Source of the DNA: Massilia solisilvae
GTDB taxonomy: Bacteria > Pseudomonadota > Gammaproteobacteria > Burkholderiales > Burkholderiaceae_D
DNA length: 64,000 bases
Direction of reading: 5' to 3'
NCBI RefSeq assembly: GCF_024753215.1
Contig: NZ_JANUGV010000002.1
Span: 744,001-808,000 of the forward strand
This document shows, piece after piece, positions 1 to 64,000 of this stretch (position 1 is its first letter; each line of letters starts with the position of its first letter). Below the pieces are notes generated by a model. The model was given only the letters and a program-made list of their open reading frames with translations, did no database searches and was not told the DNA's origin. A program made the translations under genes and the position numbers.

Positions 1-437
1 TTGACGCGGTCGCTGGCGACGATGTCGGCGTACCACTCGCGCACATCGACGTCGTTGTACAGGTCGGTCAGCCCCTTCTTGCGGTAGCTGTTCGCGCCCA
101 TGCCCTCCAGGTGCTTCAGGAACGGCGAATTCCACTCGCGCGCGGCGCGCGCCTTGGCCACCAAGGTCAGCCCGTCTGCCGCTTTGAATTCCATGTTCAG
201 GCGCAAGCTCGTGCGCGCCATGGACACCTTGCCCTTGTCGTTGTAGTCGGGCGTGTCCTGCCAGTTCTTGGCATTGATGGACACTTCCTCGCGCAGGTAA
301 CCGTCGAAATGGAAACGGTCGTCCCCGTTGTTGTCGCCGGCCAGCGCCAGCGGGCTGGCGGCGGCCATCACGGCGGTAGGAACGAGCGCGCGGAGCAGGT
401 GGCCTCGGCGTGCCGGTTTGGTCTTGCGTTGCTTCAT
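1..437 (-). CDS. DUF1302-like outer-membrane protein, N-terminal part only
   Basis: The first 145 codons of a minus-strand gene are visible; the rest lies beyond the window's left edge. The protein opens with a basic stretch and a hydrophobic segment ending ALA-GD, a Sec signal peptide. The mature part begins DDRFHFDGYLREEVSVN and continues with alternating polar/hydrophobic strands typical of a beta-barrel start. It resembles DUF1302 proteins, which commonly sit beside DUF1329, YCF48-like and MMPL-type RND genes, as here. The start at 437 has a GGGAGA ribosome site. A role in passage of a hydrophobic compound across the outer membrane is inferred from context; the family assignment is by eye. 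Confidence 0.7.
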   Translation of the reverse strand, partial: MKQRKTKPARRGHLLRALVPTAVMAAASPLALAGDNNGDDRFHFDGYLREEVSINAKNWQDTPDYNDKGKVSMARTSLRLNMEFKAADGLTLVAKARAAREWNSPFLKHLEGMGANSYRKKGLTDLYNDVDVREWYADIVASDRV

Positions 438-512
438 GTTGTCTCCCTTGAGGGCGTGGAAAAGAATCGGAAATCCCTGTTTTTTTCGAATCACTTCTGT
501 TTTGCTCGGAAC

Positions 513-2888
513 TCAAGCAACCTGTGGCTGCGCTGCCTTCGCATCGACTGGCTTTCCCGGGTCGCCGAAGATGAACTTCGGGCGCGTCACGTAGATCAGC
601 GAAGGCATCACGAACAGTGCCGACATGGCCGACACCGACAGCCAGATGGCCATCAACAGTCCCATCTCCGCCTGGAAGCGCAGCGACGAGACCCACCACA
701 GGAGCGTGCTCAGGATCAGTACGCTCGCGGTGACGATCACGCCCATGCCGGCCGAATGCAGGGCCTGGCTGATGGCGCGCTCGGGCGTACTGCCGATGGC
801 GATTTCTTCCTTGACGCGGTCGGCGATGTAGAACGCGTAGTCCACGCCCAGGCCGATGCCCAGCGCGGCCACCGGCACGGTATTGATGTTCATGCCGATG
901 CCTTTCCACACCATGAAGGCGAAGGTCAGCATGTTGGAAATGATGACCGGCACCATGAACAGCATCCCGGCGATCGTCGAGCGGTACACGATGGTGCACA
1001 GCACCGCCAGCACCAGCAGCGCCAGCGCGATCGCCTCGATCTGGCTGGACAGGATGATTTCGTTGATGGCCGCCATGACGCCCACCGCGCCGCCGGCCAG
1101 CTGCCAGTGGCCTTCCTTGAGCGGGTTGGCGGCGATGAACTCCTTGATGCGCGCCACCGCGGTGCGAATGGTTTCGCCCTGGCGGTCGCGGAACATCAGG
1201 GTGACCGCGCCGTTGGCCGATGCCTTGTCCACAAAGCGGTCCATGTCGCCCGGCTCGGAGACCGATTCGAGCATCGCCATCAGGCTGCCGTTGACGGCCG
1301 CGTTGTCCGACATCTCGAGGTAGTGTGGATTGCCCTCGTGCAGGCTGGCATTGATCTGCGGGATCACGTCGGCGATCGAGACCGAGCCGCCGATCTCGGG
1401 CTGCACTTCCATGAAGCGCTGGAAGCGGTCCATCGACTGCAGCACTTCGTTGCTCTTGACCACGCCGGCCTTGCCGTCCTCGCCGATCACCACGAACATG
1501 CGGTCCACGCCTTCAAAGCGCGAGTTGATGGCCTTGGAATCCTGGTTGTACTTCGCGTGCGGCCACAGGATCGGCGAACCCGGATTGGCGTCGCCGATCT
1601 TCAGGTTCAGCGCATAGATGCCGGCGCCGACCACCACCAGCAGGCTCACGCCCAGCACCGCATAGCGAGCGCGCGACAGGGTGATGCCAACCGCGAAGTC
1701 CAGCACCTTGCGCAGGACCGGCTGCAGGTTCAGCGGGTGCGCAAAGCCGCGCGGCTTGCGAATCCACGACAGCAGCACCGGCGTCAGGATGACGGCGCTG
1801 ACCGTCAGGGTGGACACCCACACCACCGACAGCACGGTCAGTTTTTGCAGCATCGGGATCGGGCTGAGCGCGACCACGGCCATGCAGGCGGCGTCGGCGA
1901 TCACGCCCAGCATGCCGGGGCGGAACAGGTCGGCCAGCGCGACCCGCGCCGCAATGCGCGACAGCTCCGGCCCATCGACCGTGGCCTGGGTTTCCAGCTC
2001 GTCGTCGAAGCGGTTGACGATCTGCACCGAGTGCGACACGGCGCGCGAAGTGATGAGCATGGCCACCACGATCACCAGCGGCTCGAAATTGATGGCCAGG
2101 ATCTGGCAAATGCCCAGCGCCCAGATCGCGCTCACCAGACCGGCCAGCAGGGGCAGCAGCACGCCGCGCCAGGTGCGCAGCAGCACGAACAGCATGGCCA
2201 GCGTCACGCCCAGCGCGTAGAACACCAGGTGCAGGGTCTCGGGCAGGTAGTGGTTCACCCAGCCGAACAGGATCGGGTCACCGACCACGCGGATCTTGAC
2301 CGAGCGGTCATCGACCTTGGCGATCAGCGCATTGATCTCCTTGAAGACGGTGGCGTAGTCCACCTTCTGGTCGATGAAGTCGACCGTGATCAGGGTGGCC
2401 TGCAGGTCCTTGGAGACATAGGGGCCGTACACCAGCGGATTGCGCAGCACCGCCGCTTTCAGCTCGGCCATCTGGTCGGCGGTCTGGGGCACGTCCGGCC
2501 ACATTACCGGCACGCTCTCGATGCCGCTGGTGGAAGCGTGCACTTCCTTGAGCTTTTTCGAGGCCAGCGAGGTGATCTGGAACTGGTTGACGGCCGACAC
2601 TTCGCGCAGGCCCAGGGTCAGGTCGCGCACCTTGCCCAGCACTGACTGCTGGAAGATGTCGCCCTTGTCCACCTCGAGCATGATGGTGACGATGTTCGAG
2701 CCGCCGAAGGTGTCCTTGAATTTCTCGTGGGTCTTCACGTACTCGTGTTTGGAGGGCAGCATGTCCTCGAACACGGTGCGGACCTGGATATGCAGGGCGA
2801 ACCAGCTCAGGACCAGGGTACAGGCCAGCAGCAGGCCGACGACCAGCTTGCGTCTCTCGACGCAGAAATGCGCGATGCGTTCAATCAT
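513..2888 (-). CDS. RND superfamily (MMPL-type) transporter
   Basis: A 791-residue inner-membrane protein with the duplicated MMPL/RND layout. One membrane helix lies at about residues 15-33, a large periplasmic loop follows to about 210, a cluster of helices spans about 215-405, a second loop spans about 425-620, and a second helix cluster spans about 625-770. The family uses proton motive force to move lipids, sterols or other hydrophobic molecules, without a separate adaptor. It lies between the YCF48-like gene (30 bp upstream) and the DUF1302 gene (75 bp downstream) on the same strand, a common trio. The substrate cannot be read from the sequence; it is presumably linked to the catabolic block. 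Confidence 0.88.
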   Translation of the reverse strand: MIERIAHFCVERRKLVVGLLLACTLVLSWFALHIQVRTVFEDMLPSKHEYVKTHEKFKDTFGGSNIVTIMLEVDKGDIFQQSVLGKVRDLTLGLREVSAVNQFQITSLASKKLKEVHASTSGIESVPVMWPDVPQTADQMAELKAAVLRNPLVYGPYVSKDLQATLITVDFIDQKVDYATVFKEINALIAKVDDRSVKIRVVGDPILFGWVNHYLPETLHLVFYALGVTLAMLFVLLRTWRGVLLPLLAGLVSAIWALGICQILAINFEPLVIVVAMLITSRAVSHSVQIVNRFDDELETQATVDGPELSRIAARVALADLFRPGMLGVIADAACMAVVALSPIPMLQKLTVLSVVWVSTLTVSAVILTPVLLSWIRKPRGFAHPLNLQPVLRKVLDFAVGITLSRARYAVLGVSLLVVVGAGIYALNLKIGDANPGSPILWPHAKYNQDSKAINSRFEGVDRMFVVIGEDGKAGVVKSNEVLQSMDRFQRFMEVQPEIGGSVSIADVIPQINASLHEGNPHYLEMSDNAAVNGSLMAMLESVSEPGDMDRFVDKASANGAVTLMFRDRQGETIRTAVARIKEFIAANPLKEGHWQLAGGAVGVMAAINEIILSSQIEAIALALLVLAVLCTIVYRSTIAGMLFMVPVIISNMLTFAFMVWKGIGMNINTVPVAALGIGLGVDYAFYIADRVKEEIAIGSTPERAISQALHSAGMGVIVTASVLILSTLLWWVSSLRFQAEMGLLMAIWLSVSAMSALFVMPSLIYVTRPKFIFGDPGKPVDAKAAQPQVA

Positions 2889-2918
2889 GGGAACAATCTC
2901 GAAAAATGGTGCGGGGAT

Positions 2919-3968
2919 TCAATTCGATGCCAGCGGGGTCCACTGGCGGCCGTCCCAGCTGCCCAGGTCGGCGCCGGCCAGCCAGTAGCCGCGGCCGGCG
3001 GCCAGCACGCGGGTGTGCCAGGACAGCGCGTGCTCGCCCAGCACGCCGGCCTTCCATTGCAGGCCGTCGGCGCCGCTCGTGCCGCTGACCCAGCGGCCCA
3101 TGGCGCCGGTGGCGAACCATTCGTTGCGGTCGGCATTCCAGGCCACGTCGAGCAGGTGTTCGTGCGCCGGCACTTTGACGCTGGTCCAGCTGCGGCCGCC
3201 GTCGCCGGTGGTCAGCACGACGCCCTCGAGCCCGACGGCAACGCCGTTGGCGGTATCGCGAAAGGCCAACCCCATCAGCGAGCTTTGCACCGGCGGCTGT
3301 TCCTTTTCCCAGCTCTTGCCGCCGTCGCTGCTGCGCAGGATCTTGCCGAACTCGCCCACCACCACCAGCACGCCGCCGTCGAGGATGGCCACATCGTTCC
3401 AGGCCACGTCTTCTTCCTCGCGCAGGCGCTGCCAGGTCTTGCCGTAGTCCTGGGAGCGCAGCAGCGCCCCCATCTCGCCCACCGCCACCGCCACGCCGTT
3501 GGCGCCGGCGCGTACCCGGTTGAGCTTGTTGGCCACCTGCGAGCGCGGCACGTTGTCGACCTGGCGCCAGTGCTTGCCGCCGTCTTCGGTGACCAGGATG
3601 ACGTTGTCGTTGCCGACCGCCACTGCGTGCGCGCCGTCGAATGCGGCAATGTCCTGCAGCGACAGGCTGCCCGGCGTGGCAGCGCGTGCGACCTTGCGGT
3701 CCGCGCCGATGGCCAGGATCTTGCCGTTGGAGGCGGCGGCCAGCAGCGCGCCGTCCGCTGCGTGCGCGATGCCGTACACGCGGTCGCGCCGTTCCAGCGC
3801 CGGCGGTGTGACGCTGCCGCCCACGGCCTTGGGTTTGATAAACAGGCCGGCATAGAGCAGGCCGGCGATGATCATCCATGGCAGCGCCGACACAACCAGA
3901 TTGGCCAGGCGTGCTGCTGCGCCCGTCCGGGCCGGGTTCTCCACGCGAAGACTGGAGGACTTGTTCAT
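2919..3968 (-). CDS. YCF48/BNR-repeat beta-propeller protein, membrane anchored
   Basis: About 349 residues. A single hydrophobic helix near the N-terminus (about residues 25-43) is followed by repeated units carrying the BNR/Asp-box signature S-x-D-x-G-x-x-W, seen as TEDGGKHW, SQDYGKTW, SSDGGKSW and TGDGGRSW. This predicts a periplasmic seven-bladed propeller like the Ycf48/HCF136 photosystem assembly factors; such proteins next to MMPL/RND transporters are thought to act as accessory factors. The ATG at 3968 was chosen; a TTG at 3995 would add nine residues. It is the first gene of a unit with the RND and DUF1302 genes, and tandem XylS-type boxes lie about 75-110 bp upstream of the start. 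Confidence 0.8.
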   Translation of the reverse strand: MNKSSSLRVENPARTGAAARLANLVVSALPWMIIAGLLYAGLFIKPKAVGGSVTPPALERRDRVYGIAHAADGALLAAASNGKILAIGADRKVARAATPGSLSLQDIAAFDGAHAVAVGNDNVILVTEDGGKHWRQVDNVPRSQVANKLNRVRAGANGVAVAVGEMGALLRSQDYGKTWQRLREEEDVAWNDVAILDGGVLVVVGEFGKILRSSDGGKSWEKEQPPVQSSLMGLAFRDTANGVAVGLEGVVLTTGDGGRSWTSVKVPAHEHLLDVAWNADRNEWFATGAMGRWVSGTSGADGLQWKAGVLGEHALSWHTRVLAAGRGYWLAGADLGSWDGRQWTPLASN

Positions 3969-4043
3969 AAGGCGATCCACAAAGTTGACGTGCAAAAAGG
4001 AACTTCCAGAAAATTCATTGTCTCGACCCCGCTCCTGCGCGAC

Positions 4044-4077
4044 TATCCAACCACTGCGTGCTTATCCTTTGCCTGCA
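4044..4077 (-). promoter_or_regulatory. Tandem XylS/AntR-type operator before the YCF48-RND-DUF1302 unit
   Basis: Read on the minus strand, positions 4077-4063 give TGCA-GGCAAA-GGATA and 4058-4044 give CGCA-GTGGTT-GGATA, separated by 4 bp. The first is a perfect match to the TGCA-N6-GGNTA consensus of XylS-family regulators; the second has one mismatch. An ACCGCC element lies upstream, as at the other two sites in this block. Binding by the AraC-family gene at 12942-13937 is inferred. Confidence 0.6.
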
Positions 4078-4123
4078 ACATTCATGGCGGTTCGGCATGC
4101 ACGATCCGGATAAGGCGCAGCGC

Positions 4124-4166
4124 AAAAAAAAGACGACGTGTCCGGGTCGTGCCCGCAGACGTCGTC
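4124..4166 (-). terminator. Rho-independent terminator after the M20-like gene
   Basis: On the minus strand an 8-bp stem, GACGACGT pairing with ACGTCGTC, is followed by eight Ts. It lies about 40 bp past the stop of the gene at 4209 and separates the Rieske/amidase unit from the YCF48 promoter. Confidence 0.8.
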
Positions 4167-4208
4167 AAACCCAGAAACAGTCTTCAGGGAGGGAGCAGGG
4201 CGCCGGCG

Positions 4209-5540
4209 TTACAAGCCCAGCTCGCTGCGTGGCCGTGTCAGCGTATCCACCAGCGCGTACAGGATTTTTTTGGCACAGGGGATCAGCTCGGGAATGTAGG
4301 TCGCGCCCATGCCGCCCAGGCCCTCGGCCACCGGCAGCGGTGCGCCTTGCGCCGGCCACGGCCAGCCCACGCGTGCGGTCGGCACACCCCAGCGGCGCAG
4401 CGCGGCGCCGTCGGTCTGGCCGCCCAGCCAGTCGGGCGTGCCGTGCGGCCGGCCCTCGATGTGTTCCCAGCCGCGCTTGCAGGACTGGATGATCCAGTTC
4501 TGAGGGTCGGTGGTGCCGCCGGGGACCGAGCCGTACATCTCCCAGTCCATGTCCAGCTCGGGACGGCGCGCCTTGAGTTCGGCCACGAAGGCGGCGAATT
4601 GCGCCTTCACCTCGGCCGGCGACGTGCGCGGGTTGACGCGCACGTCGAAGAACAGTTCGGTCAGGAAGGACGGGAAGGCAGGGCGCTCCGGATCGCCGCC
4701 GCGCACGCCGGCAATCCAGCCATGCGGCTTGACCACGCCCGAGGTGTTGTTCTCGGCATAGTCGATGATCCACTTTTCCAGTTCCGGGATGACGGTGGCG
4801 GTGGCGCCGACCGAGCTGCGGAACCCCGGCGTGTCGTGCGGCACGCCCGCGTAGCCCAGGGTGCCGTACACGCGCAGCTTGAACCAGGCCATGCCCGGCT
4901 CTTCGTGGTACACCCAGTTCCATGGCTTCATGATGATCGCAAAGTCGGGGTACATGCCGCGGTTGAGCAGGTGCAGCACGCCGCCGGACATGCCGGCGTG
5001 CTGGCGCGCGCCGATGTCCACCGGCATGCCGCCGTCGGCCAGGCCCATCAGCAGGTCGCCGCGCAGCGGCACCTGCGCTTCGATGAGCGCGGTGGCCACT
5101 TCGGTCAGCGTCGCGATCATGCCCTTGGGGTTGCTCGCGCCCAAGCCGAACACCCAGTCCTCGACCTGCGCCGCGCGCGGCTGCATGTCGGCCTCGGTGG
5201 CCGGGCCGGTCAGCAGTTCGCGTTCGGCGGGCGTGCAGTCCAGGTGCGTGTCGATCGGCGCATACAGCATCACCGAGGCGCCGCCGCCGCTGCCGCGGTA
5301 CTGGGCCTTGACGTTGCCGCTGATGTCGGTCAGCGGCTGGTAGCTGGCGTCAAAGCCCACCTTGCCCAGGTGCGCGGCCATGAACTCGCTGGCTGCGCGC
5401 GTGGCCCCGGTCGGGCTGTGGATGTTGGTCAGCTCGAACAGCAGTTGCTGCAGGCGCTTGGGGTCGATCCGCGCGCAGGCGGCTTGATACCATTGCTGCT
5501 GTTCGGCGGAGAGCGGGGCGGGGGTGGTAGCGGGAAGCAT
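4209..5540 (-). CDS. M20-family peptidase-like protein with altered metal site
   Basis: About 443 residues with the overall M20 (ArgE/DapE/CPG2) layout: an N-terminal hydrolase domain, an inserted dimerisation domain at about 215-330, and the end of the hydrolase domain. The HxD motif survives as DTHLD, but the usual bridging aspartate position reads GASNPKG (Asn), the catalytic Glu-Glu pair reads ADGGMP, the next acidic ligand reads IIMKP (Lys), and the last histidine is not evident. By eye, most zinc ligands are therefore missing, which suggests a non-canonical activity or a non-enzymatic role. The ATG at 5540 has a good AAGGAA site; an upstream ATG at 5561 is possible. It is the last gene of the Rieske unit. 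Confidence 0.75.
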   Translation of the reverse strand: MLPATTPAPLSAEQQQWYQAACARIDPKRLQQLLFELTNIHSPTGATRAASEFMAAHLGKVGFDASYQPLTDISGNVKAQYRGSGGGASVMLYAPIDTHLDCTPAERELLTGPATEADMQPRAAQVEDWVFGLGASNPKGMIATLTEVATALIEAQVPLRGDLLMGLADGGMPVDIGARQHAGMSGGVLHLLNRGMYPDFAIIMKPWNWVYHEEPGMAWFKLRVYGTLGYAGVPHDTPGFRSSVGATATVIPELEKWIIDYAENNTSGVVKPHGWIAGVRGGDPERPAFPSFLTELFFDVRVNPRTSPAEVKAQFAAFVAELKARRPELDMDWEMYGSVPGGTTDPQNWIIQSCKRGWEHIEGRPHGTPDWLGGQTDGAALRRWGVPTARVGWPWPAQGAPLPVAEGLGGMGATYIPELIPCAKKILYALVDTLTRPRSELGL

Positions 5541-5567
5541 GGGTGGTTCCTTGTGTGCCATCGGCTC

Positions 5568-6593
5568 TTAATTGCTTGGCGTGAATTGTTCGCTGAAGAT
5601 GTTGCCCGGATTGGCGCCGAGCTCGATCAGGCGGCGGGTGGCGGCGTCGATCATCACTTGCGGCCCGCACAGGTAGGCCACGGTGTCGGGATGCACGTCG
5701 CCTTCGCGCAGGGCACTGACCGGATTGCCGTGATGCATGCCTTCCTGCGCATCGCGGTCGACGCAGATGCGCGTGTCGAGCGTCGGCAGCCATTGCTTGC
5801 GCAGTTCGATCTCTTCCAGGCTGAACAGGGCGTCCGGCGTGGCGCAGCCAAAGCTGAGCAGCATCGGCGGCTTGCGCCCGCCGTACTGGCGCAGCGTGTC
5901 GATCATCGACAGGATCGGCGCCAGGCCCGTGCCGCCGGCCACGAAGATGTGCGGTGCGCGCTTGTGTTCTTCGCGCAGGAAGAACGAGCCGTAGGGGCCG
6001 CGCAGCTTGAGCACCTGGTCCGGCTCGGCCACCTTGGACAGGAAGTTGGACATCGCGCCGTCGGGCAGGATGCGGATCAGGAACTCCATCTTCGGCAAAT
6101 CGGTTGCCACGCTCGACGGCGAGTAGCTGCGCAGCACGCCCAGACCCGGCACTTCGATCTGCATGAACTGGCCGGGACGGAAGTCCATCCATTCGCCCTC
6201 GGCCAGTTCGACCGTCAGGCGCACGACATTGCTGGCGATCTGCTCGACCGAATCGATGAAGGCATGGACATCGTGCGCGACGATGGCGCCCGCTTCGCTG
6301 CTGTAGGCCAGCTCGAAGCTGCAATCGGAGCCGGCTTCGCACACGCACAACAGGCGCGTGCCGGCCGCCACTTCGCTGGCCAGCAGGGTGGAGCTGGCGC
6401 CGGCGCGGGTGTGGGCGTCGCCGCAGGCCAGCGTGGCGGTGCAGGTCGAGCAGCTGCCCGACTGGCACTGGTACAGGACGGGAATCTCGGCGGCGATGGC
6501 GGCGTCAAGGATGAGCTCGCCGGGCGCGACCTCAAAACTGCGGCTGACGCCATCGGCGTAGTTGAGGGTGATTTGGTGCATGTTCTTGCTCAT
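5568..6593 (-). CDS. Ferredoxin-NAD(P) reductase of a Rieske oxygenase system (CarAd-like)
   Basis: A 341-residue electron-transfer component. Residues about 5-90 form a plant-type [2Fe-2S] domain with C-x4-C-x2-C (CQSGSCSTC) and a fourth cysteine in LLCVC. An FAD domain follows with the RSYS motif, then an NAD domain with GGTGLAPILSM and a CGPQVMID end motif. The order Fe2S2-FAD-NAD matches CarAd, BenC and phenol-hydroxylase reductases. It passes electrons from NAD(P)H to the Rieske oxygenase encoded two genes upstream. No separate ferredoxin is encoded nearby, so a two-component system is inferred. The start at 6593 gives MSKNMHQ; it lies 11 bp after the amidase stop. Confidence 0.9.
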   Translation of the reverse strand: MSKNMHQITLNYADGVSRSFEVAPGELILDAAIAAEIPVLYQCQSGSCSTCTATLACGDAHTRAGASSTLLASEVAAGTRLLCVCEAGSDCSFELAYSSEAGAIVAHDVHAFIDSVEQIASNVVRLTVELAEGEWMDFRPGQFMQIEVPGLGVLRSYSPSSVATDLPKMEFLIRILPDGAMSNFLSKVAEPDQVLKLRGPYGSFFLREEHKRAPHIFVAGGTGLAPILSMIDTLRQYGGRKPPMLLSFGCATPDALFSLEEIELRKQWLPTLDTRICVDRDAQEGMHHGNPVSALREGDVHPDTVAYLCGPQVMIDAATRRLIELGANPGNIFSEQFTPSN

Positions 6594-6604
6594 GGTGGTG
6601 ATAT

Positions 6605-8002
6605 TCAGATGCCGGGCGGATGCTGCTTGTGCCAGTCGCTGACGCGCTGCACGGCCATGCCGGCGCGGCACAGGAGCGCTTCCGAGCCCTTCTTGCCGAT
6701 GAATTGCGCGCCCAGGGGCAGGCCCGCCTGCGTGAAGCCGCAAGGCAGGCTCAGGCAGGGATGGCCGCTGACGTTGAACGGCGAGGTGAACTGGATCAGG
6801 CGGCGATTCGCTTCCGGGTCCAGCGCCAGGCCGGCCAGTTGTTCGTAGGTGGGCGCCGCATACGGCTGCACCGGTGCCAGCACCAGGTCGACCTGGTCGA
6901 GCAGGGCATCGACTTCGCCGGTGAAGCGTTGCGCGTCCAGCAGGATGCGCTGGTATTCCAGGCCGGTCAGTTCGAGCCCGCCATCGATCAGGCGGCTCAG
7001 CGCAGGGCCGTATTCGGCCGCGCGGGCCGGGTAGGTGGCTGCGTGCGCCACCGCGGTCTGCACGCCGCAGTGTTTTTCCCAACTGGTGCTCACGGCACGG
7101 GTATCGGGCATGCGCACGCTGTGCAGCACGCCGCCGCCTTCTTCGATGAAGGCCATGATTTGCTGCAGGCCGCGCTGGATGGCCGGGTCGACGCCGTCGC
7201 TGAGCCAGCTTTCGTCGACGCCCACGCGCAGGCCCACCAGGCTGTCGTCAATGCCGGATGCCGCGGGCGCGGCGCCAGGCAGCGAGGTGGGGTCTTTCGG
7301 ATCGTGGCCGGCAACGACGGACAGCAGCGCGAGCGCGTCCCTGGCGCTGCGCGCCATCGTGCCGACGTGGTCGAGGCTGGCGGCCAGCTCGAACGCGCCG
7401 TGGCGGCTGACGCGGCCCCAGGTGGGCTTGATGCCCGTCAGGTTGTTGGCCGCGCTGGGGAAACGGATCGAGCCGCCGGTATCGGTGCCCAGCGCGCCGT
7501 AGCACAGGCCGGCTGCGGTGGCCACGCCGCTGCCGCTGGACGAGGCGCCGGCCCAGTGTTCGGCGCCCCATGGATTGGCGGGCGCCGGCAAGTCGGGATG
7601 GTGGATGGCAAACGCGCCTTCGGTCATGCGCAGCTTGCCGAGGATGATCGCGCCCGCATCCTTCAGGCGCTGGACCACGGTCGCATCTTGCGGCGCCATG
7701 TAGTCGCGGTAGATCGTGGTGCCGGCGGTGGTCGGCATGTCCTTTGTCCAGAACAGGTCCTTGACGCCGACCGGCACGCCGTGCAGCGGGCCGCGCCATT
7801 GGCCGCGCGCGAGTTCCGCTTCGGCCTGGCGCGCCTGCGCGAGCGCCTGCTCGGCCGCGACCCAGGCATAGCTGTTGAGCGAACCGTCGAGCTGCCCGAT
7901 GCGCGCCAGTTGCGCCTGCGTGACTTCAACGGGCGAGATCTCGCCACTGCGCATGAGCTGCGACAGCTCGGACATCTCGAGGTAGTGCAATTGGTTTTCC
8001 AT
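6605..8002 (-). CDS. Amidase-signature family hydrolase
   Basis: About 465 residues, normal for the amidase-signature family. The Ser-cisSer-Lys machinery is visible: the lysine in GVPVGVKDLF (about residue 80), the Gly/Ser-rich stretch GASSSGSGVATAAG (about 155), and the nucleophile serine in GTDTGGSIRFPSA (about 180). The enzyme should hydrolyse an amide to acid and amine, in the cytoplasm. The ATG at 8002 has GGAG five bases upstream; a GTG at 8008 is an alternative. It lies between the Rieske oxygenase and reductase genes, so its substrate is probably an amide made or used by that pathway. The actual substrate is unknown. Confidence 0.9.
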   Translation of the reverse strand: MENQLHYLEMSELSQLMRSGEISPVEVTQAQLARIGQLDGSLNSYAWVAAEQALAQARQAEAELARGQWRGPLHGVPVGVKDLFWTKDMPTTAGTTIYRDYMAPQDATVVQRLKDAGAIILGKLRMTEGAFAIHHPDLPAPANPWGAEHWAGASSSGSGVATAAGLCYGALGTDTGGSIRFPSAANNLTGIKPTWGRVSRHGAFELAASLDHVGTMARSARDALALLSVVAGHDPKDPTSLPGAAPAASGIDDSLVGLRVGVDESWLSDGVDPAIQRGLQQIMAFIEEGGGVLHSVRMPDTRAVSTSWEKHCGVQTAVAHAATYPARAAEYGPALSRLIDGGLELTGLEYQRILLDAQRFTGEVDALLDQVDLVLAPVQPYAAPTYEQLAGLALDPEANRRLIQFTSPFNVSGHPCLSLPCGFTQAGLPLGAQFIGKKGSEALLCRAGMAVQRVSDWHKQHPPGI

Positions 8003-8059
8003 GTTCACTCCATGCCGCGCAAGAAGCCGGCCAGGGGCCGGCCGCGTTGCAGGGCAGCG

Positions 8060-8086
8060 AAAAAGGCCGCGCGCGGCGGCGCGGCC
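8060..8086 (-). terminator. Terminator-like hairpin between the Rieske and amidase genes
   Basis: On the minus strand, GGCCGCGC pairs with GCGCGGCC around a 6-base loop and is followed by five Ts. It lies 11 bp past the Rieske stop and about 60 bp before the amidase. It could give partial termination, making oxygenase mRNA more abundant than the downstream genes. Confidence 0.6.
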
Positions 8087-8097
8087 TTGTCTGTTGC

Positions 8098-9438
8098 TTA
8101 CTCTTCGTCCGGGATCTTCGGAACTTTGTAGCCAGGACGCATGCCGTCGGCCGTGTCCTTGAAGCGCAGGCTGGTGGTCTTGAGCGCACCGGCCACGCCG
8201 CGGCCCGGTTTGGCAATGCCGCGGTTCCAGCGCGATGCCACCTTGCGCCAGGTGATCGGCGACACGTCGGTGGCCACCAGTTGCTCGTCATCCCAGCCGG
8301 TGCCGTCGGCGTAGAAGTTCTGCATCGCTTCGCGGGCGTACAGGTCGCAGTCGTTGAAGCCGTGCAGTGCCAGCGGCTTGTACACGCGGTCGAAGCGGTA
8401 CTGGTATTTCTTGCGGTCCGCTTCGGTCGGGCAGATGCGCACCAGCACTTCCCAGTACTCGTGGGTGTCGTCGGTAATCGGCACGTACCACTCGTACTGC
8501 ACCACATGCTCTTCCGGCCAGTTCTCGACCATCAGCACGCCCGGCAGCACCACCGAGGTACGGTACGGACGGCCCTTGGTGTTCTCGATCTTCAGGCCCA
8601 GTTGCTTGTTCTCCAGCACCGGCGCCCATTTCTCGGTGAACAGCCACTGCACCAGGCCTTTCGGACCTTTCTCGTCCTCGACGGTGGCGATGCAGTCGTC
8701 GGCGGTCGGCAGGATGCCCAGCGGCAGCACCCAGTCCATCGCGTGCACGATCGTGTTGTCCTTGTGGACCAGGATGTGGGCGTTGTCGAAGCCGTTCTCG
8801 CAGGCGATGCGCCAGTTGCCAAAGCCGGTGCGGTGCATGCCCAGGGCCACGGCGTTTTCGTCCAGCACGCTCGGCGCGGCCGGCCACAGCGGGTGCGGGA
8901 AGCGCTCGCTGTTTTCCGGGAAGCGCACCGGCAGGTCCTCGGACAGCGGCGGCACGTCGGCGTCAGGGAAATCGTCTTCGCGCACGAACACGAAGATCAT
9001 GCCGGCCACTTCCTGCACCGGGTAGGTGGTGATGCCGGTGGTGCCGACCAGCTTGTCGTTCGGGTTGGCCACGATGGTCGACAGCAGGCCCGAGTCCAGG
9101 TCGAAGGTGAAGCCGTGGTACCAGCACGAGATGGTTTGCTTGTCGAAGCACATCGGCTTCTCCGACAGGCGCACGCCGCGGTGCAGACACTGGTCTTTCA
9201 GCGCATAGACTTTGCCGTCCACGCGGCGCAGCACGATGGGGATGCCGCAGATCTGGATGCCCTCGACGTGGTCTTCCGGCAGCTCGTTGCTGAACAGCGC
9301 CGGATACCAGTGATTGATGAAGCCCCAGGCCGCATCCTTGTACGGCTGGTATTGGCTCTGCACTTTGCTGCTGTTGGTACGCTCTTCACTGATGCCGTTC
9401 TTGACGACGCGGCGACGCACTACGGGTTGATCTGCCAT
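8098..9438 (-). CDS. Rieske non-heme iron oxygenase, alpha subunit (CarAa-like)
   Basis: A 446-residue terminal oxygenase. The Rieske [2Fe-2S] motif C-x-H-x17-C-x2-H is seen as CLHRGV then CWYHG (about residues 65-90). The mononuclear iron site is seen as ENGFDNAHILVHKD (two His), with an Asp in GFNDCDLYAREAM. These stretches and the ending YADGTGW...TWRKVASRWNRGI closely resemble carbazole 1,9a-dioxygenase CarAa and related single-subunit (alpha3) oxygenases. No beta subunit or ferredoxin gene is adjacent. The start at 9438 has a perfect GGAGG. The protein is first in its unit, behind a XylS-type operator. The substrate is likely an aromatic or heterocyclic compound, but it is not determinable here. 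Confidence 0.9.
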   Translation of the reverse strand: MADQPVVRRRVVKNGISEERTNSSKVQSQYQPYKDAAWGFINHWYPALFSNELPEDHVEGIQICGIPIVLRRVDGKVYALKDQCLHRGVRLSEKPMCFDKQTISCWYHGFTFDLDSGLLSTIVANPNDKLVGTTGITTYPVQEVAGMIFVFVREDDFPDADVPPLSEDLPVRFPENSERFPHPLWPAAPSVLDENAVALGMHRTGFGNWRIACENGFDNAHILVHKDNTIVHAMDWVLPLGILPTADDCIATVEDEKGPKGLVQWLFTEKWAPVLENKQLGLKIENTKGRPYRTSVVLPGVLMVENWPEEHVVQYEWYVPITDDTHEYWEVLVRICPTEADRKKYQYRFDRVYKPLALHGFNDCDLYAREAMQNFYADGTGWDDEQLVATDVSPITWRKVASRWNRGIAKPGRGVAGALKTTSLRFKDTADGMRPGYKVPKIPDEE

Positions 9439-9526
9439 GATTGCCTCCAATCTCCTACGTATGGGAAAGATGCTTCGCACGATGCAAAGCAAGCGATCTC
9501 ATGGTACGTAGCGGCAATAGCGCTGG

Positions 9527-9562
9527 CGCTCCCGTTGGCGAACCCTCTATCCCATCAATGCA
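9527..9562 (-). promoter_or_regulatory. XylS/AntR-type operator before the Rieske oxygenase
   Basis: Minus strand 9562-9548 reads TGCA-TTGATG-GGATA, a perfect TGCA-N6-GGNTA box. Exactly 6 bp downstream is a degenerate second box (9541-9527, beginning TCGC and ending GGGAGCG). An upstream ACCGCC-AATGTTT element is shared with the site at 12760-12795. The arrangement of two boxes with 6-bp spacing matches XylS-type promoters. Confidence 0.65.
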
Positions 9563-9622
9563 TAAAAACATTGGCGGTGTTTTCTCGCATTGGCGCGAGC
9601 GGCAAAGCGCACCAATGACAAA

Positions 9623-9650
9623 GGGCTGGCCTGTTTGCACAGGGCAGCCC
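9623..9650 (-). terminator. Rho-independent terminator after the SDR gene
   Basis: GGGCTG-g-CCTGT pairs with ACAGG-g-CAGCCC around a 4-base loop, with one mismatch. On the minus strand it is followed by TTTGTC. It lies about 35 bp past the SDR stop and closes the dehydrogenase-cupin-hemerythrin-SDR unit. Confidence 0.65.
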
Positions 9651-9684
9651 TCGGAGCGGGTTTGATGCGGTGTTCGCTGTGTGC

Positions 9685-10428
9685 TCAGGCGGTCATGCCG
9701 CCATCGACCGACAGCATGGCGCCGGTCACATAGGCCGATCCTGGCGAGAGCAGGTACAACACGGCCTCGGCCACTTCGTGCGGCTGGCCGATGCGGCGCA
9801 TGGGAATCATGTCGTCGAGCAGGTGCACGTCGCCGCCCGTCGAGCGCATGTAGTTCGGTGTTTCGGTGGCGCCCGGGCACACCGCGTTGATGCGGATGTT
9901 ACGGTCCGCATATTCCTTGGCGACTGCCTTGGTGAGCCCGACCACCGCATGCTTGGCCGCCACATAATGGGCGATGCCGTTCATGCCGCGCAGGCCGAAG
10001 ATCGACGCGTTGTTGACGATCGCGCCGCCGCCGGCGCGCAGCATCGCCTCGACCTGGTACTTGACGCCGTAATAGACGCCCTTGAAGTTCAGGTCGATGA
10101 CCCATTCCGATTCTTCCACCGGGGTCTGGTCGATCGGCTTGAAGTCGGCGTGGCCGCCCGCGTTGTTGAATGCGAAATCGAGACGGCCAAAGCGCGATTC
10201 GACGAACCGGACCAGCGCTTCGTTGTCTTCGCGGCGCGAAGCATCCATCACGAACGTCTCGGCCTTGCCGCCGGCCTTGACGATCTCGTCGCGCACCGCG
10301 GCAAGCTTGTCTTCGGTGCGGCCGGCCAGCACCACGGTTGCGCCTTGCGCGGCCAGGGCGATGGCCGCTGCACGCCCCATGCCCGAGCCGCCGCCTGTGA
10401 CCAGGCCTACTTTGTCTTGCATCGTCAT
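9685..10428 (-). CDS. Short-chain dehydrogenase/reductase (SDR)
   Basis: A 247-residue classical SDR. The cofactor motif is TGGGSGMG (about residues 10-17), NNAG is at about 88, the catalytic serine lies in NNASIF (about 140), and the YxxxK motif is YVAAK (about 154). It should oxidise or reduce a hydroxyl/carbonyl with NAD(P). The start overlaps the hemerythrin stop by 4 bp (ATGA), which indicates translational coupling. Together with the zinc-type dehydrogenase in the same unit it could handle a diol or alcohol produced by the Rieske oxygenase; that link is inferred. Confidence 0.92.
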   Translation of the reverse strand: MTMQDKVGLVTGGGSGMGRAAAIALAAQGATVVLAGRTEDKLAAVRDEIVKAGGKAETFVMDASRREDNEALVRFVESRFGRLDFAFNNAGGHADFKPIDQTPVEESEWVIDLNFKGVYYGVKYQVEAMLRAGGGAIVNNASIFGLRGMNGIAHYVAAKHAVVGLTKAVAKEYADRNIRINAVCPGATETPNYMRSTGGDVHLLDDMIPMRRIGQPHEVAEAVLYLLSPGSAYVTGAMLSVDGGMTA

Positions 10429-10955
10429 GCTGCACTCCTTTGCTCAGGCTGAACCGATTCGTGCTCGACAAACCGCGCGATGTGGCGCCTGAGGATGACG
10501 GGCGCGCCGCCGTGGCGTTGCTTGCTGACCCAGGCCGACAAAGCGGAGTCGAGATAGGTCGCGTGCTTGGGAAACCAGTCCGCGAGTGCGGCGGCAAGGC
10601 GCCGCACGTCGCGCAGGCCAACCTGGCCGGCCTTGGCCAGCTGGTTCACCTGCAGCACCGTGTCGAGCACCTTCTGGTGTTCGTCGAGATGGCAATCCAT
10701 CGACGGATACCCGGTCCGCTCCATCAACTCGCGCTCGGTATCGAAGTGCGCAAGCAGGTGATCCTCGACCGCCTGCAGGCAGCCGAGGGCCGTGACGGCA
10801 TTGCATCCTGCGAGCGCCTTGACGACCTGCACGAATTGCTCGTGCGCGTCGTCCATCGGGCCAAGGCCGAGCAGCAGGGCGTCGCTCCACTCGAGCTTTT
10901 CGGCAGCGTTTTCGTCAAAGCCTTCCTGGCGGCCGTGTGCGTGGCGGTGGGACAT
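10425..10955 (-). CDS. Bacteriohemerythrin-like diiron protein
   Basis: A 176-residue single-domain hemerythrin. The conserved ligands appear in order: MDDAHEQF, then HLLAHFDTERELM, then CHLDEHQKVL, and a final His in KHATYLDSAL, matching the four-helix O2-binding fold. It is cytoplasmic, with no signal peptide. It is unusual to find one inside a catabolic operon, coupled by a 4-bp overlap to the SDR. Oxygen sensing, storage or delivery to the Rieske oxygenase is a reasonable inference. The region before the domain, about 25 residues, is His/Asp-rich. The start has CGGAG seven bases upstream. Confidence 0.88.
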   Translation of the reverse strand: MSHRHAHGRQEGFDENAAEKLEWSDALLLGLGPMDDAHEQFVQVVKALAGCNAVTALGCLQAVEDHLLAHFDTERELMERTGYPSMDCHLDEHQKVLDTVLQVNQLAKAGQVGLRDVRRLAAALADWFPKHATYLDSALSAWVSKQRHGGAPVILRRHIARFVEHESVQPEQRSAA

Positions 10956-10985
10956 GGGCGGACTCCGGGCTGAAAAGGTGAGGGG

Positions 10986-11516
10986 CTAGCGCGCCGCGAT
11001 GAGCACGGACAGCATCACCGCCGGCGTTTCGGTCCGGTTGCGCCACGCATGGCGCGTGCCGTTCTGGATCACGATGTCGCCCGCCTTCAGGTGACGCAGC
11101 TCGCCATCGTCCAGCTCGAGCCACAGCTCGCCGGACAGGATCACGTCGTAGTCGACCGTCGGGGTGCGGTGGAAACCGGACCCGTCGGTGTCGAAGGTTT
11201 CGGCCAGGCCCGGCAGGTACTGTGCGTATTCCGCGCCGGCGGCAGCGCCGTCAAAGCCCGGCGTGGCCATCACGCTGTCGGGCGGGAACTGGACCACGAT
11301 CACGCGCGTGCCATGCGGCGCCGGCATCACCGATTCGATGCCCACCACCGGATCGCGGCCGTCGAACGGCAGGGTGGGCTCGGCCCCGGTCGTGGCCCAG
11401 GCCAGCGTGGTTTGAAAGCCCGGGACCGCGGCATAGTCGTGGGTATTGGCCACCGGGCCGTCGGACACGACCACCGATTTGCCGTTGCGCTCGCCCGTTA
11501 CGATACGTCTTACCAT
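10986..11516 (-). CDS. Cupin-domain protein
   Basis: A 176-residue protein whose second half is a cupin barrel. Motif 1 can be seen around FHRTPTVDYDVILSGELWLELDDGE (first 20: positions about 117-136), with a typical G-E-L turn. Motif 2 lies in LKAGDIVIQNGTRHAWRNRT. The motif-1 histidines are replaced by other residues (Thr, Asp), so metal binding may be altered. It is likely either an enzyme of a small-molecule pathway or a sensor-like protein. It lies 30 bp downstream of the dehydrogenase gene, with AAGGAG before the ATG at 11516. The precise role is unknown. Confidence 0.8.
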   Translation of the reverse strand: MVRRIVTGERNGKSVVVSDGPVANTHDYAAVPGFQTTLAWATTGAEPTLPFDGRDPVVGIESVMPAPHGTRVIVVQFPPDSVMATPGFDGAAAGAEYAQYLPGLAETFDTDGSGFHRTPTVDYDVILSGELWLELDDGELRHLKAGDIVIQNGTRHAWRNRTETPAVMLSVLIAAR

Positions 11517-11545
11517 GTTCAGACTCCTTGTTGTTGGATGTGCGC

Positions 11546-12661
11546 TTACTGCACGATCACGACGTTGACAAAACCGCCCTTGCGCTGTTCCGCGTCGGCC
11601 AGGGCTTCGTTGGCTTGCTCGAGCGTGTAGCGGTGATGGTCGAACACGTTCAGGTCGAGCGTGCCGGCAGCGGCCATGTAGGCCAGGTCCTGGCCTTCGC
11701 CCACCGAGAACCACAGCGAACCGAGGACGCTGATCTGCGAGCACATCAGCTCGTGCAGGTTCAGCGGCAGCGGGTCGTTCATTGCACCCACCTCGACCAG
11801 GCGGCCGCCGCGGCGCAGCGCGCCGATGCAGTCGAGCGTGACCTGGTGCGGCGCGCCCGGGCCGATCGCGTCCAGCACTGCGTCCACGCCCACGCCACCG
11901 GTCTCGCTGCGCACCCAGTCGCCCAGGTTGCCGGAGCCGTGCGAGAAGACGCGGATACGCTCGGGATCGAGCGCGCGCACGCGTTCGAGCAGGTCGGCAT
12001 TGCGCGCCACGCAGAAGATCTTGACCGCGCCCATCGCGCGCGCGATCTGCACCGCGCCCAGGCCCAGGGTGCCGCTGGCGCCGCTGATCAGCACGGTCTT
12101 GCCGGCCGCCACACCTGCCTTGCGCAAGCCGGAATAGGCGGTGCCCAGGTAGCCGAAGCGGGCCGCTTGCTCGAAGCTGACCGCAGGCGGCAGCTTGACC
12201 AGGCCGTCCGCCGGGGCGGTGGCGTACTGGCCAAAGCCGCCGTACGGGTACTGCTTGTAGATGTCCTTGGAGCGCGGCCCGAAGCCGAAGTAGCCCTGGA
12301 AGGTGTATGCGACGCAGTTGGTCGGCTCGCCCATGCGGCAGGCGTGGCACGAGCCGCAGGAACGGCCCGGGTTGATGTACACGCGGTCGCCCGGTGCGAT
12401 GCCGGTGACGGCGGCGCCGACTTCGGCCACCACCCCGGCGGTATCCAGGCCGTAGATCGCGGGCAGGTCCGGCACGGTGAGGTAGGAACGCTCGCCGTAG
12501 TTGCTCATCACATTGCGCAGGTTCGGCACCACGCCGGATGCCTTGACCTGGACCAGGACGTCGGTGGGACGCAGCAGCGTGGGCAGCGGCAGCGTATCGA
12601 GCTGGAAGCGGCCGCCAGGCTCGTGGATGCGCATTGCCTTCATCGTGTTCAGGGCGTTCAT
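11546..12661 (-). CDS. Zinc-type medium-chain alcohol dehydrogenase-like protein
   Basis: A 371-residue MDR protein. The four-cysteine structural zinc lobe is complete (CGSCHACRMGEPTNC, about residues 101-115), and the NAD(P) Rossmann motif GASGTLGLGAVQ is at about 193. The usual catalytic-zinc cysteine is replaced (SGVVPNLRN), and the GHE motif reads GLDTAG, so the catalytic zinc is probably absent. Such proteins act as reductases or dehydrogenases without catalytic metal. The start at 12661 follows AAGGAG; upstream in-frame codons extend into the promoter. It is first in the unit with cupin, hemerythrin and SDR. Confidence 0.88.
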   Translation of the reverse strand: MNALNTMKAMRIHEPGGRFQLDTLPLPTLLRPTDVLVQVKASGVVPNLRNVMSNYGERSYLTVPDLPAIYGLDTAGVVAEVGAAVTGIAPGDRVYINPGRSCGSCHACRMGEPTNCVAYTFQGYFGFGPRSKDIYKQYPYGGFGQYATAPADGLVKLPPAVSFEQAARFGYLGTAYSGLRKAGVAAGKTVLISGASGTLGLGAVQIARAMGAVKIFCVARNADLLERVRALDPERIRVFSHGSGNLGDWVRSETGGVGVDAVLDAIGPGAPHQVTLDCIGALRRGGRLVEVGAMNDPLPLNLHELMCSQISVLGSLWFSVGEGQDLAYMAAAGTLDLNVFDHHRYTLEQANEALADAEQRKGGFVNVVIVQ

Positions 12662-12759
12662 GTCTGTCTCCTTGGTGTGATCGTCGGTTCGCGGTCCACG
12701 GCGTGGCCGGCGAACGGCTGTGTTGAACGTCGATCCTAGGGCACAGGGAACCCGGCTCA

Positions 12760-12795
12760 CACTCCCGTGCGCGAAGCGCTTATCCCGGCAATGCA
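12760..12795 (-). promoter_or_regulatory. XylS/AntR-type operator before the dehydrogenase unit
   Basis: Minus strand 12795-12781 reads TGCA-TTGCCG-GGATA. Six bp further on is the degenerate box at 12774-12760 (TCGC...GGGAGTG), nearly the same as at the Rieske promoter. The upstream element ACCGCAGCGTTT is also shared. It lies about 100 bp before the start codon at 12661. Confidence 0.65.
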
Positions 12796-12886
12796 GGAAA
12801 CGCTGCGGTGCTTGGCACGACGGGGATAGCCGCTGGCGCGACGCGCGGCGGCCGGGAGGGCATCAGGGAGGGAAAGGGCAGGAGAC

Positions 12887-12914
12887 GTAGCGTGGGCAGG
12901 AGACCTGCCCACGC
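12887..12914. repeat. GTGGGC palindrome, intergenic
   Basis: GTAGCGTGGGCAGG is followed after a 3-base loop by the complementary CCTGCCCACGC, making a strong hairpin between the dehydrogenase promoter and the AraC-type gene. Sequence and GTAG lead match the arms of the larger repeat at 40094-40212, so both seem to belong to one dispersed family. It could also terminate the AraC-type gene, although there is no T-run. Confidence 0.6.
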
Positions 12915-12941
12915 CACAGGTGCATCGACGGGACGTTTCGG

Positions 12942-13937
12942 TCAGGAACGCTGCAGCGTTTCGGACGGAGTTTCGCCGAAACGGCGCTTGTAGTCGGTCG
13001 TGAAGTGGCCGAGATGGCTGAAGCCCCAGCGGAATGCGACGGTGGTGACCGCGCCGCTGGAAGGCGGCGTGCGCAGGAGTTCTTCGTGCACCCGGCGCAG
13101 GCGCACCTCCTTCAGGAAGTGCATGGGCGAGGTGTTGCGGAAGCGGCGAAAGCCGGCAAACAGCGAGCGCGTGCTGACGCCGGCGTATTCCGCCAGGTCG
13201 CCCACCGAGATCGGCTCGTGGGCATGCTCCTCGATGTACTGCTCGATGCGCTTGACGAAGGACGGCGCGATCGACTGCCCCTTTTCCTCGCACAGTTCGG
13301 CACTGTAGTTGTTCGGCTGGCAACTGAGCAGCATGCCGACGAAGGTGGTCTCGAACTGGGTGCTGAGCAGGGGCGAGAGCTTGTCCGAGGTGGACAGCAC
13401 GTCGCACATCCATGCCAGCATCTTGACCATGTTGCGCCCGTCCGGCGTGTCCAGGTTCATGACCGCGTCGAACTCGACATCCTTGTGCAAGGTGCGGCCC
13501 AGGTGCTGCTGGCACTGGCGCCGGACCACCTCGTTATCGACCCGGATGATGATCTTGTCGCCACCAAAGTGGTGGATGCGCGTGCGCGCATGCGAGTTCA
13601 GCACCACGCCCTGGGTGGACTCGAACAGGGCGCGCTTGCCGTCGGACTCGATGAACTCGCGCCCGCTGATCGGCACCTGGACCAGTGAAAACAACTCCAT
13701 CACGTCCGGGTCGATGACGGTCTCGCCGCCATAGGTCATGCGGCCCACGCCCAGGCTGTTGACGCGCCGGTAATTGACGCGCGTGTTGAACTTTGGGTCT
13801 TTGGAGTAGATCTTGTTACTGCAGAAAATGCGCTCGCCTACCGAGCGCGCCTCCTCGATGTCGGAGGTCTGACACAGGCCGTAGTCGGACAGGACGTTGT
13901 CCGCCGGCATGAGGGAGGGGAAAACACTGTGCGCCAT
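12942..13937 (-). CDS. AraC/XylS-family transcriptional activator
   Basis: A 331-residue regulator. Residues about 1-200 resemble the AraC-binding-like (PF14525) effector domain found in XylS, AntR and similar proteins. Residues about 225-328 contain the double helix-turn-helix: ISVGDLAEYAGVSTRSLFAG, then VAFRWGFSHLGHFTTDYKRR, ending with FGETPSETL. It lies at the head of the catabolic block in the same orientation. TGCA-N6-GGATA sites of the kind bound by XylS relatives precede all three downstream units, so it is very likely their activator. The effector is unknown; in relatives it is an aromatic acid such as benzoate or anthranilate. Confidence 0.92.
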   Translation of the reverse strand: MAHSVFPSLMPADNVLSDYGLCQTSDIEEARSVGERIFCSNKIYSKDPKFNTRVNYRRVNSLGVGRMTYGGETVIDPDVMELFSLVQVPISGREFIESDGKRALFESTQGVVLNSHARTRIHHFGGDKIIIRVDNEVVRRQCQQHLGRTLHKDVEFDAVMNLDTPDGRNMVKMLAWMCDVLSTSDKLSPLLSTQFETTFVGMLLSCQPNNYSAELCEEKGQSIAPSFVKRIEQYIEEHAHEPISVGDLAEYAGVSTRSLFAGFRRFRNTSPMHFLKEVRLRRVHEELLRTPPSSGAVTTVAFRWGFSHLGHFTTDYKRRFGETPSETLQRS

Positions 13938-14132
13938 AGTTGTCTCTTGGGTGATCAGGCATGGATCTCAGTTTCGGGCGCGCTGAAATACCAGGTTGAC
14001 CACCCTGTCGGACAGGTGCGGGCAACTTACCGGTTCCTCCGCCCGATGGCGCGCTTGATGTGAGCAGTGGACGAACCTGCTTCTTTTTGATGGTAAGTCG
14101 CGCCAACGTGTGGAAAATAGTATGCCATATTC

Positions 14133-14146
14133 TTGATCCAGATCCG
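14133..14146. promoter_or_regulatory. Possible FNR/ANR-type box upstream of the AraC-type gene
   Basis: TTGAT-CCAG-ATCCG matches TTGAT-N4-ATCAA at 8 of 10 positions. It lies about 195 bp before the regulator's start. A better copy with the same core (TGATCCAGATC) lies at 17539-17552. Confidence 0.3.
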
Positions 14147-14225
14147 TTCTTTTTTTGCTTCGGTTGTGGTAAGCCTTGCAAAAATTCGGTTTCTGCCCAA
14201 TGAGCGCGGGCGGCGGCCCGCAGCG

Positions 14226-15368
14226 TCACATCGCCGGGCGGGGCGCGCGCGCAGCCTGTGCGCGCGCGCGCACCTTGTGCCGCCAGCGGATGACGCCGGT
14301 GACGAACAGGAGCAGCGGAACGAAGCCCGACAGGAACACCGCCGCGCGGCCGACAATCCCGAACGCTTCGCCGTTGTGCAGGGGATGGAACCAGTAGGAC
14401 ATGCGCGCTCCCGTGTTGGCCGCGAGCGGGTCATGCGCGGCCAGGATCGCGCCGCTGCCCGCGTCGAGCCAGACCCGGGTTTGGGGGAAGCGGCGGCTTG
14501 GCTCGGACGGCTGGCGCATGCGCAGCGATATGGGCGTGTGCGCGGCGCCGCTGGTTTCCACCCAGCGGACTTCGGCGTCAGGAAAGCGCGCCCTGGCGGT
14601 GGCGATGGCCTGGTCGAGCGACACCGTATCGTGTTCGTGCACCGTCGCGGACGGGCTGGTCATCGGCGCCGCCGCGGACGGGCTGGAACCCAGGAGCGTG
14701 CGCGTCTGCTCGGGAAATGCCAGCGCGCTGCCGGTGAGCGCGAGCACGGCCAGCAAGGGCAGCCAGTACACACCGCTGGAACAGTGCATGTCGTATGCCC
14801 GCCGCACGGCGCCGGGGCGCGGCACGATGCGCAGGGCGGTCCAGAACCTGGCCTTGGACGGCCACCACAACTGTATGCCCGTCACCATCACGGCGAAACA
14901 CAGGATGCCGGCCAGACCCACCAGCACCAGGCCGGGTTTGCCCGACAACAGCGTGTAGTGCAGGTCGAACAGCCAGGTCACCACCGTGTCGCCCCAGAAC
15001 CGCTTGCTGGTCACTTGCAGCGTCGCGGGGTCCAGGGTCACCAGCAGCGGCGCGAAGTAGCTGCCGGCGCGCTCGGCCGGATGGTAGTAGCGCGCCATCA
15101 CCGGCGTGTCCTGGTCGAGCGGCAGCTCGATGCGCCACGGGCCGTCACGCTCCGGATAGGTTTGGCGCAGCGCCTGGTGGATCGACTCCACTGGCGGCAA
15201 GGCGGCAACCGCGTGCTCGACCCGGGTGTGCGGGTTGAGCGCGCGGTCGATGTCGAGGTAGAACACGAGGGCGCTGCCGGTCAGGCCGAGCAGGACGAAC
15301 CAGAGCCCCACCACCAGGCCGCTCCAGAAGTGAAGCGCAAGGACGATGCGCCGGACCGGACTTGCCAT
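14226..15368 (-). CDS. PepSY-associated membrane protein (PiuB-like)
   Basis: A 380-residue inner-membrane protein with the four-helix PepSY_TM layout: helices at about 7-35 (LHFWSGLVVGLWFVLLGLTG), about 140-165, about 190-210 and about 335-360, with periplasmic domains between. Histidines in the helices (LHFWSG, DLHYTLL, YDMHCSSG, FHPLHNG) are typical and may bind heme or metal. The family is common next to TonB-dependent siderophore receptors and is thought to act as an inner-membrane ferric reductase. It lies 10 bp downstream of the TonB receptor gene, so the two are one operon. Confidence 0.87.
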   Translation of the reverse strand: MASPVRRIVLALHFWSGLVVGLWFVLLGLTGSALVFYLDIDRALNPHTRVEHAVAALPPVESIHQALRQTYPERDGPWRIELPLDQDTPVMARYYHPAERAGSYFAPLLVTLDPATLQVTSKRFWGDTVVTWLFDLHYTLLSGKPGLVLVGLAGILCFAVMVTGIQLWWPSKARFWTALRIVPRPGAVRRAYDMHCSSGVYWLPLLAVLALTGSALAFPEQTRTLLGSSPSAAAPMTSPSATVHEHDTVSLDQAIATARARFPDAEVRWVETSGAAHTPISLRMRQPSEPSRRFPQTRVWLDAGSGAILAAHDPLAANTGARMSYWFHPLHNGEAFGIVGRAAVFLSGFVPLLLFVTGVIRWRHKVRARAQAARAPRPAM

Positions 15369-15378
15369 GTGCGCCGCC

Positions 15379-17442
15379 TCAGAAGTGCGCGGTGACCATC
15401 AGGTTGATGCTGCGCGGGCTGCCAGGCGCATGCAGCGACTGTGTGCCGTCGTGCCACACGTACTCGTAGTAACGGTTGGCGAGGTTGCGCACCTGTAGCT
15501 CCACGTCGAAATTGTCCTTCACGCACCAGGTTGCCGACAGGTTTATCAGCGCATAGCCGCCGAACTTGCCGGTCTTGTTGGTGCGTTCCAGGTAGTAGGA
15601 ACTTTGCCCGTTCATCGATGCCGAGAAGCGCAGGCGGTCGCTGGCTTTGTAGTCGGCCCCGAGGTTGTACAGCAAGTGCGGCACGTGGTCGATTTCATTG
15701 CCGAGCGTGGCGATGGAGGCGGCATCGGTGCGCACGATCTTCGAGCGCTGGAAAGCGGCGCCAACCCAGGCTCCCAGCTGTTCGGTGGGCTGCGCGTTGA
15801 CCTGGATGTCCAGGCCGCGGCGGCGGGTGGCGCCGATGTTCTCGGCATCGTTGGCCGGGTCGTTGAGCTTGCGGCGCGCCTCGTTCGACGCGGTCTGCTC
15901 CCACAGGGCCACGCGGCCCTCGATCCAGTCCAGCGGGCGGAACTTCAGCCCGGTCTCCCAGCCCTCGTTGATCGAGGGCGCCAGGTCGGCAGACTGGTTG
16001 ACCTTGTACGCGGCGGTGCCCACGCCGATCTGGAAAGTGCGGCCCCAGTTGCCGTAGACCGAGTACGAGGGCGCCAGTTTGTACACCGCGCTGATCTTCG
16101 GCTGGCTGATCAGGCCATAGTCGTTCACGCCATACGTCTGGCCGCTGAGCAGGTTGGTGTAGGTGCCCGCGATCTTGTCGGCGCGCCAGGCCGGGGTGAC
16201 GGTCAGCGCGCTGCCGGGCTTGTACACCACCTGCACGAAGCCGCCGGTGGTGTCCAGGTCGAACTGCTGGTTGCGCGTCTGGGCCGTGCGTACCTGTTGC
16301 ACCGTGTTGTAGCGCTGGCTGCTGTTGTCCTGGTGCTCGGTATCGAGTCCGCCGACGACGGTGAACGCACCGAGCGCCGTGGCGGCGGGGCGCCAGGTGA
16401 GCGTGCCGGCCGCGCCGCGGTGGCGCTCGACCACGATGCGTTCCTGCTGCGACACGGTGGCAGAGAAGGTCACGTAGCGGCGGTCGTCCAGGTCGTTCTG
16501 GTAGGCCTGCGCGGTCCAGAACAGGTTGCCGGACCACTGGTTTTCCGCCTGGATGGCGACCTGGTTGGTGGAGCGGTGGTCGCGGTCGGTGCGGTTGTGG
16601 GCCGGCGACATGTCCGGGTCCTGGCGCGACTGGGCATAGGTCAGGTAACCGGCCTCATCGGCCGAAGCCTGGTGGTGGCGCACGATCAGGCCGTAGCGCG
16701 CGCTGCCCTTGTCAGGGGTCCAGAACCACTTGCCCGAAAAGCCGCCTTTCTCTGCCGCGGAATGGTTGCGGTAGCCGTCGGTGCTCTGGTAGTCGAAGCC
16801 GTAGTTCTGCGAAAAGCCCTTGTCGTCGAAGCCCAGCGCGCCCTGCAGGTCGCGGGTGTCAAAGCTGCCGTAGCCCAGGCGCGCCGTCTTGTAGTTGTCG
16901 CCGATCTTGGTGACGATGTTGGCGTTGCCCGCGATGTTATGCATGCCGTAGCGCGGGTCGTTGGTGCCGCGCACGACCTCGACCGCGTGGATGTCCAGCA
17001 GCGGCGCCAGGTCGATGTAGGGCATGTTGCCGTCGTTGCTGTTGCTCGGGATGCCGTCGATCAGCAGTTTGACGGCATTGATCTCGCCTTCACCGTTAAA
17101 GCCGCGCATCGAAAACTTGCCCGAGGTCGTGCCCTGGCCGAACTGTGTCAGCATCACGCCCGGAATCTGGCCAAACAATTGCCAGTTGTGGGTGACGGCC
17201 TGGTCGGCGATCTGGTCGTCGCGCAGCGTGTCCACCGAGGTCAGCACGTTGCGGGTGGCCAGCGGGCCGGTCGCATGCCCGACCACGATCACGCGGCCCA
17301 GTGTCAGGGCGGGCGTGTCAACCGTCGTTGCTTCCTGCGCCGACGCCGGCAGGGCGAAGGCAAGCGCCAACGCGAGGGCGAGCGGGGTGCGCACGCAGCC
17401 GCGTGCGGGAGGGGTGTGTCGTTTCACTTTGTTCGTTCCCAT
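15379..17442 (-). CDS. TonB-dependent outer-membrane receptor
   Basis: A 687-residue receptor. A signal peptide ends at ALPASAQ (about residue 36). The plug domain covers about 60-175, with FGQIPGVMLTQFGQGTTSG, SMRGFNGEG and EVVRGTNDPRYGMHNIAGN. The beta-barrel fills the remainder and ends with SINLMVTAHF, a typical terminal aromatic strand. There is no N-terminal signalling extension, so it is not a FecA-type transducer. Pairing with the PepSY protein points to iron-siderophore uptake; the ligand is unknown. No clear Fur box was seen upstream, but an FNR-like box lies about 100 bp before the start. Confidence 0.92.
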   Translation of the reverse strand: MGTNKVKRHTPPARGCVRTPLALALALAFALPASAQEATTVDTPALTLGRVIVVGHATGPLATRNVLTSVDTLRDDQIADQAVTHNWQLFGQIPGVMLTQFGQGTTSGKFSMRGFNGEGEINAVKLLIDGIPSNSNDGNMPYIDLAPLLDIHAVEVVRGTNDPRYGMHNIAGNANIVTKIGDNYKTARLGYGSFDTRDLQGALGFDDKGFSQNYGFDYQSTDGYRNHSAAEKGGFSGKWFWTPDKGSARYGLIVRHHQASADEAGYLTYAQSRQDPDMSPAHNRTDRDHRSTNQVAIQAENQWSGNLFWTAQAYQNDLDDRRYVTFSATVSQQERIVVERHRGAAGTLTWRPAATALGAFTVVGGLDTEHQDNSSQRYNTVQQVRTAQTRNQQFDLDTTGGFVQVVYKPGSALTVTPAWRADKIAGTYTNLLSGQTYGVNDYGLISQPKISAVYKLAPSYSVYGNWGRTFQIGVGTAAYKVNQSADLAPSINEGWETGLKFRPLDWIEGRVALWEQTASNEARRKLNDPANDAENIGATRRRGLDIQVNAQPTEQLGAWVGAAFQRSKIVRTDAASIATLGNEIDHVPHLLYNLGADYKASDRLRFSASMNGQSSYYLERTNKTGKFGGYALINLSATWCVKDNFDVELQVRNLANRYYEYVWHDGTQSLHAPGSPRSINLMVTAHF

Positions 17443-17538
17443 GGCAATCCACCTGATGAGTTTGTGGCATCACCTGACGTTGAGAGACGAAACAAGTGAT
17501 CATGGGCAAATCATAGATTTGAAATGCATCTTAAAAAC

Positions 17539-17552
17539 ATGATCCAGATCAA
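17539..17552. promoter_or_regulatory. FNR/ANR-type box upstream of the TonB receptor
   Basis: ATGAT-CCAG-ATCAA matches the TTGAT-N4-ATCAA palindrome at 9 of 10 positions. It sits 97-110 bp before the receptor start in an AT-rich stretch likely to hold the promoter. Regulation by oxygen is inferred only. Confidence 0.4.
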
Positions 17553-17613
17553 AATCTAGCGTGATCGCGCGTGCGGGCTTTCGCGCGATTGCGGCGCCTG
17601 CTTGATCCCGCGC

Positions 17614-19395
17614 TCATCGATTGGCTTCGTACGAGTGATATTTCGACAGCATCACTTCATGGTGTCCGCGGCCCGCAGGGATCATTGGAAAGCAGTTTTC
17701 GGCCGGTTCAACGGCCACGTCGAGCAAAAAGGGCGAGTCGGAGGACAAGCACTGGGCGAGCCCGTCATCGAGCTCGTCTGCCCGGGTTACCTTGCACCCC
17801 TTCCAACCAAAAGCGAGTGCCAGCGCAACAAAATCCGGAACGGCTTCCGAGTAGCTATGGCTGTAGCGAGCGTTGTGGTGCAGTTCCTGCCACTGCCGCA
17901 CCATTCCCATGCAGCCGTTGTTCGACAGGATGACCTTGATCGGGCAGCGGTGCTGCACGGCGGTGGCGAGCTCCTGTATGTTCATGAGGATGGAAGCATC
18001 GCCACTGACGCATACGACTGTCTTGCCGGGATGCGCGATCTGGGCTCCGATTGCAGCTGGCATGCCGTAACCCATGGTCCCGGCGCCTCCGGAGGTAAGC
18101 CAGCGACGCGGCGTGTCGAACGACAAATATTGTGCCGCCCACATCTGATGTTGTCCCACATCCGTCGAGACGATCGCGTCGCGGCCGTCCAGCGCGCGTG
18201 AGAGACGCTGCATCAACTGCTGCGGGACGATACCCGGGAACTTGTGCTCGAACCCAAGGCAATTTTCCCTTCGCCATAGTTCGATGCGCTGCCACCACTG
18301 GGCTGTCGAAGCAAGCTGCATTGAGGCAAGCTTCTGGCCGAGGGCGGCCAGGACGGTATGGCAATCGCCAAGCAAACCAACGTCAGCGCGCACAATTTTG
18401 CCGATGGATGTGGGATCGATATCAATGTGAACGATGCGTGCGCCCGGACAGAAGTGTTTGAGCTCGCCGGTGACCCTGTCGTCGAACCGGGCGCCCACGC
18501 AGACGACCAGATCAGCCTCATGCGTCGCCAGGTTTGCTTCCAGGGTGCCGTGCATGCCCAGCATGCCCAGCCATTGTGGCTGCGATGCGGGAAAGGCGCC
18601 GAGCCCCATCAGGGTGAGCGTACACGGCGCATTCTTTTTGCGAACCAGGTCCGCGAATTTTGCACAGGCGAGCTCGCCCGAGTTGATCAGGCCGCCGCCG
18701 CCATAAAAGACAGGGCGGCGCGAGCTGGCGATCAAGCGCGCCGCCTTGTCCAGCAATGCATCCCAACGCTCGTCCAGGGCAGGCGGCATCGCAGGTGCGC
18801 TCGCCACCGGCTCGCTTCCTGGCTCGACAGGTTCGCATGCCTGTAACTGGATATCTTTCGGGATATCGACAAGCACCGGGCCAGGCCGGCCATCGGTGGC
18901 TTGCCGGATCGCGGTACTGATCGTGCTGACAATGTCGTGCGCATTGCGGATCTGTGCGTTCCACTTCGTGACAGCGCGTGAAATGCCGATGGCGTCGCAT
19001 TCCTGGAACGCGTTCGTGCCGATCAGGGGCGTCGCCACTTGGCCACTGATGCACAGGACTGGAATCGAGTCACAGCTTGCGTCGAGCAGGCCGGAAATGG
19101 TGTTTGCGATCCCAGGCCCGGACGTCACGAAGACGACACCGAGACGGCCAGTCGACCTCGCATACCCTTCGGCCGCATGCACCGCCGCCTGTTCGTGGCG
19201 CACCAGCACATGGCGCAAGCGCGGTTCCTGGTATAGCGCGTCGTACAACGGCAGCACCGCGCCGCCGGGGTATCCAAAAACGGTGTCCACACCGGCGTCG
19301 ATCAGCACCCGCAACAGCACTTGTGCGCCCGTCAGCACCCCGCTTGGGCAAGGCGAAAGCGACGAGGCGACTGGTCTTGTCAATGAATCTTCCAT
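17614..19395 (-). CDS. Acetolactate synthase large-subunit-like ThDP enzyme
   Basis: A 593-residue ThDP-dependent enzyme. The activating glutamate is in RHEQAAVHAAEGYAR (about residue 68), the FAD/regulatory middle domain spans about 215-370, and the ThDP-Mg motif is GDASILMNIQELATA...NNG (about 465-490; GDA instead of the usual GDG). Such enzymes join two pyruvates, or pyruvate and 2-oxobutyrate, for branched-chain amino acids. No ilvN small subunit is adjacent, and the gene lies divergent to an Lrp-type regulator. It may be an IlvG/IlvB-type isozyme with specialised control rather than the main ilvBNC enzyme. The start at 19395 leaves 90 bp to the regulator. Confidence 0.88.
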   Translation of the reverse strand: MEDSLTRPVASSLSPCPSGVLTGAQVLLRVLIDAGVDTVFGYPGGAVLPLYDALYQEPRLRHVLVRHEQAAVHAAEGYARSTGRLGVVFVTSGPGIANTISGLLDASCDSIPVLCISGQVATPLIGTNAFQECDAIGISRAVTKWNAQIRNAHDIVSTISTAIRQATDGRPGPVLVDIPKDIQLQACEPVEPGSEPVASAPAMPPALDERWDALLDKAARLIASSRRPVFYGGGGLINSGELACAKFADLVRKKNAPCTLTLMGLGAFPASQPQWLGMLGMHGTLEANLATHEADLVVCVGARFDDRVTGELKHFCPGARIVHIDIDPTSIGKIVRADVGLLGDCHTVLAALGQKLASMQLASTAQWWQRIELWRRENCLGFEHKFPGIVPQQLMQRLSRALDGRDAIVSTDVGQHQMWAAQYLSFDTPRRWLTSGGAGTMGYGMPAAIGAQIAHPGKTVVCVSGDASILMNIQELATAVQHRCPIKVILSNNGCMGMVRQWQELHHNARYSHSYSEAVPDFVALALAFGWKGCKVTRADELDDGLAQCLSSDSPFLLDVAVEPAENCFPMIPAGRGHHEVMLSKYHSYEANR

Positions 19396-19485
19396 GTAGA
19401 AATTTTATAAGCGCGGCGGGTGAAAGTGCTTCATAATTTCAATGGTATTGCGCTGAATGGTGAAAAAATAGTGTCAAAACAGGGA

Positions 19486-19956
19486 ATGGATGAAAAATTT
19501 TTCGATCGCCACGATCAGGCGATTTTGCGCATCCTGCTGGATGACTCGCGGACTCCCTTGCAGGAGATTGGCAAGGCGGTAGGGTTGTCGACCACCTCTT
19601 GCTGGAACCGGATCAAGCGGATGACCGATGCCGGCGCCATCCAAAGCTATACGGTCAAGGTCGATCTTGCGCAGATCGGCTATCAGGACACCGTGATTGT
19701 CCAAGTGACCCTGGGCAGCCACAGCCAGGAGACCTTGGATGAGTTTGGCCGCGCGCTCGAATCCATTCCCGAGGTCCTGGAGGCGTTTTTGATTTCGGGA
19801 GACTACGACTACTTCATCAGGATTGCGGTGAAGGACACGCGTGACTACGAACGGCTATTGCGGGAAAAGCTCTACAAGATTCCGGGCATCCGCCACAGCA
19901 AGTCGAGTTTCGTGCTTCGGACCCTCAAGAAGAAGGACACCCCGCTGACAGGCTGA
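19486..19956 (+). CDS. Lrp/AsnC-family transcriptional regulator
   Basis: About 156 residues. An N-terminal winged helix-turn-helix (DRHDQAILRILLDDSR, QEIGKAVGLSTTSCWNRIKR) is followed by a C-terminal RAM/ASNC domain with the usual G-D-Y-D-Y-F motif (SGDYDYFIRI). It likely controls the divergent acetolactate synthase gene in response to an amino acid. The start is uncertain: ATG 19486 fits family length but has a poorly spaced AGGGA; GTG 19471 or ATG 19420 would extend it. The last 102 bp overlap the end of the convergent VirK/YbjX gene. Confidence 0.88.
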   Translation: MDEKFFDRHDQAILRILLDDSRTPLQEIGKAVGLSTTSCWNRIKRMTDAGAIQSYTVKVDLAQIGYQDTVIVQVTLGSHSQETLDEFGRALESIPEVLEAFLISGDYDYFIRIAVKDTRDYERLLREKLYKIPGIRHSKSSFVLRTLKKKDTPLTG

Positions 19957-20865
19957 CGACGCCTGATCGGCCGCTTTCCCCATCGCCCACGTCGCAGGCA
20001 GGGTCAACGAGGTCTCGACCTTGCGCTGGACAAGACAGATGAGGGCATGGCGCTTGCGCGCTTCCGAGCGTTTGTGCGACGGCACCGAACTCATGTCGCC
20101 GCTTGCCGGATTGATGCAGGGAAGCTCAAAGTTGCCATCGCTGCGTTGCGCGGCATGCATTTCGCGCCAGGTCGTGTCGTAATCGGCCGAGATCCGGTCG
20201 GTGCGCCGCCAGTTGACGACGATGCGGTTGCGGTTGCTCACCAGGACCAGTTTGCTGCAGCCCAGGCAAGTGCCCAGGTGGCGCAGGATCTCGACCAGGA
20301 AGGTCTTCGGCCGGCAGCCGTGCAGTTCGCGGTTGAGCTGCTTGACCACCGCCGCGCCATCGCTGGCGCGCAGGCCCTGCAGGCCGCCGAGCGCCAGGCA
20401 GCGCTCCTCCCGCTGCATTACGACAGTAAAGCTGGCGGTGTACACCGTGCGCCCCTGGCAGGACAAGTGCAGCGCAAGCTCGCCTTCCCGGTGCGCATTC
20501 CTGATCGCCGACAGGCTCACTTCGAGCATGGCGCCGGACTTGCCGTCGAACCGGGCCAGCGCGACCGGCGCCGCGGCGGCGCGGCGCACCAGGGGGCCGA
20601 GGCCGGCGTCGCTGATGGCCGTGTAATGGTTCATCAGCACCCGGACCCGGCTGGCGCAGCTCAGGTGATTGGACAGGTAGGGACGATAAATCTTATGGAT
20701 GATTCTTGGCAGTCCATCGGCCAGGTCGCGCAGGACCGGGTGTCCCTGGACGTAGCCTTTCCAGCGTTTGGTCTGGCTGGGGAAGAGCGCGGCGCCCAGG
20801 AGCAGCTTTACCCTGTCTTTCAGCGTGGCGCGCTCACGCGCGCAGGGATGCAAGTCGGAATACAT
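19855..20865 (-). CDS. VirK/YbjX family protein (DUF535)
   Basis: About 336 residues. The body matches DUF535: RWKGYVQGHPVLRDLADGLP near the start, SNHLSCASRVRVLMNHY, EGELALHLSCQGRTVYTASF, the CLALGGLQG centre, and ADYDTTWREM near the end. The family (VirK of Shigella, YbjX of E. coli) is linked to membrane or virulence-factor homeostasis but has no defined activity. The natural end of the family lies near residue 278; the remaining ~55 residues read antisense into the lrp gene, so the stop may have moved downstream. The start at 20865 lacks a good ribosome site and is tentative. Confidence 0.8.
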   Translation of the reverse strand: MYSDLHPCARERATLKDRVKLLLGAALFPSQTKRWKGYVQGHPVLRDLADGLPRIIHKIYRPYLSNHLSCASRVRVLMNHYTAISDAGLGPLVRRAAAAPVALARFDGKSGAMLEVSLSAIRNAHREGELALHLSCQGRTVYTASFTVVMQREERCLALGGLQGLRASDGAAVVKQLNRELHGCRPKTFLVEILRHLGTCLGCSKLVLVSNRNRIVVNWRRTDRISADYDTTWREMHAAQRSDGNFELPCINPASGDMSSVPSHKRSEARKRHALICLVQRKVETSLTLPATWAMGKAADQASSACQRGVLLLEGPKHETRLAVADARNLVELFPQ

Positions 20866-20941
20866 AAAGAAGAGCAGTGCTCGCTTTTCGGGCACGGGCA
20901 AGCGAAGCGGCGAAGTATAGCGGAGCAAGCCTGCTGTAAAG

Positions 20942-20957
20942 ATTACCGTTCCGTAAC
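20942..20957. promoter_or_regulatory. CopR/CusR-like box upstream of the response regulator
   Basis: ATTAC-CGTTCC-GTAAC is a near-perfect ATTAC-N6-GTAAT palindrome, the type bound by metal-responsive OmpR-family regulators. It lies 104 bp before the regulator start, between it and the divergent VirK/YbjX gene. Two perfect copies precede the efflux genes at 23206-23238. Confidence 0.6.
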
Positions 20958-21060
20958 CTTGGAGGAGCAGGGCAGGGGCCTGGGGGCTCGGCCCTGCATG
21001 GTATAGTCGTGGCTGCCTCGAAGTTTGCTCCCACGCCCCAGCCAGGCGCCGTACCTTGCC

Positions 21061-21765
21061 ATGTTCCAGTGCCTCCTCATTGAAGACGACGCCGAGACGC
21101 TCAGCTACCTGTCCAAGGGCCTGGAGCGCAATGGCTACGCCGTGACCCCGTGCGAAGACGGCATCCGCGCCGCGCAGCTGCTTGAGCGCGGCGGCTGGGA
21201 CGTGGTCGTCCTCGACCGCATGTTGCCCGGGGTGGTCGATGGCCTGGCCCTGCTCCGTTCGATCCGCAGCCGCTCGGACGACACTCCGGTGCTGGTGCTG
21301 AGCGCCTTGAACAGCGTGGACGAGCGCGTGCGCGGTCTGCATGCCGGCGGCGACGACTACCTGGCCAAGCCGTTCGAGCTGGCCGAGCTTGTGGCGCGGG
21401 TCGAGAATCTGGTGCGCAGGGCCGCGAGCGCACGCCTGGCCACCCAGCTGCAGGTCGCCGACCTGCAACTTGACCTGCGCGCCATGCGCGCGTCGCGCGC
21501 GGGCCAGCCGATTGCGCTCCAGCCGCGCGAATTTCGCCTGCTCGAATACCTGATGCGCCACGAGGGGCAGATCGTGACGCGCCGAATGTTGCTGGAAGAC
21601 GTTTGGGACTACCACTTCGACCCGCAAACCAACGTGATCGACGTGCAGGTCAGCCGGCTGCGCAGCAAGGTGGACAAGGGCTTTGATCTGCCGCTGATTC
21701 ATACCGTACGCGGTACCGGCTATACCTTGAAGGTGCCCGCGTCCGGCGAGGCGTTCGACCTGTAG
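21061..21765 (+). CDS. OmpR-family response regulator, heavy-metal type
   Basis: A 234-residue regulator. The receiver domain has the acidic pair in LIEDDAE (about 8-10), the phospho-acceptor Asp in VVLDRMLPG (about 54), and the lysine in DDYLAKPFE (about 105). The C-terminal winged helix covers about 130-230, with REFRLLEYLMRHEGQIVTR and the VRGTGYTL end motif. It resembles CusR/CopR/CzcR/IrlR regulators. The gene is followed 53 bp later by its kinase. ATTAC-N6-GTAA boxes lie before it and before the efflux genes, suggesting autoregulation and activation of efflux. Confidence 0.92.
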   Translation: MFQCLLIEDDAETLSYLSKGLERNGYAVTPCEDGIRAAQLLERGGWDVVVLDRMLPGVVDGLALLRSIRSRSDDTPVLVLSALNSVDERVRGLHAGGDDYLAKPFELAELVARVENLVRRAASARLATQLQVADLQLDLRAMRASRAGQPIALQPREFRLLEYLMRHEGQIVTRRMLLEDVWDYHFDPQTNVIDVQVSRLRSKVDKGFDLPLIHTVRGTGYTLKVPASGEAFDL

Positions 21766-21818
21766 GCGGGAACGATGTCGCGTACTTCCACCCGACCCAG
21801 GCCCGGTTGGCTGCCCCA

Positions 21819-23198
21819 ATGATCGGGTCCCGCGTGAGCTTGCGCGGTTCGATCGCTGCGCGCCTGGCCCTCGGCTACGCCTTGCTGGTCGCGCTGTCGG
21901 TCGCCACGCTCGCGGCGGTCTTGTATTTTGGGACCGTCGGGGTGCTCGAGCACTCCGTGGATGCACGGATACGCGCGGTCGCACAGCACCTGCAATCACG
22001 TTACCGCGACGGTGGCGCCACCGCCCTCGAGCGTGAAATCGCCATCCAGCTTTCCGACCGCATCGACACCGATACCGAGATCCTGGTGCTGCTGTCGCCG
22101 CAGGGGCAGCCCGTGGCCGGCAACCTGGGCGGCTGGCAGGGGCCGCTGCCGAAGGCTGGGGAACTGGCCTATCGCACCTTGACGCGCGACGGCGAGCGCT
22201 TTTCGGCGCGCCTGGTCACGCGCGCCCTGGACGGCGGCGCACTGCTGGTGGTTGGACGGGATTTGCGCGAGCTGGACGCGGTCCGTGCCGTGATCGGGCG
22301 CGCGTTGTCGCTGGGTGTCGTGGTGTCGCTGCTGCTCGCGCTTGCGGGAGCCCTGGTGTTCCGGCGCCAGCTCGAGCGCCGCATCGGGCAGATCCGGCGC
22401 GCCGCAAGGCAGGTGGGGGCGGGCGACCTGACGCGGCGCATCGCGGTGCAGGGCTCGGACGAATTTGCGCGCCTGAGCGCGGACATCAACCAGATGCTCG
22501 ACCGCATCGGCGAGCTGATGGAAGGCGTGCGCCACGTGTCGAACTCGATCGCGCACGACCTGCGCACCCCGCTCGGGCGGGTACGCGCGCGCCTGGAGAC
22601 GGCGCTGCAGGAGTCGCGCAGCTGCGACGAGCTGTCCGAGGTTGCGCGTGCGGCGATCGAGCAGATCGACGAGCTGACCGGGGTGTTCGACAAGCTGCTG
22701 CAGATCGCGGCGGTCGAATCGGGCGTGGCGGGCGTATCCTTCGCCACGCTGGACTTGCAATCGATTGCCGCCGACATCGTGGAACTGTACGAGCCGGCGG
22801 CCGAGGCGCAAGGGGCCTGGCTGGGCATGGCTGCCGGCCCGCCGTGCCAGGTCCAGGGCGACCGCCAGCTGATCGCCAGCGCGCTTTCCAGCCTGATCGA
22901 CAATGCGCTCAAATATGGCGGCACGGGCGTGCGGATCGCCGTCAGCGTGCAGCCCGAGGCCGACGCCGCGGCGCTGGTCGTGCGCGACGACGGTCCCGGC
23001 GTTCCCGCTGCCGACCTGGCGCACCTGTGCGAACGCTTTTATCGCGTCGATCGCAGCCGCCACCTGCCCGGCAACGGCCTGGGCCTGTCGATCGTGAACG
23101 CCATCGCGCAGCAGCACGGCGGAAAGCTGATCGTGCACAATACCAGTCCCGGGTTGGAGGTGCGCCTGGTGCTGCCGCGTTTCTCGCACGCCGCCTGA
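21819..23198 (+). CDS. Sensor histidine kinase, heavy-metal type
   Basis: About 459 residues: a first membrane helix at about 15-38, a periplasmic sensor loop to about 160, a second helix at about 165-185 and HAMP at about 185-240. The HisKA H-box is SNSIAHDLRTPLGRV (about 245). The ATPase domain has N-box LIDNALKYGG (about 365), DDGPGVP and GNGLGLSIV. This is the layout of CusS/CzcS-type kinases. The loop is short and carries no obvious His/Met/Cys cluster, so the metal cannot be named. A TTG at 21807 is an alternative start. Confidence 0.92.
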   Translation: MIGSRVSLRGSIAARLALGYALLVALSVATLAAVLYFGTVGVLEHSVDARIRAVAQHLQSRYRDGGATALEREIAIQLSDRIDTDTEILVLLSPQGQPVAGNLGGWQGPLPKAGELAYRTLTRDGERFSARLVTRALDGGALLVVGRDLRELDAVRAVIGRALSLGVVVSLLLALAGALVFRRQLERRIGQIRRAARQVGAGDLTRRIAVQGSDEFARLSADINQMLDRIGELMEGVRHVSNSIAHDLRTPLGRVRARLETALQESRSCDELSEVARAAIEQIDELTGVFDKLLQIAAVESGVAGVSFATLDLQSIAADIVELYEPAAEAQGAWLGMAAGPPCQVQGDRQLIASALSSLIDNALKYGGTGVRIAVSVQPEADAAALVVRDDGPGVPAADLAHLCERFYRVDRSRHLPGNGLGLSIVNAIAQQHGGKLIVHNTSPGLEVRLVLPRFSHAA

Positions 23199-23205
23199 GA
23201 CACAA

Positions 23206-23238
23206 ATTACGATCCCGTAATCATTACTGAGCTGTAAT
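23206..23238. promoter_or_regulatory. Two tandem CopR/CusR-like boxes before the efflux operon
   Basis: Two perfect ATTAC-N6-GTAAT palindromes, 23206-23221 (spacer GATCCC) and 23223-23238 (spacer TGAGCT), sit one base apart, about 80 bp before the lipoprotein start and just after the kinase stop. Together with the copy at 20942 they define the likely binding site of the response regulator at 21061-21765. Confidence 0.65.
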
Positions 23239-23317
23239 TTTCGGCTCCGCCTGGCGCCGTATCATGTCCCCCGATCGCAGGCCATCGGATGTGCCTGCAT
23301 TGATGTCAGGGATTGAT

Positions 23318-23683
23318 ATGCGCTTCACTCATGGCCCCGGTTTCGTGCTGGCGCTTTGCCTGGCTGCTTGCGCCCAGCCCGAGGGGCCGCAAGCCGACTG
23401 GGAACATGGCGCCCGGCGCGCGCGGGTGATCGGCGCAGCCGATGCCACGCTGGCCAGGTCCGAACTCCCGGCCTGCCTGGCTGCGCTTGGGCCGGACCTG
23501 TTGGCGGGCCGCCGCTTCGTCCGGGTCCGATTCTGGAACGGGCACCGTGCGGTCACCGATGTGGCCGAGGTGCCGGCCGAACTGACGCTGCACGAGCGCG
23601 ACGAGGTCGAGCTCTGGCCCGAGGCCTGCGCCGACGGCCGTCCCGCACGTATTTCCCGCATGCTCGCGGCGCACCGCGAATAG
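23318..23683 (+). CDS. Small lipoprotein of unknown function, first gene of the efflux operon
   Basis: A 121-residue protein with a short signal and lipobox (LCLAAC, cysteine about residue 18). The mature part has a conserved-looking core with FWNGHRAVTDVAEVPAEL, and two cysteines (LPACLAAL, PEACADG) that could pair. I do not recognise a named family. It starts at 23318 with AGGGA well placed and ends 15 bp before the outer-membrane efflux gene, directly downstream of the tandem boxes. A periplasmic helper of the efflux pump is a contextual guess. Confidence 0.75.
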   Translation: MRFTHGPGFVLALCLAACAQPEGPQADWEHGARRARVIGAADATLARSELPACLAALGPDLLAGRRFVRVRFWNGHRAVTDVAEVPAELTLHERDEVELWPEACADGRPARISRMLAAHRE

Positions 23684-23698
23684 GATTTGGAGTCCCCC

Positions 23699-24967
23699 AT
23701 GGTAACGATGTATCGCGCGATGCGATGCGCGCTGTTGGCGTTTGCCGCTTGCGCCGCGCCGGCGCACGCCGCAATGCCGCTGACGCTGGCGCAGGCCGTG
23801 CGGCTTGCGCTCTCCCGCAATCATGATGCGCGCCTCGCGGCCATTGCCGTCGATAGCGCCGAGGCCGCGCAGACCCAGGCGCGCGCTGCGCCCAATCCAA
23901 GCCTGACGCTGCAGACGACGAACATCAATCCGGCGGCAGGCGTGGGCGCCGGCAGCTTGCGCAGCAAGACCGTCGATAGCACCGTGCGGGTGGACCAGCT
24001 GGTGGAGCGCGGCGGCAAGCGCGAACTGCGCGGCGCTGCCGCGGCCCAGCTGGTGGCTGCGGCGCGCGCCGACGCCGACGACGTGCGGCGGCAGCTGCGG
24101 CGCGACGTCGGCCAGGCGTACTACGACCTGCTGGCGGCGCAGGAGCGTGTACAGGTGCTGGTCCAGCTTGCCGACTTGTCCGAGCACGCCTTGCGCGCGG
24201 CGCAACAGCGCGAACGCGCCGGCGACCTGGCGCCGAGCGATACCCTGCGCCTGCGCATGGATGCGCTGCGCGCCCGCAATGACGCGGACAGCGCCACCGC
24301 CAGTCTTGGGCAGGCCCAGCGCGCGCTGGCGCTGCTGCTCGGCGCCGAGTCAGGCGAACTGCCCAGCGCCGTCGATGGCTGGCCGGCCCTGGTGCTTGCC
24401 GACCGCGGCCAGGCCCTGATCGAGCGGCGCGCCGACGTGCGCGCCGCCCAGGCGCGCCTCGATGCGGCGCGCGCCGCCCACAAGCTGGCACTGGCCGGGC
24501 GTACCCGCGACATCACGGTCGGCGTGCAGTTCGAGCACTATCCGGCCAGCGCAGCCAATCCCCAGGGCAGCGGCAACAGCGTAGGCATCGCCGTGCAGGT
24601 GCCGCTCTTCGTGCGCTACGGGATGGAAGGCGAGGTGCGGGCGGCGCAGGCGAGCGTGGACGCGGCGGAAGAAGCGCTGCTGCGCACCCGCCAGCTGGCG
24701 CGGGCCGAGCTGGACAAGGCTTCGGCCGAGTTGAAAACCAGCGCAGCCCTGGTTGGGCGATTCGAACACGACATTCTGCCGGCCGCCCGCAAGGCATCGG
24801 AGGCCGGCGAATTCGCGTTCAGCCACGGCGCCTCCAGTGTCATGGACGTGCTCGACGTGCGCCGGAGCTACCGGGCGGCCGAGCTGGACGCCATCGCGGC
24901 GCGCGCCGATTTCGCCAAATCGGCCGCCGCCTTCGATGCCGCAATTTCCGAGGAAAGCAAAGAATGA
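23699..24967 (+). CDS. Outer-membrane efflux protein (CzcC/CusC, TolC family)
   Basis: A 422-residue TolC-family channel. The signal peptide ends at AHAA (about residue 24). Two outer-membrane efflux repeats follow: the first begins MPLTLAQAVRLALSRNHDAR with the APNPSL turn, the second includes RADVRAAQARLDAARAAHKLA and VGIAVQVPLF. Long Ala/Arg-rich helices form the periplasmic tunnel. It should form the outer exit of the tripartite metal efflux pump with the next two genes. The ATG at 23699 has GGAG seven bases before it. The stop overlaps the adaptor start by 4 bp. Confidence 0.9.
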   Translation: MVTMYRAMRCALLAFAACAAPAHAAMPLTLAQAVRLALSRNHDARLAAIAVDSAEAAQTQARAAPNPSLTLQTTNINPAAGVGAGSLRSKTVDSTVRVDQLVERGGKRELRGAAAAQLVAAARADADDVRRQLRRDVGQAYYDLLAAQERVQVLVQLADLSEHALRAAQQRERAGDLAPSDTLRLRMDALRARNDADSATASLGQAQRALALLLGAESGELPSAVDGWPALVLADRGQALIERRADVRAAQARLDAARAAHKLALAGRTRDITVGVQFEHYPASAANPQGSGNSVGIAVQVPLFVRYGMEGEVRAAQASVDAAEEALLRTRQLARAELDKASAELKTSAALVGRFEHDILPAARKASEAGEFAFSHGASSVMDVLDVRRSYRAAELDAIAARADFAKSAAAFDAAISEESKE

Positions 24968-26115
24968 AGATCCGTTTCCGATTCATCGCCGCCGCGCTGG
25001 CGTGCGGCGCCGCCGCGCTCGCTGCCGCCGAGTTGATCGAGGGCGCGGCGCCCGCTGCCGCCCCGGCAGTCCCGCCACCCGCGCGCACGGCCGACGACAT
25101 CCGTATTCCCGCAGGCGATCCGCGCAGCGCATCGTTGAAAGTCGCGCAAGTGCAGGCGCAGCCAATGCCGCTGGCCGATGCGGTGGCCGCGAAGATCGCC
25201 TACGACGAGGCACACACCAGTCGTATTGCCTCTCCGGTGCTGGGGCGCGTTGTGGCGGCCCCCGTCGAAGTGGGCGACAGCGTGCGTGCCGGCCAGGCGC
25301 TGGCGCAGCTCGATTCGCCGGACCTGGCGACGGCGCAGGCAGACCTGCGCAAGGCGCTGGCAGACCAGGAGCGCAAGCGCCTGGCGCTGGAGCGCGCGCG
25401 GCAGTTGTCCGGCGCCGGCGTGCTGGCGCGGCGCGAGCTCGAGAACGCCGACGCCGACTTTCGACAGGCCGATGCCGAGACGCGGCGCGCGCGCCAGCGG
25501 GTGCGCAACCTGAACGCGGAAGGCGCGGCGGACGGCAGGTTCGCGCTGCGCGCCCCGATCGGGGGGACGGTTGCCGACAAGCAGATGAATCCCGGCCAGG
25601 AGGTACGCCCGGACCAGGCCGCGCCGCTGATCGTGGTGAGCGACCTGCGCCACGTGTGGGCGGTGGCGGACGTGCCGGAGCGCCTTGCGGTCGGCCTGCG
25701 CCGGGGGCAGGGCGTGCTGGTCGAGGCGGACGCGTGGCCGGGCCGCGCCTTCCAGGCGCGGGTCGAACGCATCGGGGTCGCGGTCGATCCGGTGACGCGC
25801 CGGGTGCAGGTGCGCTGCGAGCTCGATAACGCCGACGGCGCCCTCAAGCCGGACATGTTCGTGCGCGTGGCCTTCGTGGGAGACGCGCAGGGCAAGCAAG
25901 GCGTTCGGCTGCCCAACACCGCGCTGTTCACGGAGGGGCGGTACAGCTACGTGTTCGTGGAGACCGCGCCGGGCGCCTTCCACAAGCGGCGCGTGGCCGT
26001 GGCAGTCGGGGGCGCCGAGAACAGCTATGTGGCCGACGGCCTGGCCAGCGGCGAGCGCGTGGTGGTCGAGGGCGCGCTGCTGCTGAACGCGGAGGCGGCA
26101 AGCCATGCTCGCTAA
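24964..26115 (+). CDS. HME-RND periplasmic adaptor (CzcB/CusB-like)
   Basis: A 383-residue membrane-fusion protein. The N-terminal signal helix covers about 5-22. A lipoyl-like half motif is SPVLGRVVAAPVEVGDSVRAG (first 20, about 90-109). A helical hairpin spans about 115-180, the second lipoyl half RAPIGGTVADKQMNPGQEV is at about 197, and the beta-barrel and membrane-proximal domains follow. It links the inner-membrane pump to the outer-membrane channel. It overlaps the channel gene by 4 bp and the pump gene by 11 bp, so all three are translated together. There is no N-terminal metal-binding Met/His cluster of the CusB type. Confidence 0.92.
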   Translation: MKIRFRFIAAALACGAAALAAAELIEGAAPAAAPAVPPPARTADDIRIPAGDPRSASLKVAQVQAQPMPLADAVAAKIAYDEAHTSRIASPVLGRVVAAPVEVGDSVRAGQALAQLDSPDLATAQADLRKALADQERKRLALERARQLSGAGVLARRELENADADFRQADAETRRARQRVRNLNAEGAADGRFALRAPIGGTVADKQMNPGQEVRPDQAAPLIVVSDLRHVWAVADVPERLAVGLRRGQGVLVEADAWPGRAFQARVERIGVAVDPVTRRVQVRCELDNADGALKPDMFVRVAFVGDAQGKQGVRLPNTALFTEGRYSYVFVETAPGAFHKRRVAVAVGGAENSYVADGLASGERVVVEGALLLNAEAASHAR

Positions 26116-29100
26116 GCTGGTCGATTTTGTCCTGGCCCAGCGCGTCTTCGTGCTGTTCCTGACCGGATGCCTGGCCGCCGCCGGCTGGCGCGCGCTCGAC
26201 GAGCTGCCGATCGAGGCATTCCCCGACGTGCAGGACGTGCAGGTCCAGGTGGTCACGCAATTGCCCGGGCAGGCGCCGGAAGAAGTGGAGCGGTCCGTCA
26301 CGCTGCCGATCGAACGCGAGCTGAGCGGCGTGCCGCGCCAGACCCAGATGCGCTCGGTCAGTATTGGCGGCCTGTCGGTCATCACGCTGACGTTTGCCGA
26401 CGGCACCGACGACTATTTCGCGCGCCAGCGCGTGCTCGAGCAGCTGCAAAACGTGACCCTGCCGCCAGGCGTGCAGCCGACCCTGGCGCCCTTGACCACG
26501 GCAGTGGGCGAAGTGTTCCGCTATGTGCTGGAGACGCCGCCGGGAATGGACGAGAACGAGGTGCGCGCCTTGCAGGACTGGGTGGTGCGCCCGGGGCTGC
26601 GCGTGGTGCCGGGCGTGGCCGATGTGGTCAGTTTCGGCGGAACGGTGAAAGAGTACCAGGTCAGGATCGATCCGCTTGCGCTGAACCGCTACGGCGTGAC
26701 GCTCGAGCAGGTGCGCCAGGCCGTTGCCGGCAACAGCGCCAACGTGGGCGGCGGGCTGGTCCGGCGCGGCGACGAGGCGCTGGTGGTGCGCGGTATCGGC
26801 ATGTTCGAGCGGATCGCGGATATCGGACGGGTCATCGTGAGCGCGCACGACGGGCGCACCGTCCTGGTATCGGACGTGGCGCGCGTGGAAGTCGGTTACC
26901 GTCCGCGCTCGGGCAGCGTCGCCTTCAATGGCCAGGACCGCGTGGTCGAGGGTATCGTCCAGATGACCAAGGGCGCCAATGCGGCGCAGGTGGTGGACGG
27001 GGTGAAGCAGGCGGTGGCCGCCTTGAACGCCAAGCTGCCGGCCGGCGTGCGCATCCGTACCATCTACGACCGCAGCGAGCTCATCGGTCACACGGTGCGC
27101 ACGGTGGGCGAGAACCTGCTGGTCGGCGCGGCGCTGGTGATTGCCATCCTGGTCGTATTCCTGGGCAACTGGCGCGCCGCGCTGATCGTCGCTACCGTGA
27201 TTCCGCTGTCGCTGCTGGCGGCATTCATCGTGCTGGATGCGCGCGGGATTCCGGCCAACCTGATCTCGCTGGGCGCGGTGGACTTCGGCATCATCATCGA
27301 CAGTGCCGTGGTGCTGGTGGAGGCCCTGCTGGTGCGCCTGCACCTGCAGACGGTCGTCGAGCCTGGCGAGGCTTCACGGCGTGGCAACCAGGCCGTCCGG
27401 CAAACCGTGGTGCGGCTGGGCAAACCGATCTTGTTCGCCAAGGCGATCATCGTGGTCGCTTTCATCCCGATCTATACCTTCCAGCGCGTGGAAGGCAAGA
27501 TCTTTGCGCCGGTGGCGTTCACCCTGACCTTCGCCATGCTGGGCGCGATCCTGCTGACGATGACGCTGGTTCCGACCCTGCTGGCCTGGGCCAACGCGCA
27601 CCGTCCTTTGCGGGAACGGCCGAACATGTGGCTGCCGCGGCTGCAGGAGCGGTACCGGCGCCTGCTGCTGCGGGCGCAGGCGAACCGTCATGTGGTGTTC
27701 GGCGCGTCGGCGTGCGCGCTGGTGGTGGCGCTGGCCGCGGCACCCATGCTGGGCAGCGAATTCCTGCCCAAGCTCGACGAGGGCAACCTGTGGCTGACGA
27801 TCGAGTTGCCGGCCTCCAGTTCGCTCGAAAAGACGCAGCAGGTGGAAAAGCAGGTGCGCACGATCCTGCGCAGCTATCCGGAAATCGGCAACGTCGTCTC
27901 GCATGTGGGCCGACCGGATGACGGGACCGACCCGAAAGGGCCGAACAACATGGAAATCCTGGCCGACCTGGCGCCGCGTGGCCAATGGCGTTTCGCCAGC
28001 AAGGACGCCTTGACCGCGGATATTTCGGCGCGCATTCACGCGATACCGGGCATTCCGACCAACTTCTCGCAGGTCATCGAAGATAACGTCGAGGAGGCGC
28101 TCTCGGGCGTCAAGGGCGAGATTGCGGTCAAGGTGTTCGGCCCGGACCTTGCCGTGCTCGAGCAAAAGAGCCAGCAGATCGCCGCGATCCTGACGGCCAT
28201 TCCTGGCGCGGCCGACGTGGAGGCGGTGCGGATCGGCGGCCAGAGCGAGCTCGACATTGTCGTGGACCGCGAGCGCATCGCGCGGCTGGGCGTCAACATC
28301 GCCGACGTCAACGCCGCGATCCAGGCTGCGCTGGGCGGGATCGCCGCCAACCAGTTCTACGAGGACGACCGGCGCTTTGACGTCACCTTGCGGCTGGACG
28401 AGAAGGACCGCGACTCGCTAACCGGCATCGGCGCCGTGCAGGTCAGCCTGCCGGGCGGGAATGCCACCGTGCCGTTGTCGGATATCGCGCGCATCGCCGT
28501 CCGGCAGGGCGCCGCGCGCATCAGCCGCCAGGCCGGCGTGCGCATTGCGTCGGTGAAGGCGAACCTGGTCGGGCGCGACCAGGGGAGTTTCGTGGCCGAG
28601 GCCCAGCGTCTGGTGGCGCAGCAGGTGCACCTGCCGCCTGGTTACCAGCTTACCTGGGGTGGACAGTTCGAGAACCAGCAACGTGCGGTCAAGCGCTTGC
28701 GCGTGATTGTCCCGGTCACGGCATTGCTGATCTTTAGCCTGCTGTTTGCGGCGTTCCGTTCGGTGCGCCATGCGCTGCTGGTGCTGACCATCGTCCCGTT
28801 TGCGCTCATCGGGGGTGTGGCAGGACTTGCGCTGGCCGGCCTGCATTTCTCGATTTCGGCGGCGGTGGGCTTCATCGCGGTGGCCGGCATCGCGGTCCAG
28901 AACGGCGTCATCATGGTGGAGGAGTTTGCCAGGGAAGGGCGCAGCAAGGCGCCGCTTGCCGAGGTCGCGGTGGCCGCCGCGGTGTCGCGCCTGCGCCCGA
29001 TCCTGATGACGGCGCTGATGGCCGGTCTTGGCTTGCTTCCCGCGGCGCTGTCGCACGGGATCGGGTCGGAGACCCAGCGGCCGTTTGCAGTGGTGATCGT

Positions 29101-29242
29101 GGGCGGCATTGTGTCGGCGACCGTGTTCACGCTGCTGCTGTTGCCACTGGCTTTTCCCTACTTCGTACGCAGGGCCGAGCAGGACGAGTCAAATGACGAC
29201 GGGCGTGACGAGCAGGCGCTGCCTGCGGCCCGTCCCGAATGA
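26105..29242 (+). CDS. HME-family RND metal efflux pump (CzcA/CusA-like)
   Basis: A 1045-residue inner-membrane proton antiporter with the usual twelve helices and two large periplasmic loops. The helix-4 signature of heavy-metal pumps is present as GAVDFGIIIDSAVVLVEA (about 392-409), with the two Asp and one Glu for proton movement kept. SA replaces the usual GA, and VEA replaces VEN. LPGQAPEEVERSVTLPIE near the start and FISAAVGFIAVAGIAVQNG-like helix 10 residues are typical. It should export a divalent or monovalent metal. The boxes upstream resemble copper-type CopR sites, but the signature is closer to the Zn/Co group, so the metal stays open. Confidence 0.93.
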   Translation: MLAKLVDFVLAQRVFVLFLTGCLAAAGWRALDELPIEAFPDVQDVQVQVVTQLPGQAPEEVERSVTLPIERELSGVPRQTQMRSVSIGGLSVITLTFADGTDDYFARQRVLEQLQNVTLPPGVQPTLAPLTTAVGEVFRYVLETPPGMDENEVRALQDWVVRPGLRVVPGVADVVSFGGTVKEYQVRIDPLALNRYGVTLEQVRQAVAGNSANVGGGLVRRGDEALVVRGIGMFERIADIGRVIVSAHDGRTVLVSDVARVEVGYRPRSGSVAFNGQDRVVEGIVQMTKGANAAQVVDGVKQAVAALNAKLPAGVRIRTIYDRSELIGHTVRTVGENLLVGAALVIAILVVFLGNWRAALIVATVIPLSLLAAFIVLDARGIPANLISLGAVDFGIIIDSAVVLVEALLVRLHLQTVVEPGEASRRGNQAVRQTVVRLGKPILFAKAIIVVAFIPIYTFQRVEGKIFAPVAFTLTFAMLGAILLTMTLVPTLLAWANAHRPLRERPNMWLPRLQERYRRLLLRAQANRHVVFGASACALVVALAAAPMLGSEFLPKLDEGNLWLTIELPASSSLEKTQQVEKQVRTILRSYPEIGNVVSHVGRPDDGTDPKGPNNMEILADLAPRGQWRFASKDALTADISARIHAIPGIPTNFSQVIEDNVEEALSGVKGEIAVKVFGPDLAVLEQKSQQIAAILTAIPGAADVEAVRIGGQSELDIVVDRERIARLGVNIADVNAAIQAALGGIAANQFYEDDRRFDVTLRLDEKDRDSLTGIGAVQVSLPGGNATVPLSDIARIAVRQGAARISRQAGVRIASVKANLVGRDQGSFVAEAQRLVAQQVHLPPGYQLTWGGQFENQQRAVKRLRVIVPVTALLIFSLLFAAFRSVRHALLVLTIVPFALIGGVAGLALAGLHFSISAAVGFIAVAGIAVQNGVIMVEEFAREGRSKAPLAEVAVAAAVSRLRPILMTALMAGLGLLPAALSHGIGSETQRPFAVVIVGGIVSATVFTLLLLPLAFPYFVRRAEQDESNDDGRDEQALPAARPE

Positions 29243-29386
29243 TGTCCGGTTCGCTGTTCCCGGTTTGCGGCCTGCCCGGGCCCAACATTAACCAAGTGTA
29301 ATCCTTGGACCTGCGGCAATGGCATACGATGGGGGAGTTCTCCCTAGTGAGCCATGGCCGTTCGGGGGAATCCTCTGGGTGGTCTT

Positions 29387-29417
29387 TGCCGATGTGCGAT
29401 ACATCGGCATTTTTTTT
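29387..29417 (+). terminator. Rho-independent terminator after the efflux operon or a small RNA
   Basis: TGCCGATGT pairs with ACATCGGCA around a 5-base loop, followed by eight Ts: a very strong terminator. It lies 145 bp past the pump stop. The stretch 29300-29386 before it is G-rich and can form further hairpins (GGGGGAG with CTCCC at about 29331-29345), so it may instead end an independent small RNA. Confidence 0.85.
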
Positions 29418-29420
29418 GCA

Positions 29421-29445
29421 GGCACAAAAAAGGGCGTCACGATCA
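29421..29445 (+). repeat. Left copy of the island-flanking direct repeat
   Basis: 25 bp beginning GGCACAAAAAAGGGCGTCAC match the right copy at 31456-31479 except for one extra G. The right copy is part of the tRNA-Lys terminator, so this looks like a duplicated attachment site made by integration downstream of the tRNA gene. Confidence 0.6.
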
Positions 29446-29779
29446 GGGCTCAGGATGTGCAACCGCCACGGGCGTGACGCCGAATACGCCAAGTTGACCA
29501 TCGACTTCCGCTTATGTTGTCGCAGTCGGGGGCACTAGCCCCGCAGGGGCGACGCGACTGAGCGCCCGCAATGCCTGAGCACGGCAGCGAAGCCATAATT
29601 CACGATTGTTTGTCAATCAGACAAGAGCGGCGAGCTGATGACAGCAGGAATTCCTTCTCGAGATGGGCGCCATCGGCGAGCTACCGCGTGAATGCGCAGT
29701 GGCAGCCAAACTCATCTTCTGGCCCGTCACCCAGCATGCGCGAAACCTAAATCACGAAAGGAGGTGCCTGATCACCAGC
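29446..29779. other. Intergenic stretch at the left end of the island
   Basis: No gene is supported here. It holds a GGGGC/GCCCC hairpin near 29530-29550, a perfect TTGTC-AATCA-GACAA palindrome at 29610-29624 that could be an operator, and a perfect AAAGGAGGTG ribosome site at about 29758-29767, placed rather far (about 13 bp) before the ATG at 29780. Base composition is more AT-rich than the flanks. Confidence 0.5.
29610..29624. promoter_or_regulatory. Perfect palindrome upstream of the island genes
   Basis: TTGTC-AATCA-GACAA, 156 bp before the first island gene, is a candidate regulator binding site. No regulator gene is present in the island. Confidence 0.3.
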
Positions 29780-30538
29780 ATGAGTCGGCTCCCTGTGTGT
29801 TCATTTCGATGGCAGCCGTCGCTGCCATATTTCCCAGACGGTGAGCCCGAAGATGACCAAGACCCACCACAAGTTCCTGTTCCAGGGCACCCACCGGGCA
29901 ACGGTGGCGACGGCGGTGGCGGCAGTGGCGGAGGTGGGCAGGGTGATGACGACACCGGCGAGATTCCTACAGGTGGTGGCGGTGGTGGTGACACTGGCAG
30001 CACCGACATGCAAGTCGTGACGATCAAGGGCACCCCTGACTCGGTCGCCAAGATCCCAGTGATCAAACTGCCTCCGGGTAGCCCGGTATACGACTACAAT
30101 CCGCCGCTGCTGCCTCGAGACGCCCCAGATTGGGTCGTTGCGCAGATGTCGTCCGAGCCGGATACGTGTCCGGATGCGGGAATTGTCAAGGTCTGCATCC
30201 GGGGTAAGTGTCCACCAGACCGGTTGCCAGGCCACCAGTATTTTTTTCCGCAACGGATGTGCGATTGGTCGCATGTCTTCTGCAATGAAGGGCAGGAAAG
30301 CGCCAGTGATAATGAGCGCCAACCTGGTTCAGAAACCAGCGGCAAGACTCAAGCCGAACTGGACGAAATCTGCGTGAACAACAACAAGGTAGAGATCGAC
30401 GTGTGCAAAGCTCACTTTCCACCAAGTCGGCAGTATCGCGAGTACAAGGTGTGCGAGGAGCAGGCCAACAGGCGAATGTACGCATGTTTTGCAACCGCGA
30501 GTAAACTGACTGATAACGGCGCTCATCCGGCACCATGA
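29780..30538 (+). CDS. Unrecognised Gly-rich, Cys-rich protein (possible effector)
   Basis: About 252 residues. A proline/acidic N-terminal part is followed by a Gly-Asp-rich linker (about 38-75), a middle part, and a Cys-rich C-terminal half. The last 60 residues hold C-x10-C-x15-C-x10-C, two paired helices in outline, followed by NGAHPAP. This end resembles the small Cys-rich tails seen on some Rhs/type VI effectors, but there is no PAAR, Rhs or signal sequence, so that is only suggestive. A longer reading from 29663 is possible. It lies in the tRNA-Lys island, 55 bp before the next gene. Codon use is less GC-biased than that of the flanking genes. Confidence 0.6.
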   Translation: MSRLPVCSFRWQPSLPYFPDGEPEDDQDPPQVPVPGHPPGNGGDGGGGSGGGGQGDDDTGEIPTGGGGGGDTGSTDMQVVTIKGTPDSVAKIPVIKLPPGSPVYDYNPPLLPRDAPDWVVAQMSSEPDTCPDAGIVKVCIRGKCPPDRLPGHQYFFPQRMCDWSHVFCNEGQESASDNERQPGSETSGKTQAELDEICVNNNKVEIDVCKAHFPPSRQYREYKVCEEQANRRMYACFATASKLTDNGAHPAP

Positions 30539-30593
30539 CACGTTGTTCCACCCCAGGCAGTCGGCTGGGGGCGCTAACCAAAGGAGCAAATAC

Positions 30594-31004
30594 ATGTACG
30601 AACCGAAACTGACCATTGCCCTTGCCCAACGTGGCGAACAGCCGGTCCTGCTGATCAGCCGGAACGACAATGCCGTGTTCAATAGCATTAACTGGGAACT
30701 GGCGCTGCTAGCCGATATGGGCTATTTGGGCGCCTGCGCCCATGTCGGTAAAGCCGCACTGAGGATGCTGGAACTGGCGCATCCGCGAGTCTTCGACGCT
30801 TGCCCCGACCTCAAGTCCCCAGATGAGCCGGACGCGAGCGATGTCTTGCGGTATCTGCTGCACCAGTCATTTCTCGAACACACCCGCGCTTACGTCCCTG
30901 CCATCGATAGCCTATTGAAGCGCCATCGCGACACGATCGACAGCAGCACGCGCGAACACTGGCCGGAAACGCGCGATCACATCCTGCGCCAGTTCACCGA
31001 CTGA
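30594..31004 (+). CDS. Unrecognised small acidic protein, possible immunity partner
   Basis: A 136-residue cytoplasmic protein, helix-rich in outline, with no signal or membrane segment and no family I recognise. It has one of the best ribosome sites in the window (AAAGGAG seven bases before the ATG). Size, acidity and position right after a Cys-rich effector-like gene suggest an immunity protein; this is inference from layout only. It ends about 120 bp before the integrase remnant. Confidence 0.65.
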   Translation: MYEPKLTIALAQRGEQPVLLISRNDNAVFNSINWELALLADMGYLGACAHVGKAALRMLELAHPRVFDACPDLKSPDEPDASDVLRYLLHQSFLEHTRAYVPAIDSLLKRHRDTIDSSTREHWPETRDHILRQFTD

Positions 31005-31125
31005 ATCCGTTCGCGAGCGCGACTGACGGCGTTCGCGCCAGCGGCGCCAGCACCACGGCACACTGGATACTCGACTCGCGGGTTGCCGTCATCGACGCGG
31101 ACGGCATCGGGCTCGACTGGGGCTG

Positions 31126-31401
31126 AAACGGCAGCAAGGCCGCCACCCCGAGCGCGTGCTCATCTACAAAGGCAAGCCGCTGGGGCAGGTGAACACCGAG
31201 GGCTGGCACCACTCCCTTCGTCGCACCGGGATCGCGAACGTCCGCTGGCGCGGCCTGCGGCATACCTGGGCCAGCTGGCTGGTGCAGCAAGGGACGAAGT
31301 TGTACGACCTGCAGGAGATGGGCGGCTGGAAGACGGCCGTGATGGTAGGGCGTTACGCGAATCCGGCCCGGGCCAACATGGCGCGGCACAGCCGTGATTG
31401 A
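31126..31401 (+). pseudogene. Tyrosine recombinase (integrase) C-terminal remnant
   Basis: The last ~90 codons of a phage-type integrase are readable: GRHPERVLIYKGKPLGQVNT, then RWRGLRHTWASWLVQQGTKL, LQEMGGWKT and the tyrosine in VGRYANP. The N-terminal core-binding part and the first catalytic Arg are missing, and the His usually before the LRHT box is Arg here, so it cannot be active. It abuts tRNA-Lys, a usual integrase position, and marks the 29421-31479 segment as a decayed integrated element. Confidence 0.8.
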
Positions 31402-31455
31402 CGACGTACTGCACGTCACAAATACGGCACAAGGATGGAAGCGCGGACTGCCGCG

Positions 31456-31479
31456 GGCACAAAAAAGGCGTCACGATCA
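31456..31479 (+). repeat. Right copy of the island-flanking direct repeat
   Basis: 24 bp matching 29421-29445 apart from one missing G. It contains the A-run and first stem arm of the tRNA-Lys terminator. Confidence 0.6.
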
Positions 31480-31495
31480 CTCGTAACGCCTTTTT
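31461..31495 (-). terminator. tRNA-Lys terminator (bidirectional)
   Basis: GGCGT-c-ACGA pairs with TCGT-a-ACGCC around a 4-base loop, with six Ts on the minus strand and five on the plus strand. It lies 17 bp past the tRNA 3' end. Confidence 0.85.
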
Positions 31496-31511
31496 CTGAT
31501 ACTGCAAATTC

Positions 31512-31587
31512 TGGTAGGCCGTGCGTGGCTCGAACACGCGACCAACGGATTAAAAGTCCGCTGCTCTACCAACTGAGCTAACGACCC
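31512..31587 (-). tRNA. tRNA-Lys (anticodon UUU)
   Basis: 76 bases including an encoded CCA. The acceptor GGGTCGT pairs with ACGGCCT; the D-arm AGCTCAGTTGGTAGAGC is typical; the anticodon loop CTTTTAA gives UUU; the T-arm holds GTTCGAG. It is preceded by a consensus promoter and followed by a strong terminator. Confidence 0.97.
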
Positions 31588-31599
31588 GAAAGAAGCAAG

Positions 31600-31628
31600 A
31601 TTATATGGGCTGAGCGCGAACGTGTCAA
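31600..31628 (-). promoter_or_regulatory. Sigma-70 promoter of tRNA-Lys
   Basis: On the minus strand TTGACA and TATAAT are both perfect and separated by 17 bp. The -10 box ends about 13 bp before the tRNA. Confidence 0.9.
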
Positions 31629-31644
31629 ACGCTCACGCATCCCG

Positions 31645-32430
31645 TCATTTCTTCTTGGCGGTCTTGGCCGCCACCGGCTTGAGCGCGGCCAGGCGGTCCT
31701 TGGCGGTCTGTGCGGCCGAGGTGTCCGGGTATTGCTTGACCAGCTGGGTCAGCGCTTTGCGCGCCGCCTTGTCGTCGCCCAGCTCGGTGTAGTTGCTGGC
31801 GATATTGAGCATCGCGTCGGCGGCCTTGGGGCTGGTGCTGTAGTTGTTCACCACGGCTTCCTGCGCGGCGATCGCGTTCTTGTAGTCGCGCTGCGCGTAG
31901 TAGGCGTTGCCCAGCCAGTACTGGGCGTTGGCGGCATACGCCGATTGCGGGAAGCGCTTGACGAAATCGGCCAAGGCGGCGGTGGCGCCCTTGTAGTCGC
32001 CCGACTTGAACAGCTCCATCGCCGTGTCGTACGACTGCTTTTCGGTCGGCAGCACTTCTGCGGTGCGGCCATCGATGGTGGCCTGCTGCGGCTCGAGCTT
32101 CTTGATGCGCGCGTCGAGGTCGACGTAGTAATCTTTTTGGCTCTTCTGCACGTTGGCCAGCTGGTTGGCCAGCGTTTCGACCTGGTCGCGCAGGCGCGCG
32201 ATTTCCTGCATGGTTTGCTCGTGCTGGTTGAGCATGTCCAGCGCGGTCGATTTGTCCGACTTGGTGTCGATGCGCGCGTTCAGGTCGCGCGCCATGGCGT
32301 CGATCTTGGCGCGCAGGTCGAGGATCGCCTTGCGTGCTTCATCATCTTCGAGCAGGCCGGCAGAGGCGTGCAGCGGCAGCCAGGCAGCCAGCATCAGGAC
32401 GGCAAGACGGGACTTGGACAACTTGATCAT
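31645..32430 (-). CDS. cpoB: Cell division coordinator CpoB (YbgF)
   Basis: A 261-residue periplasmic protein. The signal peptide ends at HASA-G (about 24). A coiled-coil trimerisation region at about 25-110 has heptads such as MLNQHEQTMQEIARLRDQVE. Tetratricopeptide repeats fill about 130-250 (YDTAMELFKSGDYKGATAAL, then AQYWLGNAYYAQRDYKNAIA). CpoB couples outer-membrane constriction by Tol-Pal with peptidoglycan synthesis by PBP1B at division. It is the last gene of the tol-pal operon, 99 bp after pal. The KTAKKK tail is basic. Confidence 0.95.
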   Translation of the reverse strand: MIKLSKSRLAVLMLAAWLPLHASAGLLEDDEARKAILDLRAKIDAMARDLNARIDTKSDKSTALDMLNQHEQTMQEIARLRDQVETLANQLANVQKSQKDYYVDLDARIKKLEPQQATIDGRTAEVLPTEKQSYDTAMELFKSGDYKGATAALADFVKRFPQSAYAANAQYWLGNAYYAQRDYKNAIAAQEAVVNNYSTSPKAADAMLNIASNYTELGDDKAARKALTQLVKQYPDTSAAQTAKDRLAALKPVAAKTAKKK

Positions 32431-32529
32431 GATTGACTCTTTCTAACGCTGTAACGTGCAAATAAATAACGGGGCGGTCGCAGTCTGCACTGCGCGCCGC
32501 CCCGTGTCAATCAGCCGAGTCCGACAGGA

Positions 32530-33054
32530 TTATTGATACACGATGTCGGCGCGACGGTTTTCTGCCCAGGCAGCTTCGTCGTGACCTTGTGCCTTCGGCT
32601 TCTCTTTGCCCAGCGACACGGCTTCCATCTGGCCGTCAGCCACGCCCAGCGCGCCCATGGCCTTGCGCACGGCTTCGGCACGCTTCTGGCCCAGGGCCAG
32701 GTTGTACTCGGTGCCGCCGCGCTCGTCGGTGTTACCTTGGATCAGCACTTTGCGCTGGGTGTTCTTGGTCAGGTAGGCCGAGTGGTTCTGGACGACCGGC
32801 TTGCCGTCGTCACGCACGACGAACTTGTCGAAGTCGAAGTACACGCTGCGGTTCGCGAGCACGCCTTTCGGATCGTTCAGCGGGTCCACCACGTCCGGGG
32901 TCACCGGCTTGACTTCGCGGTTGTCCTGCTGGGCGACCGGTGCCGGTGCCGGGCTCTTGTCGACCACCGGGGTCTCGTTCAGTTTGGTCGAGCTGCAGGC
33001 GGACAGCAGGGCGGCCGCGCTCACGATGAAGGCTACACTCTTGATGTTGCGCAT
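32530..33054 (-). CDS. pal: Peptidoglycan-associated lipoprotein Pal
   Basis: A 174-residue outer-membrane lipoprotein. The lipobox LLSACSS gives the acylated cysteine at about residue 20. The OmpA-like domain (about 65-174) has the peptidoglycan-binding motif with NTDERGGTEYNLALGQKRAE, including the conserved Asp and Arg that bind diaminopimelate. It anchors the outer membrane to the wall and binds TolB. The start at 33054 has AGGAG upstream; an upstream ATG at 33087 would put a basic tail before the signal and is unlikely. Confidence 0.97.
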   Translation of the reverse strand: MRNIKSVAFIVSAAALLSACSSTKLNETPVVDKSPAPAPVAQQDNREVKPVTPDVVDPLNDPKGVLANRSVYFDFDKFVVRDDGKPVVQNHSAYLTKNTQRKVLIQGNTDERGGTEYNLALGQKRAEAVRKAMGALGVADGQMEAVSLGKEKPKAQGHDEAAWAENRRADIVYQ

Positions 33055-33102
33055 GTTTTTTCTCCTGGTTGTAAAAAAGGACTTCAAATCATTACTGCAT
33101 CA

Positions 33103-34368
33103 TTACTGCATGAAAGGACCCCAGGTGGGCTCCTTGATGTTTCCCGCTTGGGTGGTCAAACTCTGCTTCACCCGTCCATCGACCGAGACCACGGCAAGCG
33201 AGCGCTGCCCGCCGCTATGGGTCGCATACATGATGTACTTGCCGTTAGGCGAAAAACTCGGTTCCGAGGCGTCGTCCGCCAGACGCAGTTCCTGGCCCGA
33301 GGCCAGGTCCATTGCGTAGAGCGAGAAGGCGCCGTTGCGCTGCGAGATGAACGCCAGGGTTTTCCCGTCTGGCGAAATACGCGGGCTGATGTTGTAAGGA
33401 CCGTTGAAGGTCACGCGCGAGGCGTTGCCGCCGGATGCGCTCATCTTGTAGATCTGCGGGCCGCCGCTGCGGTCGCTCATGAAGTAGATGGTCTGGCCGT
33501 CGGCCGAGAAGCGCGCTTCGCTGTCGATCGCCGGGTTGTCGGTCACCCGGTGCAGGCCGCTGCCATCGGCATTGACCGTGTAGATTTCCGTGTTGCCGTC
33601 CTTGGACAGCGAGATCGCCAGCTTGCTGCCGTCCGGCGACCAGGCCGGCGACGAGTTGTTGCCCTTCTGGTTAGAGATCAGGCGGCGCTGCCCGGTGATC
33701 AGGTCTTGCATGTAGATGATCGGCTTCTTCTTCTCGTACGAGACGTAGGCGACCTTGGTGCCGTCCGGCGACCACGACGGGGAGATGATCGGTTCCGGCG
33801 ACATGAAGGCCACCTGCACGCCGGCGCCGTCCGAGTCGGCCACTTCGAGGCGGTAGCGGAATTTGTCGCGCGGGTTCTCGCCCACGTACGAGATGCGGGT
33901 GGCAAAGATGCCGCGCACGCCGGTCAGCTTTTCGTACACGTCGTCGGCGATGCGGTGCGCCTGCAGGCGCGTGCTGCGCGGTTGCACGGCGTCCGACAGC
34001 GACGAGATCTGGCCGGCCTTGATGGTGTCGAGCAGCTTGTAGCGCACCGCCAGGCGGCCGTCCGCCAGCTTTTGCACGCTGCCCACCACGACCGCGTCGG
34101 CGCCGCTGGCTTTCCAGGCGGAGTAGTCGATGCTGGCGGTTTCGGAGATGGCCTGGCGCGCGTCGATGACCTTGAACACGCCGCTGCGCTCCAGGTCCGC
34201 GCGGATCACGGCCGACACCTGTTCCGGCGCCACCGATTCGTCAGCGAACGCGGCCACCGCGACCGGGATCTGGTTGTTGGACACGCCGGCGATCTCGACG
34301 TGCAGCTGCGCCTGGGCCGTGCCCATCAGCAGCGTCGCGGAAAACAGCAGGTAGTGTAGTTTTTTCAT
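33103..34368 (-). CDS. tolB: Tol-Pal system beta-propeller protein TolB
   Basis: A 421-residue periplasmic protein. The signal peptide ends at GTAQAQ (about 21). The N-terminal TolA-binding domain covers about 25-160. A six-bladed propeller has WD40-like units such as SPSWSPDGTKVAYVSYE, SPAWSPDGSKLAISLS, SEARFSADGQTIYFMSDR and SPRISPDGKTLAFISQR. It shuttles between TolA and Pal during outer-membrane constriction. The start at 34368 has GAGG nearby; ATG 34377 is an alternative. It lies 48 bp before pal. Confidence 0.97.
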   Translation of the reverse strand: MKKLHYLLFSATLLMGTAQAQLHVEIAGVSNNQIPVAVAAFADESVAPEQVSAVIRADLERSGVFKVIDARQAISETASIDYSAWKASGADAVVVGSVQKLADGRLAVRYKLLDTIKAGQISSLSDAVQPRSTRLQAHRIADDVYEKLTGVRGIFATRISYVGENPRDKFRYRLEVADSDGAGVQVAFMSPEPIISPSWSPDGTKVAYVSYEKKKPIIYMQDLITGQRRLISNQKGNNSSPAWSPDGSKLAISLSKDGNTEIYTVNADGSGLHRVTDNPAIDSEARFSADGQTIYFMSDRSGGPQIYKMSASGGNASRVTFNGPYNISPRISPDGKTLAFISQRNGAFSLYAMDLASGQELRLADDASEPSFSPNGKYIMYATHSGGQRSLAVVSVDGRVKQSLTTQAGNIKEPTWGPFMQ

Positions 34369-34409
34369 GAGCCTCATTAATCAATGGTTGTGGTTCGACC
34401 TGGTGCCGT

Positions 34410-35351
34410 TCAGTCCTTCATTTGGAACGAGATTTCCAGTGAACGCTCTACCGTACCATCTTTCTTTTTAGGCAGTGGTGACGATTTGGAAATACCGCGC
34501 TCCACGGCGTCGTCGAATTCCGGCATCCCACTGCTCTTTACCTTTCTCACCGAGATGATCTCGCCCGTCGGCAGCTGCTCCACCTTGAACGTGACCGTCG
34601 GGTTGCCCGGCACGTCGGTGTTGCCGGCGTAGCTCGTCATGCTCTTGATCTTCGCCCTGAGCGCGGCCTCGTAGCCGGCGTCGCGCCGCGGCGCGGTCGC
34701 TTTCGCCGCCGTGCCGCTGGTGCCCGCGCCGGCCTGGGCCATCATGCGCGCCATGTCCTGCGCGCGCTGCTTGTCGAGCAGCGCCTTCTTCTGCGCTTCC
34801 GCCTTGGCCTTGGCCGCCTTCTCGGCTTTCTCGGCTTCCTTCTTCTTCAGTTCTTCAGCCTTCTTCTCGGCTTCCTTCCTGGCCGCCTCTTCCTTGGCCT
34901 TCTTGTCGGCTTCCTTCTTCGCCTCTTCCTTGGCCTTCTTGTCGGCCAGTTCCTTGGCCTTCAGCTCTTCGCGCTTCTTCTCTTCGGCGAGCTCCTTCTT
35001 GCGCAGCTCTTCCTTGCGCTTCTTCTCCTGCTCCAGCCGGATGTCCGGCGCGGGCGCCGGCGGCGCCGGCTGCTCGACCACCTTGGGGGCGGGAGCGGGT
35101 TCGGGCTGCGGCTCCGGCTCCGGTTCCGGCGCCTCGGCGGGCGGCGGGGGAGGGGGCGCGGCGGTCTGCACCTTCATGTCCCACACCTCGGCCTCGACTG
35201 CGGCCGGTTTGTTGTTCTGCCAGCTGATGCCCACCCACAAAAAGGTGAGCAGGAACGCGTGCACGGCCACGGCCAGCACGATCGCCGACCAGCGGCGCGG
35301 TTCCGGCGGCACCCGGTAGGGGCCGCTGCTCGCTTGCTTCATTGCTGACAT
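34410..35351 (-). CDS. tolA: Tol-Pal system protein TolA
   Basis: A 313-residue inner-membrane protein that spans the periplasm. One N-terminal helix lies at about 22-42 (AIVLAVAVHAFLLTFLWVG). A proline/glutamate stretch follows (about 65-95). A long Lys/Glu/Ala helix at about 100-200 is low-complexity and gives the obvious A/K/E repeats in the DNA. The C-terminal domain at about 225-313 has the usual Y-x-A-A-L-R-A-K-I and a TonB-like end (SSPLPKKKDGTVERSLEISF). It transmits energy from TolQR to the outer membrane. Confidence 0.96.
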   Translation of the reverse strand: MSAMKQASSGPYRVPPEPRRWSAIVLAVAVHAFLLTFLWVGISWQNNKPAAVEAEVWDMKVQTAAPPPPPPAEAPEPEPEPQPEPAPAPKVVEQPAPPAPAPDIRLEQEKKRKEELRKKELAEEKKREELKAKELADKKAKEEAKKEADKKAKEEAARKEAEKKAEELKKKEAEKAEKAAKAKAEAQKKALLDKQRAQDMARMMAQAGAGTSGTAAKATAPRRDAGYEAALRAKIKSMTSYAGNTDVPGNPTVTFKVEQLPTGEIISVRKVKSSGMPEFDDAVERGISKSSPLPKKKDGTVERSLEISFQMKD

Positions 35352-35361
35352 GGCTTGCCAA

Positions 35362-35793
35362 TCACTTCGTCGCCAGCCCCACCCGGTTGATGCCCATCTT
35401 CTTGGCTTCGGAAATGAGCTGGATGACGTCGTCGTACTTGCTGTCCTTGTCGCCCGCGATCAGCACCGGGTAATCGGGATGTTCCTCGTGCATGCTGCGC
35501 AGGCGGTCGATCACCGCGCTGCGGGTGGGCATGCGCGCCTGCGCGCTCGAATTCTTGCCCTGCACGCCGATCGTGATCTCGGCGTTCGGCTGGATCTGGA
35601 TCTGGATGTAGTCGTCCGGCGGCAGCGCCGACTTCTCGGCGGCCGGCAGGTTGATCACGCTCGGGTTGTTGGCCGGCGGCGTGACCATGAAAATGATGAG
35701 CAGCACCAGCATCACGTCGATGTACGGCACGACGTTGATTTCGGACTTGAACTTTCTGCGGCGTCCGCTGCGCAGGCTGCTGGAAAAGGCCAT
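35362..35793 (-). CDS. tolR: Tol-Pal system protein TolR
   Basis: About 143 residues, the same as E. coli TolR. A single N-terminal helix at about 20-40 carries the essential Asp (VVPYIDVMLVLLIIFMVT). The periplasmic ExbD/TolR domain follows. With TolQ it forms the proton-driven motor that energises TolA. The second ATG at 35793 was chosen for its GGAGA spacing; ATG 35799 is two codons upstream. It lies 10 bp before tolA. Confidence 0.95.
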   Translation of the reverse strand: MAFSSSLRSGRRRKFKSEINVVPYIDVMLVLLIIFMVTPPANNPSVINLPAAEKSALPPDDYIQIQIQPNAEITIGVQGKNSSAQARMPTRSAVIDRLRSMHEEHPDYPVLIAGDKDSKYDDVIQLISEAKKMGINRVGLATK

Positions 35794-35812
35794 CGTCATT
35801 CTCCGCTTTCGC

Positions 35813-36496
35813 TTAGCGCGACTGGCGCTGCAGGATGTTGGAGAACTCTTCGACGAAGCTCTCGAAGCGGATCGCGAGGCGGTCGATGTCGTGGGTGAAG
35901 CGGTTGTACGCCACCACCGCCGGAATCGCGGCGAACAGACCGATCGCGGTGGCGATCAGCGCCTCGGCAATGCCCGGCGCCACCGCCGCCAGCGTGGCTT
36001 GCTGCACGTTGGCCAGGCCGCGGAAGGCGTTCATGATGCCCCACACGGTACCGAGCAGGCCGATGTAGGGCGAGACCGAGCCGACCGAGGCCAGGAAGTT
36101 CAGGTGCGTGTCCAGGCCGTCCAGTTCGCGCTGGAAGGCGGCGCGCATGGCGCGGCGGGCGCCGTCGAGCACCGCGCCCATGTCCAGCGCGTCGCGCGAG
36201 GCTTGTTTGCCCTTGATGAATTCCCCCATGCCGGCTTCGAAGATGCGGGCCAGGGCGCCGCTCTGGTCGCGCTGGCTGCTGGCCATCTGGTGCAGGGTGT
36301 GCAGGTTGCCGCCGGCCCAGAAGCTGCGCTCGAACTGCTCGGTCTGGCGGCGCGCCGCACGGATCGCGAACAGCTTGCGGAAGATGTAGCTCCAGCTCGT
36401 CAGCGAAAGTGCGAACAGCAAGGCCATGATGATCTGCACGATCAGGTGCGCATTGCTGATCAGGGCGACGAAGGAAAGATCTTGCACAGCGTTCAT
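35813..36496 (-). CDS. tolQ: Tol-Pal system protein TolQ
   Basis: About 227 residues with three membrane helices (about 15-40, 130-155, 165-195), the MotA/TolQ/ExbB layout, including VSPYIGLLGTVWGIMNAF and PGIAEALIATAIGLFAAIPA with the conserved Thr. It forms the stator ring around TolR. The ATG at 36496 is preferred; a TTG at 36514 would add six residues. The gene lies 19 bp before tolR. Confidence 0.96.
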   Translation of the reverse strand: MNAVQDLSFVALISNAHLIVQIIMALLFALSLTSWSYIFRKLFAIRAARRQTEQFERSFWAGGNLHTLHQMASSQRDQSGALARIFEAGMGEFIKGKQASRDALDMGAVLDGARRAMRAAFQRELDGLDTHLNFLASVGSVSPYIGLLGTVWGIMNAFRGLANVQQATLAAVAPGIAEALIATAIGLFAAIPAVVAYNRFTHDIDRLAIRFESFVEEFSNILQRQSR

Positions 36497-36523
36497 CGGA
36501 ATGTATTCGGTCAAATATAATTG

Positions 36524-36940
36524 TCAGACGGCATGCATTTTAGCAGCGACTTCGTCTGGAAGGGAGCGGGGGCGCATGGTAGCCGCATCGACGCAGCCAA
36601 CTTTCACGTGCGCGGAGGTCAACAGCTGCTCGCCGCGCCAGGCCTGCTGGAAGAACTGGACCGTGGCCCGGCCGAGCTTGTGGATGGTGGTGGCGATACG
36701 GATTTCATCGTCCAGCCGCGCGGGCGCGTTGTAGTCGATGCTGGCGTGCTTGACGACGAAGGCGACGCCTTCCCGCGCGAGCAGTTCTTGCTGGCCAATA
36801 CCGGCAGCGCGCAGCCACTCGGTGCGCGCGCGTTCGAAAAACTTCAGGTAGTTCGCGTAAAACACGATGCCGCCGGCGTCCGTATCCTCGTAATACACAC
36901 GGACTGTCCAGTCAAAAACTGAAGGCATTTCATTTGCCAT
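36524..36940 (-). CDS. ybgC: Acyl-CoA thioesterase YbgC (Tol-Pal associated)
   Basis: A 138-residue hotdog-fold thioesterase. The active-site motif is YYEDTDAGGIVFYANYLKFFERART (first 20 at about 16-35; the catalytic Asp is in DTDAGG), followed by the usual helix. It hydrolyses short-chain or malonyl-type acyl-CoA and, in many bacteria, opens the tol-pal operon. Here it is the first gene, 27 bp before tolQ. Confidence 0.95.
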   Translation of the reverse strand: MANEMPSVFDWTVRVYYEDTDAGGIVFYANYLKFFERARTEWLRAAGIGQQELLAREGVAFVVKHASIDYNAPARLDDEIRIATTIHKLGRATVQFFQQAWRGEQLLTSAHVKVGCVDAATMRPRSLPDEVAAKMHAV

Positions 36941-37129
36941 AAGTGTAAGTGGGCAACATTTTACGCCATTTTGTGCAACTTATCGCAGGGAGGCGTACAT
37001 ATGGCCGCTCAATCGCCCGTGATGGCCTGTCGCGGGCTATCAAAACGGCAATAGTAGAAAGCAGATACTGCCGTTAAGCCAATGACTGTAACACTTTCTA
37101 ACGACTGCTGCCGTGGCTGTTACAAAAGC
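36941..37129. other. Promoter region upstream of the tol-pal operon
   Basis: Intergenic and AT-richer than its surroundings. It must hold the tol-pal promoter on the minus strand. No clear regulator site was recognised. Confidence 0.5.
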
Positions 37130-37161
37130 AAAACAATTCCGGCGACCGGCGGAATTGTTTT
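37130..37161. terminator. Bidirectional terminator downstream of the SDR gene
   Basis: AAAACAATTCCG pairs perfectly with CGGAATTGTTTT around an 8-base loop, giving a 12-bp stem whose arms end in A- and T-runs. On the minus strand it ends transcription of the SDR gene, after the REP-type element. Confidence 0.75.
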
Positions 37162-37162
37162 G

Positions 37163-37240
37163 CCCCCGCGCAGGCGGGGGCCCATGCTGACTTCCCGAAG
37201 TCGGACGCGGTCTATGGGTCCCCGCCTGCGCGGGGACGAC
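37163..37240. repeat. REP-type paired palindrome, copy 1
   Basis: Left arm CCCCCGCGCAGGCGGGGGCCCAT and right arm ATGGGTCCCCGCCTGCGCGG (first 20 bases shown) are inverted around a short spacer. Similar paired GTCGTCCC-type hairpins lie at 47491-47590 and 62004-62073, each in an intergenic space. Confidence 0.75.
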
Positions 37241-37253
37241 GGCACTGGCGCGG

Positions 37254-38003
37254 TTAGCCCCGGCGCTTGATGTTGAACGGCGCGAAACCCTGGCAGGTCG
37301 GCATCATCTCGATGCTGTTGATGTTGACGTGCGGCGGCAGCGTCGCCACCCAGTAGGCGGCCTCGGCGATGTCCTGCGCCGTCAGCGGCGTGGTGCCTTC
37401 GTACACTTTGGCGGCCAGCGCGTCGTCGCCCTTGAAGCGCACGTTCGAAAATTCGGTGCCGCCGCACAGGCCCGGCGCCAGGTTGGTGGCGCGCACGCCG
37501 GTGCCGGCCAGGTCGGCGCGCAGGTTCAGCGTGAACTGGTCCACGAAGGCCTTGGTCGCGCCATACACATTGCCGCCCGGGTAGGGGTAGGCGCCGGCCA
37601 CCGAACCCAGGTTGATGACCAGCCCGCTGCCGCGCTCGACCATGGCCGGCAGGACGGCGCGGGTCATCGTCACCAGGCCCTTGCAGTTGGTGTCGATCAT
37701 CGTGTCCCAGTCCTCCAGCGGCACCTGGTGCGCGGGCAGGGTGTTCAGCGCCAGGCCGGCGTTGTTGATGAGCACGTCGATCTGGCGCCACGATTGCGGC
37801 AGCATCGACAGCGCCTCGTCGATCGATTCCTTGTCCGACACATCCATCTCGAGCGGCAGGGCGTTGTCGCCCAGTTCGGCGGCCAGGGCCTTGAGCCGGT
37901 CCATGCGGCGCGCGGCCAGCACGACCTGGTGCCCGTTCCGGACGAAGGTGCGCGCCATTTCGGCGCCAAAGCCGGCCGAGGCGCCGGTGATGAAAACGAT
38001 CAT
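37254..38003 (-). CDS. SDR family oxidoreductase (YdfG-like)
   Basis: A 249-residue classical SDR. The cofactor motif is TGASAGFG (about 6-13), NNAG is at about 83, the serine lies in LGSVAG (about 136), and YxxxK is VYGATKAF (about 149-153). RRMDRL after the second strand suggests NADP preference. YdfG-type enzymes oxidise L-allo-threonine, serine or 3-hydroxy acids and reduce malonic semialdehyde. The end (SIEMMPTCQGFAPFNIKR) is typical of YdfG. The ATG at 38003 has AAGGA upstream. It is monocistronic, with its own terminator. Confidence 0.9.
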   Translation of the reverse strand: MIVFITGASAGFGAEMARTFVRNGHQVVLAARRMDRLKALAAELGDNALPLEMDVSDKESIDEALSMLPQSWRQIDVLINNAGLALNTLPAHQVPLEDWDTMIDTNCKGLVTMTRAVLPAMVERGSGLVINLGSVAGAYPYPGGNVYGATKAFVDQFTLNLRADLAGTGVRATNLAPGLCGGTEFSNVRFKGDDALAAKVYEGTTPLTAQDIAEAAYWVATLPPHVNINSIEMMPTCQGFAPFNIKRRG

Positions 38004-38085
38004 GGTCAAATCCTTAAGAACGCGAAAGCTGCAAGATTGTAGCCCAAACAGCCGGCCGGGGCGGCGGGCGGCCCATCCGGTTTCC

Positions 38086-38114
38086 TTGCCCTAACTGGGC
38101 ACTTAACTTACAAT
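38086..38114 (+). promoter_or_regulatory. Sigma-70 promoter of the glyA leader
   Basis: TTGCCC and TACAAT are separated by 17 bp. The -10 box ends 16 bp before the first paired bases of the riboswitch. Confidence 0.7.
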
Positions 38115-38129
38115 CCAGACTCCATTACC

Positions 38130-38236
38130 GTCTCACGTAACTGGCGAAAAAACCGCGCAGGATCATTGGCCGCGCGGCGGAAGGTGGACACCACCGGGGA
38201 ACGTGAGACGACGTCAGCCGTTCGCCTGGGCAGCCA
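38130..38236 (+). ncRNA. ZTP (pfl) riboswitch in the glyA leader
   Basis: The closing stem GTCTCACGT pairs with ACGTGAGAC (38201-38209). The conserved ACTGGCG follows the 5' strand, GGTGGACACCACCGGGGA precedes the 3' strand, and the second conserved domain GCCGTTCGCCTGGGCAGCC is at 38217-38235. These are the hallmark segments of the ZTP riboswitch, which senses ZMP/ZTP when 10-formyl-THF is short and controls glyA, folD and purH. A GGCAGCC/GGCTGCC hairpin (38229-38267) followed by TTGTTT shares bases with the aptamer, so control by termination is likely. Confidence 0.88.
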
Positions 38237-38341
38237 CACCGGTGCTTTTACAGCATCGCGGGCTGCCTTGTTTCATTCCCGGCTCCCGCATCCTGGCGAA
38301 ACCGCCGGTGCCTGGTTTCACATCGATTGGAGTATTTTTTC

Positions 38342-39589
38342 ATGTTTGCAAAAGATCACACGCTCGCCAAAGTCGACCCGGAACTGTGGGACGCCATCCA
38401 GAAGGAAAACCAGCGCCAGCAAGACCACATCGAACTGATCGCGTCCGAGAACTACACCTCGCCGGCCGTGATGCAGGCCCAGGGCTCGCAGCTGACCAAT
38501 AAATACGCCGAAGGCTACCCGGGCAAGCGCTACTACGGCGGCTGCGAATACGTGGACATCGCCGAGCAGCTGGCGATCGACCGTGTCAAGGAGCTGTTCG
38601 GCGCCGAGGCCGCCAACGTGCAGCCGAACTCGGGCTCGCAGGCCAACCAGGGCGTGTTCTTCGCCATGCTCAAGCCGGGCGACACCATCATGGGCATGTC
38701 GCTGGCAGAAGGCGGCCACCTGACCCACGGCATGGCGCTGAACATGTCGGGCAAATGGTTCAACGTGATCTCGTACGGCCTGACCGAGCAGGAAGACATC
38801 GACTACGAGCAGATGGAACGCCTGGCCCGGGAGCACAAGCCCAAGCTGATCATCGCCGGCGCATCGGCGTTCGCGCTGCGCATCGACTTCGAGCGCTTCG
38901 CCCGCGTGGCCAAGGAAGTCGGCGCCTACTTCATGGTGGACATGGCCCACTACGCCGGCCTGATCGCCGCCGGCGAGTACCCGAACCCGGTGCCGCACGC
39001 CGACTTCGTGACCTCGACCACCCACAAATCGCTGCGCGGCCCGCGCGGCGGCATCATCCTGATGAAGGCCGAACACGAGAAGGCCATCAACTCGGCGATC
39101 TTCCCGGGCATCCAGGGTGGCCCGCTGATGCACGTGATCGCCGGTAAAGCGGTCGCGTTCAAGGAAGCGCTGTCGCCGGAATTCAAGGAGTACCAGAAGC
39201 AGGTGGTGAAGAACGCCAAGGCGCTGGCCGATACCCTGACGGCGCGCGGCCTGCGCATCGTCTCGGGCCGTACCGAGTCGCACGTGATGCTGGTGGACCT
39301 GCGTTCCAAGGGCCTGACCGGCAAGGAAGCCGAGGCGATCCTGGGCCAGGCGCACATGACCTGCAATAAGAACGGCATCCCGAACGACCCGCAAAAGCCG
39401 TTCGTCACCTCGGGCATCCGCCTGGGCAGCCCGGCGTTCACCACCCGCGGCTTCAAGGAAGAAGATGCGGTCCAGGTCGGCAACCTGATCGCCGACGTGC
39501 TCGACAACCCGCACGACGCCGCCACCATCGAGCGCGTGAAGGCGGAAGTGAAGAAGCTGACCGACAAGTACCCGGTGTACGCTTCCTAA
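38342..39589 (+). CDS. glyA: Serine hydroxymethyltransferase GlyA
   Basis: A 415-residue PLP enzyme that interconverts serine and glycine with tetrahydrofolate, the main source of one-carbon units. Motifs: [20 protein letters not shown] (about 31-50), [22 protein letters not shown], and the PLP lysine in [15 protein letters not shown] (about 229). The length is normal. The ATG at 38342 has GGAG upstream; an in-frame ATG at 38327 is not needed. It is controlled by the ZTP riboswitch in its leader. Confidence 0.98.
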
Positions 39590-39595
39590 CCCTTT

Positions 39596-39618
39596 GGGCC
39601 GCGCTGCTTGCGCGGCCC
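39596..39618 (+). terminator. Hairpin between glyA and nrdR
   Basis: A perfect 9-bp stem, GGGCCGCGC with GCGCGGCCC around a 5-base loop, followed only by GCTTTGC. It is a weak terminator or an mRNA-stabilising hairpin, so nrdR may be co-transcribed with glyA. Confidence 0.5.
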
Positions 39619-39638
39619 GCTTTGCATCATCCGGCGCC

Positions 39639-40097
39639 ATGAAATGTCCTTTCTGCCAGCATGACGACACCCAGGTCCTCGATACGCGGATATCGGAGGA
39701 GGGCGATTCCATCCGGCGCCGGCGCCGCTGCACGCATTGCGACAAGCGATTCACCACCTACGAGCGGGTCGAGCTGTCGATGCCGATCATCGTCAAGAAG
39801 AACGGCACGCGCTCGGAATTCGAATCGTCCAAGCTGCGCGGCAGCCTGATGCTGGCGCTGCGCAAGCGCCCGGTGTCGGCCGCGGCAATCGATGCGGCCA
39901 TCGCGTCGATCGAAGAGAAGCTCCTCAACAGCGGGCAGCGCGAAGTCGATTCCGGCTACGTGGGCGAGCTGGTCATGCAGGAGCTCAAGCGGCTCGACAA
40001 GATCGCCTACATCCGGTTCGCATCGGTGTACAAGAATTTCGAAGACCTGGCCGAGTTCCAGGAAGCGATTGCCGAAGTGGGGCATCCGAAGAAGTAG
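39639..40097 (+). CDS. nrdR: Transcriptional repressor NrdR
   Basis: A 152-residue repressor of ribonucleotide reductase genes. The N-terminal zinc ribbon has two C-x2-C pairs (CPFCQHDD and CTHCDKRF), followed by the ATP-cone (about 49-135) with KKNGTRSEF and the end [18 protein letters not shown]. It senses ATP/dATP balance and binds NrdR boxes. The ATG at 39639 gives the canonical MKCPFC start. It is commonly found next to glyA in this group. Confidence 0.97.
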
Positions 40098-40212
40098 GGT
40101 GGGCAGATTCTGCCCACGCGTTCAGCCAGCGCCTGAGTGTCCGCTGAACTCCCAAGCACCCACCCGGATCCGGCACCGCCTGAACGCGTGGGCGGGGGAC
40201 CCGCCCACCTAC
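40094..40212. repeat. Paired GTGGGC repeat downstream of nrdR
   Basis: Two ~32-bp arms, 40094-40125 and 40180-40212, are inverted copies of each other. Each begins or ends with GTAGG-TGGGC and contains its own small palindrome, and they meet the spacer at CGCGTTCAG. The left arm starts inside the nrdR stop. The single palindrome at 12887-12914 belongs to the same family. Confidence 0.7.
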
Positions 40213-40303
40213 GATCCACCGCACGCTTGAGCCAACTCATCCCTGCCTGACCCGCGCCTGCTAACTTCTCAGCTCACGTTTTTGACGTCTGCGGAGGTGC
40301 CCG

Positions 40304-40840
40304 GTGCGCGCTTGGTCGGCTGGTGGATTCACGCTTGTGGAAGTGCTGGTGGCGCTGTTCGTGCTGTCGGTCGGGATCATCGGCGCGGCCGCCACGCAGT
40401 CGAAGGCACACGCGGCAGCCCGCCAGCTGGCCCTGAGCGCGGCCGCGGTGCAACTGGCTTCATCGCTCGCCGAACGCATGCGCGCCAATCCCGTCGCCAT
40501 GGCAGCGCCTGACGGCGCCAACCCTTATCTCCAGCTTGACTACGACAGCACCGCCGGAGCGCCGCCAACCCCGGTTTCGTGCTACGGCGACGACTGCGCG
40601 CCCGCGGCGCTGGCCGCGTTCGATGTGTACGAAACCAGCCGCCTGCTCCACGACGGCTTCCCCCAGGGGCGCCTGCGCGTGTGCCGGGACGCGGCGCCGT
40701 GGGACGCCGCGGCCGACCGGCTGTCGTGGGATTGTGCCGCAGGCCCAGGGGCGCCCATCGTCATCAAGATCGGCTGGCGCGGGGCAGAGGGCGACGGGCA
40801 GGCGAGCGCGTTTGCGCTGACTGCTGGCGGGAGCTTGTGA
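40304..40840 (+). CDS. pilV: Type IV pilus minor pilin PilV-like
   Basis: A 178-residue prepilin. The short basic leader ends G|GFTLVEV, with the Glu at +5, then a hydrophobic helix (about 10-32). The globular part has cysteines (VSCYGDDC, VCRDA, WDCAAG) likely to pair. The GTG start at 40304 has GGAGG before it. PilV-type proteins prime pilus assembly together with PilW, PilX, PilE and FimU. The stop shares one base with the next start. It is the first gene of a five-gene cluster. Confidence 0.85.
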   Translation: MRAWSAGGFTLVEVLVALFVLSVGIIGAAATQSKAHAAARQLALSAAAVQLASSLAERMRANPVAMAAPDGANPYLQLDYDSTAGAPPTPVSCYGDDCAPAALAAFDVYETSRLLHDGFPQGRLRVCRDAAPWDAAADRLSWDCAAGPGAPIVIKIGWRGAEGDGQASAFALTAGGSL

Positions 40841-41787
40841 TGGCACGCCAGCGCTGGTTCAATCAACAGGGCTTGAGCATCGTCGAACTGCTGGTCGCGG
40901 CCGCGGTTGGGCTGCTGGTGGTGCTGGCCGCGCAGGTGCTGTTCGCATCGGCCAATGCAGCCTACCTCGCGCAGGGGCAGGACGCCGAAGCGCAGCAGGG
41001 TGGCAGGTACGCGCTCGACACGATAGGCCGGGCTCTGCGCCAGTCCGCGTGGCGCGACCTGGAGCAAGCCGACCCTGGCAAGGCTTTCGATCCAGCCGCA
41101 CCCGCACATGTGGCCGGACTGGACGCGCATTCGATCAGCAAAGGCGGTGACGGGATTGCCAACCCGCTGCCGTGGTCGGTGAACGGCAGCGACGTGCTGG
41201 CGGTGCGCTTTTCCGGCGCCGGTCCTGCGCCCGGTGGCGACGGCACCATGCTCAGTTGTGGCGGATTTCCGGCGCACGAGCATGCCGAAGGCTGGAGCAT
41301 CTTCTACGTGGCGCGCGGTGCCGATGGCGCCGGCGAGCTACGCTGCAAGTACCGCGCCACAGGCGGCTGGGGCGCCGATGCGATCGTCACCGGCGTGGAC
41401 AGCTTCCAGGTGCTGTATGGGCTGGATACCGACGATCCGGCCGACGGTGTGCCGAACCGCTACGTGAACGCCAGCGCAATCGAGGCACTCGACGCGGCGC
41501 TGGTGCTGGCTGGCAGCACGGCCGCCGAGCGCGAACAGGACCTGAACCGGCGGACCCACTGGAAGCGCGTGGCCAGCGTGCAGTACGCGCTGCTGCTGCG
41601 GGGAGCGGAGGCGCGCAGCCTGGGGCGAAACCGCAGCTACGACCTGTTCGGGCCGGCGTACGGGGACCGGTTCGGCACGAGCGATGCAGGCACCCGGCTG
41701 AGCGAGGATGCGCTCGCGGGCGTGGGCGCGCCGCGCCAGCGCAGGACATTCCTGGCGACGGTGGCGCTGCGGGAAGGTCAACGATGA
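40840..41787 (+). CDS. pilW: Type IV pilus minor pilin PilW-like
   Basis: A 315-residue protein. The prepilin site G|LSIVELLVAAAVGLLVVLAA is followed by a large globular domain, usual for PilW. Downstream segments such as YALDTIGRALRQSAWRD and DSFQVLYGLDTDDPADGV are typical of the family. It is one of the minor pilins that form the tip-initiation complex. It overlaps pilV by 1 bp and pilX by 4 bp. Confidence 0.87.
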   Translation: MARQRWFNQQGLSIVELLVAAAVGLLVVLAAQVLFASANAAYLAQGQDAEAQQGGRYALDTIGRALRQSAWRDLEQADPGKAFDPAAPAHVAGLDAHSISKGGDGIANPLPWSVNGSDVLAVRFSGAGPAPGGDGTMLSCGGFPAHEHAEGWSIFYVARGADGAGELRCKYRATGGWGADAIVTGVDSFQVLYGLDTDDPADGVPNRYVNASAIEALDAALVLAGSTAAEREQDLNRRTHWKRVASVQYALLLRGAEARSLGRNRSYDLFGPAYGDRFGTSDAGTRLSEDALAGVGAPRQRRTFLATVALREGQR

Positions 41788-42515
41788 ACCGGGCCCACCT
41801 GCGCGGCCAAATGCGTGGCGCCGTTCTCGTGACCGCGCTGGTGCTGATGCTGGTGTTGCTCATGCTGGCCATTGCGGCCGCGCGCGCCGCCGCCAACGAG
41901 GAGAAGACGGCACGCCAGCAGCGCGACCGTGAGATCGCGTTCGCCTCAGCCGAGGCGGCGCTGGCCGATGCGGAGCTGGACATCGCCAGCACCACGGGCA
42001 GCCACCCCGGCCGGGCATCCCTGTTCGATGTGGGCGCGAGCGGCATCGGCAAGGGATGCGGGCGCGGAGCCGACGATCTCGGGCTCTGCCTGGTGGAGCC
42101 GGGCGCCGCCGCGCCGGCCTGGCAGGAAGTGGACCTGGCCGGGGACGAGTCGGTCACGGTCGCTTACGGCACATTCACGGGAGCGCGCATGGCGACAGGC
42201 GAGGGGCCGCTGCCGGCCCGGGTGCCGCGCTACCTCGTCGAGTTCCTGTCCCCGGTCCATCCTCCACCGGGCAGCGGAAACTTCTTCCGCATCACCGCGA
42301 TCGGTTTTGGTGCCAGCGAGCGAACGCGGGTCGTTTTGCAGGCGGTCTACCACAAGCCAGTGGGCGCGCCGGGTGGCGCCAGCGCTCATGCCAGCGATGA
42401 CGGGCATGGGCCGCCCGGGGCGGGCGGGGAGCCCGAGGCCGCGCTGCCTGCCGGTCGGATCGGATGGCGCGAGGTCGCCAACTGGACGGACCTGCACGAG
42501 GCTGCCGTCAAATAA
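41784..42515 (+). CDS. pilX: Type IV pilus assembly protein PilX-like
   Basis: A 243-residue protein. The leader and processing site R-G|AVLVTALVLMLVLLML lack the usual Glu at +5, as in other PilX proteins; the helix is followed by REIAFASAEAALADAELDI, a typical PilX sequence. The start overlaps the pilW stop by 4 bp and has GGAAGG upstream. The C-terminal part includes a His/Gly/Ala stretch (about 195-215) of low complexity. In most clusters pilY1 follows pilX; here pilE follows instead, after 18 bp. Confidence 0.82.
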   Translation: MNRAHLRGQMRGAVLVTALVLMLVLLMLAIAAARAAANEEKTARQQRDREIAFASAEAALADAELDIASTTGSHPGRASLFDVGASGIGKGCGRGADDLGLCLVEPGAAAPAWQEVDLAGDESVTVAYGTFTGARMATGEGPLPARVPRYLVEFLSPVHPPPGSGNFFRITAIGFGASERTRVVLQAVYHKPVGAPGGASAHASDDGHGPPGAGGEPEAALPAGRIGWREVANWTDLHEAAVK

Positions 42516-42533
42516 CAAGAACGGAGCAAACCG

Positions 42534-42968
42534 ATGAGAGGATTTACCCTGGTCGAGGTGATGATCGTGCTCGTGATTCTTGCCGTGCTGGGCGCGCTGG
42601 CCTACCCGACTTACGCCGGGTACATCCGCAAGACGCGGCGAATCGAAGCGCAGCTCGTGCTGGTCGAGGCCATGCGGCAGGAAGAGCATCACTTCACCCT
42701 GCACCGTCGCTACAAGGCATTCTCGGCGTTGGACGGCAGTTCCGGGCCGTTTCGATGGTGGTCCGGCAGCACGGCGGCGGCGAGCGGCTACGAGATCGAC
42801 GCCTATCCCTGCCCGAACAGCACGCTCGCTGCCTGCATCGTGCTGCGGGCGCGCCCCGGCACCGACCGGGTGGACAGCCGCTTTCGCGACCCGGAGTGCG
42901 AGACGCTGACGCTCGACAGCGCAGGCAGGCAAACCTCGAGCGGCACGCTGGACAGGTGCTGGCCATGA
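42534..42968 (+). CDS. pilE: Type IV pilus minor pilin PilE-like
   Basis: A 144-residue prepilin with a very short leader (MR-G|FTLVEVMIVLVILAVLGAL), Glu at +5, and a hydrophobic helix with AYPTYAGYIRKTRRIEA after it. Four cysteines in the second half (YPCPN, LAACIV, DPECE, RCWP) can form the disulphides usual in pilins. By position it is the PilE minor pilin, not the main pilin. It overlaps the FimT-like gene by 4 bp. Confidence 0.87.
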   Translation: MRGFTLVEVMIVLVILAVLGALAYPTYAGYIRKTRRIEAQLVLVEAMRQEEHHFTLHRRYKAFSALDGSSGPFRWWSGSTAAASGYEIDAYPCPNSTLAACIVLRARPGTDRVDSRFRDPECETLTLDSAGRQTSSGTLDRCWP

Positions 42969-43546
42969 GAAGCGGGCGGAACGTCCGCGCAGCGCGCCGG
43001 CGGCGGCGTGGCTTTTCGCTGCTCGAGCTGCTGGCCGTGCTGGCTATGGCCGTGATCGTGTTTGCGGTGGGCGCCCCCAGCCTGGCCGCGCTGGTGCGTG
43101 CCCAGCAGATCCGCCTTGCCGCCGGCGAGCTGTTCGATGCGATCGGCATGACGCGGGCACAGGCGATGGCGCGCAACGAACGGGTGGAAATGCTCGCCAA
43201 TGGCCTGCCGGGCAACGACTGGTCGCTAGGCTGGACTGTATTCGTGGACCGCGACGGCGACCATGTGCCCGGCGCCGGCGACGAGATACTGGCCGTGCAC
43301 GGCCCGTTGCCGCGGCCGATCGCGACAGCGTTTAGCTTCACGGCCGCTGCGCCGCCGTATTACATCGCCTACAATGGCGCCGGACGCAGCTGCAGCGACA
43401 CCAACAGCGCTGCCGCGCGCATGGGGACAGTGTCGCTATTCGACGGCCCGCTCGTGCGGCGTATTAAAATCAACATGCTTGGCCGGGTGCGCTTGTGCGA
43501 TCCGTCGCGCGACAGCGATTGCGACGGGCCGGACGTGCCGCCTTAG
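42965..43546 (+). CDS. Type IV pilus minor pilin FimT/FimU-like
   Basis: A 193-residue protein with a longer basic leader (about 16 residues) and processing site RRRG|FSLLELLAVLAMAVIVFAVG. The GspH/FimT layout follows: a helix with LAAGELFDAIGMTRAQAMAR, then a beta-rich part with a Cys pair near the end (LCDPSRDSDC). It is the last gene of the minor-pilin cluster. RibD follows 15 bp later and may be partly co-transcribed. Confidence 0.85.
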   Translation: MRSGRNVRAARRRRRGFSLLELLAVLAMAVIVFAVGAPSLAALVRAQQIRLAAGELFDAIGMTRAQAMARNERVEMLANGLPGNDWSLGWTVFVDRDGDHVPGAGDEILAVHGPLPRPIATAFSFTAAAPPYYIAYNGAGRSCSDTNSAAARMGTVSLFDGPLVRRIKINMLGRVRLCDPSRDSDCDGPDVPP

Positions 43547-43561
43547 CGCTTTCCACCACAC

Positions 43562-44677
43562 TTGAAGAAAACCGTGCAGATACTGAATGACACCGACGGC
43601 ATGGCCCTGGCCCTCGAATGGGCGGCCAAAGGCATGTTCATCACCACGCCGAACCCGCGCATCGGCTGCGTGATCGTGCGCGACGGCGTGGTGATCGGTG
43701 CGGGGCACACCCAGCCGGCCGGCCAGGCGCACGCCGAAATCCAGGCCTTGCGCGACGCGGCGGCGCGCGGCAACGACGTGCGCGGTGCGACCGCCTACGT
43801 CACGCTGGAGCCGTGCAGCCACCACGGCCGCACGCCGCCGTGTTCAGGCGCGCTGATGCAGGCAGGGCTGGGCCGCGTGGTGGCGGCGATGGTCGACCCC
43901 AACCCGCTGGTTGCGGGGCGCGGGCTGGAGCAACTGAAGGCGGCCGGCATCGCCGTCGAGTCGGGCGTGCTGGCTGAACAGGCGTACGAGCTCAATATCG
44001 GCTTTTTCACCCGCATGCGCCACGGCCGCCCGTGGGTGCGCCTGAAGACGGCTGCGAGCCTGGACGGCGCCACGGCGCTGGCCAGCGGCGAGAGCCAGTG
44101 GATCACCGGCCCCGAGGCACGGGCGGACGGGCACGCCTGGCGCGCGCGCGCCTGCGCCATCCTCACTGGCATCGGCACGGTCAAGGCCGACGACCCGCAG
44201 CTGACGGTGCGCGGCATCGACACGCCGCGCCAGCCGCGCCGCGTGATCGTTGACAGCAAGCTTGAGATTGCGCTCGATGCGCGCATCCTGCAGGGCGAGC
44301 CATGCTGGATCGTGACGGCGCAGCCGAACGGCGACAAGGAGGCGGCACTGCGCGCGGCCGGGCACGACGTGGTCAATCTGCCCAACGCGTCCGGCAAGGT
44401 GGACTTGCCCGCGCTGATGCTGGAACTGGGCCGGCGCGAGATCAACGAACTGCACCTCGAAGCCGGCGCCAAGCTCAATGCCTCGCTGGTGCGCGAGGGC
44501 TGCGTGGACGAACTGCTGGTGTACCTCGCTCCCAGCCTGGTCGGGCCGGGGCAGCCGATGTTCGCGCTGCCGCCTTTGGCACGCCTGGCCGACAAGCGCG
44601 CGCTGCGCTTTCACGAACTCAAACAGGTCGGCGCCGATGTGCGCATCCTGGCAAGAACCATCAAACCGGAGGAATGA
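43562..44677 (+). CDS. ribD: Bifunctional riboflavin deaminase/reductase RibD
   Basis: About 371 residues. The N-terminal deaminase domain has the zinc site HAEIQAL and PCSHHGRTPPC (about 60 and 87). The C-terminal reductase domain starts at about 155 with RLKTAASLDGATALASGES and has ITGPEARADGH. It performs steps two and three of riboflavin synthesis from the GTP-derived pyrimidine. The start is uncertain: TTG 43562 gives this length; GTG 43574 and ATG 43601 are also possible. The riboflavin synthase gene follows 6 bp later. Confidence 0.94.
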   Translation: MKKTVQILNDTDGMALALEWAAKGMFITTPNPRIGCVIVRDGVVIGAGHTQPAGQAHAEIQALRDAAARGNDVRGATAYVTLEPCSHHGRTPPCSGALMQAGLGRVVAAMVDPNPLVAGRGLEQLKAAGIAVESGVLAEQAYELNIGFFTRMRHGRPWVRLKTAASLDGATALASGESQWITGPEARADGHAWRARACAILTGIGTVKADDPQLTVRGIDTPRQPRRVIVDSKLEIALDARILQGEPCWIVTAQPNGDKEAALRAAGHDVVNLPNASGKVDLPALMLELGRREINELHLEAGAKLNASLVREGCVDELLVYLAPSLVGPGQPMFALPPLARLADKRALRFHELKQVGADVRILARTIKPEE

Positions 44678-44683
44678 AGCTGT

Positions 44684-45313
44684 ATGTTTACTGGAATCGT
44701 CGCTGCCGTGGGCACCATCACCAAGATCACGCCGCTTGCCGGCGGGCTGGAAGCCGGGGTGCATCTTGAGATCGACGCCGGCGGCCTGCCGCTGGCCGAC
44801 GTTGCGCTCGGCGACTCGATCGCCATCAATGGCGCCTGCATGACCGTGGTCGACAAGAGCGCCAATGGGTTTGCCGTGGACGTCTCGCGCGAAAGCCTGA
44901 ACCGCACGGTGGGGCTGGACGCACCCGGCGAAGTCAATCTCGAGAAGGCGCTGACGCTGGCCGAGCGCCTGGGCGGCCACCTGGTGTCGGGCCACGTGGA
45001 TGGCCTGGGCAAGGTGCACAGCTTCGAGCCGGTCGGCGAAAGCCACGAGCTCGTGATCGACGCGCCGCAGGAACTGGCCAAGTTCCTGGCGTACAAGGGC
45101 TCGGTGGTCGTCAACGGCGTGTCGCTGACCGTCAACCGTGTCGAGGACGTGGAGGAGGGCGGAGCCAGGGTGTGCCGCTTCTCGATCAACCTGATCCCGC
45201 ACACCATCGAAGTGACCACGCTCAAGCACCTGCGCGCCGGCGCCCGGGTGAACCTCGAAATCGACCTGATCGCGCGCTACGTCGAGCGCATGCTGTCCGC
45301 CTCGCGCGCCTGA
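44684..45313 (+). CDS. ribE: Riboflavin synthase alpha chain
   Basis: A 209-residue enzyme made of two similar lumazine-binding halves: MFTGIVAAVGTITKI...GDSIAINGACMTV, then GHLVSGHVDGLGKVH...GSVVVNGVSLTV. It turns two 6,7-dimethyl-8-ribityllumazine molecules into riboflavin. It lies 6 bp after ribD. The matching lumazine synthase ribH lies 9.4 kb away. The gene is also called ribC in some species. Confidence 0.96.
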   Translation: MFTGIVAAVGTITKITPLAGGLEAGVHLEIDAGGLPLADVALGDSIAINGACMTVVDKSANGFAVDVSRESLNRTVGLDAPGEVNLEKALTLAERLGGHLVSGHVDGLGKVHSFEPVGESHELVIDAPQELAKFLAYKGSVVVNGVSLTVNRVEDVEEGGARVCRFSINLIPHTIEVTTLKHLRAGARVNLEIDLIARYVERMLSASRA

Positions 45314-45467
45314 TCTCCCAGCCGTCTGCCCCGTTCCCGCGCCGCCCTGGCGCGGGAGTCTGTCAATACCCGTGCGAAACGCATTTCGCGTAGACTTCCC
45401 CATGCATATTTTGTAGCGGACGGGAAAAGTCCGTAAAGACAGACTTCCTTCAAGAACAGGACGAGAA

Positions 45468-47432
45468 ATGAGAGAGACGAAAGGGATGGCGCACGGCATG
45501 CTGCTGGCCGCGCTGCTGGCTGGCGCGGGCGCGGCGCATGCCGCCGGCGCGGCGATGCACAGCTACGCATCGCTGGCGATGAACGCGGACGGCACACGGA
45601 TTGCCGTGGTCGAAGGCGGATCGGAAGAAGGCAACGGCAAACGCAATCAGCCGTTGATCGTGATCCGTGACGCCGCCACCGGCAAGGTGGTCGGGCGCTA
45701 CGACGACACCACCGCCTGCCCCGGCTGCAAGATCGATTTCCCGTCCTGGTCGCCGGACCAGAAGTCGCTGGCCTTCATCGGCACCGACGCCAAGGCCGGC
45801 ACCGCCACCGTGTTCGTCGCGCGCGACGGCAAGCTCACCGCACTGACCACGATCAAGGGCGTGGCCAGCACCGCGCGCTGGTCGCCGGACGGCAAGCAGG
45901 TCGCGCTGCTGGCCACGGTCGGCGCGAAAAAGCTGACCGGCGCAGTCGAGGCAGGCGTACCGCAAGTCGGTGAACTGGGCCTGTCGCAGGACGAGGACGA
46001 GCAGCGTGTGGCGCTGGTGCCGGCCACCGGCGGCCAGATCAAACTGGTTTCGCCGGCCGATACCTTCGTCTATGAATACGACTGGACCCCGGACGGCAAA
46101 GGCTTTGTGGTCACCAGCGCCAAGGGCAATGGCGACGCCAACTGGTGGGTCGCGACCCTCGGCCACGTCGATGCGGCCAGCGGCAAGCTGCGCATCATCG
46201 CCGCGCCGAAAATGCAGATGAACATGCCGCACGTGTCGCCGGATGGCAGCACGGTCGCCTTCATCGGTGGCCTGATGAGCGACTTCGGCTCGGTTGGCGG
46301 CGACGTGTACACGGTCCCGCTGGCAGGCGGCGAGCCGCTGGACGTGACGCCGGGCTACGCCGGCTCGTTCAACGGCATCGCATGGCGCGGCAAAACGGTG
46401 CTGGCGTCGGTACTGGCGGGCAGCGATTCGGCCGTGGTGGCGATCGACCCGGCCAAGCGCAGCACACGCACGCTGTGGTCCGGTCCGGTTTCGTCGTCCG
46501 CCTCGCGTGACGGCCACTTCGTCTTCAGCGCCGACGGCGCGGTGGCCGCCGCGGTGCAGGAGGATTACGAGCACGCACAGCACATCGTCGCCGGCCGCCT
46601 GCCGCAACTGGCCACGATCACGCACGACAATGACGACTTTGCGCCGCAGGTGAAGGCGCAGAGCGTGAGCTGGACCAACGAAGGCTACAACGTGCAGGGC
46701 TGGCTGGTCGGCCCGCGCCAGGTGGAAGCCGGCAAGAAGCTCCCGATGATCGTGCAGGTGCACGGCGGCCCGGCTGCCGCGGTGACCCCGCGCTTCATCA
46801 CCGAAGGCGGTCGCAGCAACCTGGTGCGCGACCTGGTCCAGCGCGGCTACTTCGTCTTCATGCCCAACCCACGCGGCAGCTACGGGCAGGGCACCAAGTT
46901 CAGCGGCGCCAACAAGCGCGACTTCGGCGGCGGCGACTGGCGCGACATCCTTGCCGGCGTCGATGCCGCGATCAAGGCTGCCCCGATCGACGGCGAGCGC
47001 CTGGGCCTGATGGGCCACTCGTACGGCGGCTTCATGACGATGTGGGGCGTGACCCACAGCCACCGCTTCAAGGCCGCGGTGGCCGGCGCCGGCATCGCCA
47101 ACTGGATCAGCTACTACGGCCAGAACGGCATCAACACCTGGATGATCCCGTTCTTCGGCGCCTCGGCGTATGACGATCCGGCGGTGTACCGCGCCGCCTC
47201 GCCGATCGAGTCGATCAAGAACGCGACCACGCCGACCCTGATCTACGTGGGCGAACGCGACGTCGAGTGCCCGGCGGCGCAGTCGATCGAATTCTGGAAC
47301 GGCATGCGCGCGATGAACGTGCCGACCAAGCTCGTGATCTACGAGGGCGAGGGCCATGCGATCCGCAAGCCGGAGCACCAGAAGGACCAGCGCGAGCGCA
47401 CGCTGGCGTGGTTTGACCACTACCTGAAGTAA
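45468..47432 (+). CDS. S9-family prolyl oligopeptidase-like serine peptidase
   Basis: A 654-residue exported peptidase. The signal peptide ends at AHAAGA (about 26). An N-terminal beta-propeller at about 30-390 has repeated SPDQKSLAF, SPDGKQVAL, TPDGKGFVV and SPDGSTVAF units. An alpha/beta hydrolase domain follows, with the nucleophile in GHSYGGFMT (about 515), the acid in YVGERDVECPA (about 590) and the His in EGEGHAI (about 625). It likely cleaves short peptides in the periplasm (dipeptidyl or acylaminoacyl peptidase type). A REP-type repeat follows. Confidence 0.92.
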   Translation: MRETKGMAHGMLLAALLAGAGAAHAAGAAMHSYASLAMNADGTRIAVVEGGSEEGNGKRNQPLIVIRDAATGKVVGRYDDTTACPGCKIDFPSWSPDQKSLAFIGTDAKAGTATVFVARDGKLTALTTIKGVASTARWSPDGKQVALLATVGAKKLTGAVEAGVPQVGELGLSQDEDEQRVALVPATGGQIKLVSPADTFVYEYDWTPDGKGFVVTSAKGNGDANWWVATLGHVDAASGKLRIIAAPKMQMNMPHVSPDGSTVAFIGGLMSDFGSVGGDVYTVPLAGGEPLDVTPGYAGSFNGIAWRGKTVLASVLAGSDSAVVAIDPAKRSTRTLWSGPVSSSASRDGHFVFSADGAVAAAVQEDYEHAQHIVAGRLPQLATITHDNDDFAPQVKAQSVSWTNEGYNVQGWLVGPRQVEAGKKLPMIVQVHGGPAAAVTPRFITEGGRSNLVRDLVQRGYFVFMPNPRGSYGQGTKFSGANKRDFGGGDWRDILAGVDAAIKAAPIDGERLGLMGHSYGGFMTMWGVTHSHRFKAAVAGAGIANWISYYGQNGINTWMIPFFGASAYDDPAVYRAASPIESIKNATTPTLIYVGERDVECPAAQSIEFWNGMRAMNVPTKLVIYEGEGHAIRKPEHQKDQRERTLAWFDHYLK

Positions 47433-47490
47433 TCCAGGTGGATGGCCGGGCCGTCTTGCCGAACGATGGCCCTGCCGGCACAATTCGCAC

Positions 47491-47590
47491 GTCGTCCCCG
47501 CGAAGGCGGGGACCCATACATAGCTCGCTGGAGTGGCAACGGCTGCGTATTGGCAAACTCAGCATGGGGCCCCGCCTTCGCGGGGACGAC
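47491..47590. repeat. REP-type paired palindrome, copy 2
   Basis: Arms GTCGTCCCCGCGAAGGCGGG (first 20; 47491-47517) and the matching inverted arm at 47564-47590 enclose a 46-bp spacer. It lies between two convergent peptidase genes and can form two hairpins or one long one. Confidence 0.8.
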
Positions 47591-47653
47591 GGGGGCAAGG
47601 GAGTGGCGGGTGCCGAAGTGGTGCGGACAGACGCAACCTGAGAACGAACCGAT

Positions 47654-50515
47654 CTAATTCGCTTTCGCCGCCGGCGCGGCTGCCGCCACCTTGCTCATAT
47701 CCTTCTCCGGATACAGCACCACCTGCACGTAGTTCTTCGTGTTGAAGTAGCGCTGCGCCGCCGCCTTCACGTCCGCCACGCTCAGCGTGGCGACGCGGTT
47801 TTCCAGGGCCAGCACCTCGTGCGGGTCGGTTCCTTCGGTCAGCGAGGTTTGCAGCATCGCCAGCCAGAAGCCGTTCTCGCGCAGCGACTTGCGGTAGCTC
47901 TGCGTCCAGTTCAGCTTCACCTTCTCCAGATCGGCCGGGTCCGGGCCGTCGCGCTTGAGCTTCTCGATTTCGGCAAAGGTCGCCGCCAGCACCTTGTCCA
48001 CGTTCTGCGGCCCGGTCGGCAGGGTCGCGGTGATCGAGTAGTGGCCGTAGGGGATCGGCGTCATCGAGCCCTGCATGCCGCCGCCGTAGATCAGGCCAAG
48101 CTGCTGGCGCAGCACGTCGAACACGCGCAGGTTCATCACCTCCATCAGCGCCGACAGGCGTAGTTCCTCACCGGCGGAAAAATCGGCCGGGCCGGTGAAG
48201 TGGAGCGAGACCGTGCTGCGGTCTTCCGCGCCGCTGTGCACCTCGCGCTTGATGACGCCGCTGACCGGCCGCAGGCCATGGTCGCGCCACGTTACCGGCA
48301 GGTCCGGCGTGGGCAGGCTGGCGAGGTAGGTGGCCACCAGCGGCTTGATGTGTTCGAGATCAAAGCTGCCGACCAGGAAGAAGGTCATGTCCCTGGCGCT
48401 CGAAAAGCGCTGGCGGTAGATCGCGATGCTGCGGTCCAGGCTGATCTGCGCGAACTCATCGGGATGCAGCGCGCGCGGCGCGCGCGGGTGGTCGCCGTAC
48501 AGGGTCGACTGCACCGTGTCGCCGAACAGGGCCGATGGCTGGCCCATCCGGTTGCGCGCAAACTCGACCTGCTTGCCGATGAAGGATTTGTACAGCTGCT
48601 CGTCGCGGCGCACGCCGTCAAAGCGCAGCCACACCATCTGCAGCAGGGTGTCGATGTCGGATGCGCCGGCCGCGCCGGCCAGGTTGTCGGTGTAGGTGCC
48701 CAGGCTGGTGCGCAAGGTCGCGGCCTTGCCGGCCAGGACCTTGTTCACGTCCAGCGGCGCCAGGTCCTTGATGCCCATGCTTTCGACGATCGCGTTGGCA
48801 AAGCGCGCGTTGAGCACGTCCTTGTCGTCGAACAGTCCCTGGCCGCCGAAACGCGTTGCGCTCATCAAGACCTGGTCGTTGTTGAAGTCGGTCGGCTTGA
48901 GCACGACCTTCACCCCGTTCGACAGCAGCAGGGTGGTCAGGCCCAGCGCCTTGTCCTGGCTTTCGGCCACGATGCTGCCGGGCTGCGGCGGCTTGTCCAT
49001 CAGCCTGGCCGCGACCTCCTTTTCGTCGTGCGCCTTGACCTGCGCCTTTTCGGCCGCAGCCACCGCAGCCAGCAGCTCCTGCCCCAGCGGCGCCTTGTCG
49101 CCGGCACGCTCCACGCCCGTGTAAATCACCAGCTTGGCCGAGTTGGCGGGGATGGTGCGGCGCGCGTAGGCGTTGACGTCGGCGAGCGTGATGCCGGGGA
49201 TAAGCTCGTGCATCATCCTGTACTCGGCCTCGATGCCTGGCAGCGACTCGCCCTCGAGAAAGTTGCGCGTGTATTCGGCCACGTAGGTCGCCGAATCGGT
49301 CTTGTCGCGCTCCAGGTAGGCCTGGTCGAAGTTGCGCAGCAGGTTCTTCTTGACCCGTTCCAGCTCGGCGCTGGAAAAACCGTACTTGCGGGCGCGCTCG
49401 TTTTCCTGCACCAGCGCGTCGATGGCAGGCGTGGCGCCGCGCGGGCCGAGGGCGGCGCGCACGATGTACGATTCGTAGCGCGGGGTGAGCTTGGAGACGC
49501 CGCTGCCGCCCGCCATGAACGGCGGCTCCGGCAGCTGCGACAGTTCGCGCAGGCGCTGGCCCAGCATGCCCTCGAACAGGCTGCGCACCAGCGTTTCGCG
49601 GTAGCCGCGCCAGGTCTCGCGGTCGCGCACCGGCTGCACCGGGTAGCGGATCAGCAGCGAATTGCCGCCGGCTTCCTTGTCGGTGACCACCAGCGCCTCG
49701 GTCGCCTGCCGCTGCGGAACGGTCGCGTACTGGCGCGGCCGCTCCCTGGGCGGGTTGGTCAGTCCGGCGAAATGCGCCCTGACCAGCCGCTCGGCTTCCT
49801 GGGGCTCGATGTCGCCGACCACCACCACCGCCATCAGGTTGGGGCGGTACCAGTCGCGGTAGAAGCGGCGCAGCGCGTCCGGCTTGAAGCTGCGCAGCGT
49901 CTCTTCCTTGCCGATCGGGAGCCGCTCGGCGTAGCGCGAGCCGTTGAAGATTCGGGGCATGGTGACTTTGCCGATACGGTCGCCCGCGCCCTTGTGCAGG
50001 CGCAGCTCTTCCAGGATGATGCCGCGCTCCTTGTCGATGTCCGCCTCGTCGAAGGTCAGGCCATGGGCCCAGTCCTCCAGCACCTGGAAGCCCTTGTCCA
50101 CGTTCTCCTTGCGGTCGGTGGGAATGGGCAGCATGTACACCGTTTCGTCGAACGAGGTGTAGGCGTTCAGGTCGGCGCCGTTCTTGACCCCGATCGATTC
50201 GAGGTAGGAGAACAGCTGGTTGCGCTTGAAGTGGGTGGTGCCGTTGAACGCCATGTGCTCGGTGAAGTGCGCCAGGCCCTGCTGGTCGTCATCTTCCAGC
50301 ACCGAGCCGGCCTTGACCACCAGGCGCAGCTCGAGCTTGTGCTCGGGCCGCGCGTTGCGCATGATGTAGTAGGTCAGGCCGTTGGCAAGCTTGCCCACCT
50401 TGACCTGCGGGCCGACCGGGATCGGCGCGTCGGGGTCCGGGGCAGCGCCCACGCCAAGCGCCACGGCGCAGAGCAGGGTGGCCAGGCAGGCGCGGGGAAT
50501 GAAGTTGTTGGTCAT
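47654..50515 (-). CDS. M16-family zinc metallopeptidase (PqqL/insulinase type)
   Basis: A 953-residue exported protein. The signal peptide ends at GVGAA (about 25). The first M16 domain carries the inverted zinc site HFTEH (about 80), with the downstream Glu in KERGIILEELRLH (about 150). An inactive second domain covers about 215-400, and a second M16 pair fills about 520-930, so the protein has four-domain architecture in one chain like PqqL. It degrades peptides in the periplasm. It is convergent with the S9 peptidase gene across the REP-type element. Confidence 0.92.
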   Translation of the reverse strand: MTNNFIPRACLATLLCAVALGVGAAPDPDAPIPVGPQVKVGKLANGLTYYIMRNARPEHKLELRLVVKAGSVLEDDDQQGLAHFTEHMAFNGTTHFKRNQLFSYLESIGVKNGADLNAYTSFDETVYMLPIPTDRKENVDKGFQVLEDWAHGLTFDEADIDKERGIILEELRLHKGAGDRIGKVTMPRIFNGSRYAERLPIGKEETLRSFKPDALRRFYRDWYRPNLMAVVVVGDIEPQEAERLVRAHFAGLTNPPRERPRQYATVPQRQATEALVVTDKEAGGNSLLIRYPVQPVRDRETWRGYRETLVRSLFEGMLGQRLRELSQLPEPPFMAGGSGVSKLTPRYESYIVRAALGPRGATPAIDALVQENERARKYGFSSAELERVKKNLLRNFDQAYLERDKTDSATYVAEYTRNFLEGESLPGIEAEYRMMHELIPGITLADVNAYARRTIPANSAKLVIYTGVERAGDKAPLGQELLAAVAAAEKAQVKAHDEKEVAARLMDKPPQPGSIVAESQDKALGLTTLLLSNGVKVVLKPTDFNNDQVLMSATRFGGQGLFDDKDVLNARFANAIVESMGIKDLAPLDVNKVLAGKAATLRTSLGTYTDNLAGAAGASDIDTLLQMVWLRFDGVRRDEQLYKSFIGKQVEFARNRMGQPSALFGDTVQSTLYGDHPRAPRALHPDEFAQISLDRSIAIYRQRFSSARDMTFFLVGSFDLEHIKPLVATYLASLPTPDLPVTWRDHGLRPVSGVIKREVHSGAEDRSTVSLHFTGPADFSAGEELRLSALMEVMNLRVFDVLRQQLGLIYGGGMQGSMTPIPYGHYSITATLPTGPQNVDKVLAATFAEIEKLKRDGPDPADLEKVKLNWTQSYRKSLRENGFWLAMLQTSLTEGTDPHEVLALENRVATLSVADVKAAAQRYFNTKNYVQVVLYPEKDMSKVAAAAPAAKAN

Positions 50516-50568
50516 CGGGTGATTCTTCGGTATCGGTCTGGATACCGATTCTACCCCCGGCTCAGCAG

Positions 50569-53250
50569 TTAGCCCGCACCGTTGTGCGGCAGCTTGGCCT
50601 GTCTCAGTAGCTGCGCCATCTGCTCGGGCGGCACCGGGCGGCTGTACAGGTAGCCCTGCAGCGCATGGCAGCCGATCGCGCGCAGGTAATCGCGCTGCGC
50701 GCCGGTCTCGACGCCTTCGGCCACCACCGCCAGTGACAGGCCGCGCGCCAGCGCCACCGTGGCCTGCGCGATCGCGGCGCTGCGCGCGCAGCCGGTGATG
50801 TCGCGCACGAACGACTGGTCGATCTTCAGCTTGTCCAGCGAGAAGCGCGACAGGTAGCCGAGCGACGAGTAGCCGGTGCCGAAGTCGTCCAGTGCCACCG
50901 TCACGCCGATGGCGCGCAGCTCGGCCAGCTGGGCCTCGGCCGCGCCGCTGTCGCCCATCATCACGGTCTCGGTCAGCTCCACTTCGAGCCAGGACGGCGC
51001 AAGACCGGTCTCGGCCAGCGCCGCGCGCACCACGGACGGCAGCTTGCCGGAGCGGACCTGGTGGGCAGACACGTTGACCGCAACCCGCACCGGCGCCAGC
51101 CCGGCGTCCTGCCAGGCCTTGTTCTGGCGGCAGGCTTCACGGATCACCCAGTTCCCGACCGGGACGATCAGGCCCGTCTCTTCGGCCAGCGGGATGAAGT
51201 CGCACGGCGGTACCAGGCCGAGCTCGGGACTGTGCCAGCGCAGCAGCGCCTCCATGCCGACGATGTGGCCCCGTTCGCTGCAGACCACCGGCTGGTAGTG
51301 CAGCGCCAGTTCGCCGCGTTCGAGCGCACGGCGCAGCCGCGATTCCAGCGCCAGCAGCTGCAGTGCCTGCGCGTTCATGTCGCGCTGGAAGAAGCGGAAG
51401 TCGTTGCTGCCCGAGGCCTTCATGTTGGTGAGCGCCGCGTCCGCGGCCTTGAGCAGGTCGCCCGCGGTATCGCCGTCGCGCGGGTACATGCCGATGCCGA
51501 TGCTGGCGGTGAGCACCACGTCATGGCTGTCCACCCGAATCGGCCGCGCGATCGTGTCCAGCAGCTTGCGCGCGCACGTTATCGCATCCTCGGTGCCGGC
51601 GCAGCGCGCCAGCATCAGCACGAAATCGTCGCTGCCCAGGCGCGCCGCGATGTTGTCCTCGCCGGCCAGCGCGGCGGTGCGGCGGCCCACTTCGCGCAGC
51701 GCCGCGTCCCCGCCGGCCTGGCCCAGGCTGTCGTTGATGCGCTGCAGGCGGTCGAGGTTGAACATCATCAGCGCCAGCTGCCCGCCGTCGCGGCGCGCGC
51801 TGGCCAGTGCCGGTTCCATGCGCTCGAACAGCAGCGCGCGGTTGGCCAGGCCGGTCAGCGTGTCGTGGTTGGCCAGGTAGTCCACCTGGTGGTGCGCCGC
51901 CTTCAGCGCCGACAGGTCGGTCGATACCGAGACGTAGGCGTTGACGCTGCCGGAGGCGCCGCGCACGGCGCTGATGCTGATCAGCTCCGGGTAGATCTCG
52001 CCGTTCTTGCGGCGGTTCCAGATCTCGCCGCGCCACTGGCCTTGTTCGGACAGCGCCTGCCACATCTCGCGGTAGAACGCGTGGTCGTGCCGGCCGGAGC
52101 GCAAGAGGCGCGGGTTGTGGCCGAGGACCTCGGCCTCGCTGTAGCCGGTGATGCGCTCGAAGGCCGGGTTGGCGGCGACGATGTTGGCGTCGGCGTTGGT
52201 CATCATGATGCTCTCGGCCGTGCTGTCGAACACCTGGCGCGCGAGCACCAGCCGGTGTTCGCTCTCGCGCAGCGCGGCGTCGGCGCGCTCGCGCGCGTCC
52301 GCTTCGCGCTGCAGCTGCAAGACCTGGCCCTGCACCAGCTGGTACAGGTTCAGGTTGTCATAGGCCACTGCCAGGTGGGCGGCGACCATCACCGCAATGA
52401 TCTCGTCTTCTTCGCAAAAGGGGGCGGCGCCGGCGCGGCGGGTGGCATACACCCAGCCGTGGCGGCGGCGCGCGTCGTGCACCGGCAGGCCGAGGAAGGG
52501 GCCGGGGTGCGCGCGCCCCGGCGGCGGCACGGCCGCGCCGCCCGGTTCACGCAGCGGGGTATCGGCCTGTGCCAGTGCGCCGGGCAAGCGGCCGGGATCG
52601 GCCGCAACGTCCAGCAGCAGTTCGGCCGCAATGCCGTGCGCATGCAAGTGGCGCACCTGGGTGCCGTCCGCGTCCAGCAGGCACAGGGCCAGCTCGTCGG
52701 CGTCCAGCAGCGTGGCCAGCGCATCGACGAAGGTCTCTGCCAGCGTTTCCGGCCGCCGTTCGCGTGCCATGCGCAGGCACAAGGCCTCCAGCGCGGCCAG
52801 GCGCTGCTCGAGCGGGTGCGGCGGCTGCGCCGGGTCGCGCCGGGCCGGCGGCGCGGCCACCGATAGCTCGCTCGCGGCGTCGCCCAGCCCCAGCTCGGCG
52901 TCGATCGCGTCGAAGATCGCCTGCGGCTCGGCCGGCTTGGACAGCACGGTCGTCACCCCGCAGCTGCTGGCGATCTGCGCCGTCTCCTCTTCGGTGTACA
53001 CGGCGGAGTAGAAGATGACCCGGGTGCCGGCGACCAGCGGGTCGGCGCGCAGGCGCTGCACGAAGGCGTGGCCGTCCATGCCGGGCATCAGGATGTCGGT
53101 GATGACAAGGTCGGGACGCTGCGCTCGCGCGCAGGCCAGCGCCTGGGCGCCGTCCGCCGCCTGCAAGGTGCGGTGGCCGGCAAAGCCCAGCAGGGCCACA
53201 AGGTACTCGCGATTGCCGGGGCGGTCGTCGACCACGAGGACGGTGGCCAT
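50569..53250 (-). CDS. REC-GAF-PAS-GGDEF-EAL cyclic-di-GMP protein
   Basis: An 893-residue signalling protein. The receiver at about 1-120 has the Asp in LVITDILMPGMDG. A GAF-like domain covers about 145-310, a PAS at about 335-450 has ITGYSEAEVLGHNPRLLRSG, the GGDEF domain covers about 465-625, and the EAL domain covers about 635-885. The diguanylate cyclase motif reads GSDDF instead of GGDEF and may be weak or inactive; the phosphodiesterase motif EALLRW and later ELTETVMMGD and DDFGTGYSSLGYL are intact. It probably lowers c-di-GMP when the receiver or the sensor domains are triggered. The start at 53250 has AAGGAAAGG. Confidence 0.93.
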   Translation of the reverse strand: MATVLVVDDRPGNREYLVALLGFAGHRTLQAADGAQALACARAQRPDLVITDILMPGMDGHAFVQRLRADPLVAGTRVIFYSAVYTEEETAQIASSCGVTTVLSKPAEPQAIFDAIDAELGLGDAASELSVAAPPARRDPAQPPHPLEQRLAALEALCLRMARERRPETLAETFVDALATLLDADELALCLLDADGTQVRHLHAHGIAAELLLDVAADPGRLPGALAQADTPLREPGGAAVPPPGRAHPGPFLGLPVHDARRRHGWVYATRRAGAAPFCEEDEIIAVMVAAHLAVAYDNLNLYQLVQGQVLQLQREADARERADAALRESEHRLVLARQVFDSTAESIMMTNADANIVAANPAFERITGYSEAEVLGHNPRLLRSGRHDHAFYREMWQALSEQGQWRGEIWNRRKNGEIYPELISISAVRGASGSVNAYVSVSTDLSALKAAHHQVDYLANHDTLTGLANRALLFERMEPALASARRDGGQLALMMFNLDRLQRINDSLGQAGGDAALREVGRRTAALAGEDNIAARLGSDDFVLMLARCAGTEDAITCARKLLDTIARPIRVDSHDVVLTASIGIGMYPRDGDTAGDLLKAADAALTNMKASGSNDFRFFQRDMNAQALQLLALESRLRRALERGELALHYQPVVCSERGHIVGMEALLRWHSPELGLVPPCDFIPLAEETGLIVPVGNWVIREACRQNKAWQDAGLAPVRVAVNVSAHQVRSGKLPSVVRAALAETGLAPSWLEVELTETVMMGDSGAAEAQLAELRAIGVTVALDDFGTGYSSLGYLSRFSLDKLKIDQSFVRDITGCARSAAIAQATVALARGLSLAVVAEGVETGAQRDYLRAIGCHALQGYLYSRPVPPEQMAQLLRQAKLPHNGAG

Positions 53251-53591
53251 CAGCCTTTCCTTTCGTCGGGCGCTGCCGGCCCCACGATGGCGATACGTGG
53301 TGAGCGCATATTGCCTCCTTCTTGCGCCGCCGGCAGCCTGGCGGGCGCGTGTCCAGTTCAATCATAGCTTGCAGGCAGCCTGGGCTTCTTGCATTGTCGA
53401 ATGTTACATCGAAATGATTGACAGTTGACTGTTGAATGGGCGAATTGATGTTGTGGAATGACAACGTGACAGGGATGGCCGGGACCGGCGCGGCAATGTG
53501 CCGGCTGCGACCGCCCAATGGCCGGGCCGGGAGGCGGCAAATCCTTTAAAATAGCGTATTTCGCCAGTTGGGCTTTGATCAGGAATCCAGT
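53251..53591. other. Intergenic region between the EAL protein and ribBX
   Basis: 341 bp without a supported gene. It must hold divergent promoters. Towards ribBX a -10-like TAAAAT lies at 53547-53552, about 40 bp before the start codon. Near 53415-53440 there are TTGAC repeats in an AT-rich patch, probably the promoter of the minus-strand gene. No FMN riboswitch consensus was found. Confidence 0.5.
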
Positions 53592-54707
53592 ATGTCTATC
53601 TCCACCACCCAGGAAATCGTTGCCGAATTGCGCGCAGGCCGCATGGTCATTCTCGTAGATGAAGAAGACCGCGAAAACGAGGGCGATCTGGTGCTGGCGG
53701 CCGACTTCGTCACGCCCGAGGCGATCAATTTCATGATCCGCCACGCGCGCGGCCTGGTGTGCCTGACCCTGACCGAAGAGCGCTGCGAACAGCTCGCCCT
53801 GCCGATGATGACGGCCAAGAACGGCACCTCGTTCGGCACCAATTTCACGGTCTCGATCGAGGCGGCCGAGGGCGTCACCACCGGCATCTCGGCGGCCGAC
53901 CGCGCGCGCACCGTGCAGGCGGCAGTGGCCAAGAACGCCCGCCCCGACGACGTGGTCCAGCCGGGCCACATCTTCCCGCTCAAGGCCCAGAAGGGCGGCG
54001 TGCTGATGCGCGCCGGGCACACCGAGGCCGGCTGCGACCTGACCGAGATGGCGGGCCTGACCCCGGCGTCGGTGATCTGCGAGATCATCAAGGAAGACGG
54101 CACCATGGCGCGCCTGCCGGACCTGATCGAGTTCGCCAAGGAGCACAACCTGAAGATCGGCACCATCGCCGACCTGATCCACTACCGCAGCCAGCACGAG
54201 TGTCTGGTCGAGCGTCTGGCCGAGCGCACGCTGTCCACCGCCTGCGGCGACTTCCGCCTGGTGGCCTACCGCGACACCCCGAGCGGCGCGGCGCACCTGG
54301 CGCTGGTGCACGGCGAGGTGTCGGGCGAGCGCGAGTCGCTGGTGCGGGTGCACCAGCCGGTGTCGATTCTGGACGTGCTGGAAACGCACGCGACCACCCA
54401 CTCGTGGAACCTGTCGGCGGCGATGCAGGCGGTGCAGCAGGCCGAGAGCGGCGTGCTGGTGCTGCTCAACTGCGGCGAAACGGCCGAGCAGCTGTTCGCC
54501 CAGTTCACCACGCTCGACTCGAAGGGCGTGCGCCCGGTTGGCCGCGCGGCGACGATGGACCTGCGCACCTACGGCATCGGCGCCCAGATCCTGCGCGACC
54601 TGGGCGTGCGCAAGATGAAGCTCCTGGCCAACCCGCGCAAGATGCCGTCGATGACCGGCTTCGACCTCGAGGTGACCGGCTACCTGCCGCTGCCGAACGC
54701 GGCGTGA
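53592..54707 (+). CDS. ribBA: RibB with degenerate GTP cyclohydrolase II-like domain (RibBX type)
   Basis: A 371-residue two-domain protein. The N-terminal half (about 1-200) is 3,4-dihydroxy-2-butanone-4-phosphate synthase, with [17 protein letters not shown] and [10 protein letters not shown] intact. The C-terminal half aligns with GTP cyclohydrolase II only at its end ([19 protein letters not shown]). The zinc-binding CxxGDVFxSxRCDC-type segment and the RQEGRGIGL loop are absent. It is therefore probably RibB plus a non-catalytic RibX domain, and the cell needs another RibA. The ATG at 53592 has AGGA upstream. Confidence 0.92.
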
Positions 54708-54753
54708 AACGATTAACGCATACTATTTATATTTTAAAAAGAAGAGGGCAGCC

Positions 54754-55233
54754 ATGACGGTAGGAACTTATGAAAGCAATTTTGACGGCGCGGGCCTGCG
54801 CATCGGTATCGTGCAGGCGCGTTTCAATGCCGACGTCGGGCATGGCCTGCTGTCCTCGTGCCTGGCCGAACTGAAGCGCTTGGGCGTGGCGGACGAAGAC
54901 ATCCTGCACGTGACCGTGCCGGGCGCGCTCGAAATCCCGCTGGCGCTGCAGCAGATGGCCCAGACCCAGCAGTTCGACGCGCTGATCGCGCTGGGCGCGG
55001 TGATCCGCGGCGAGACCTACCACTTCGAGCTGGTGTCCAACGAGTCGGGCGCGGGCATCACCCGCATCGGCCTGGACTACGGCATGCCGATCGCCAACGC
55101 CGTGCTGACCACCGAGAACGACGAGCAGGCCGAGGCGCGCATGGCGGAGAAGGGCACCGACGCCGCCAAGGTGGCCGTCGAGATGGCCAACCTGTTGATC
55201 GCGCTCGAAGAGCTGCAGGTCGAGGAAGACTGA
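54754..55233 (+). CDS. ribH: 6,7-dimethyl-8-ribityllumazine synthase
   Basis: A 159-residue enzyme with the lumazine synthase motifs [24 protein letters not shown] and [19 protein letters not shown], including the active-site His. It condenses the ribB and ribD products. It normally assembles into pentamers or icosahedra. It lies 46 bp after ribBX, with an AT-rich gap, and 17 bp before nusB. Confidence 0.97.
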
Positions 55234-55250
55234 TTCAGAGGTTCAGAAAG

Positions 55251-55721
55251 ATGACTGAGAAAAACATTCACGCCAACCCCAACAAGAACCGCACGCCGCG
55301 CCACCGCGCGCGCGAGTTCGCGCTGCAGGGGCTGTACCAATGGCTGCTGAACAACGAGCCGGCGTCGACCGTGGTCAACAACATCCGCGGCGCGCACGGC
55401 TTCGACAAGGCCGACGGCGAGTACTTCACCGAACTGCTGAACGGCGCGATCGCCCAGTCGGTGGAGCTGCGCGAAGTGCTGGCGCCGACCCTGGACCGGC
55501 CGCTGGGCGAGCTGTCGCCGATCGAGCACGCGGTGCTGCTGCTGGGCGCCTGGGAGCTGAAGAACAAGATCGAGATCCCGTACCGGGTCGTGATCAACGA
55601 GGCGGTCGAGCTGACCAAGTCGTTCGGCGGGTCGGAAGGGCACAAGTACGTCAACGGCGTGCTGGACCGCCTGGCCGGCAAGCTGCGCCCGGACGAGGTG
55701 GCGGCGGACGGTCGCCGCTGA
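55251..55721 (+). CDS. nusB: Transcription antitermination factor NusB
   Basis: A 156-residue all-helical protein. The N-terminal Arg-rich RNA-binding segment is RTPRHRAREFALQGLYQWLL. Later motifs are SPIEHAVLLLGAWELK and VVINEAVELTKSFGGSEGHKYVNGVLD. It binds boxA in rRNA leaders with S10 and supports rRNA transcription. It is last in the ribBX-ribH-nusB unit, and a strong terminator follows. The start at 55251 gives the family's N-terminus. Confidence 0.97.
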   Translation: MTEKNIHANPNKNRTPRHRAREFALQGLYQWLLNNEPASTVVNNIRGAHGFDKADGEYFTELLNGAIAQSVELREVLAPTLDRPLGELSPIEHAVLLLGAWELKNKIEIPYRVVINEAVELTKSFGGSEGHKYVNGVLDRLAGKLRPDEVAADGRR

Positions 55722-55740
55722 TCGACCTCGCTTCTCATTG

Positions 55741-55774
55741 AAAAGCCGCCCCGGTTCGCCGCGGCGGCTTTTTT
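55741..55774 (+). terminator. Rho-independent terminator after nusB
   Basis: AAAAGCCGCC pairs with GGCGGCTTTT, and six Ts follow. The central 22 bp (55746-55767) recur exactly at 57992-58013. Confidence 0.9.
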
Positions 55775-55778
55775 AATT

Positions 55779-56666
55779 CTATCTGCTGGCGATGGCGTCC
55801 AGTTGTTCGCGCAACAGCGCGAGGAATGCACTCGCTGCGGGCGATGGAAATTTCGGCCAGGCCACGTAGAGGACACGCGCTGGAGCGTCCTGCAAAGCCA
55901 CCGGCACGACGCCGGGCAGATTTCTCACGACGGATTCTGGCACCAGACTGGCGGCCAAGCCACGCGCGACGAACTGCTCGATCAGATTCAGATGGTTGAC
56001 CTCGAAACGGATCTGGTGCGCGACGCCAGCAGCGGCAAATGCCTTGTCTGTCTGGCGGCGGGCACTGCTGTCCTTTGGATAGTCCACCAGCGGCAGCGTT
56101 GCCAACCGTTCGAGCGTGAGCCGCTTGCGAGACGCTAACGAATGTTCCCTTGGCAGAAGCGCGACCAGTTTCTCCTGCGCGATCCGAAGGTGTTCTACTC
56201 CCTCGACCTTTTCTCCCTGCCACAAGCCGACGAGCGCGACATCCAGGCGGCCTTGGCGCAGCCGCTCCAGCAACTCTTCGCTGCCGCTCTGGCTCAGTCG
56301 GACGTCAACCTGGGGGTAGCGCGCATGGAACTGCGCGATCAGCGCCACGATGTCGATGTTGCCGAGCGCGCTGATCGCGCCGATCGTAATCTGACCTCTG
56401 ACCTGTCCGGTGACTGCCGCGACTTCTTCCGGTATGCGGCGCGCTGCCTCCAGCGCGGCATGCGCTTGCCGTACGAAGGCTTCTCCCGCCAGCGTCAGGC
56501 GTACGCGGCGCGAAGTGCGCTCGAACAGCGGGGCGCCAAGTTCATCTTCGAGCCGCGCCACTTGATGGCTCAAGGCCGATTGCACCGTGTGGCACCGGCG
56601 AGCAGCGCGCGTGAAACTGGACTCTTCTGCGACCGCCAGCACAAATTCGATCTGTCTGAGGTTCAT
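55779..56666 (-). CDS. LysR-family transcriptional regulator
   Basis: A 295-residue regulator. The N-terminal helix-turn-helix (about 1-60) has SSFTRAARRCHTVQSALSHQ and LEDELGAPLFERTSRRVRLT. A substrate-binding domain fills about 90-290. It is divergent from the MFS gene, 101 bp away, and probably controls it. The intergenic region is AT-rich (ACAATACATTGGACTCATTT near 56700). ATG 56669 is one codon upstream. Composition is slightly different from neighbours, and the pair sits between two copies of one terminator, so it may be acquired. Confidence 0.92.
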   Translation of the reverse strand: MNLRQIEFVLAVAEESSFTRAARRCHTVQSALSHQVARLEDELGAPLFERTSRRVRLTLAGEAFVRQAHAALEAARRIPEEVAAVTGQVRGQITIGAISALGNIDIVALIAQFHARYPQVDVRLSQSGSEELLERLRQGRLDVALVGLWQGEKVEGVEHLRIAQEKLVALLPREHSLASRKRLTLERLATLPLVDYPKDSSARRQTDKAFAAAGVAHQIRFEVNHLNLIEQFVARGLAASLVPESVVRNLPGVVPVALQDAPARVLYVAWPKFPSPAASAFLALLREQLDAIASR

Positions 56667-56767
56667 CATCTATCTCAAAAGAAGATTCTTGGAATGATAA
56701 CAATACATTGGACTCATTTATCTGATGAAGAGAAACTGTGCGTCAAACAACCCTGGATTTCCACTCC

Positions 56768-57970
56768 ATGAACACCACTTCACATCTCAGACATGTTCAA
56801 TCTCTTTCCACGCCCCTGCTGTGGCTGATGGCCGCGGCCACGGGAATAGCCGTCGCAGGTAACTACTACGCCCAGCCGTTGCTGCCTACTATCGCGGCGG
56901 AGTTCAGGACTTCCCAAACAGCGGCAGCCGGTATCGTGACGACAGCGCAACTGAGCTATGGCGCGGGGCTATTTCTGCTGGTGCCTGTTGCGGATTTGCG
57001 CGAACGCAGAAGCCTGATCGTGGCCCTGATGCTGCTGGCGGGCCTCGGCCTGGCGCTCAGCGCAGCGGCACCTACCTTGCCGCTGCTGCTGGTGGGCACG
57101 GCCATCACCGGATTCTGTTCGGTCGTCGCGCAGGTGTTGGTGCCTTTCGCAGCAACGCTGGCCGTGCCGGAACAACGTGGGCGCGCAGTCGGTACGGTGA
57201 TGAGCGGCCTGCTGCTCGGTATCCTGCTCGCCCGAACCGTGGCGGGTACGCTTTCTTCCCTGATGCACTGGCGAGCAGTGTATGTGGTTGCGGCCGTTTC
57301 GATGGCGGTCTGCGCCCTGGCGCTGAGGCGTTCATTGCCCCGCTATCAGGCCGACGCCGGTGTGGGGTACGGGGAATTGCTGCGCTCGGTGATCCAACTG
57401 TTCGCCGACGAAGCCGTACTGCGCGTGCGTGCCGTGCTCGGCATGATCTCGTTTGCGCTGTTCAGCCTGTTCTGGACGCCGCTGGCCTTCCTGCTGGCCG
57501 CGCCACCCTATGGCTACTCGGATGCAGTCATTGGTTTGTTCGGATTGGCCGGCGCCGCAGGGGCGCTGGCAGCCACGGGAGCGGGCCGCTTGGCCGATCA
57601 GGGGCGGGGCACCACGGCGACCTGGCTGGGCCTGCTGGGCCTGTTGATCTGCTGGCTGCCCCTCGGATTTGCCCAGGCGTCGCTGGCTGCACTGTTGGCC
57701 GGGGTGTTGTTGCTCGATCTGGCCGTGCAACTGGTCCACGTCAGCAACCAGAACGCGATCTACGCGCTGCGACCGCAAGCTCGCAATCGCCTCAATGCGG
57801 GATACATGACCTGCTATTTCCTCGGAGGGGCCGGTGGCTCATGGCTGGCGGCATACATTTATCCGCGCGCGGGGTGGATCGGGATCGTGGGAGCGGCGGT
57901 CAGTCTCGCTGTGCTCGGCATCGCGGTCGGCCTCGTGGGGTTGAGGCGCGGTCAGCGCCGGCCTGACTGA
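56768..57970 (+). CDS. MFS transporter (YnfM-like drug:H+ antiporter)
   Basis: A 400-residue, twelve-helix major facilitator. Features: GNYYAQPLLPTIAAEF after helix 1, VPVADLRERRSLIVALMLLA for the loop 2-3 motif, and ARTVAGTLSSLMHWRAVY in helix 5. It resembles the YnfM/YtbD-type exporters. The substrate is unknown. It is divergent from the LysR gene and ends in a terminator-like hairpin 16 bp past its stop. ATG 56768 fits the family N-terminus; ATG 56738 is an alternative. Confidence 0.9.
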   Translation: MNTTSHLRHVQSLSTPLLWLMAAATGIAVAGNYYAQPLLPTIAAEFRTSQTAAAGIVTTAQLSYGAGLFLLVPVADLRERRSLIVALMLLAGLGLALSAAAPTLPLLLVGTAITGFCSVVAQVLVPFAATLAVPEQRGRAVGTVMSGLLLGILLARTVAGTLSSLMHWRAVYVVAAVSMAVCALALRRSLPRYQADAGVGYGELLRSVIQLFADEAVLRVRAVLGMISFALFSLFWTPLAFLLAAPPYGYSDAVIGLFGLAGAAGALAATGAGRLADQGRGTTATWLGLLGLLICWLPLGFAQASLAALLAGVLLLDLAVQLVHVSNQNAIYALRPQARNRLNAGYMTCYFLGGAGGSWLAAYIYPRAGWIGIVGAAVSLAVLGIAVGLVGLRRGQRRPD

Positions 57971-57986
57971 AGCCGTCCATCAATAG

Positions 57987-58020
57987 AAAGACCGCCCCGG
58001 TTCGCCGCGGCGGTCTTTCC
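57987..58020 (+). terminator. Terminator-like hairpin after the MFS gene
   Basis: AAAGACCGCC pairs with GGCGGTCTTT; the T-run is short (TTTCC). Its central 22 bp are identical to the core of the nusB terminator. Confidence 0.7.
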
Positions 58021-58105
58021 TATCGCTGCTTGTTTGGCCGATAACGAGTGACACAGCGGCCAGGGTGCCTCCGTTTTGGAAGATGAGAACCTGGTGCAAC
58101 CAGCC

Positions 58106-58510
58106 TCAACGCGCCTGGACGAGCTTCCAGCCATTGCCCGAGGGATCGCGAAAGCTCGCATCGACCGATCCGTAGCGCTCGACCGGCTCCTGCGTGAATT
58201 CGACGCCGCGCTTGTGCATCACTTCATACGCGGCCCGGCAATCTTCGACCACCAGCACCAGCGGCGGCATGGCGCCTTTGGCGACCGCCTCGTTCAGGGC
58301 TTGCGCGGTCTTGTCATCGACCATCGGTGCCTGGGGCCGGAACAGGCCCAGCTGCAAGCCGGGCTGGTCGGGGTGCTGGACCGTCAGCCAGCGATAATCG
58401 CCGTTGCGGGCATCGGTGTGCACGCGAAATCCGAGCCGTTCGACATAGAACTGGAGCGCCTCGTCCTGGTCATGGACATAGATGCCGGCAACCTGAATAC
58501 CATTTTTCAT
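58106..58510 (-). CDS. VOC-family (glyoxalase/bleomycin-resistance fold) protein
   Basis: A 134-residue protein with two beta-alpha-beta-beta-beta units: VAGIYVHDQDEALQFYVERL in the first half, and PPLVLVVEDCRAAYEVMHKR and GSVDASFRDPSGNGWKLVQ in the second. Possible metal ligands are present (a His in VAGIYVHD, a Glu/Asp near the end), but the site is not the glyoxalase I one. The substrate is unknown. It starts directly after the stop of the AraC-type gene, with GGAGG, so the two are co-transcribed. Confidence 0.88.
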   Translation of the reverse strand: MKNGIQVAGIYVHDQDEALQFYVERLGFRVHTDARNGDYRWLTVQHPDQPGLQLGLFRPQAPMVDDKTAQALNEAVAKGAMPPLVLVVEDCRAAYEVMHKRGVEFTQEPVERYGSVDASFRDPSGNGWKLVQAR

Positions 58511-59014
58511 TTATGTTCCTCCATTTGAAAGCTCCAGCGTATCGGCTTTGGTCCGCCGCCGCTTCTCCGAAACTGCCATTGTGAGATGGGGCCGGTGGGC
58601 GGCGCTGACGAAGCAATGGGGAACCTGGTCGAGATCGCCCGGCGCTTGCCGCATTTGCCGCCGGAGCGCGCTGGGACTTTCGCCGGTCACGTCGCGGAAG
58701 GTCCGGCCAAACGTGCCAAGGCTGTTCCAGCCGGTCTGCAAGGCGATGTCGATGATCGGCAGGTCAGTGTCGCGCAGCAGCGCTTTCGCGCGTTCGACCC
58801 GCCGTGCCAGCAGGTAGCGGTGGGGCGGCAGGCCGAACGCGTCGCGAAACGCGCGGGCGAAGTAGGCTTCGGACGCGCCGCTGACGCGCGCCAGCCGCGA
58901 CACCGGCCAGTCCTCGTGCGGCGCGGCGTCCATGCGGTCCCTGGCGCGCAGCAGGCGGCGCAACAGCTTCAAGTCCCTGTCCCCGGATTTCTTGTTATCG
59001 ATGGATGAGCGCAT
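58511..59014 (-). CDS. AraC-type helix-turn-helix regulator, short form
   Basis: A 167-residue protein consisting almost only of the AraC DNA-binding domain: PVSRLARVSGASEAYFARAF and IDIALQTGWNSLGTFGRTF (about 38-110), then FRDVTGESPSALRRQMRQ. There is no ligand domain, so it resembles the short AraC group (SoxS/MarA-like), with a ~50-residue tail. Its stop abuts the VOC start, and it probably controls that pair. Confidence 0.9.
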   Translation of the reverse strand: MRSSIDNKKSGDRDLKLLRRLLRARDRMDAAPHEDWPVSRLARVSGASEAYFARAFRDAFGLPPHRYLLARRVERAKALLRDTDLPIIDIALQTGWNSLGTFGRTFRDVTGESPSALRRQMRQAPGDLDQVPHCFVSAAHRPHLTMAVSEKRRRTKADTLELSNGGT

Positions 59015-59061
59015 GCTGCCAATATGGCACGAATCGGGGAGCGGCAGGGCAGGTTCAATTG

Positions 59062-59095
59062 AAAAAGGGCTGAGTCCTGACCGAACTCAGCCCTT
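59062..59095 (-). terminator. Rho-independent terminator after the lytic transglycosylase gene
   Basis: AAGGGCTGAGT pairs with ACTCAGCCCTT in an 11-bp stem, and the minus strand ends in five Ts. Confidence 0.85.
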
Positions 59096-59131
59096 CGCTG
59101 CCTTGCGAGTGGAGCGCTTGTCTGCCCGTGA

Positions 59132-60019
59132 TTACAGCCCGGCCAGCGTCTCCTGCGCCGCCGGCTGCTCGACCGGCGCGGCTTGCTGCTTGCGCGGCGC
59201 CGACTTCTCGGCCACCGCGGTCGGCTGCGCCGGGAAGCTGATCGGCACGTTCTTGCCGGTGGCGACCTGCTTGAGGCGCTTGTATTCGGCCAGCACCTTG
59301 TTGCCGTAGCCGGAATCGCTGTCGGCCGCGCCCGCGCCCACGTAGGTCTTGAGCGCCGCTTCCACCGACCCGGTGCGGTTCACGTAGTCCTTCAGGATCT
59401 GCGCGCCGACACGGATGTTGGCCACCGGGTTGAGCGCGGCCTGCGCGCCGCCCACTTCCTCGAACTTGTCGTTGTGGACCTTGGCCATCACCTGCATCAG
59501 GCCCTTGGCGCCCATCGGGCTCTCGGCGAACGGGTTCAGGCCCGATTCGATGGCCATCACCGCCAGCACCAGCAGCGGATCGATCTTGATCTCGTGCGCG
59601 GTCTGGTAGGTGGTCGCGACCAGCATGTTGGCCGCGTCGCCCGCCACGCGGTAGCGGCGCGACAGCCAGCTGGTGACGAATTCCTGCTGTTTGTTGCGTA
59701 CTGCCGGCTTGTCGTCGGCAGCCGGCGCCTCGACCGCCTCGTTGTGGTGCGGATCGACCATGGCGGCCAGCGGGTGCACCGGGGCCTGGACGGCGGCGGC
59801 CGGTTGCGGGTAGAGCAGCTCGGACACGCGCTTGGCGAGGTCCGGACGGGTGTACAGCACGGCCAATACGGCCACTGCGGAAAGACCGAACACGGTCAGC
59901 GTATGTTGTGCGGTGGTCAGCAGACCGCGTGCGGCCTTGAGCACCGAACCAACGGTGATCGGCTGGCTGGCCGCGTTTTGGAAGAGCCTTGCGCCCTGTC
60001 CGATGAAACGATTGATCAT
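59132..60019 (-). CDS. Lytic transglycosylase, SLT domain
   Basis: A 295-residue membrane-anchored protein. One helix at about 38-58 (LTVFGLSAVAVLAVLYT) is followed by a variable linker. The SLT (goose-lysozyme-like) domain at about 130-250 has the catalytic Glu in AVMAIESGLNPFAES and the GAKGLMQVM motif. A Pro/Ala/Gln tail follows. It cleaves peptidoglycan with formation of 1,6-anhydro-muramyl ends. It is monocistronic with its own terminator. Confidence 0.92.
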   Translation of the reverse strand: MINRFIGQGARLFQNAASQPITVGSVLKAARGLLTTAQHTLTVFGLSAVAVLAVLYTRPDLAKRVSELLYPQPAAAVQAPVHPLAAMVDPHHNEAVEAPAADDKPAVRNKQQEFVTSWLSRRYRVAGDAANMLVATTYQTAHEIKIDPLLVLAVMAIESGLNPFAESPMGAKGLMQVMAKVHNDKFEEVGGAQAALNPVANIRVGAQILKDYVNRTGSVEAALKTYVGAGAADSDSGYGNKVLAEYKRLKQVATGKNVPISFPAQPTAVAEKSAPRKQQAAPVEQPAAQETLAGL

Positions 60020-60492
60020 CGTATTCCCCTTTGTCGCGGCAAAAAGCTTCCTGGCGTGGCGCGCTGACGCGCTACGTTGGTCACTTTGCCGTGCATCAGA
60101 AAATCGTTGTTCGCCGCTGCTGCGGTCGAAAACGCCGTTATTGCGTAGCTATCAGCTGGTGCCTGCCCGGCGGGTGCGCTCCAGTGTGCCAAACAACATA
60201 GTGGGGGGAGTGAGGCAGACGCCTCGGGAAAAACACTCCTTAAAATGTCATGTGGGGCCCCCACCCCGTGAATGCCTGAGACGGGCTAAAATCGCGGATG
60301 TCCCGCAGCCTGCCTCATCAAGTTGGGTGGATTGTATGAGCTCGCATATATCGCGTCAACCCTAGCACGCAAGCGCTTTATTACTTTTAAGTCTTACTTT
60401 CTTTGCCGCAACGCAGCAAACTGCTGAGAAATCAATCACTTGGCGTAGTTAATTGATCAACCCCATACATACCAAAAAAGAACGAAAATTTG
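60020..60492. other. Intergenic region between the transglycosylase and ubiD
   Basis: 473 bp without a supported gene. It holds a GTGGGG/CCCCAC hairpin near 60251-60267, a -10-like TAAAAT at 60287-60292 with a GC-rich -35 area, and an AT-rich patch at about 60365-60490 just before ubiD. No tRNA or riboswitch was recognised. Confidence 0.5.
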
Positions 60493-61977
60493 ATGAAGTA
60501 CGCCGATTTGCGGGATTTTATTTCCCAACTGCAACGAGATGGAGAATTAAAGCGGGTCCAGGTGCCGGTATCGCCCAAGCTGGAGATGACCGAGGTCTGC
60601 GATCGCACGCTGCGCGCGGCCGGGCCGGCCCTGCTGTTCGAGCAGCCGACGGGCTACTCGATGCCGGTGCTGGCCAACCTGTTCGGCACGCCGCGCCGGG
60701 TGGCGCTGGGCATGGGTGCGGATGATGTGGGCGAGCTGCGCAAGATCGGCCACGTGCTGGCGCGCCTGAAGGAGCCGGAGCCGCCACGCGGCTTCAAGGA
60801 CGTGATGGACATGGGCTCACTGGTGAAGGCGGTGTGGGACATGTCGCCCAAGGAGGTGCGCGCGCCCGCCTGCCAGGAGATCGTGTGGGAAGGGCAGGAC
60901 GTGGACCTTGGCCGCCTGCCGATCCAGCATTGCTGGCCGGGCGACGTGGCGCCGCTGATTACCTGGGGCCTGGTCATCACCAAGGGCCCGAACAAGAAGC
61001 GCCAGAACCTGGGCATCTACCGCCAGCAGGTGCTGGGGCCGAACAAGGTGATCATGCGCTGGCTCGCGCACCGCGGCGGCGCGCTCGATTTTCGCGAGCA
61101 CTGCATCGCCAATCCGGGCAAACCGTATCCGGTGGCGGTCGCGCTGGGCGCCGACCCGGCCACGATCCTGGGCGCGGTGACGCCGGTGCCGGACACGCTG
61201 TCGGAGTACCAGTTCGCCGGCCTGCTGCGCGGGCAGCGCACGGTGCTGGCCAAGGCCATCGGCAGTGAGCTGCGCGTGCCCGCGTCCGCCGAGATCGTGC
61301 TGGAAGGGCACATCTACCCGGACGCCGGCCACCCGAGCGGCTTCGAGCACGCGCTCGAGGGACCGTACGGCGACCACACCGGCTATTACAACGAGCAGGA
61401 CTGGTTCCCGGTCTTCACGATCGACCGCATCACGATGCGGCGCGACCCGATCTATCACTCTACTTATACAGGCAAGCCGCCCGACGAGCCGGCGGTGCTG
61501 GGCGTGGCGCTGAACGAGGTGTTCATCCCGCTGCTGCAAAAGCAGTTCCCCGAGATCACCGACTTCTATTTGCCGCCGGAAGGCTGCAGCTACCGCATGG
61601 CGGTGGTGCAGATGAAGAAGCAGTACGCCGGCCACGCCAAGCGCGTGATGTTCGGGGTCTGGAGCTTCCTGCGCCAGTTCATGTATACCAAGTTCATTGT
61701 GGTGGTGGACGAGGACGTGAACGTGCGCGACTGGAAGGAGGTGATCTGGGCCATCACCACCCGCGTCGATCCGACCCGCGACACGGTCATGGTGGACAAC
61801 ACGCCGATCGATTACCTCGACTTTGCCTCGCCGGTGAGCGGGCTGGGTTCGAAGATGGGCATCGACGCCACCAACAAGTGGCCAGGCGAAACCAGCCGCG
61901 AGTGGGGCACGCCGATCGTGATGGCGCCCGAGGTCAGGCAGCGGGTGGACGAGATCTGGCAGCAGCTGGGTATTTAA
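60493..61977 (+). CDS. ubiD: UbiD-family decarboxylase (4-hydroxy-3-polyprenylbenzoate)
   Basis: A 494-residue prenyl-FMN-dependent decarboxylase of ubiquinone synthesis. It begins [20 protein letters not shown]. The prenyl-FMN site is seen with [20 protein letters not shown], and the catalytic Glu-Arg-Glu region is in the 260-310 part ([15 protein letters not shown]). Length and motifs match E. coli UbiD. It needs UbiX-made cofactor, not seen here. ATG 60493 was chosen; TTG 60490 is upstream. Confidence 0.96.
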
Positions 61978-62003
61978 GATACTGCTCGACTGCGCACATT
62001 CAG

Positions 62004-62073
62004 CATGGGTCCCGGCTTTCGCCGGGACGACGGCGCATGAAATATCGTCGTCCCGGCGAAAGCCGGGACCCAT
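62004..62073. repeat. REP-type paired palindrome, copy 3
   Basis: ATGGGTCCCGGCTTTCGCCG (first 20) and its inverted arm ending ACCCAT are almost perfectly complementary around a short spacer. Compared with copies 1 and 2 the arms are in the opposite order. It lies just after ubiD and may act as its terminator. Confidence 0.8.
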
Positions 62074-62165
62074 GCCGAGCCGGCCACATCGTCAACGTCG
62101 AGGTCGCCGGCCCTTGATCGAAGCCAGATTTCCCTAACCCCCACCACTCGGTTATAATTGCACTT

Positions 62166-62261
62166 GGCGGGCCCCTGCGCATTGCGGCATGGTTTACCTG
62201 GTCAGGTCGGGAACGAAGCAGCCAAAGCCGTTCACCGCAAGTGCCGCAGATCAGGCTCGCC
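62166..62261 (+). ncRNA. ffs: Signal recognition particle 4.5S RNA
   Basis: 96 bases folding into one long hairpin: GGCGGGCC at the 5' end pairs with GGCTCGCC at the 3' end. The apical SRP domain has the hallmark GGTCAGGTCGGGAACGAAGC, followed by AGCC. A perfect -10 box TATAAT at 62153-62158 gives a start near 62166. It binds Ffh and targets membrane proteins to the translocon. Confidence 0.95.
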
Positions 62262-62381
62262 TCTTCCCCTTCCTTCCGTTTTCGACCGTCCTCAGCGAGC
62301 GGTTGCAAATTGCAGTATCATCGTTTCGTCTCGTAGTTCACATTTGCCCTTGACCGGGCGCCTACCACTTCGACGTTTCCG

Positions 62382-63350
62382 ATGCTAAATAAATCACGCC
62401 TGCTGCCGGCGGTGCTGGCGGCCACGATTGCCATTTCCGTTCCCATCGCAGCGTTCGCGGCGCCGGCCGCGCCGGCCGCCGACAACCCGGTCGTCAAGCC
62501 CGCCGAGCTCAAACCGCTGATCGAGCAAGCCGACGTGCGGGTGCTCGACATTCGCGCACCGAAGGACTATGCCGCCGGCCACATCCCCGGCGCCGTCAAC
62601 ACGCCGTATGCCGCCTACCGCGGCCCCGCGGACAACGCCGGTGCGCTGCCGGCCGAGACCAGGCTGACCGAACTGCTGCGCCAGGCCGGCATCACTGCCG
62701 ACACGCGCGTGATCGTGGCCCATGCCGGCAATGACCACACCGACTTTGGCGCCGCCGCCCGCGTCTACTGGACCCTGAAAGTGGGCGGGCTGACCCGCCT
62801 GTCGATTCTCGACGGCGGCACGCTCGGCTGGAAGGCCGCCGGCGGTGCGCTCGACACCGCGGCGCCCAAGATCGCCCCGACCGCGTTCACCTATCACTAC
62901 AACAAGGCGATGATCGCCGAAACGCAGGAGCTGGCCGCCGAGGTCCAGGCAGGCAAGGCGCCGGTGCTGGTCGACGCCCGCCCGGCCGCCTTCTTCAAGG
63001 GCGAGCAGCGGGTTGACGCTGCGGCCCGTTACGGCACCTTGCCGGGCGCCCGCTCGCTGGATAACGCGGCCTTCTTCAATGCCGACGACAAGACGCTCAG
63101 GAGCGCCGACGAGCTGCAGCAGGCCGTGCGCCAGGCGGGCCTTGCGGACAAGGACGCCGTCTCGTTCTGCAATACCGGTCACTGGGCCGCCACCGACTGG
63201 TTCGTGCTGTCCGAGATCGCAGGCAACAAGCGCGTGAAGCTGTACCCGCAATCGGTGGTGGAGTGGAGCAAGACCAAACTGCCGATGCAAAACGAACCGT
63301 CGCGCATGACCGCGCTGATGCAGGACGCCAAGCGTTCGCTCAAGAAGTAA
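62382..63350 (+). CDS. Exported two-domain rhodanese (sulfurtransferase)
   Basis: A 322-residue periplasmic protein. The signal peptide ends at AFAAPA (about 27). The first rhodanese domain (about 38-155) has VLDIRAPKDYAAGHIPGAVN but no active cysteine (the loop reads HAGNDH). The second (about 175-310) has the active-site loop SFCNTGHWAA with the cysteine. It moves sulfur from thiosulfate or 3-mercaptopyruvate. It lies 8 bp before the YeeE/YedE gene, so the two are one unit for reduced sulfur. Confidence 0.92.
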   Translation: MLNKSRLLPAVLAATIAISVPIAAFAAPAAPAADNPVVKPAELKPLIEQADVRVLDIRAPKDYAAGHIPGAVNTPYAAYRGPADNAGALPAETRLTELLRQAGITADTRVIVAHAGNDHTDFGAAARVYWTLKVGGLTRLSILDGGTLGWKAAGGALDTAAPKIAPTAFTYHYNKAMIAETQELAAEVQAGKAPVLVDARPAAFFKGEQRVDAAARYGTLPGARSLDNAAFFNADDKTLRSADELQQAVRQAGLADKDAVSFCNTGHWAATDWFVLSEIAGNKRVKLYPQSVVEWSKTKLPMQNEPSRMTALMQDAKRSLKK

Positions 63351-63358
63351 GGGCGGGC

Positions 63359-64000
63359 ATGCGTTACCTGAAACGCGCCGGCTGGGTCGGCGGCGCTCTG
63401 GCGCTGGCCGTGGCCGTCACGCTGGCGGCCGGACTGCGGCAAGGCCTGCTGGCCCTGATCGGGATCGGCTTTGGCGCGGTGCTGCAGGGCGCCCGCTTTG
63501 GCTTTACGACCGGCTGGCGCAACTATATTGAAAAGCGCGACCCGCAAGGACTGTGGGCGCAGATGCTGGTGATCTCGCTGGCGGCCGCCCTCACGCTGCC
63601 GCTCCTGGCAGCGCACCCGGGCGAACTGGTGGGTGCGGTTGCGCCGATTTCGTTCAGCCTGGTGCTGGGCGCGTTCCTGTTTGGCGCCGCCATGCAGGTG
63701 GCCGACGGCTGCGGCTCCGGCACGCTCTACAAGGCCGGCAGCGGCGCGCCGGTGTCGTTTGCGGTGCTGCCCACCTTCGTCATCGGCAGCTTTGTGGGCG
63801 CATTGCACCAGCCGGCGTGGCTGGCGCTGGGCGGCCTGTCGCCGGTGGACATGCTGCAGTTCGGCTGGCCGGCCGCGCTGGCGATCACCGTGGCCGGTTG
63901 CGCGGCGGTGGCGTGGGGCGCGTGGGCGGGCGGGCGCAAGCACCGCGCCGCGCACAAGCTGCTGGCCGCTGAAACGCGCTGGGCCAGGCGCTGGTGGCTG
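63359..64000 (+). CDS. YeeE/YedE-family transporter, 5' part
   Basis: The first 214 codons are present; the gene runs off the window. There are at least five membrane helices, and the motif VADGCGSGTLYKAGSG (about 119-134) contains the conserved cysteine that binds thiosulfate in the related TsuA. This family takes up thiosulfate or other sulfur compounds. The start at 63359 has GGGCGGG-type spacing. Together with the rhodanese it suggests thiosulfate import and use. Confidence 0.87.
   Translation, partial: MRYLKRAGWVGGALALAVAVTLAAGLRQGLLALIGIGFGAVLQGARFGFTTGWRNYIEKRDPQGLWAQMLVISLAAALTLPLLAAHPGELVGAVAPISFSLVLGAFLFGAAMQVADGCGSGTLYKAGSGAPVSFAVLPTFVIGSFVGALHQPAWLALGGLSPVDMLQFGWPAALAITVAGCAAVAWGAWAGGRKHRAAHKLLAAETRWARRWWL

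Follow-up and report, generated by a model that had tools for sequence, protein, structure and literature searches.

The same activator site, TGCA-N6-GGATA, precedes three gene sets in the window (the whole stretch of 64,000 nucleotides of Massilia solisilvae DNA analysed here), so that one switch protein very probably turns on all three. Comparative sequence evidence leads us to propose with considerable confidence that a single OxoS-like activator uses all three boxes as its operators and would switch on a regulon for 2-oxoquinoline catabolism (Table 1). The observations consist of the boxes, their partner half-sites, the uniqueness of the pair in the genome and its co-occurrence with the regulator gene across relatives.

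Table 1 Operators, putative -10 elements, inverted boxes and genes of the cluster
Feature	Position	Strand	Remarks
Promoter 1 operator	4044..4077	-	box 4077-4063 TGCAGGCAAAGGATA, 4-bp gap, second box 4058-4044 CGCAGTGGTTGGATA
Promoter 2 operator	9528..9562	-	box 9562-9548 TGCATTGATGGGATA, 5-bp gap, half-site 9542-9528 TTCGCCAACGGGAGC
Promoter 3 operator	12761..12795	-	box 12795-12781 TGCATTGCCGGGATA, 5-bp gap, half-site 12775-12761 TTCGCGCACGGGAGT
Putative -10, promoter 1 (GACAAT)	4017..4022	-	21 nt past second box, read by eye
Putative -10, promoter 2 (TACCAT)	9501..9506	-	21 nt past half-site
Putative -10, promoter 3 (TAGGAT)	12733..12738	-	22 nt past half-site
Inverted exact box	4098..4112	+	TGCACGATCCGGATA; upstream of promoter 1; matrix rank 4
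Inverted near-box	12814..12828	+	GGCACGACGGGGATA; upstream of promoter 3; matrix rank 5
RND/MMPL-type transporter	513..2888	-	unit 1
YCF48/BNR-type protein	2919..3968	-	unit 1, first gene
M20/ArgE-DapE-like hydrolase	4209..5561	-	unit 2; curated score below cut-off; kept near oxoO in relatives
Ferredoxin/FAD reductase, probable OxoR	5568..6596	-	unit 2; adjoins oxoO in many relatives
Amidase	6605..8008	-	unit 2
OxoO, 2-oxo-1,2-dihydroquinoline 8-monooxygenase oxygenase component	8098..9438	-	unit 2, first gene; PF11723 + Rieske
SDR-family dehydrogenase	9685..10428	-	unit 3
Hemerythrin-domain protein	10425..10955	-	unit 3
Cupin-domain protein	10986..11516	-	unit 3
Zinc-type alcohol dehydrogenase (ADH) family protein	11546..12661	-	unit 3, first gene
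AraC/XylS-type regulator, OxoS-like	12942..13937	-	PF14525 + PF12833

Boxes in the window and in the genome

The three minus-strand boxes lie exactly where the sequence-only reading had placed them, and all are exact matches, also to the XylS/BenR-type motif TGCA-N6-GGNTA. Four exact copies of TGCA-N6-GGATA occur in the window, compared with a mean of 0.13 and a maximum of 1 in 100 shuffles. The genome itself (5,208,655 bases) holds 18 exact single boxes, against 2 matches to a reversed control pattern, and four of the 18 fall in the 8.7 kb spanned by the three promoters. On the refutation named earlier, frequent stray sites in this genome, the single box is not unique, with 14 further matches, but none of these 14 has a second half-site. 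Each of them lies inside at least one mechanical ORF, which is weak evidence in GC-rich DNA. The pair pattern TGCA-N6-GGNTA-N13..16-GGAKHG matched the genome three times, at exactly the three promoters named here (control, one match). A TGCG variant with GGATA had no match in the genome, and the pair patterns used, whose reach does not extend to weaker boxes, revealed no further units there.

Two surveys drew 392 and 385 genomes, and a like pair pattern was found in 29 of the 385 family genomes. Seven of these 29 encode an OxoO at least 92% identical and have two to four matches each; the other 22 have a single match apiece, apart from G043, whose two matches lie on separate contigs. The 18 single boxes in the genome are what one would cite for chance matches to a degenerate motif. 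However, the shuffles, the pair count, the family genomes, the co-occurrence with the regulator and the relatives' matrix (see below) all speak against chance, and conservation already contradicts it, making this explanation scarcely credible.

Structure of the three promoters

The second box of promoter 1 carries one mismatch, as had been claimed, and matches seven of the eight fixed positions. The 6-bp gap previously given for promoters 2 and 3 did not hold, since it fits only two and three of the eight positions, respectively, whereas a 5-bp gap fits four in both. Among relatives, GGGAGC is the partner of GGGATA with a 20-bp period at 42 of 43 oxoO sites, the window and its near relative L029 counted. 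In all three window promoters the second box would abut or overlap the -35 position, at the distances from the putative -10 listed in Table 1. Of 91 sites, 79 carry TAnnnT 20-22 nt past the half-site, compared with a mean of 4.7 and a maximum of 10 in 200 shuffles.

A matrix was trained on 89 distinct sites of relatives, with the window genome and L029 left out. In the window it ranked promoter 3 first, promoter 2 second and promoter 1 sixth, the promoter 1 operator scoring at ranks 6 and 8. Promoter 1 is the most deviant of the three, combining this rank and its different gap with a -10 other than TAnnnT; GAnAAT stands in the corresponding place in L029, L030, L031 and L033. These deviations would fit a regulator acting on promoters 2 and 3 alone, with a fortuitous box at promoter 1 and the YCF48/RND unit controlled otherwise. 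We consider this unlikely, because the second box of promoter 1 keeps seven of the eight fixed positions, the pair pattern is present there, and of the 22 regulator-positive loci holding YCF48, Pseudomonas included, 17 have that gene boxed.

Conservation of box and regulator across relatives

In the contig scan, 80 of 118 loci encoding a relative were retained, and L037-L041, duplicates of L029 and L031-L034, were dropped before counting. Among 84 distinct oxoO loci, a box with at most one mismatch was found before oxoO in 40 of the 42 with a neighbouring AraC-type gene and in 3 of the 42 without, counts that are not independent because the loci share kinship. The regulator-positive loci L058 and L074 have a box with two mismatches; in L088 the box is exact, with no regulator up to 10 kb away. 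The box precedes at least two different genes in 30 of the 42 regulator-positive loci, so that common descent of a single promoter is an insufficient explanation. Of 34 regulator-positive loci holding OxoR, 21 have it boxed; for ADH the figure is only 8 of 29. Together with the YCF48 count above, this means that unit membership varies, some such genes being operon-internal there. The earlier assignment of the gene at 12942 as regulator of three promoters through one XylS-like operator is borne out by these comparisons.

The reading of all three sets as catabolic units was loose. Unit 1 (YCF48-like protein, RND transporter and a DUF1302-like start) is of envelope or transport type. A Pfam search with the M20/ArgE-DapE-like hydrolase of unit 2 gave no match. 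No quinoline 2-oxidoreductase genes were recognised beside the cluster; proteins with MoCoBD_1 number none in the window and six elsewhere in the genome.

Regulator and substrate class

The window oxygenase aligned to the solved 2-oxoquinoline 8-monooxygenase (PDB 1z01) over nearly its full length, with 912 bits over residues 1-444 and 82% identity, while carbazole oxygenases scored at most 309 bits. This identity to OxoO argues for a regulon of quinoline type, controlled by an OxoS-like activator, and not for an AntR-type, aromatic-acid regulon. For the same reason, the predicted inducer is a 2-oxoquinoline-type compound or its metabolite rather than a benzoic-type acid. The idea of a single aromatic-responsive regulon was right in kind, but its aromatic-acid class gives way to N-heterocycle catabolism.

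The window regulator is 28% identical to XylS and 56% identical to the regulator adjoining oxoO in Pseudomonas alkylphenolica (L044); the OxoO encoded there shares 86% identity with 1z01. The name OxoS-like was given through this P. alkylphenolica comparison, and orthology with the P. putida 86 OxoS is tentative. No second full-length homologue of the regulator was found in its own genome (E ≤ 1e-10). The AntR-like naming proposed before was not upheld, as the best NCBIfam match, AndR (NF041686), reached 155 bits against a curated cut-off of 350.

One alternative keeps regulon and operator but makes the regulator an AntR/BenR-type activator that responds to anthranilate, benzoate or another aromatic acid. 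AndR is the best curated family for the regulator, with which it shares the AraC-binding-like plus HTH_18 layout, and TGCA-N6-GGNTA is given as the consensus of XylS and BenR in passages of PMC5481539 and PMC6449761. However, the AndR score is far below its cut-off, and both the regulator and the box accompany OxoO, which is an oxygenase of N-heterocycles. Moreover, a section of PMC1360089 reports a XylS-type site to be absent upstream of Pant. We therefore regard an aromatic-acid regulator as very improbable and retain the OxoS-like activator.

Comparison with known systems and proposed mechanism

The wiring follows an already described type, probably that of OxoS, in a new host. Carl and Fetzner reportedly described in 2005 that OxoS controls the quinoline operons of Pseudomonas putida 86. 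The window shares with that regulon an OxoO orthologue, an AraC/XylS-type regulator nearby and XylS-like sites upstream of catabolic units, and in the window oxoO stands under the regulator's box. The window differs in its Massilia-like host, in having oxoO, amidase, reductase and M20 hydrolase in one unit, and in its ADH-cupin-hemerythrin-SDR and YCF48/RND units. XylS/Pm of the TOL plasmid pWW0 likewise has tandem TGCA-N6-GGNTA boxes with 21-22 nt from the second half to the -10 (TAGGCT lies 21 nt past the second box in the Pm sequence). However, the period is 20 or 19 bp in the window and 21 in Pm, the second half-sites of promoters 2 and 3 are degenerate, the proteins are distant and the substrate class is different. 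BenR/Pben (PMC1360089), another of the closest known systems, is a benzoate regulon, and its enzymes differ from those here.

We propose that, in the presence of 2-oxoquinoline or one of its metabolites, the activator would bind as two monomers to the tandem half-sites, TGCA-N6-GGATA first and, 19-20 bp downstream, a weaker half reading GGGAGC or GGATAG. With the second half abutting or overlapping the -35 position, they would recruit RNA polymerase to a poor -10 (TACCAT, TAGGAT or GACAAT), as XylS does at Pm. Unit 2 may then provide hydroxylation and ring opening, unit 3 later steps or oxygen handling, and unit 1 transport or envelope protection. These assignments give the 14-kb cluster a substrate class and a regulator, correcting its reading from aromatic-acid to N-heterocycle catabolism. 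They also supply an operator definition precise enough to search other genomes for 2-oxoquinoline regulons, as well as a natural promoter set with graded half-sites.

A broader proposal, which we consider evenly balanced, is that unrelated switches have come to control the same oxo enzyme module, depending on the lineage, and that the OxoS regulon has spread beyond catabolism. The OxoS-type activator with the TGCA-N6-GGATA tandem would serve the window host, Pseudomonas, Thauera/Zoogloea and some Burkholderiales. Other Burkholderiaceae would use the palindrome TTGACnGTCAA instead, and a winged-helix (MarR-like) regulator may bind it; L082, with the palindrome upstream of its oxoO, encodes a candidate at 15240-16139. 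Where OxoS is the switch, the regulon would extend to the envelope unit with RND and YCF48, and two relatives would have added a PAS-chemoreceptor or GAF-EAL unit, which if true ties sensing and motility to quinoline catabolism. One enzyme module with different regulator/operator pairs per lineage would be of interest for regulon evolution.

Other sequence features near the operators

Each of the three window boxes has ACCGC upstream, as noted before, but this is not an element: it accompanies 6 of 95 sites in relatives, which equals background (6.3% of the 40-mers in the window), and L029 lacks it at all three of its promoters. Promoters 1 and 3 also have inverted sites upstream, the former being a fourth exact box (plus strand, 4098-4112), which were missed in the sequence-only reading. 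We rejected such upstream boxes as a general property; they are real at these two promoters and in L029, and inconsistent in position elsewhere. In L030, L031 and L033 the inverted box of promoter 1 has only degenerate copies, and the near-box of promoter 3, absent from five other Oxalobacteraceae ADH promoters, is also present in L029.

Operator and regulator

The sequence-only reading had proposed that one operator, TGCA-N6-GGATA (the box), precedes three units, and this observation was confirmed, with all three minus-strand boxes (promoters 1 to 3) present where claimed. A fourth box, on the opposite strand to the other three, brings the window count to four against 0.13 expected, and shuffles never gave more than one. 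The whole genome (5.2 Mb) contains 18 single boxes, four of them in the window, and no match to the TGCG variant. Paired sites (box plus partner half-site) matched three times genome-wide, precisely at the three promoters, and the reversed pattern, used as the control, matched once. Promoter 1 has an inverted box 20 bp upstream and promoter 3 has one 18 bp upstream; both are kept in the close relative L029 and are degenerate or absent elsewhere.

The putative activator carries PF14525 and HTH_18 domains and is 28% identical to XylS and 56% identical to the regulator adjoining oxoO in P. alkylphenolica. It scored 155 bits with the AndR model, below the cut-off of 350, and its one other homologue in the genome matches in the DNA-binding domain only (34%). 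The gene chosen by the sequence-only reading is thus the best-supported candidate for the regulator. OxoS of P. putida 86 reportedly controls quinoline operons, through sites said to be similar to those of XylS.

Features of the window and of compared loci
Locus	Feature	Position (strand)	Matrix rank	Context
Window	Promoter 1 box	4077 (-)	6	Unit downstream of oxoO unit: YCF48/BNR protein, RND transporter
Window	Promoter 1, other box	4058	8	
Window	Inverted box, promoter 1 (fourth box)	4098-4112 (+)	4	
Window	oxoO	8098-9438		
Window	Promoter 2 box	9562 (-)	2	oxoO unit; other members amidase, reductase, M20-like hydrolase
Window	Promoter 3 box	12795 (-)	1	Unit upstream of oxoO unit: ADH-like protein, cupin, hemerythrin-domain protein, SDR
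Window	Inverted box, promoter 3	12814-12828 (+)	5	
Window	Regulator	12942-13937 (-)		
Window	PepSY-TM protein, TonB-dependent receptor	14226-17442		Upstream of regulator
Window	Matches elsewhere	24553, 50665	3, 7	
L030	Asp/Glu racemase-like gene, second amidase	14241-16488		Between M20 hydrolase and YCF48 unit
L038 (Rugamonas)	Tandem box	1399-1413		Ahead of PAS-MCP (chemoreceptor) gene
L040 (Massilia rhizosphaerae)	Tandem box	18-32		Ahead of GAF-EAL gene, then PAS-MCP gene
L047, L049, L058	Box with GGA half-site	5569, 5584, 6921		Upstream of second AraC-like reading frame

The matrix scanned over the window was built from relatives, using 89 distinct sites with the consensus TGCAcTgnCGGGATA. 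A GGA half-site follows the box with a period of 20 at 42 of 43 oxoO sites; the period is mostly 19 at Massilia-type YCF48 sites, and the half-site is missing at seven YCF48 sites. TAnnnT occurs 20-22 nt after the half-site at 79 of 91 sites (shuffles: mean 4.7, maximum 10). Promoter 1 of the window, one of the 12 sites without it, has GACAAT at that distance, and GAnAAT recurs in L029, L030, L031 and L033. Read directly, the XylS-controlled Pm of pWW0 has two boxes with a 6 bp gap and TAGGCT 21 nt past the second. The layout therefore matches a XylS-type activator in its geometry, although the period is shorter. For BenR's Pben in P. fluorescens, the gap is 5 bp (PMC1360089).

Gene content and substrate

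The oxoO product matched the oxygenase component of 2-oxo-1,2-dihydroquinoline 8-monooxygenase (PDB 1z01) along its length (912 bits, 82% identity), followed by carbazole oxygenases at no more than 309 bits. From this cluster content, the natural inducer is therefore expected to be a 2-oxoquinoline-type compound. The proposed single aromatic-responsive regulon was supported, with its substrate and name changed in view of the OxoO match and the AndR score. This reading is of an ordinary kind and well founded, and it is useful for annotation. Aromatic regulons of Betaproteobacteria are predicted to include members of the YCF48, RND, DUF1329 and DUF1302 kinds and hemerythrins, possibly protective (PMC6449761). 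No box was found at the PepSY-TM and TonB-dependent receptor genes, which are probably for metal uptake and unrelated. The additional L030 genes are absent from the corresponding place in the window.

Conservation among relatives

The comparison covered 84 distinct loci that encode an OxoO relative: eight genome loci, one plasmid and 75 named loci from a contig search (80 of the 118 encoding a relative, minus five duplicates). A regulator relative (at least 40% identity) was present in 42 loci. Of the boxes up to 260 bp from oxoO, the best had zero, one or two mismatches in 23, 17 and two of these loci; in the 42 regulator-less loci, zero to three mismatches occurred in three, none, 14 and 25. 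Among the three regulator-less loci with exact boxes, L042 is from the same strain as the regulator-positive L090, L086 is a 5-kb contig with only 313 bases upstream of oxoO, and L088 is a true exception within its visible 10 kb. The box precedes at least two different genes in 30 of the 42 regulator-positive loci. Across 385 family genomes, the tandem pattern occurred at least twice in all seven with OxoO of at least 92% identity, twice in one other (G043, on two contigs) and once in 21 further genomes; it was absent from the two whose OxoO-like proteins are more distant (64%, 39%).

TTGACnGTCAA lies upstream of oxoO in all 14 regulator-less loci named Cupriavidus, Paraburkholderia, Burkholderia or Trinickia (L028, L066, L072, L073, L075, L077, L078, L079, L081, L082, L084, L089, L093, L097) and in none of the 42 regulator-positive loci. 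This distribution points to a different regulator, which would control the same enzymes. A winged-helix protein (PF13463), conserved in six of ten such loci compared, might conceivably bind the palindrome.

L038 and L040 differ from the window in a fourth promoter, whose box precedes a PAS-chemoreceptor or GAF-EAL gene, so the regulon may include energy taxis in these two relatives. The boxes at second AraC-like frames suggest cross-regulation or autoregulation.
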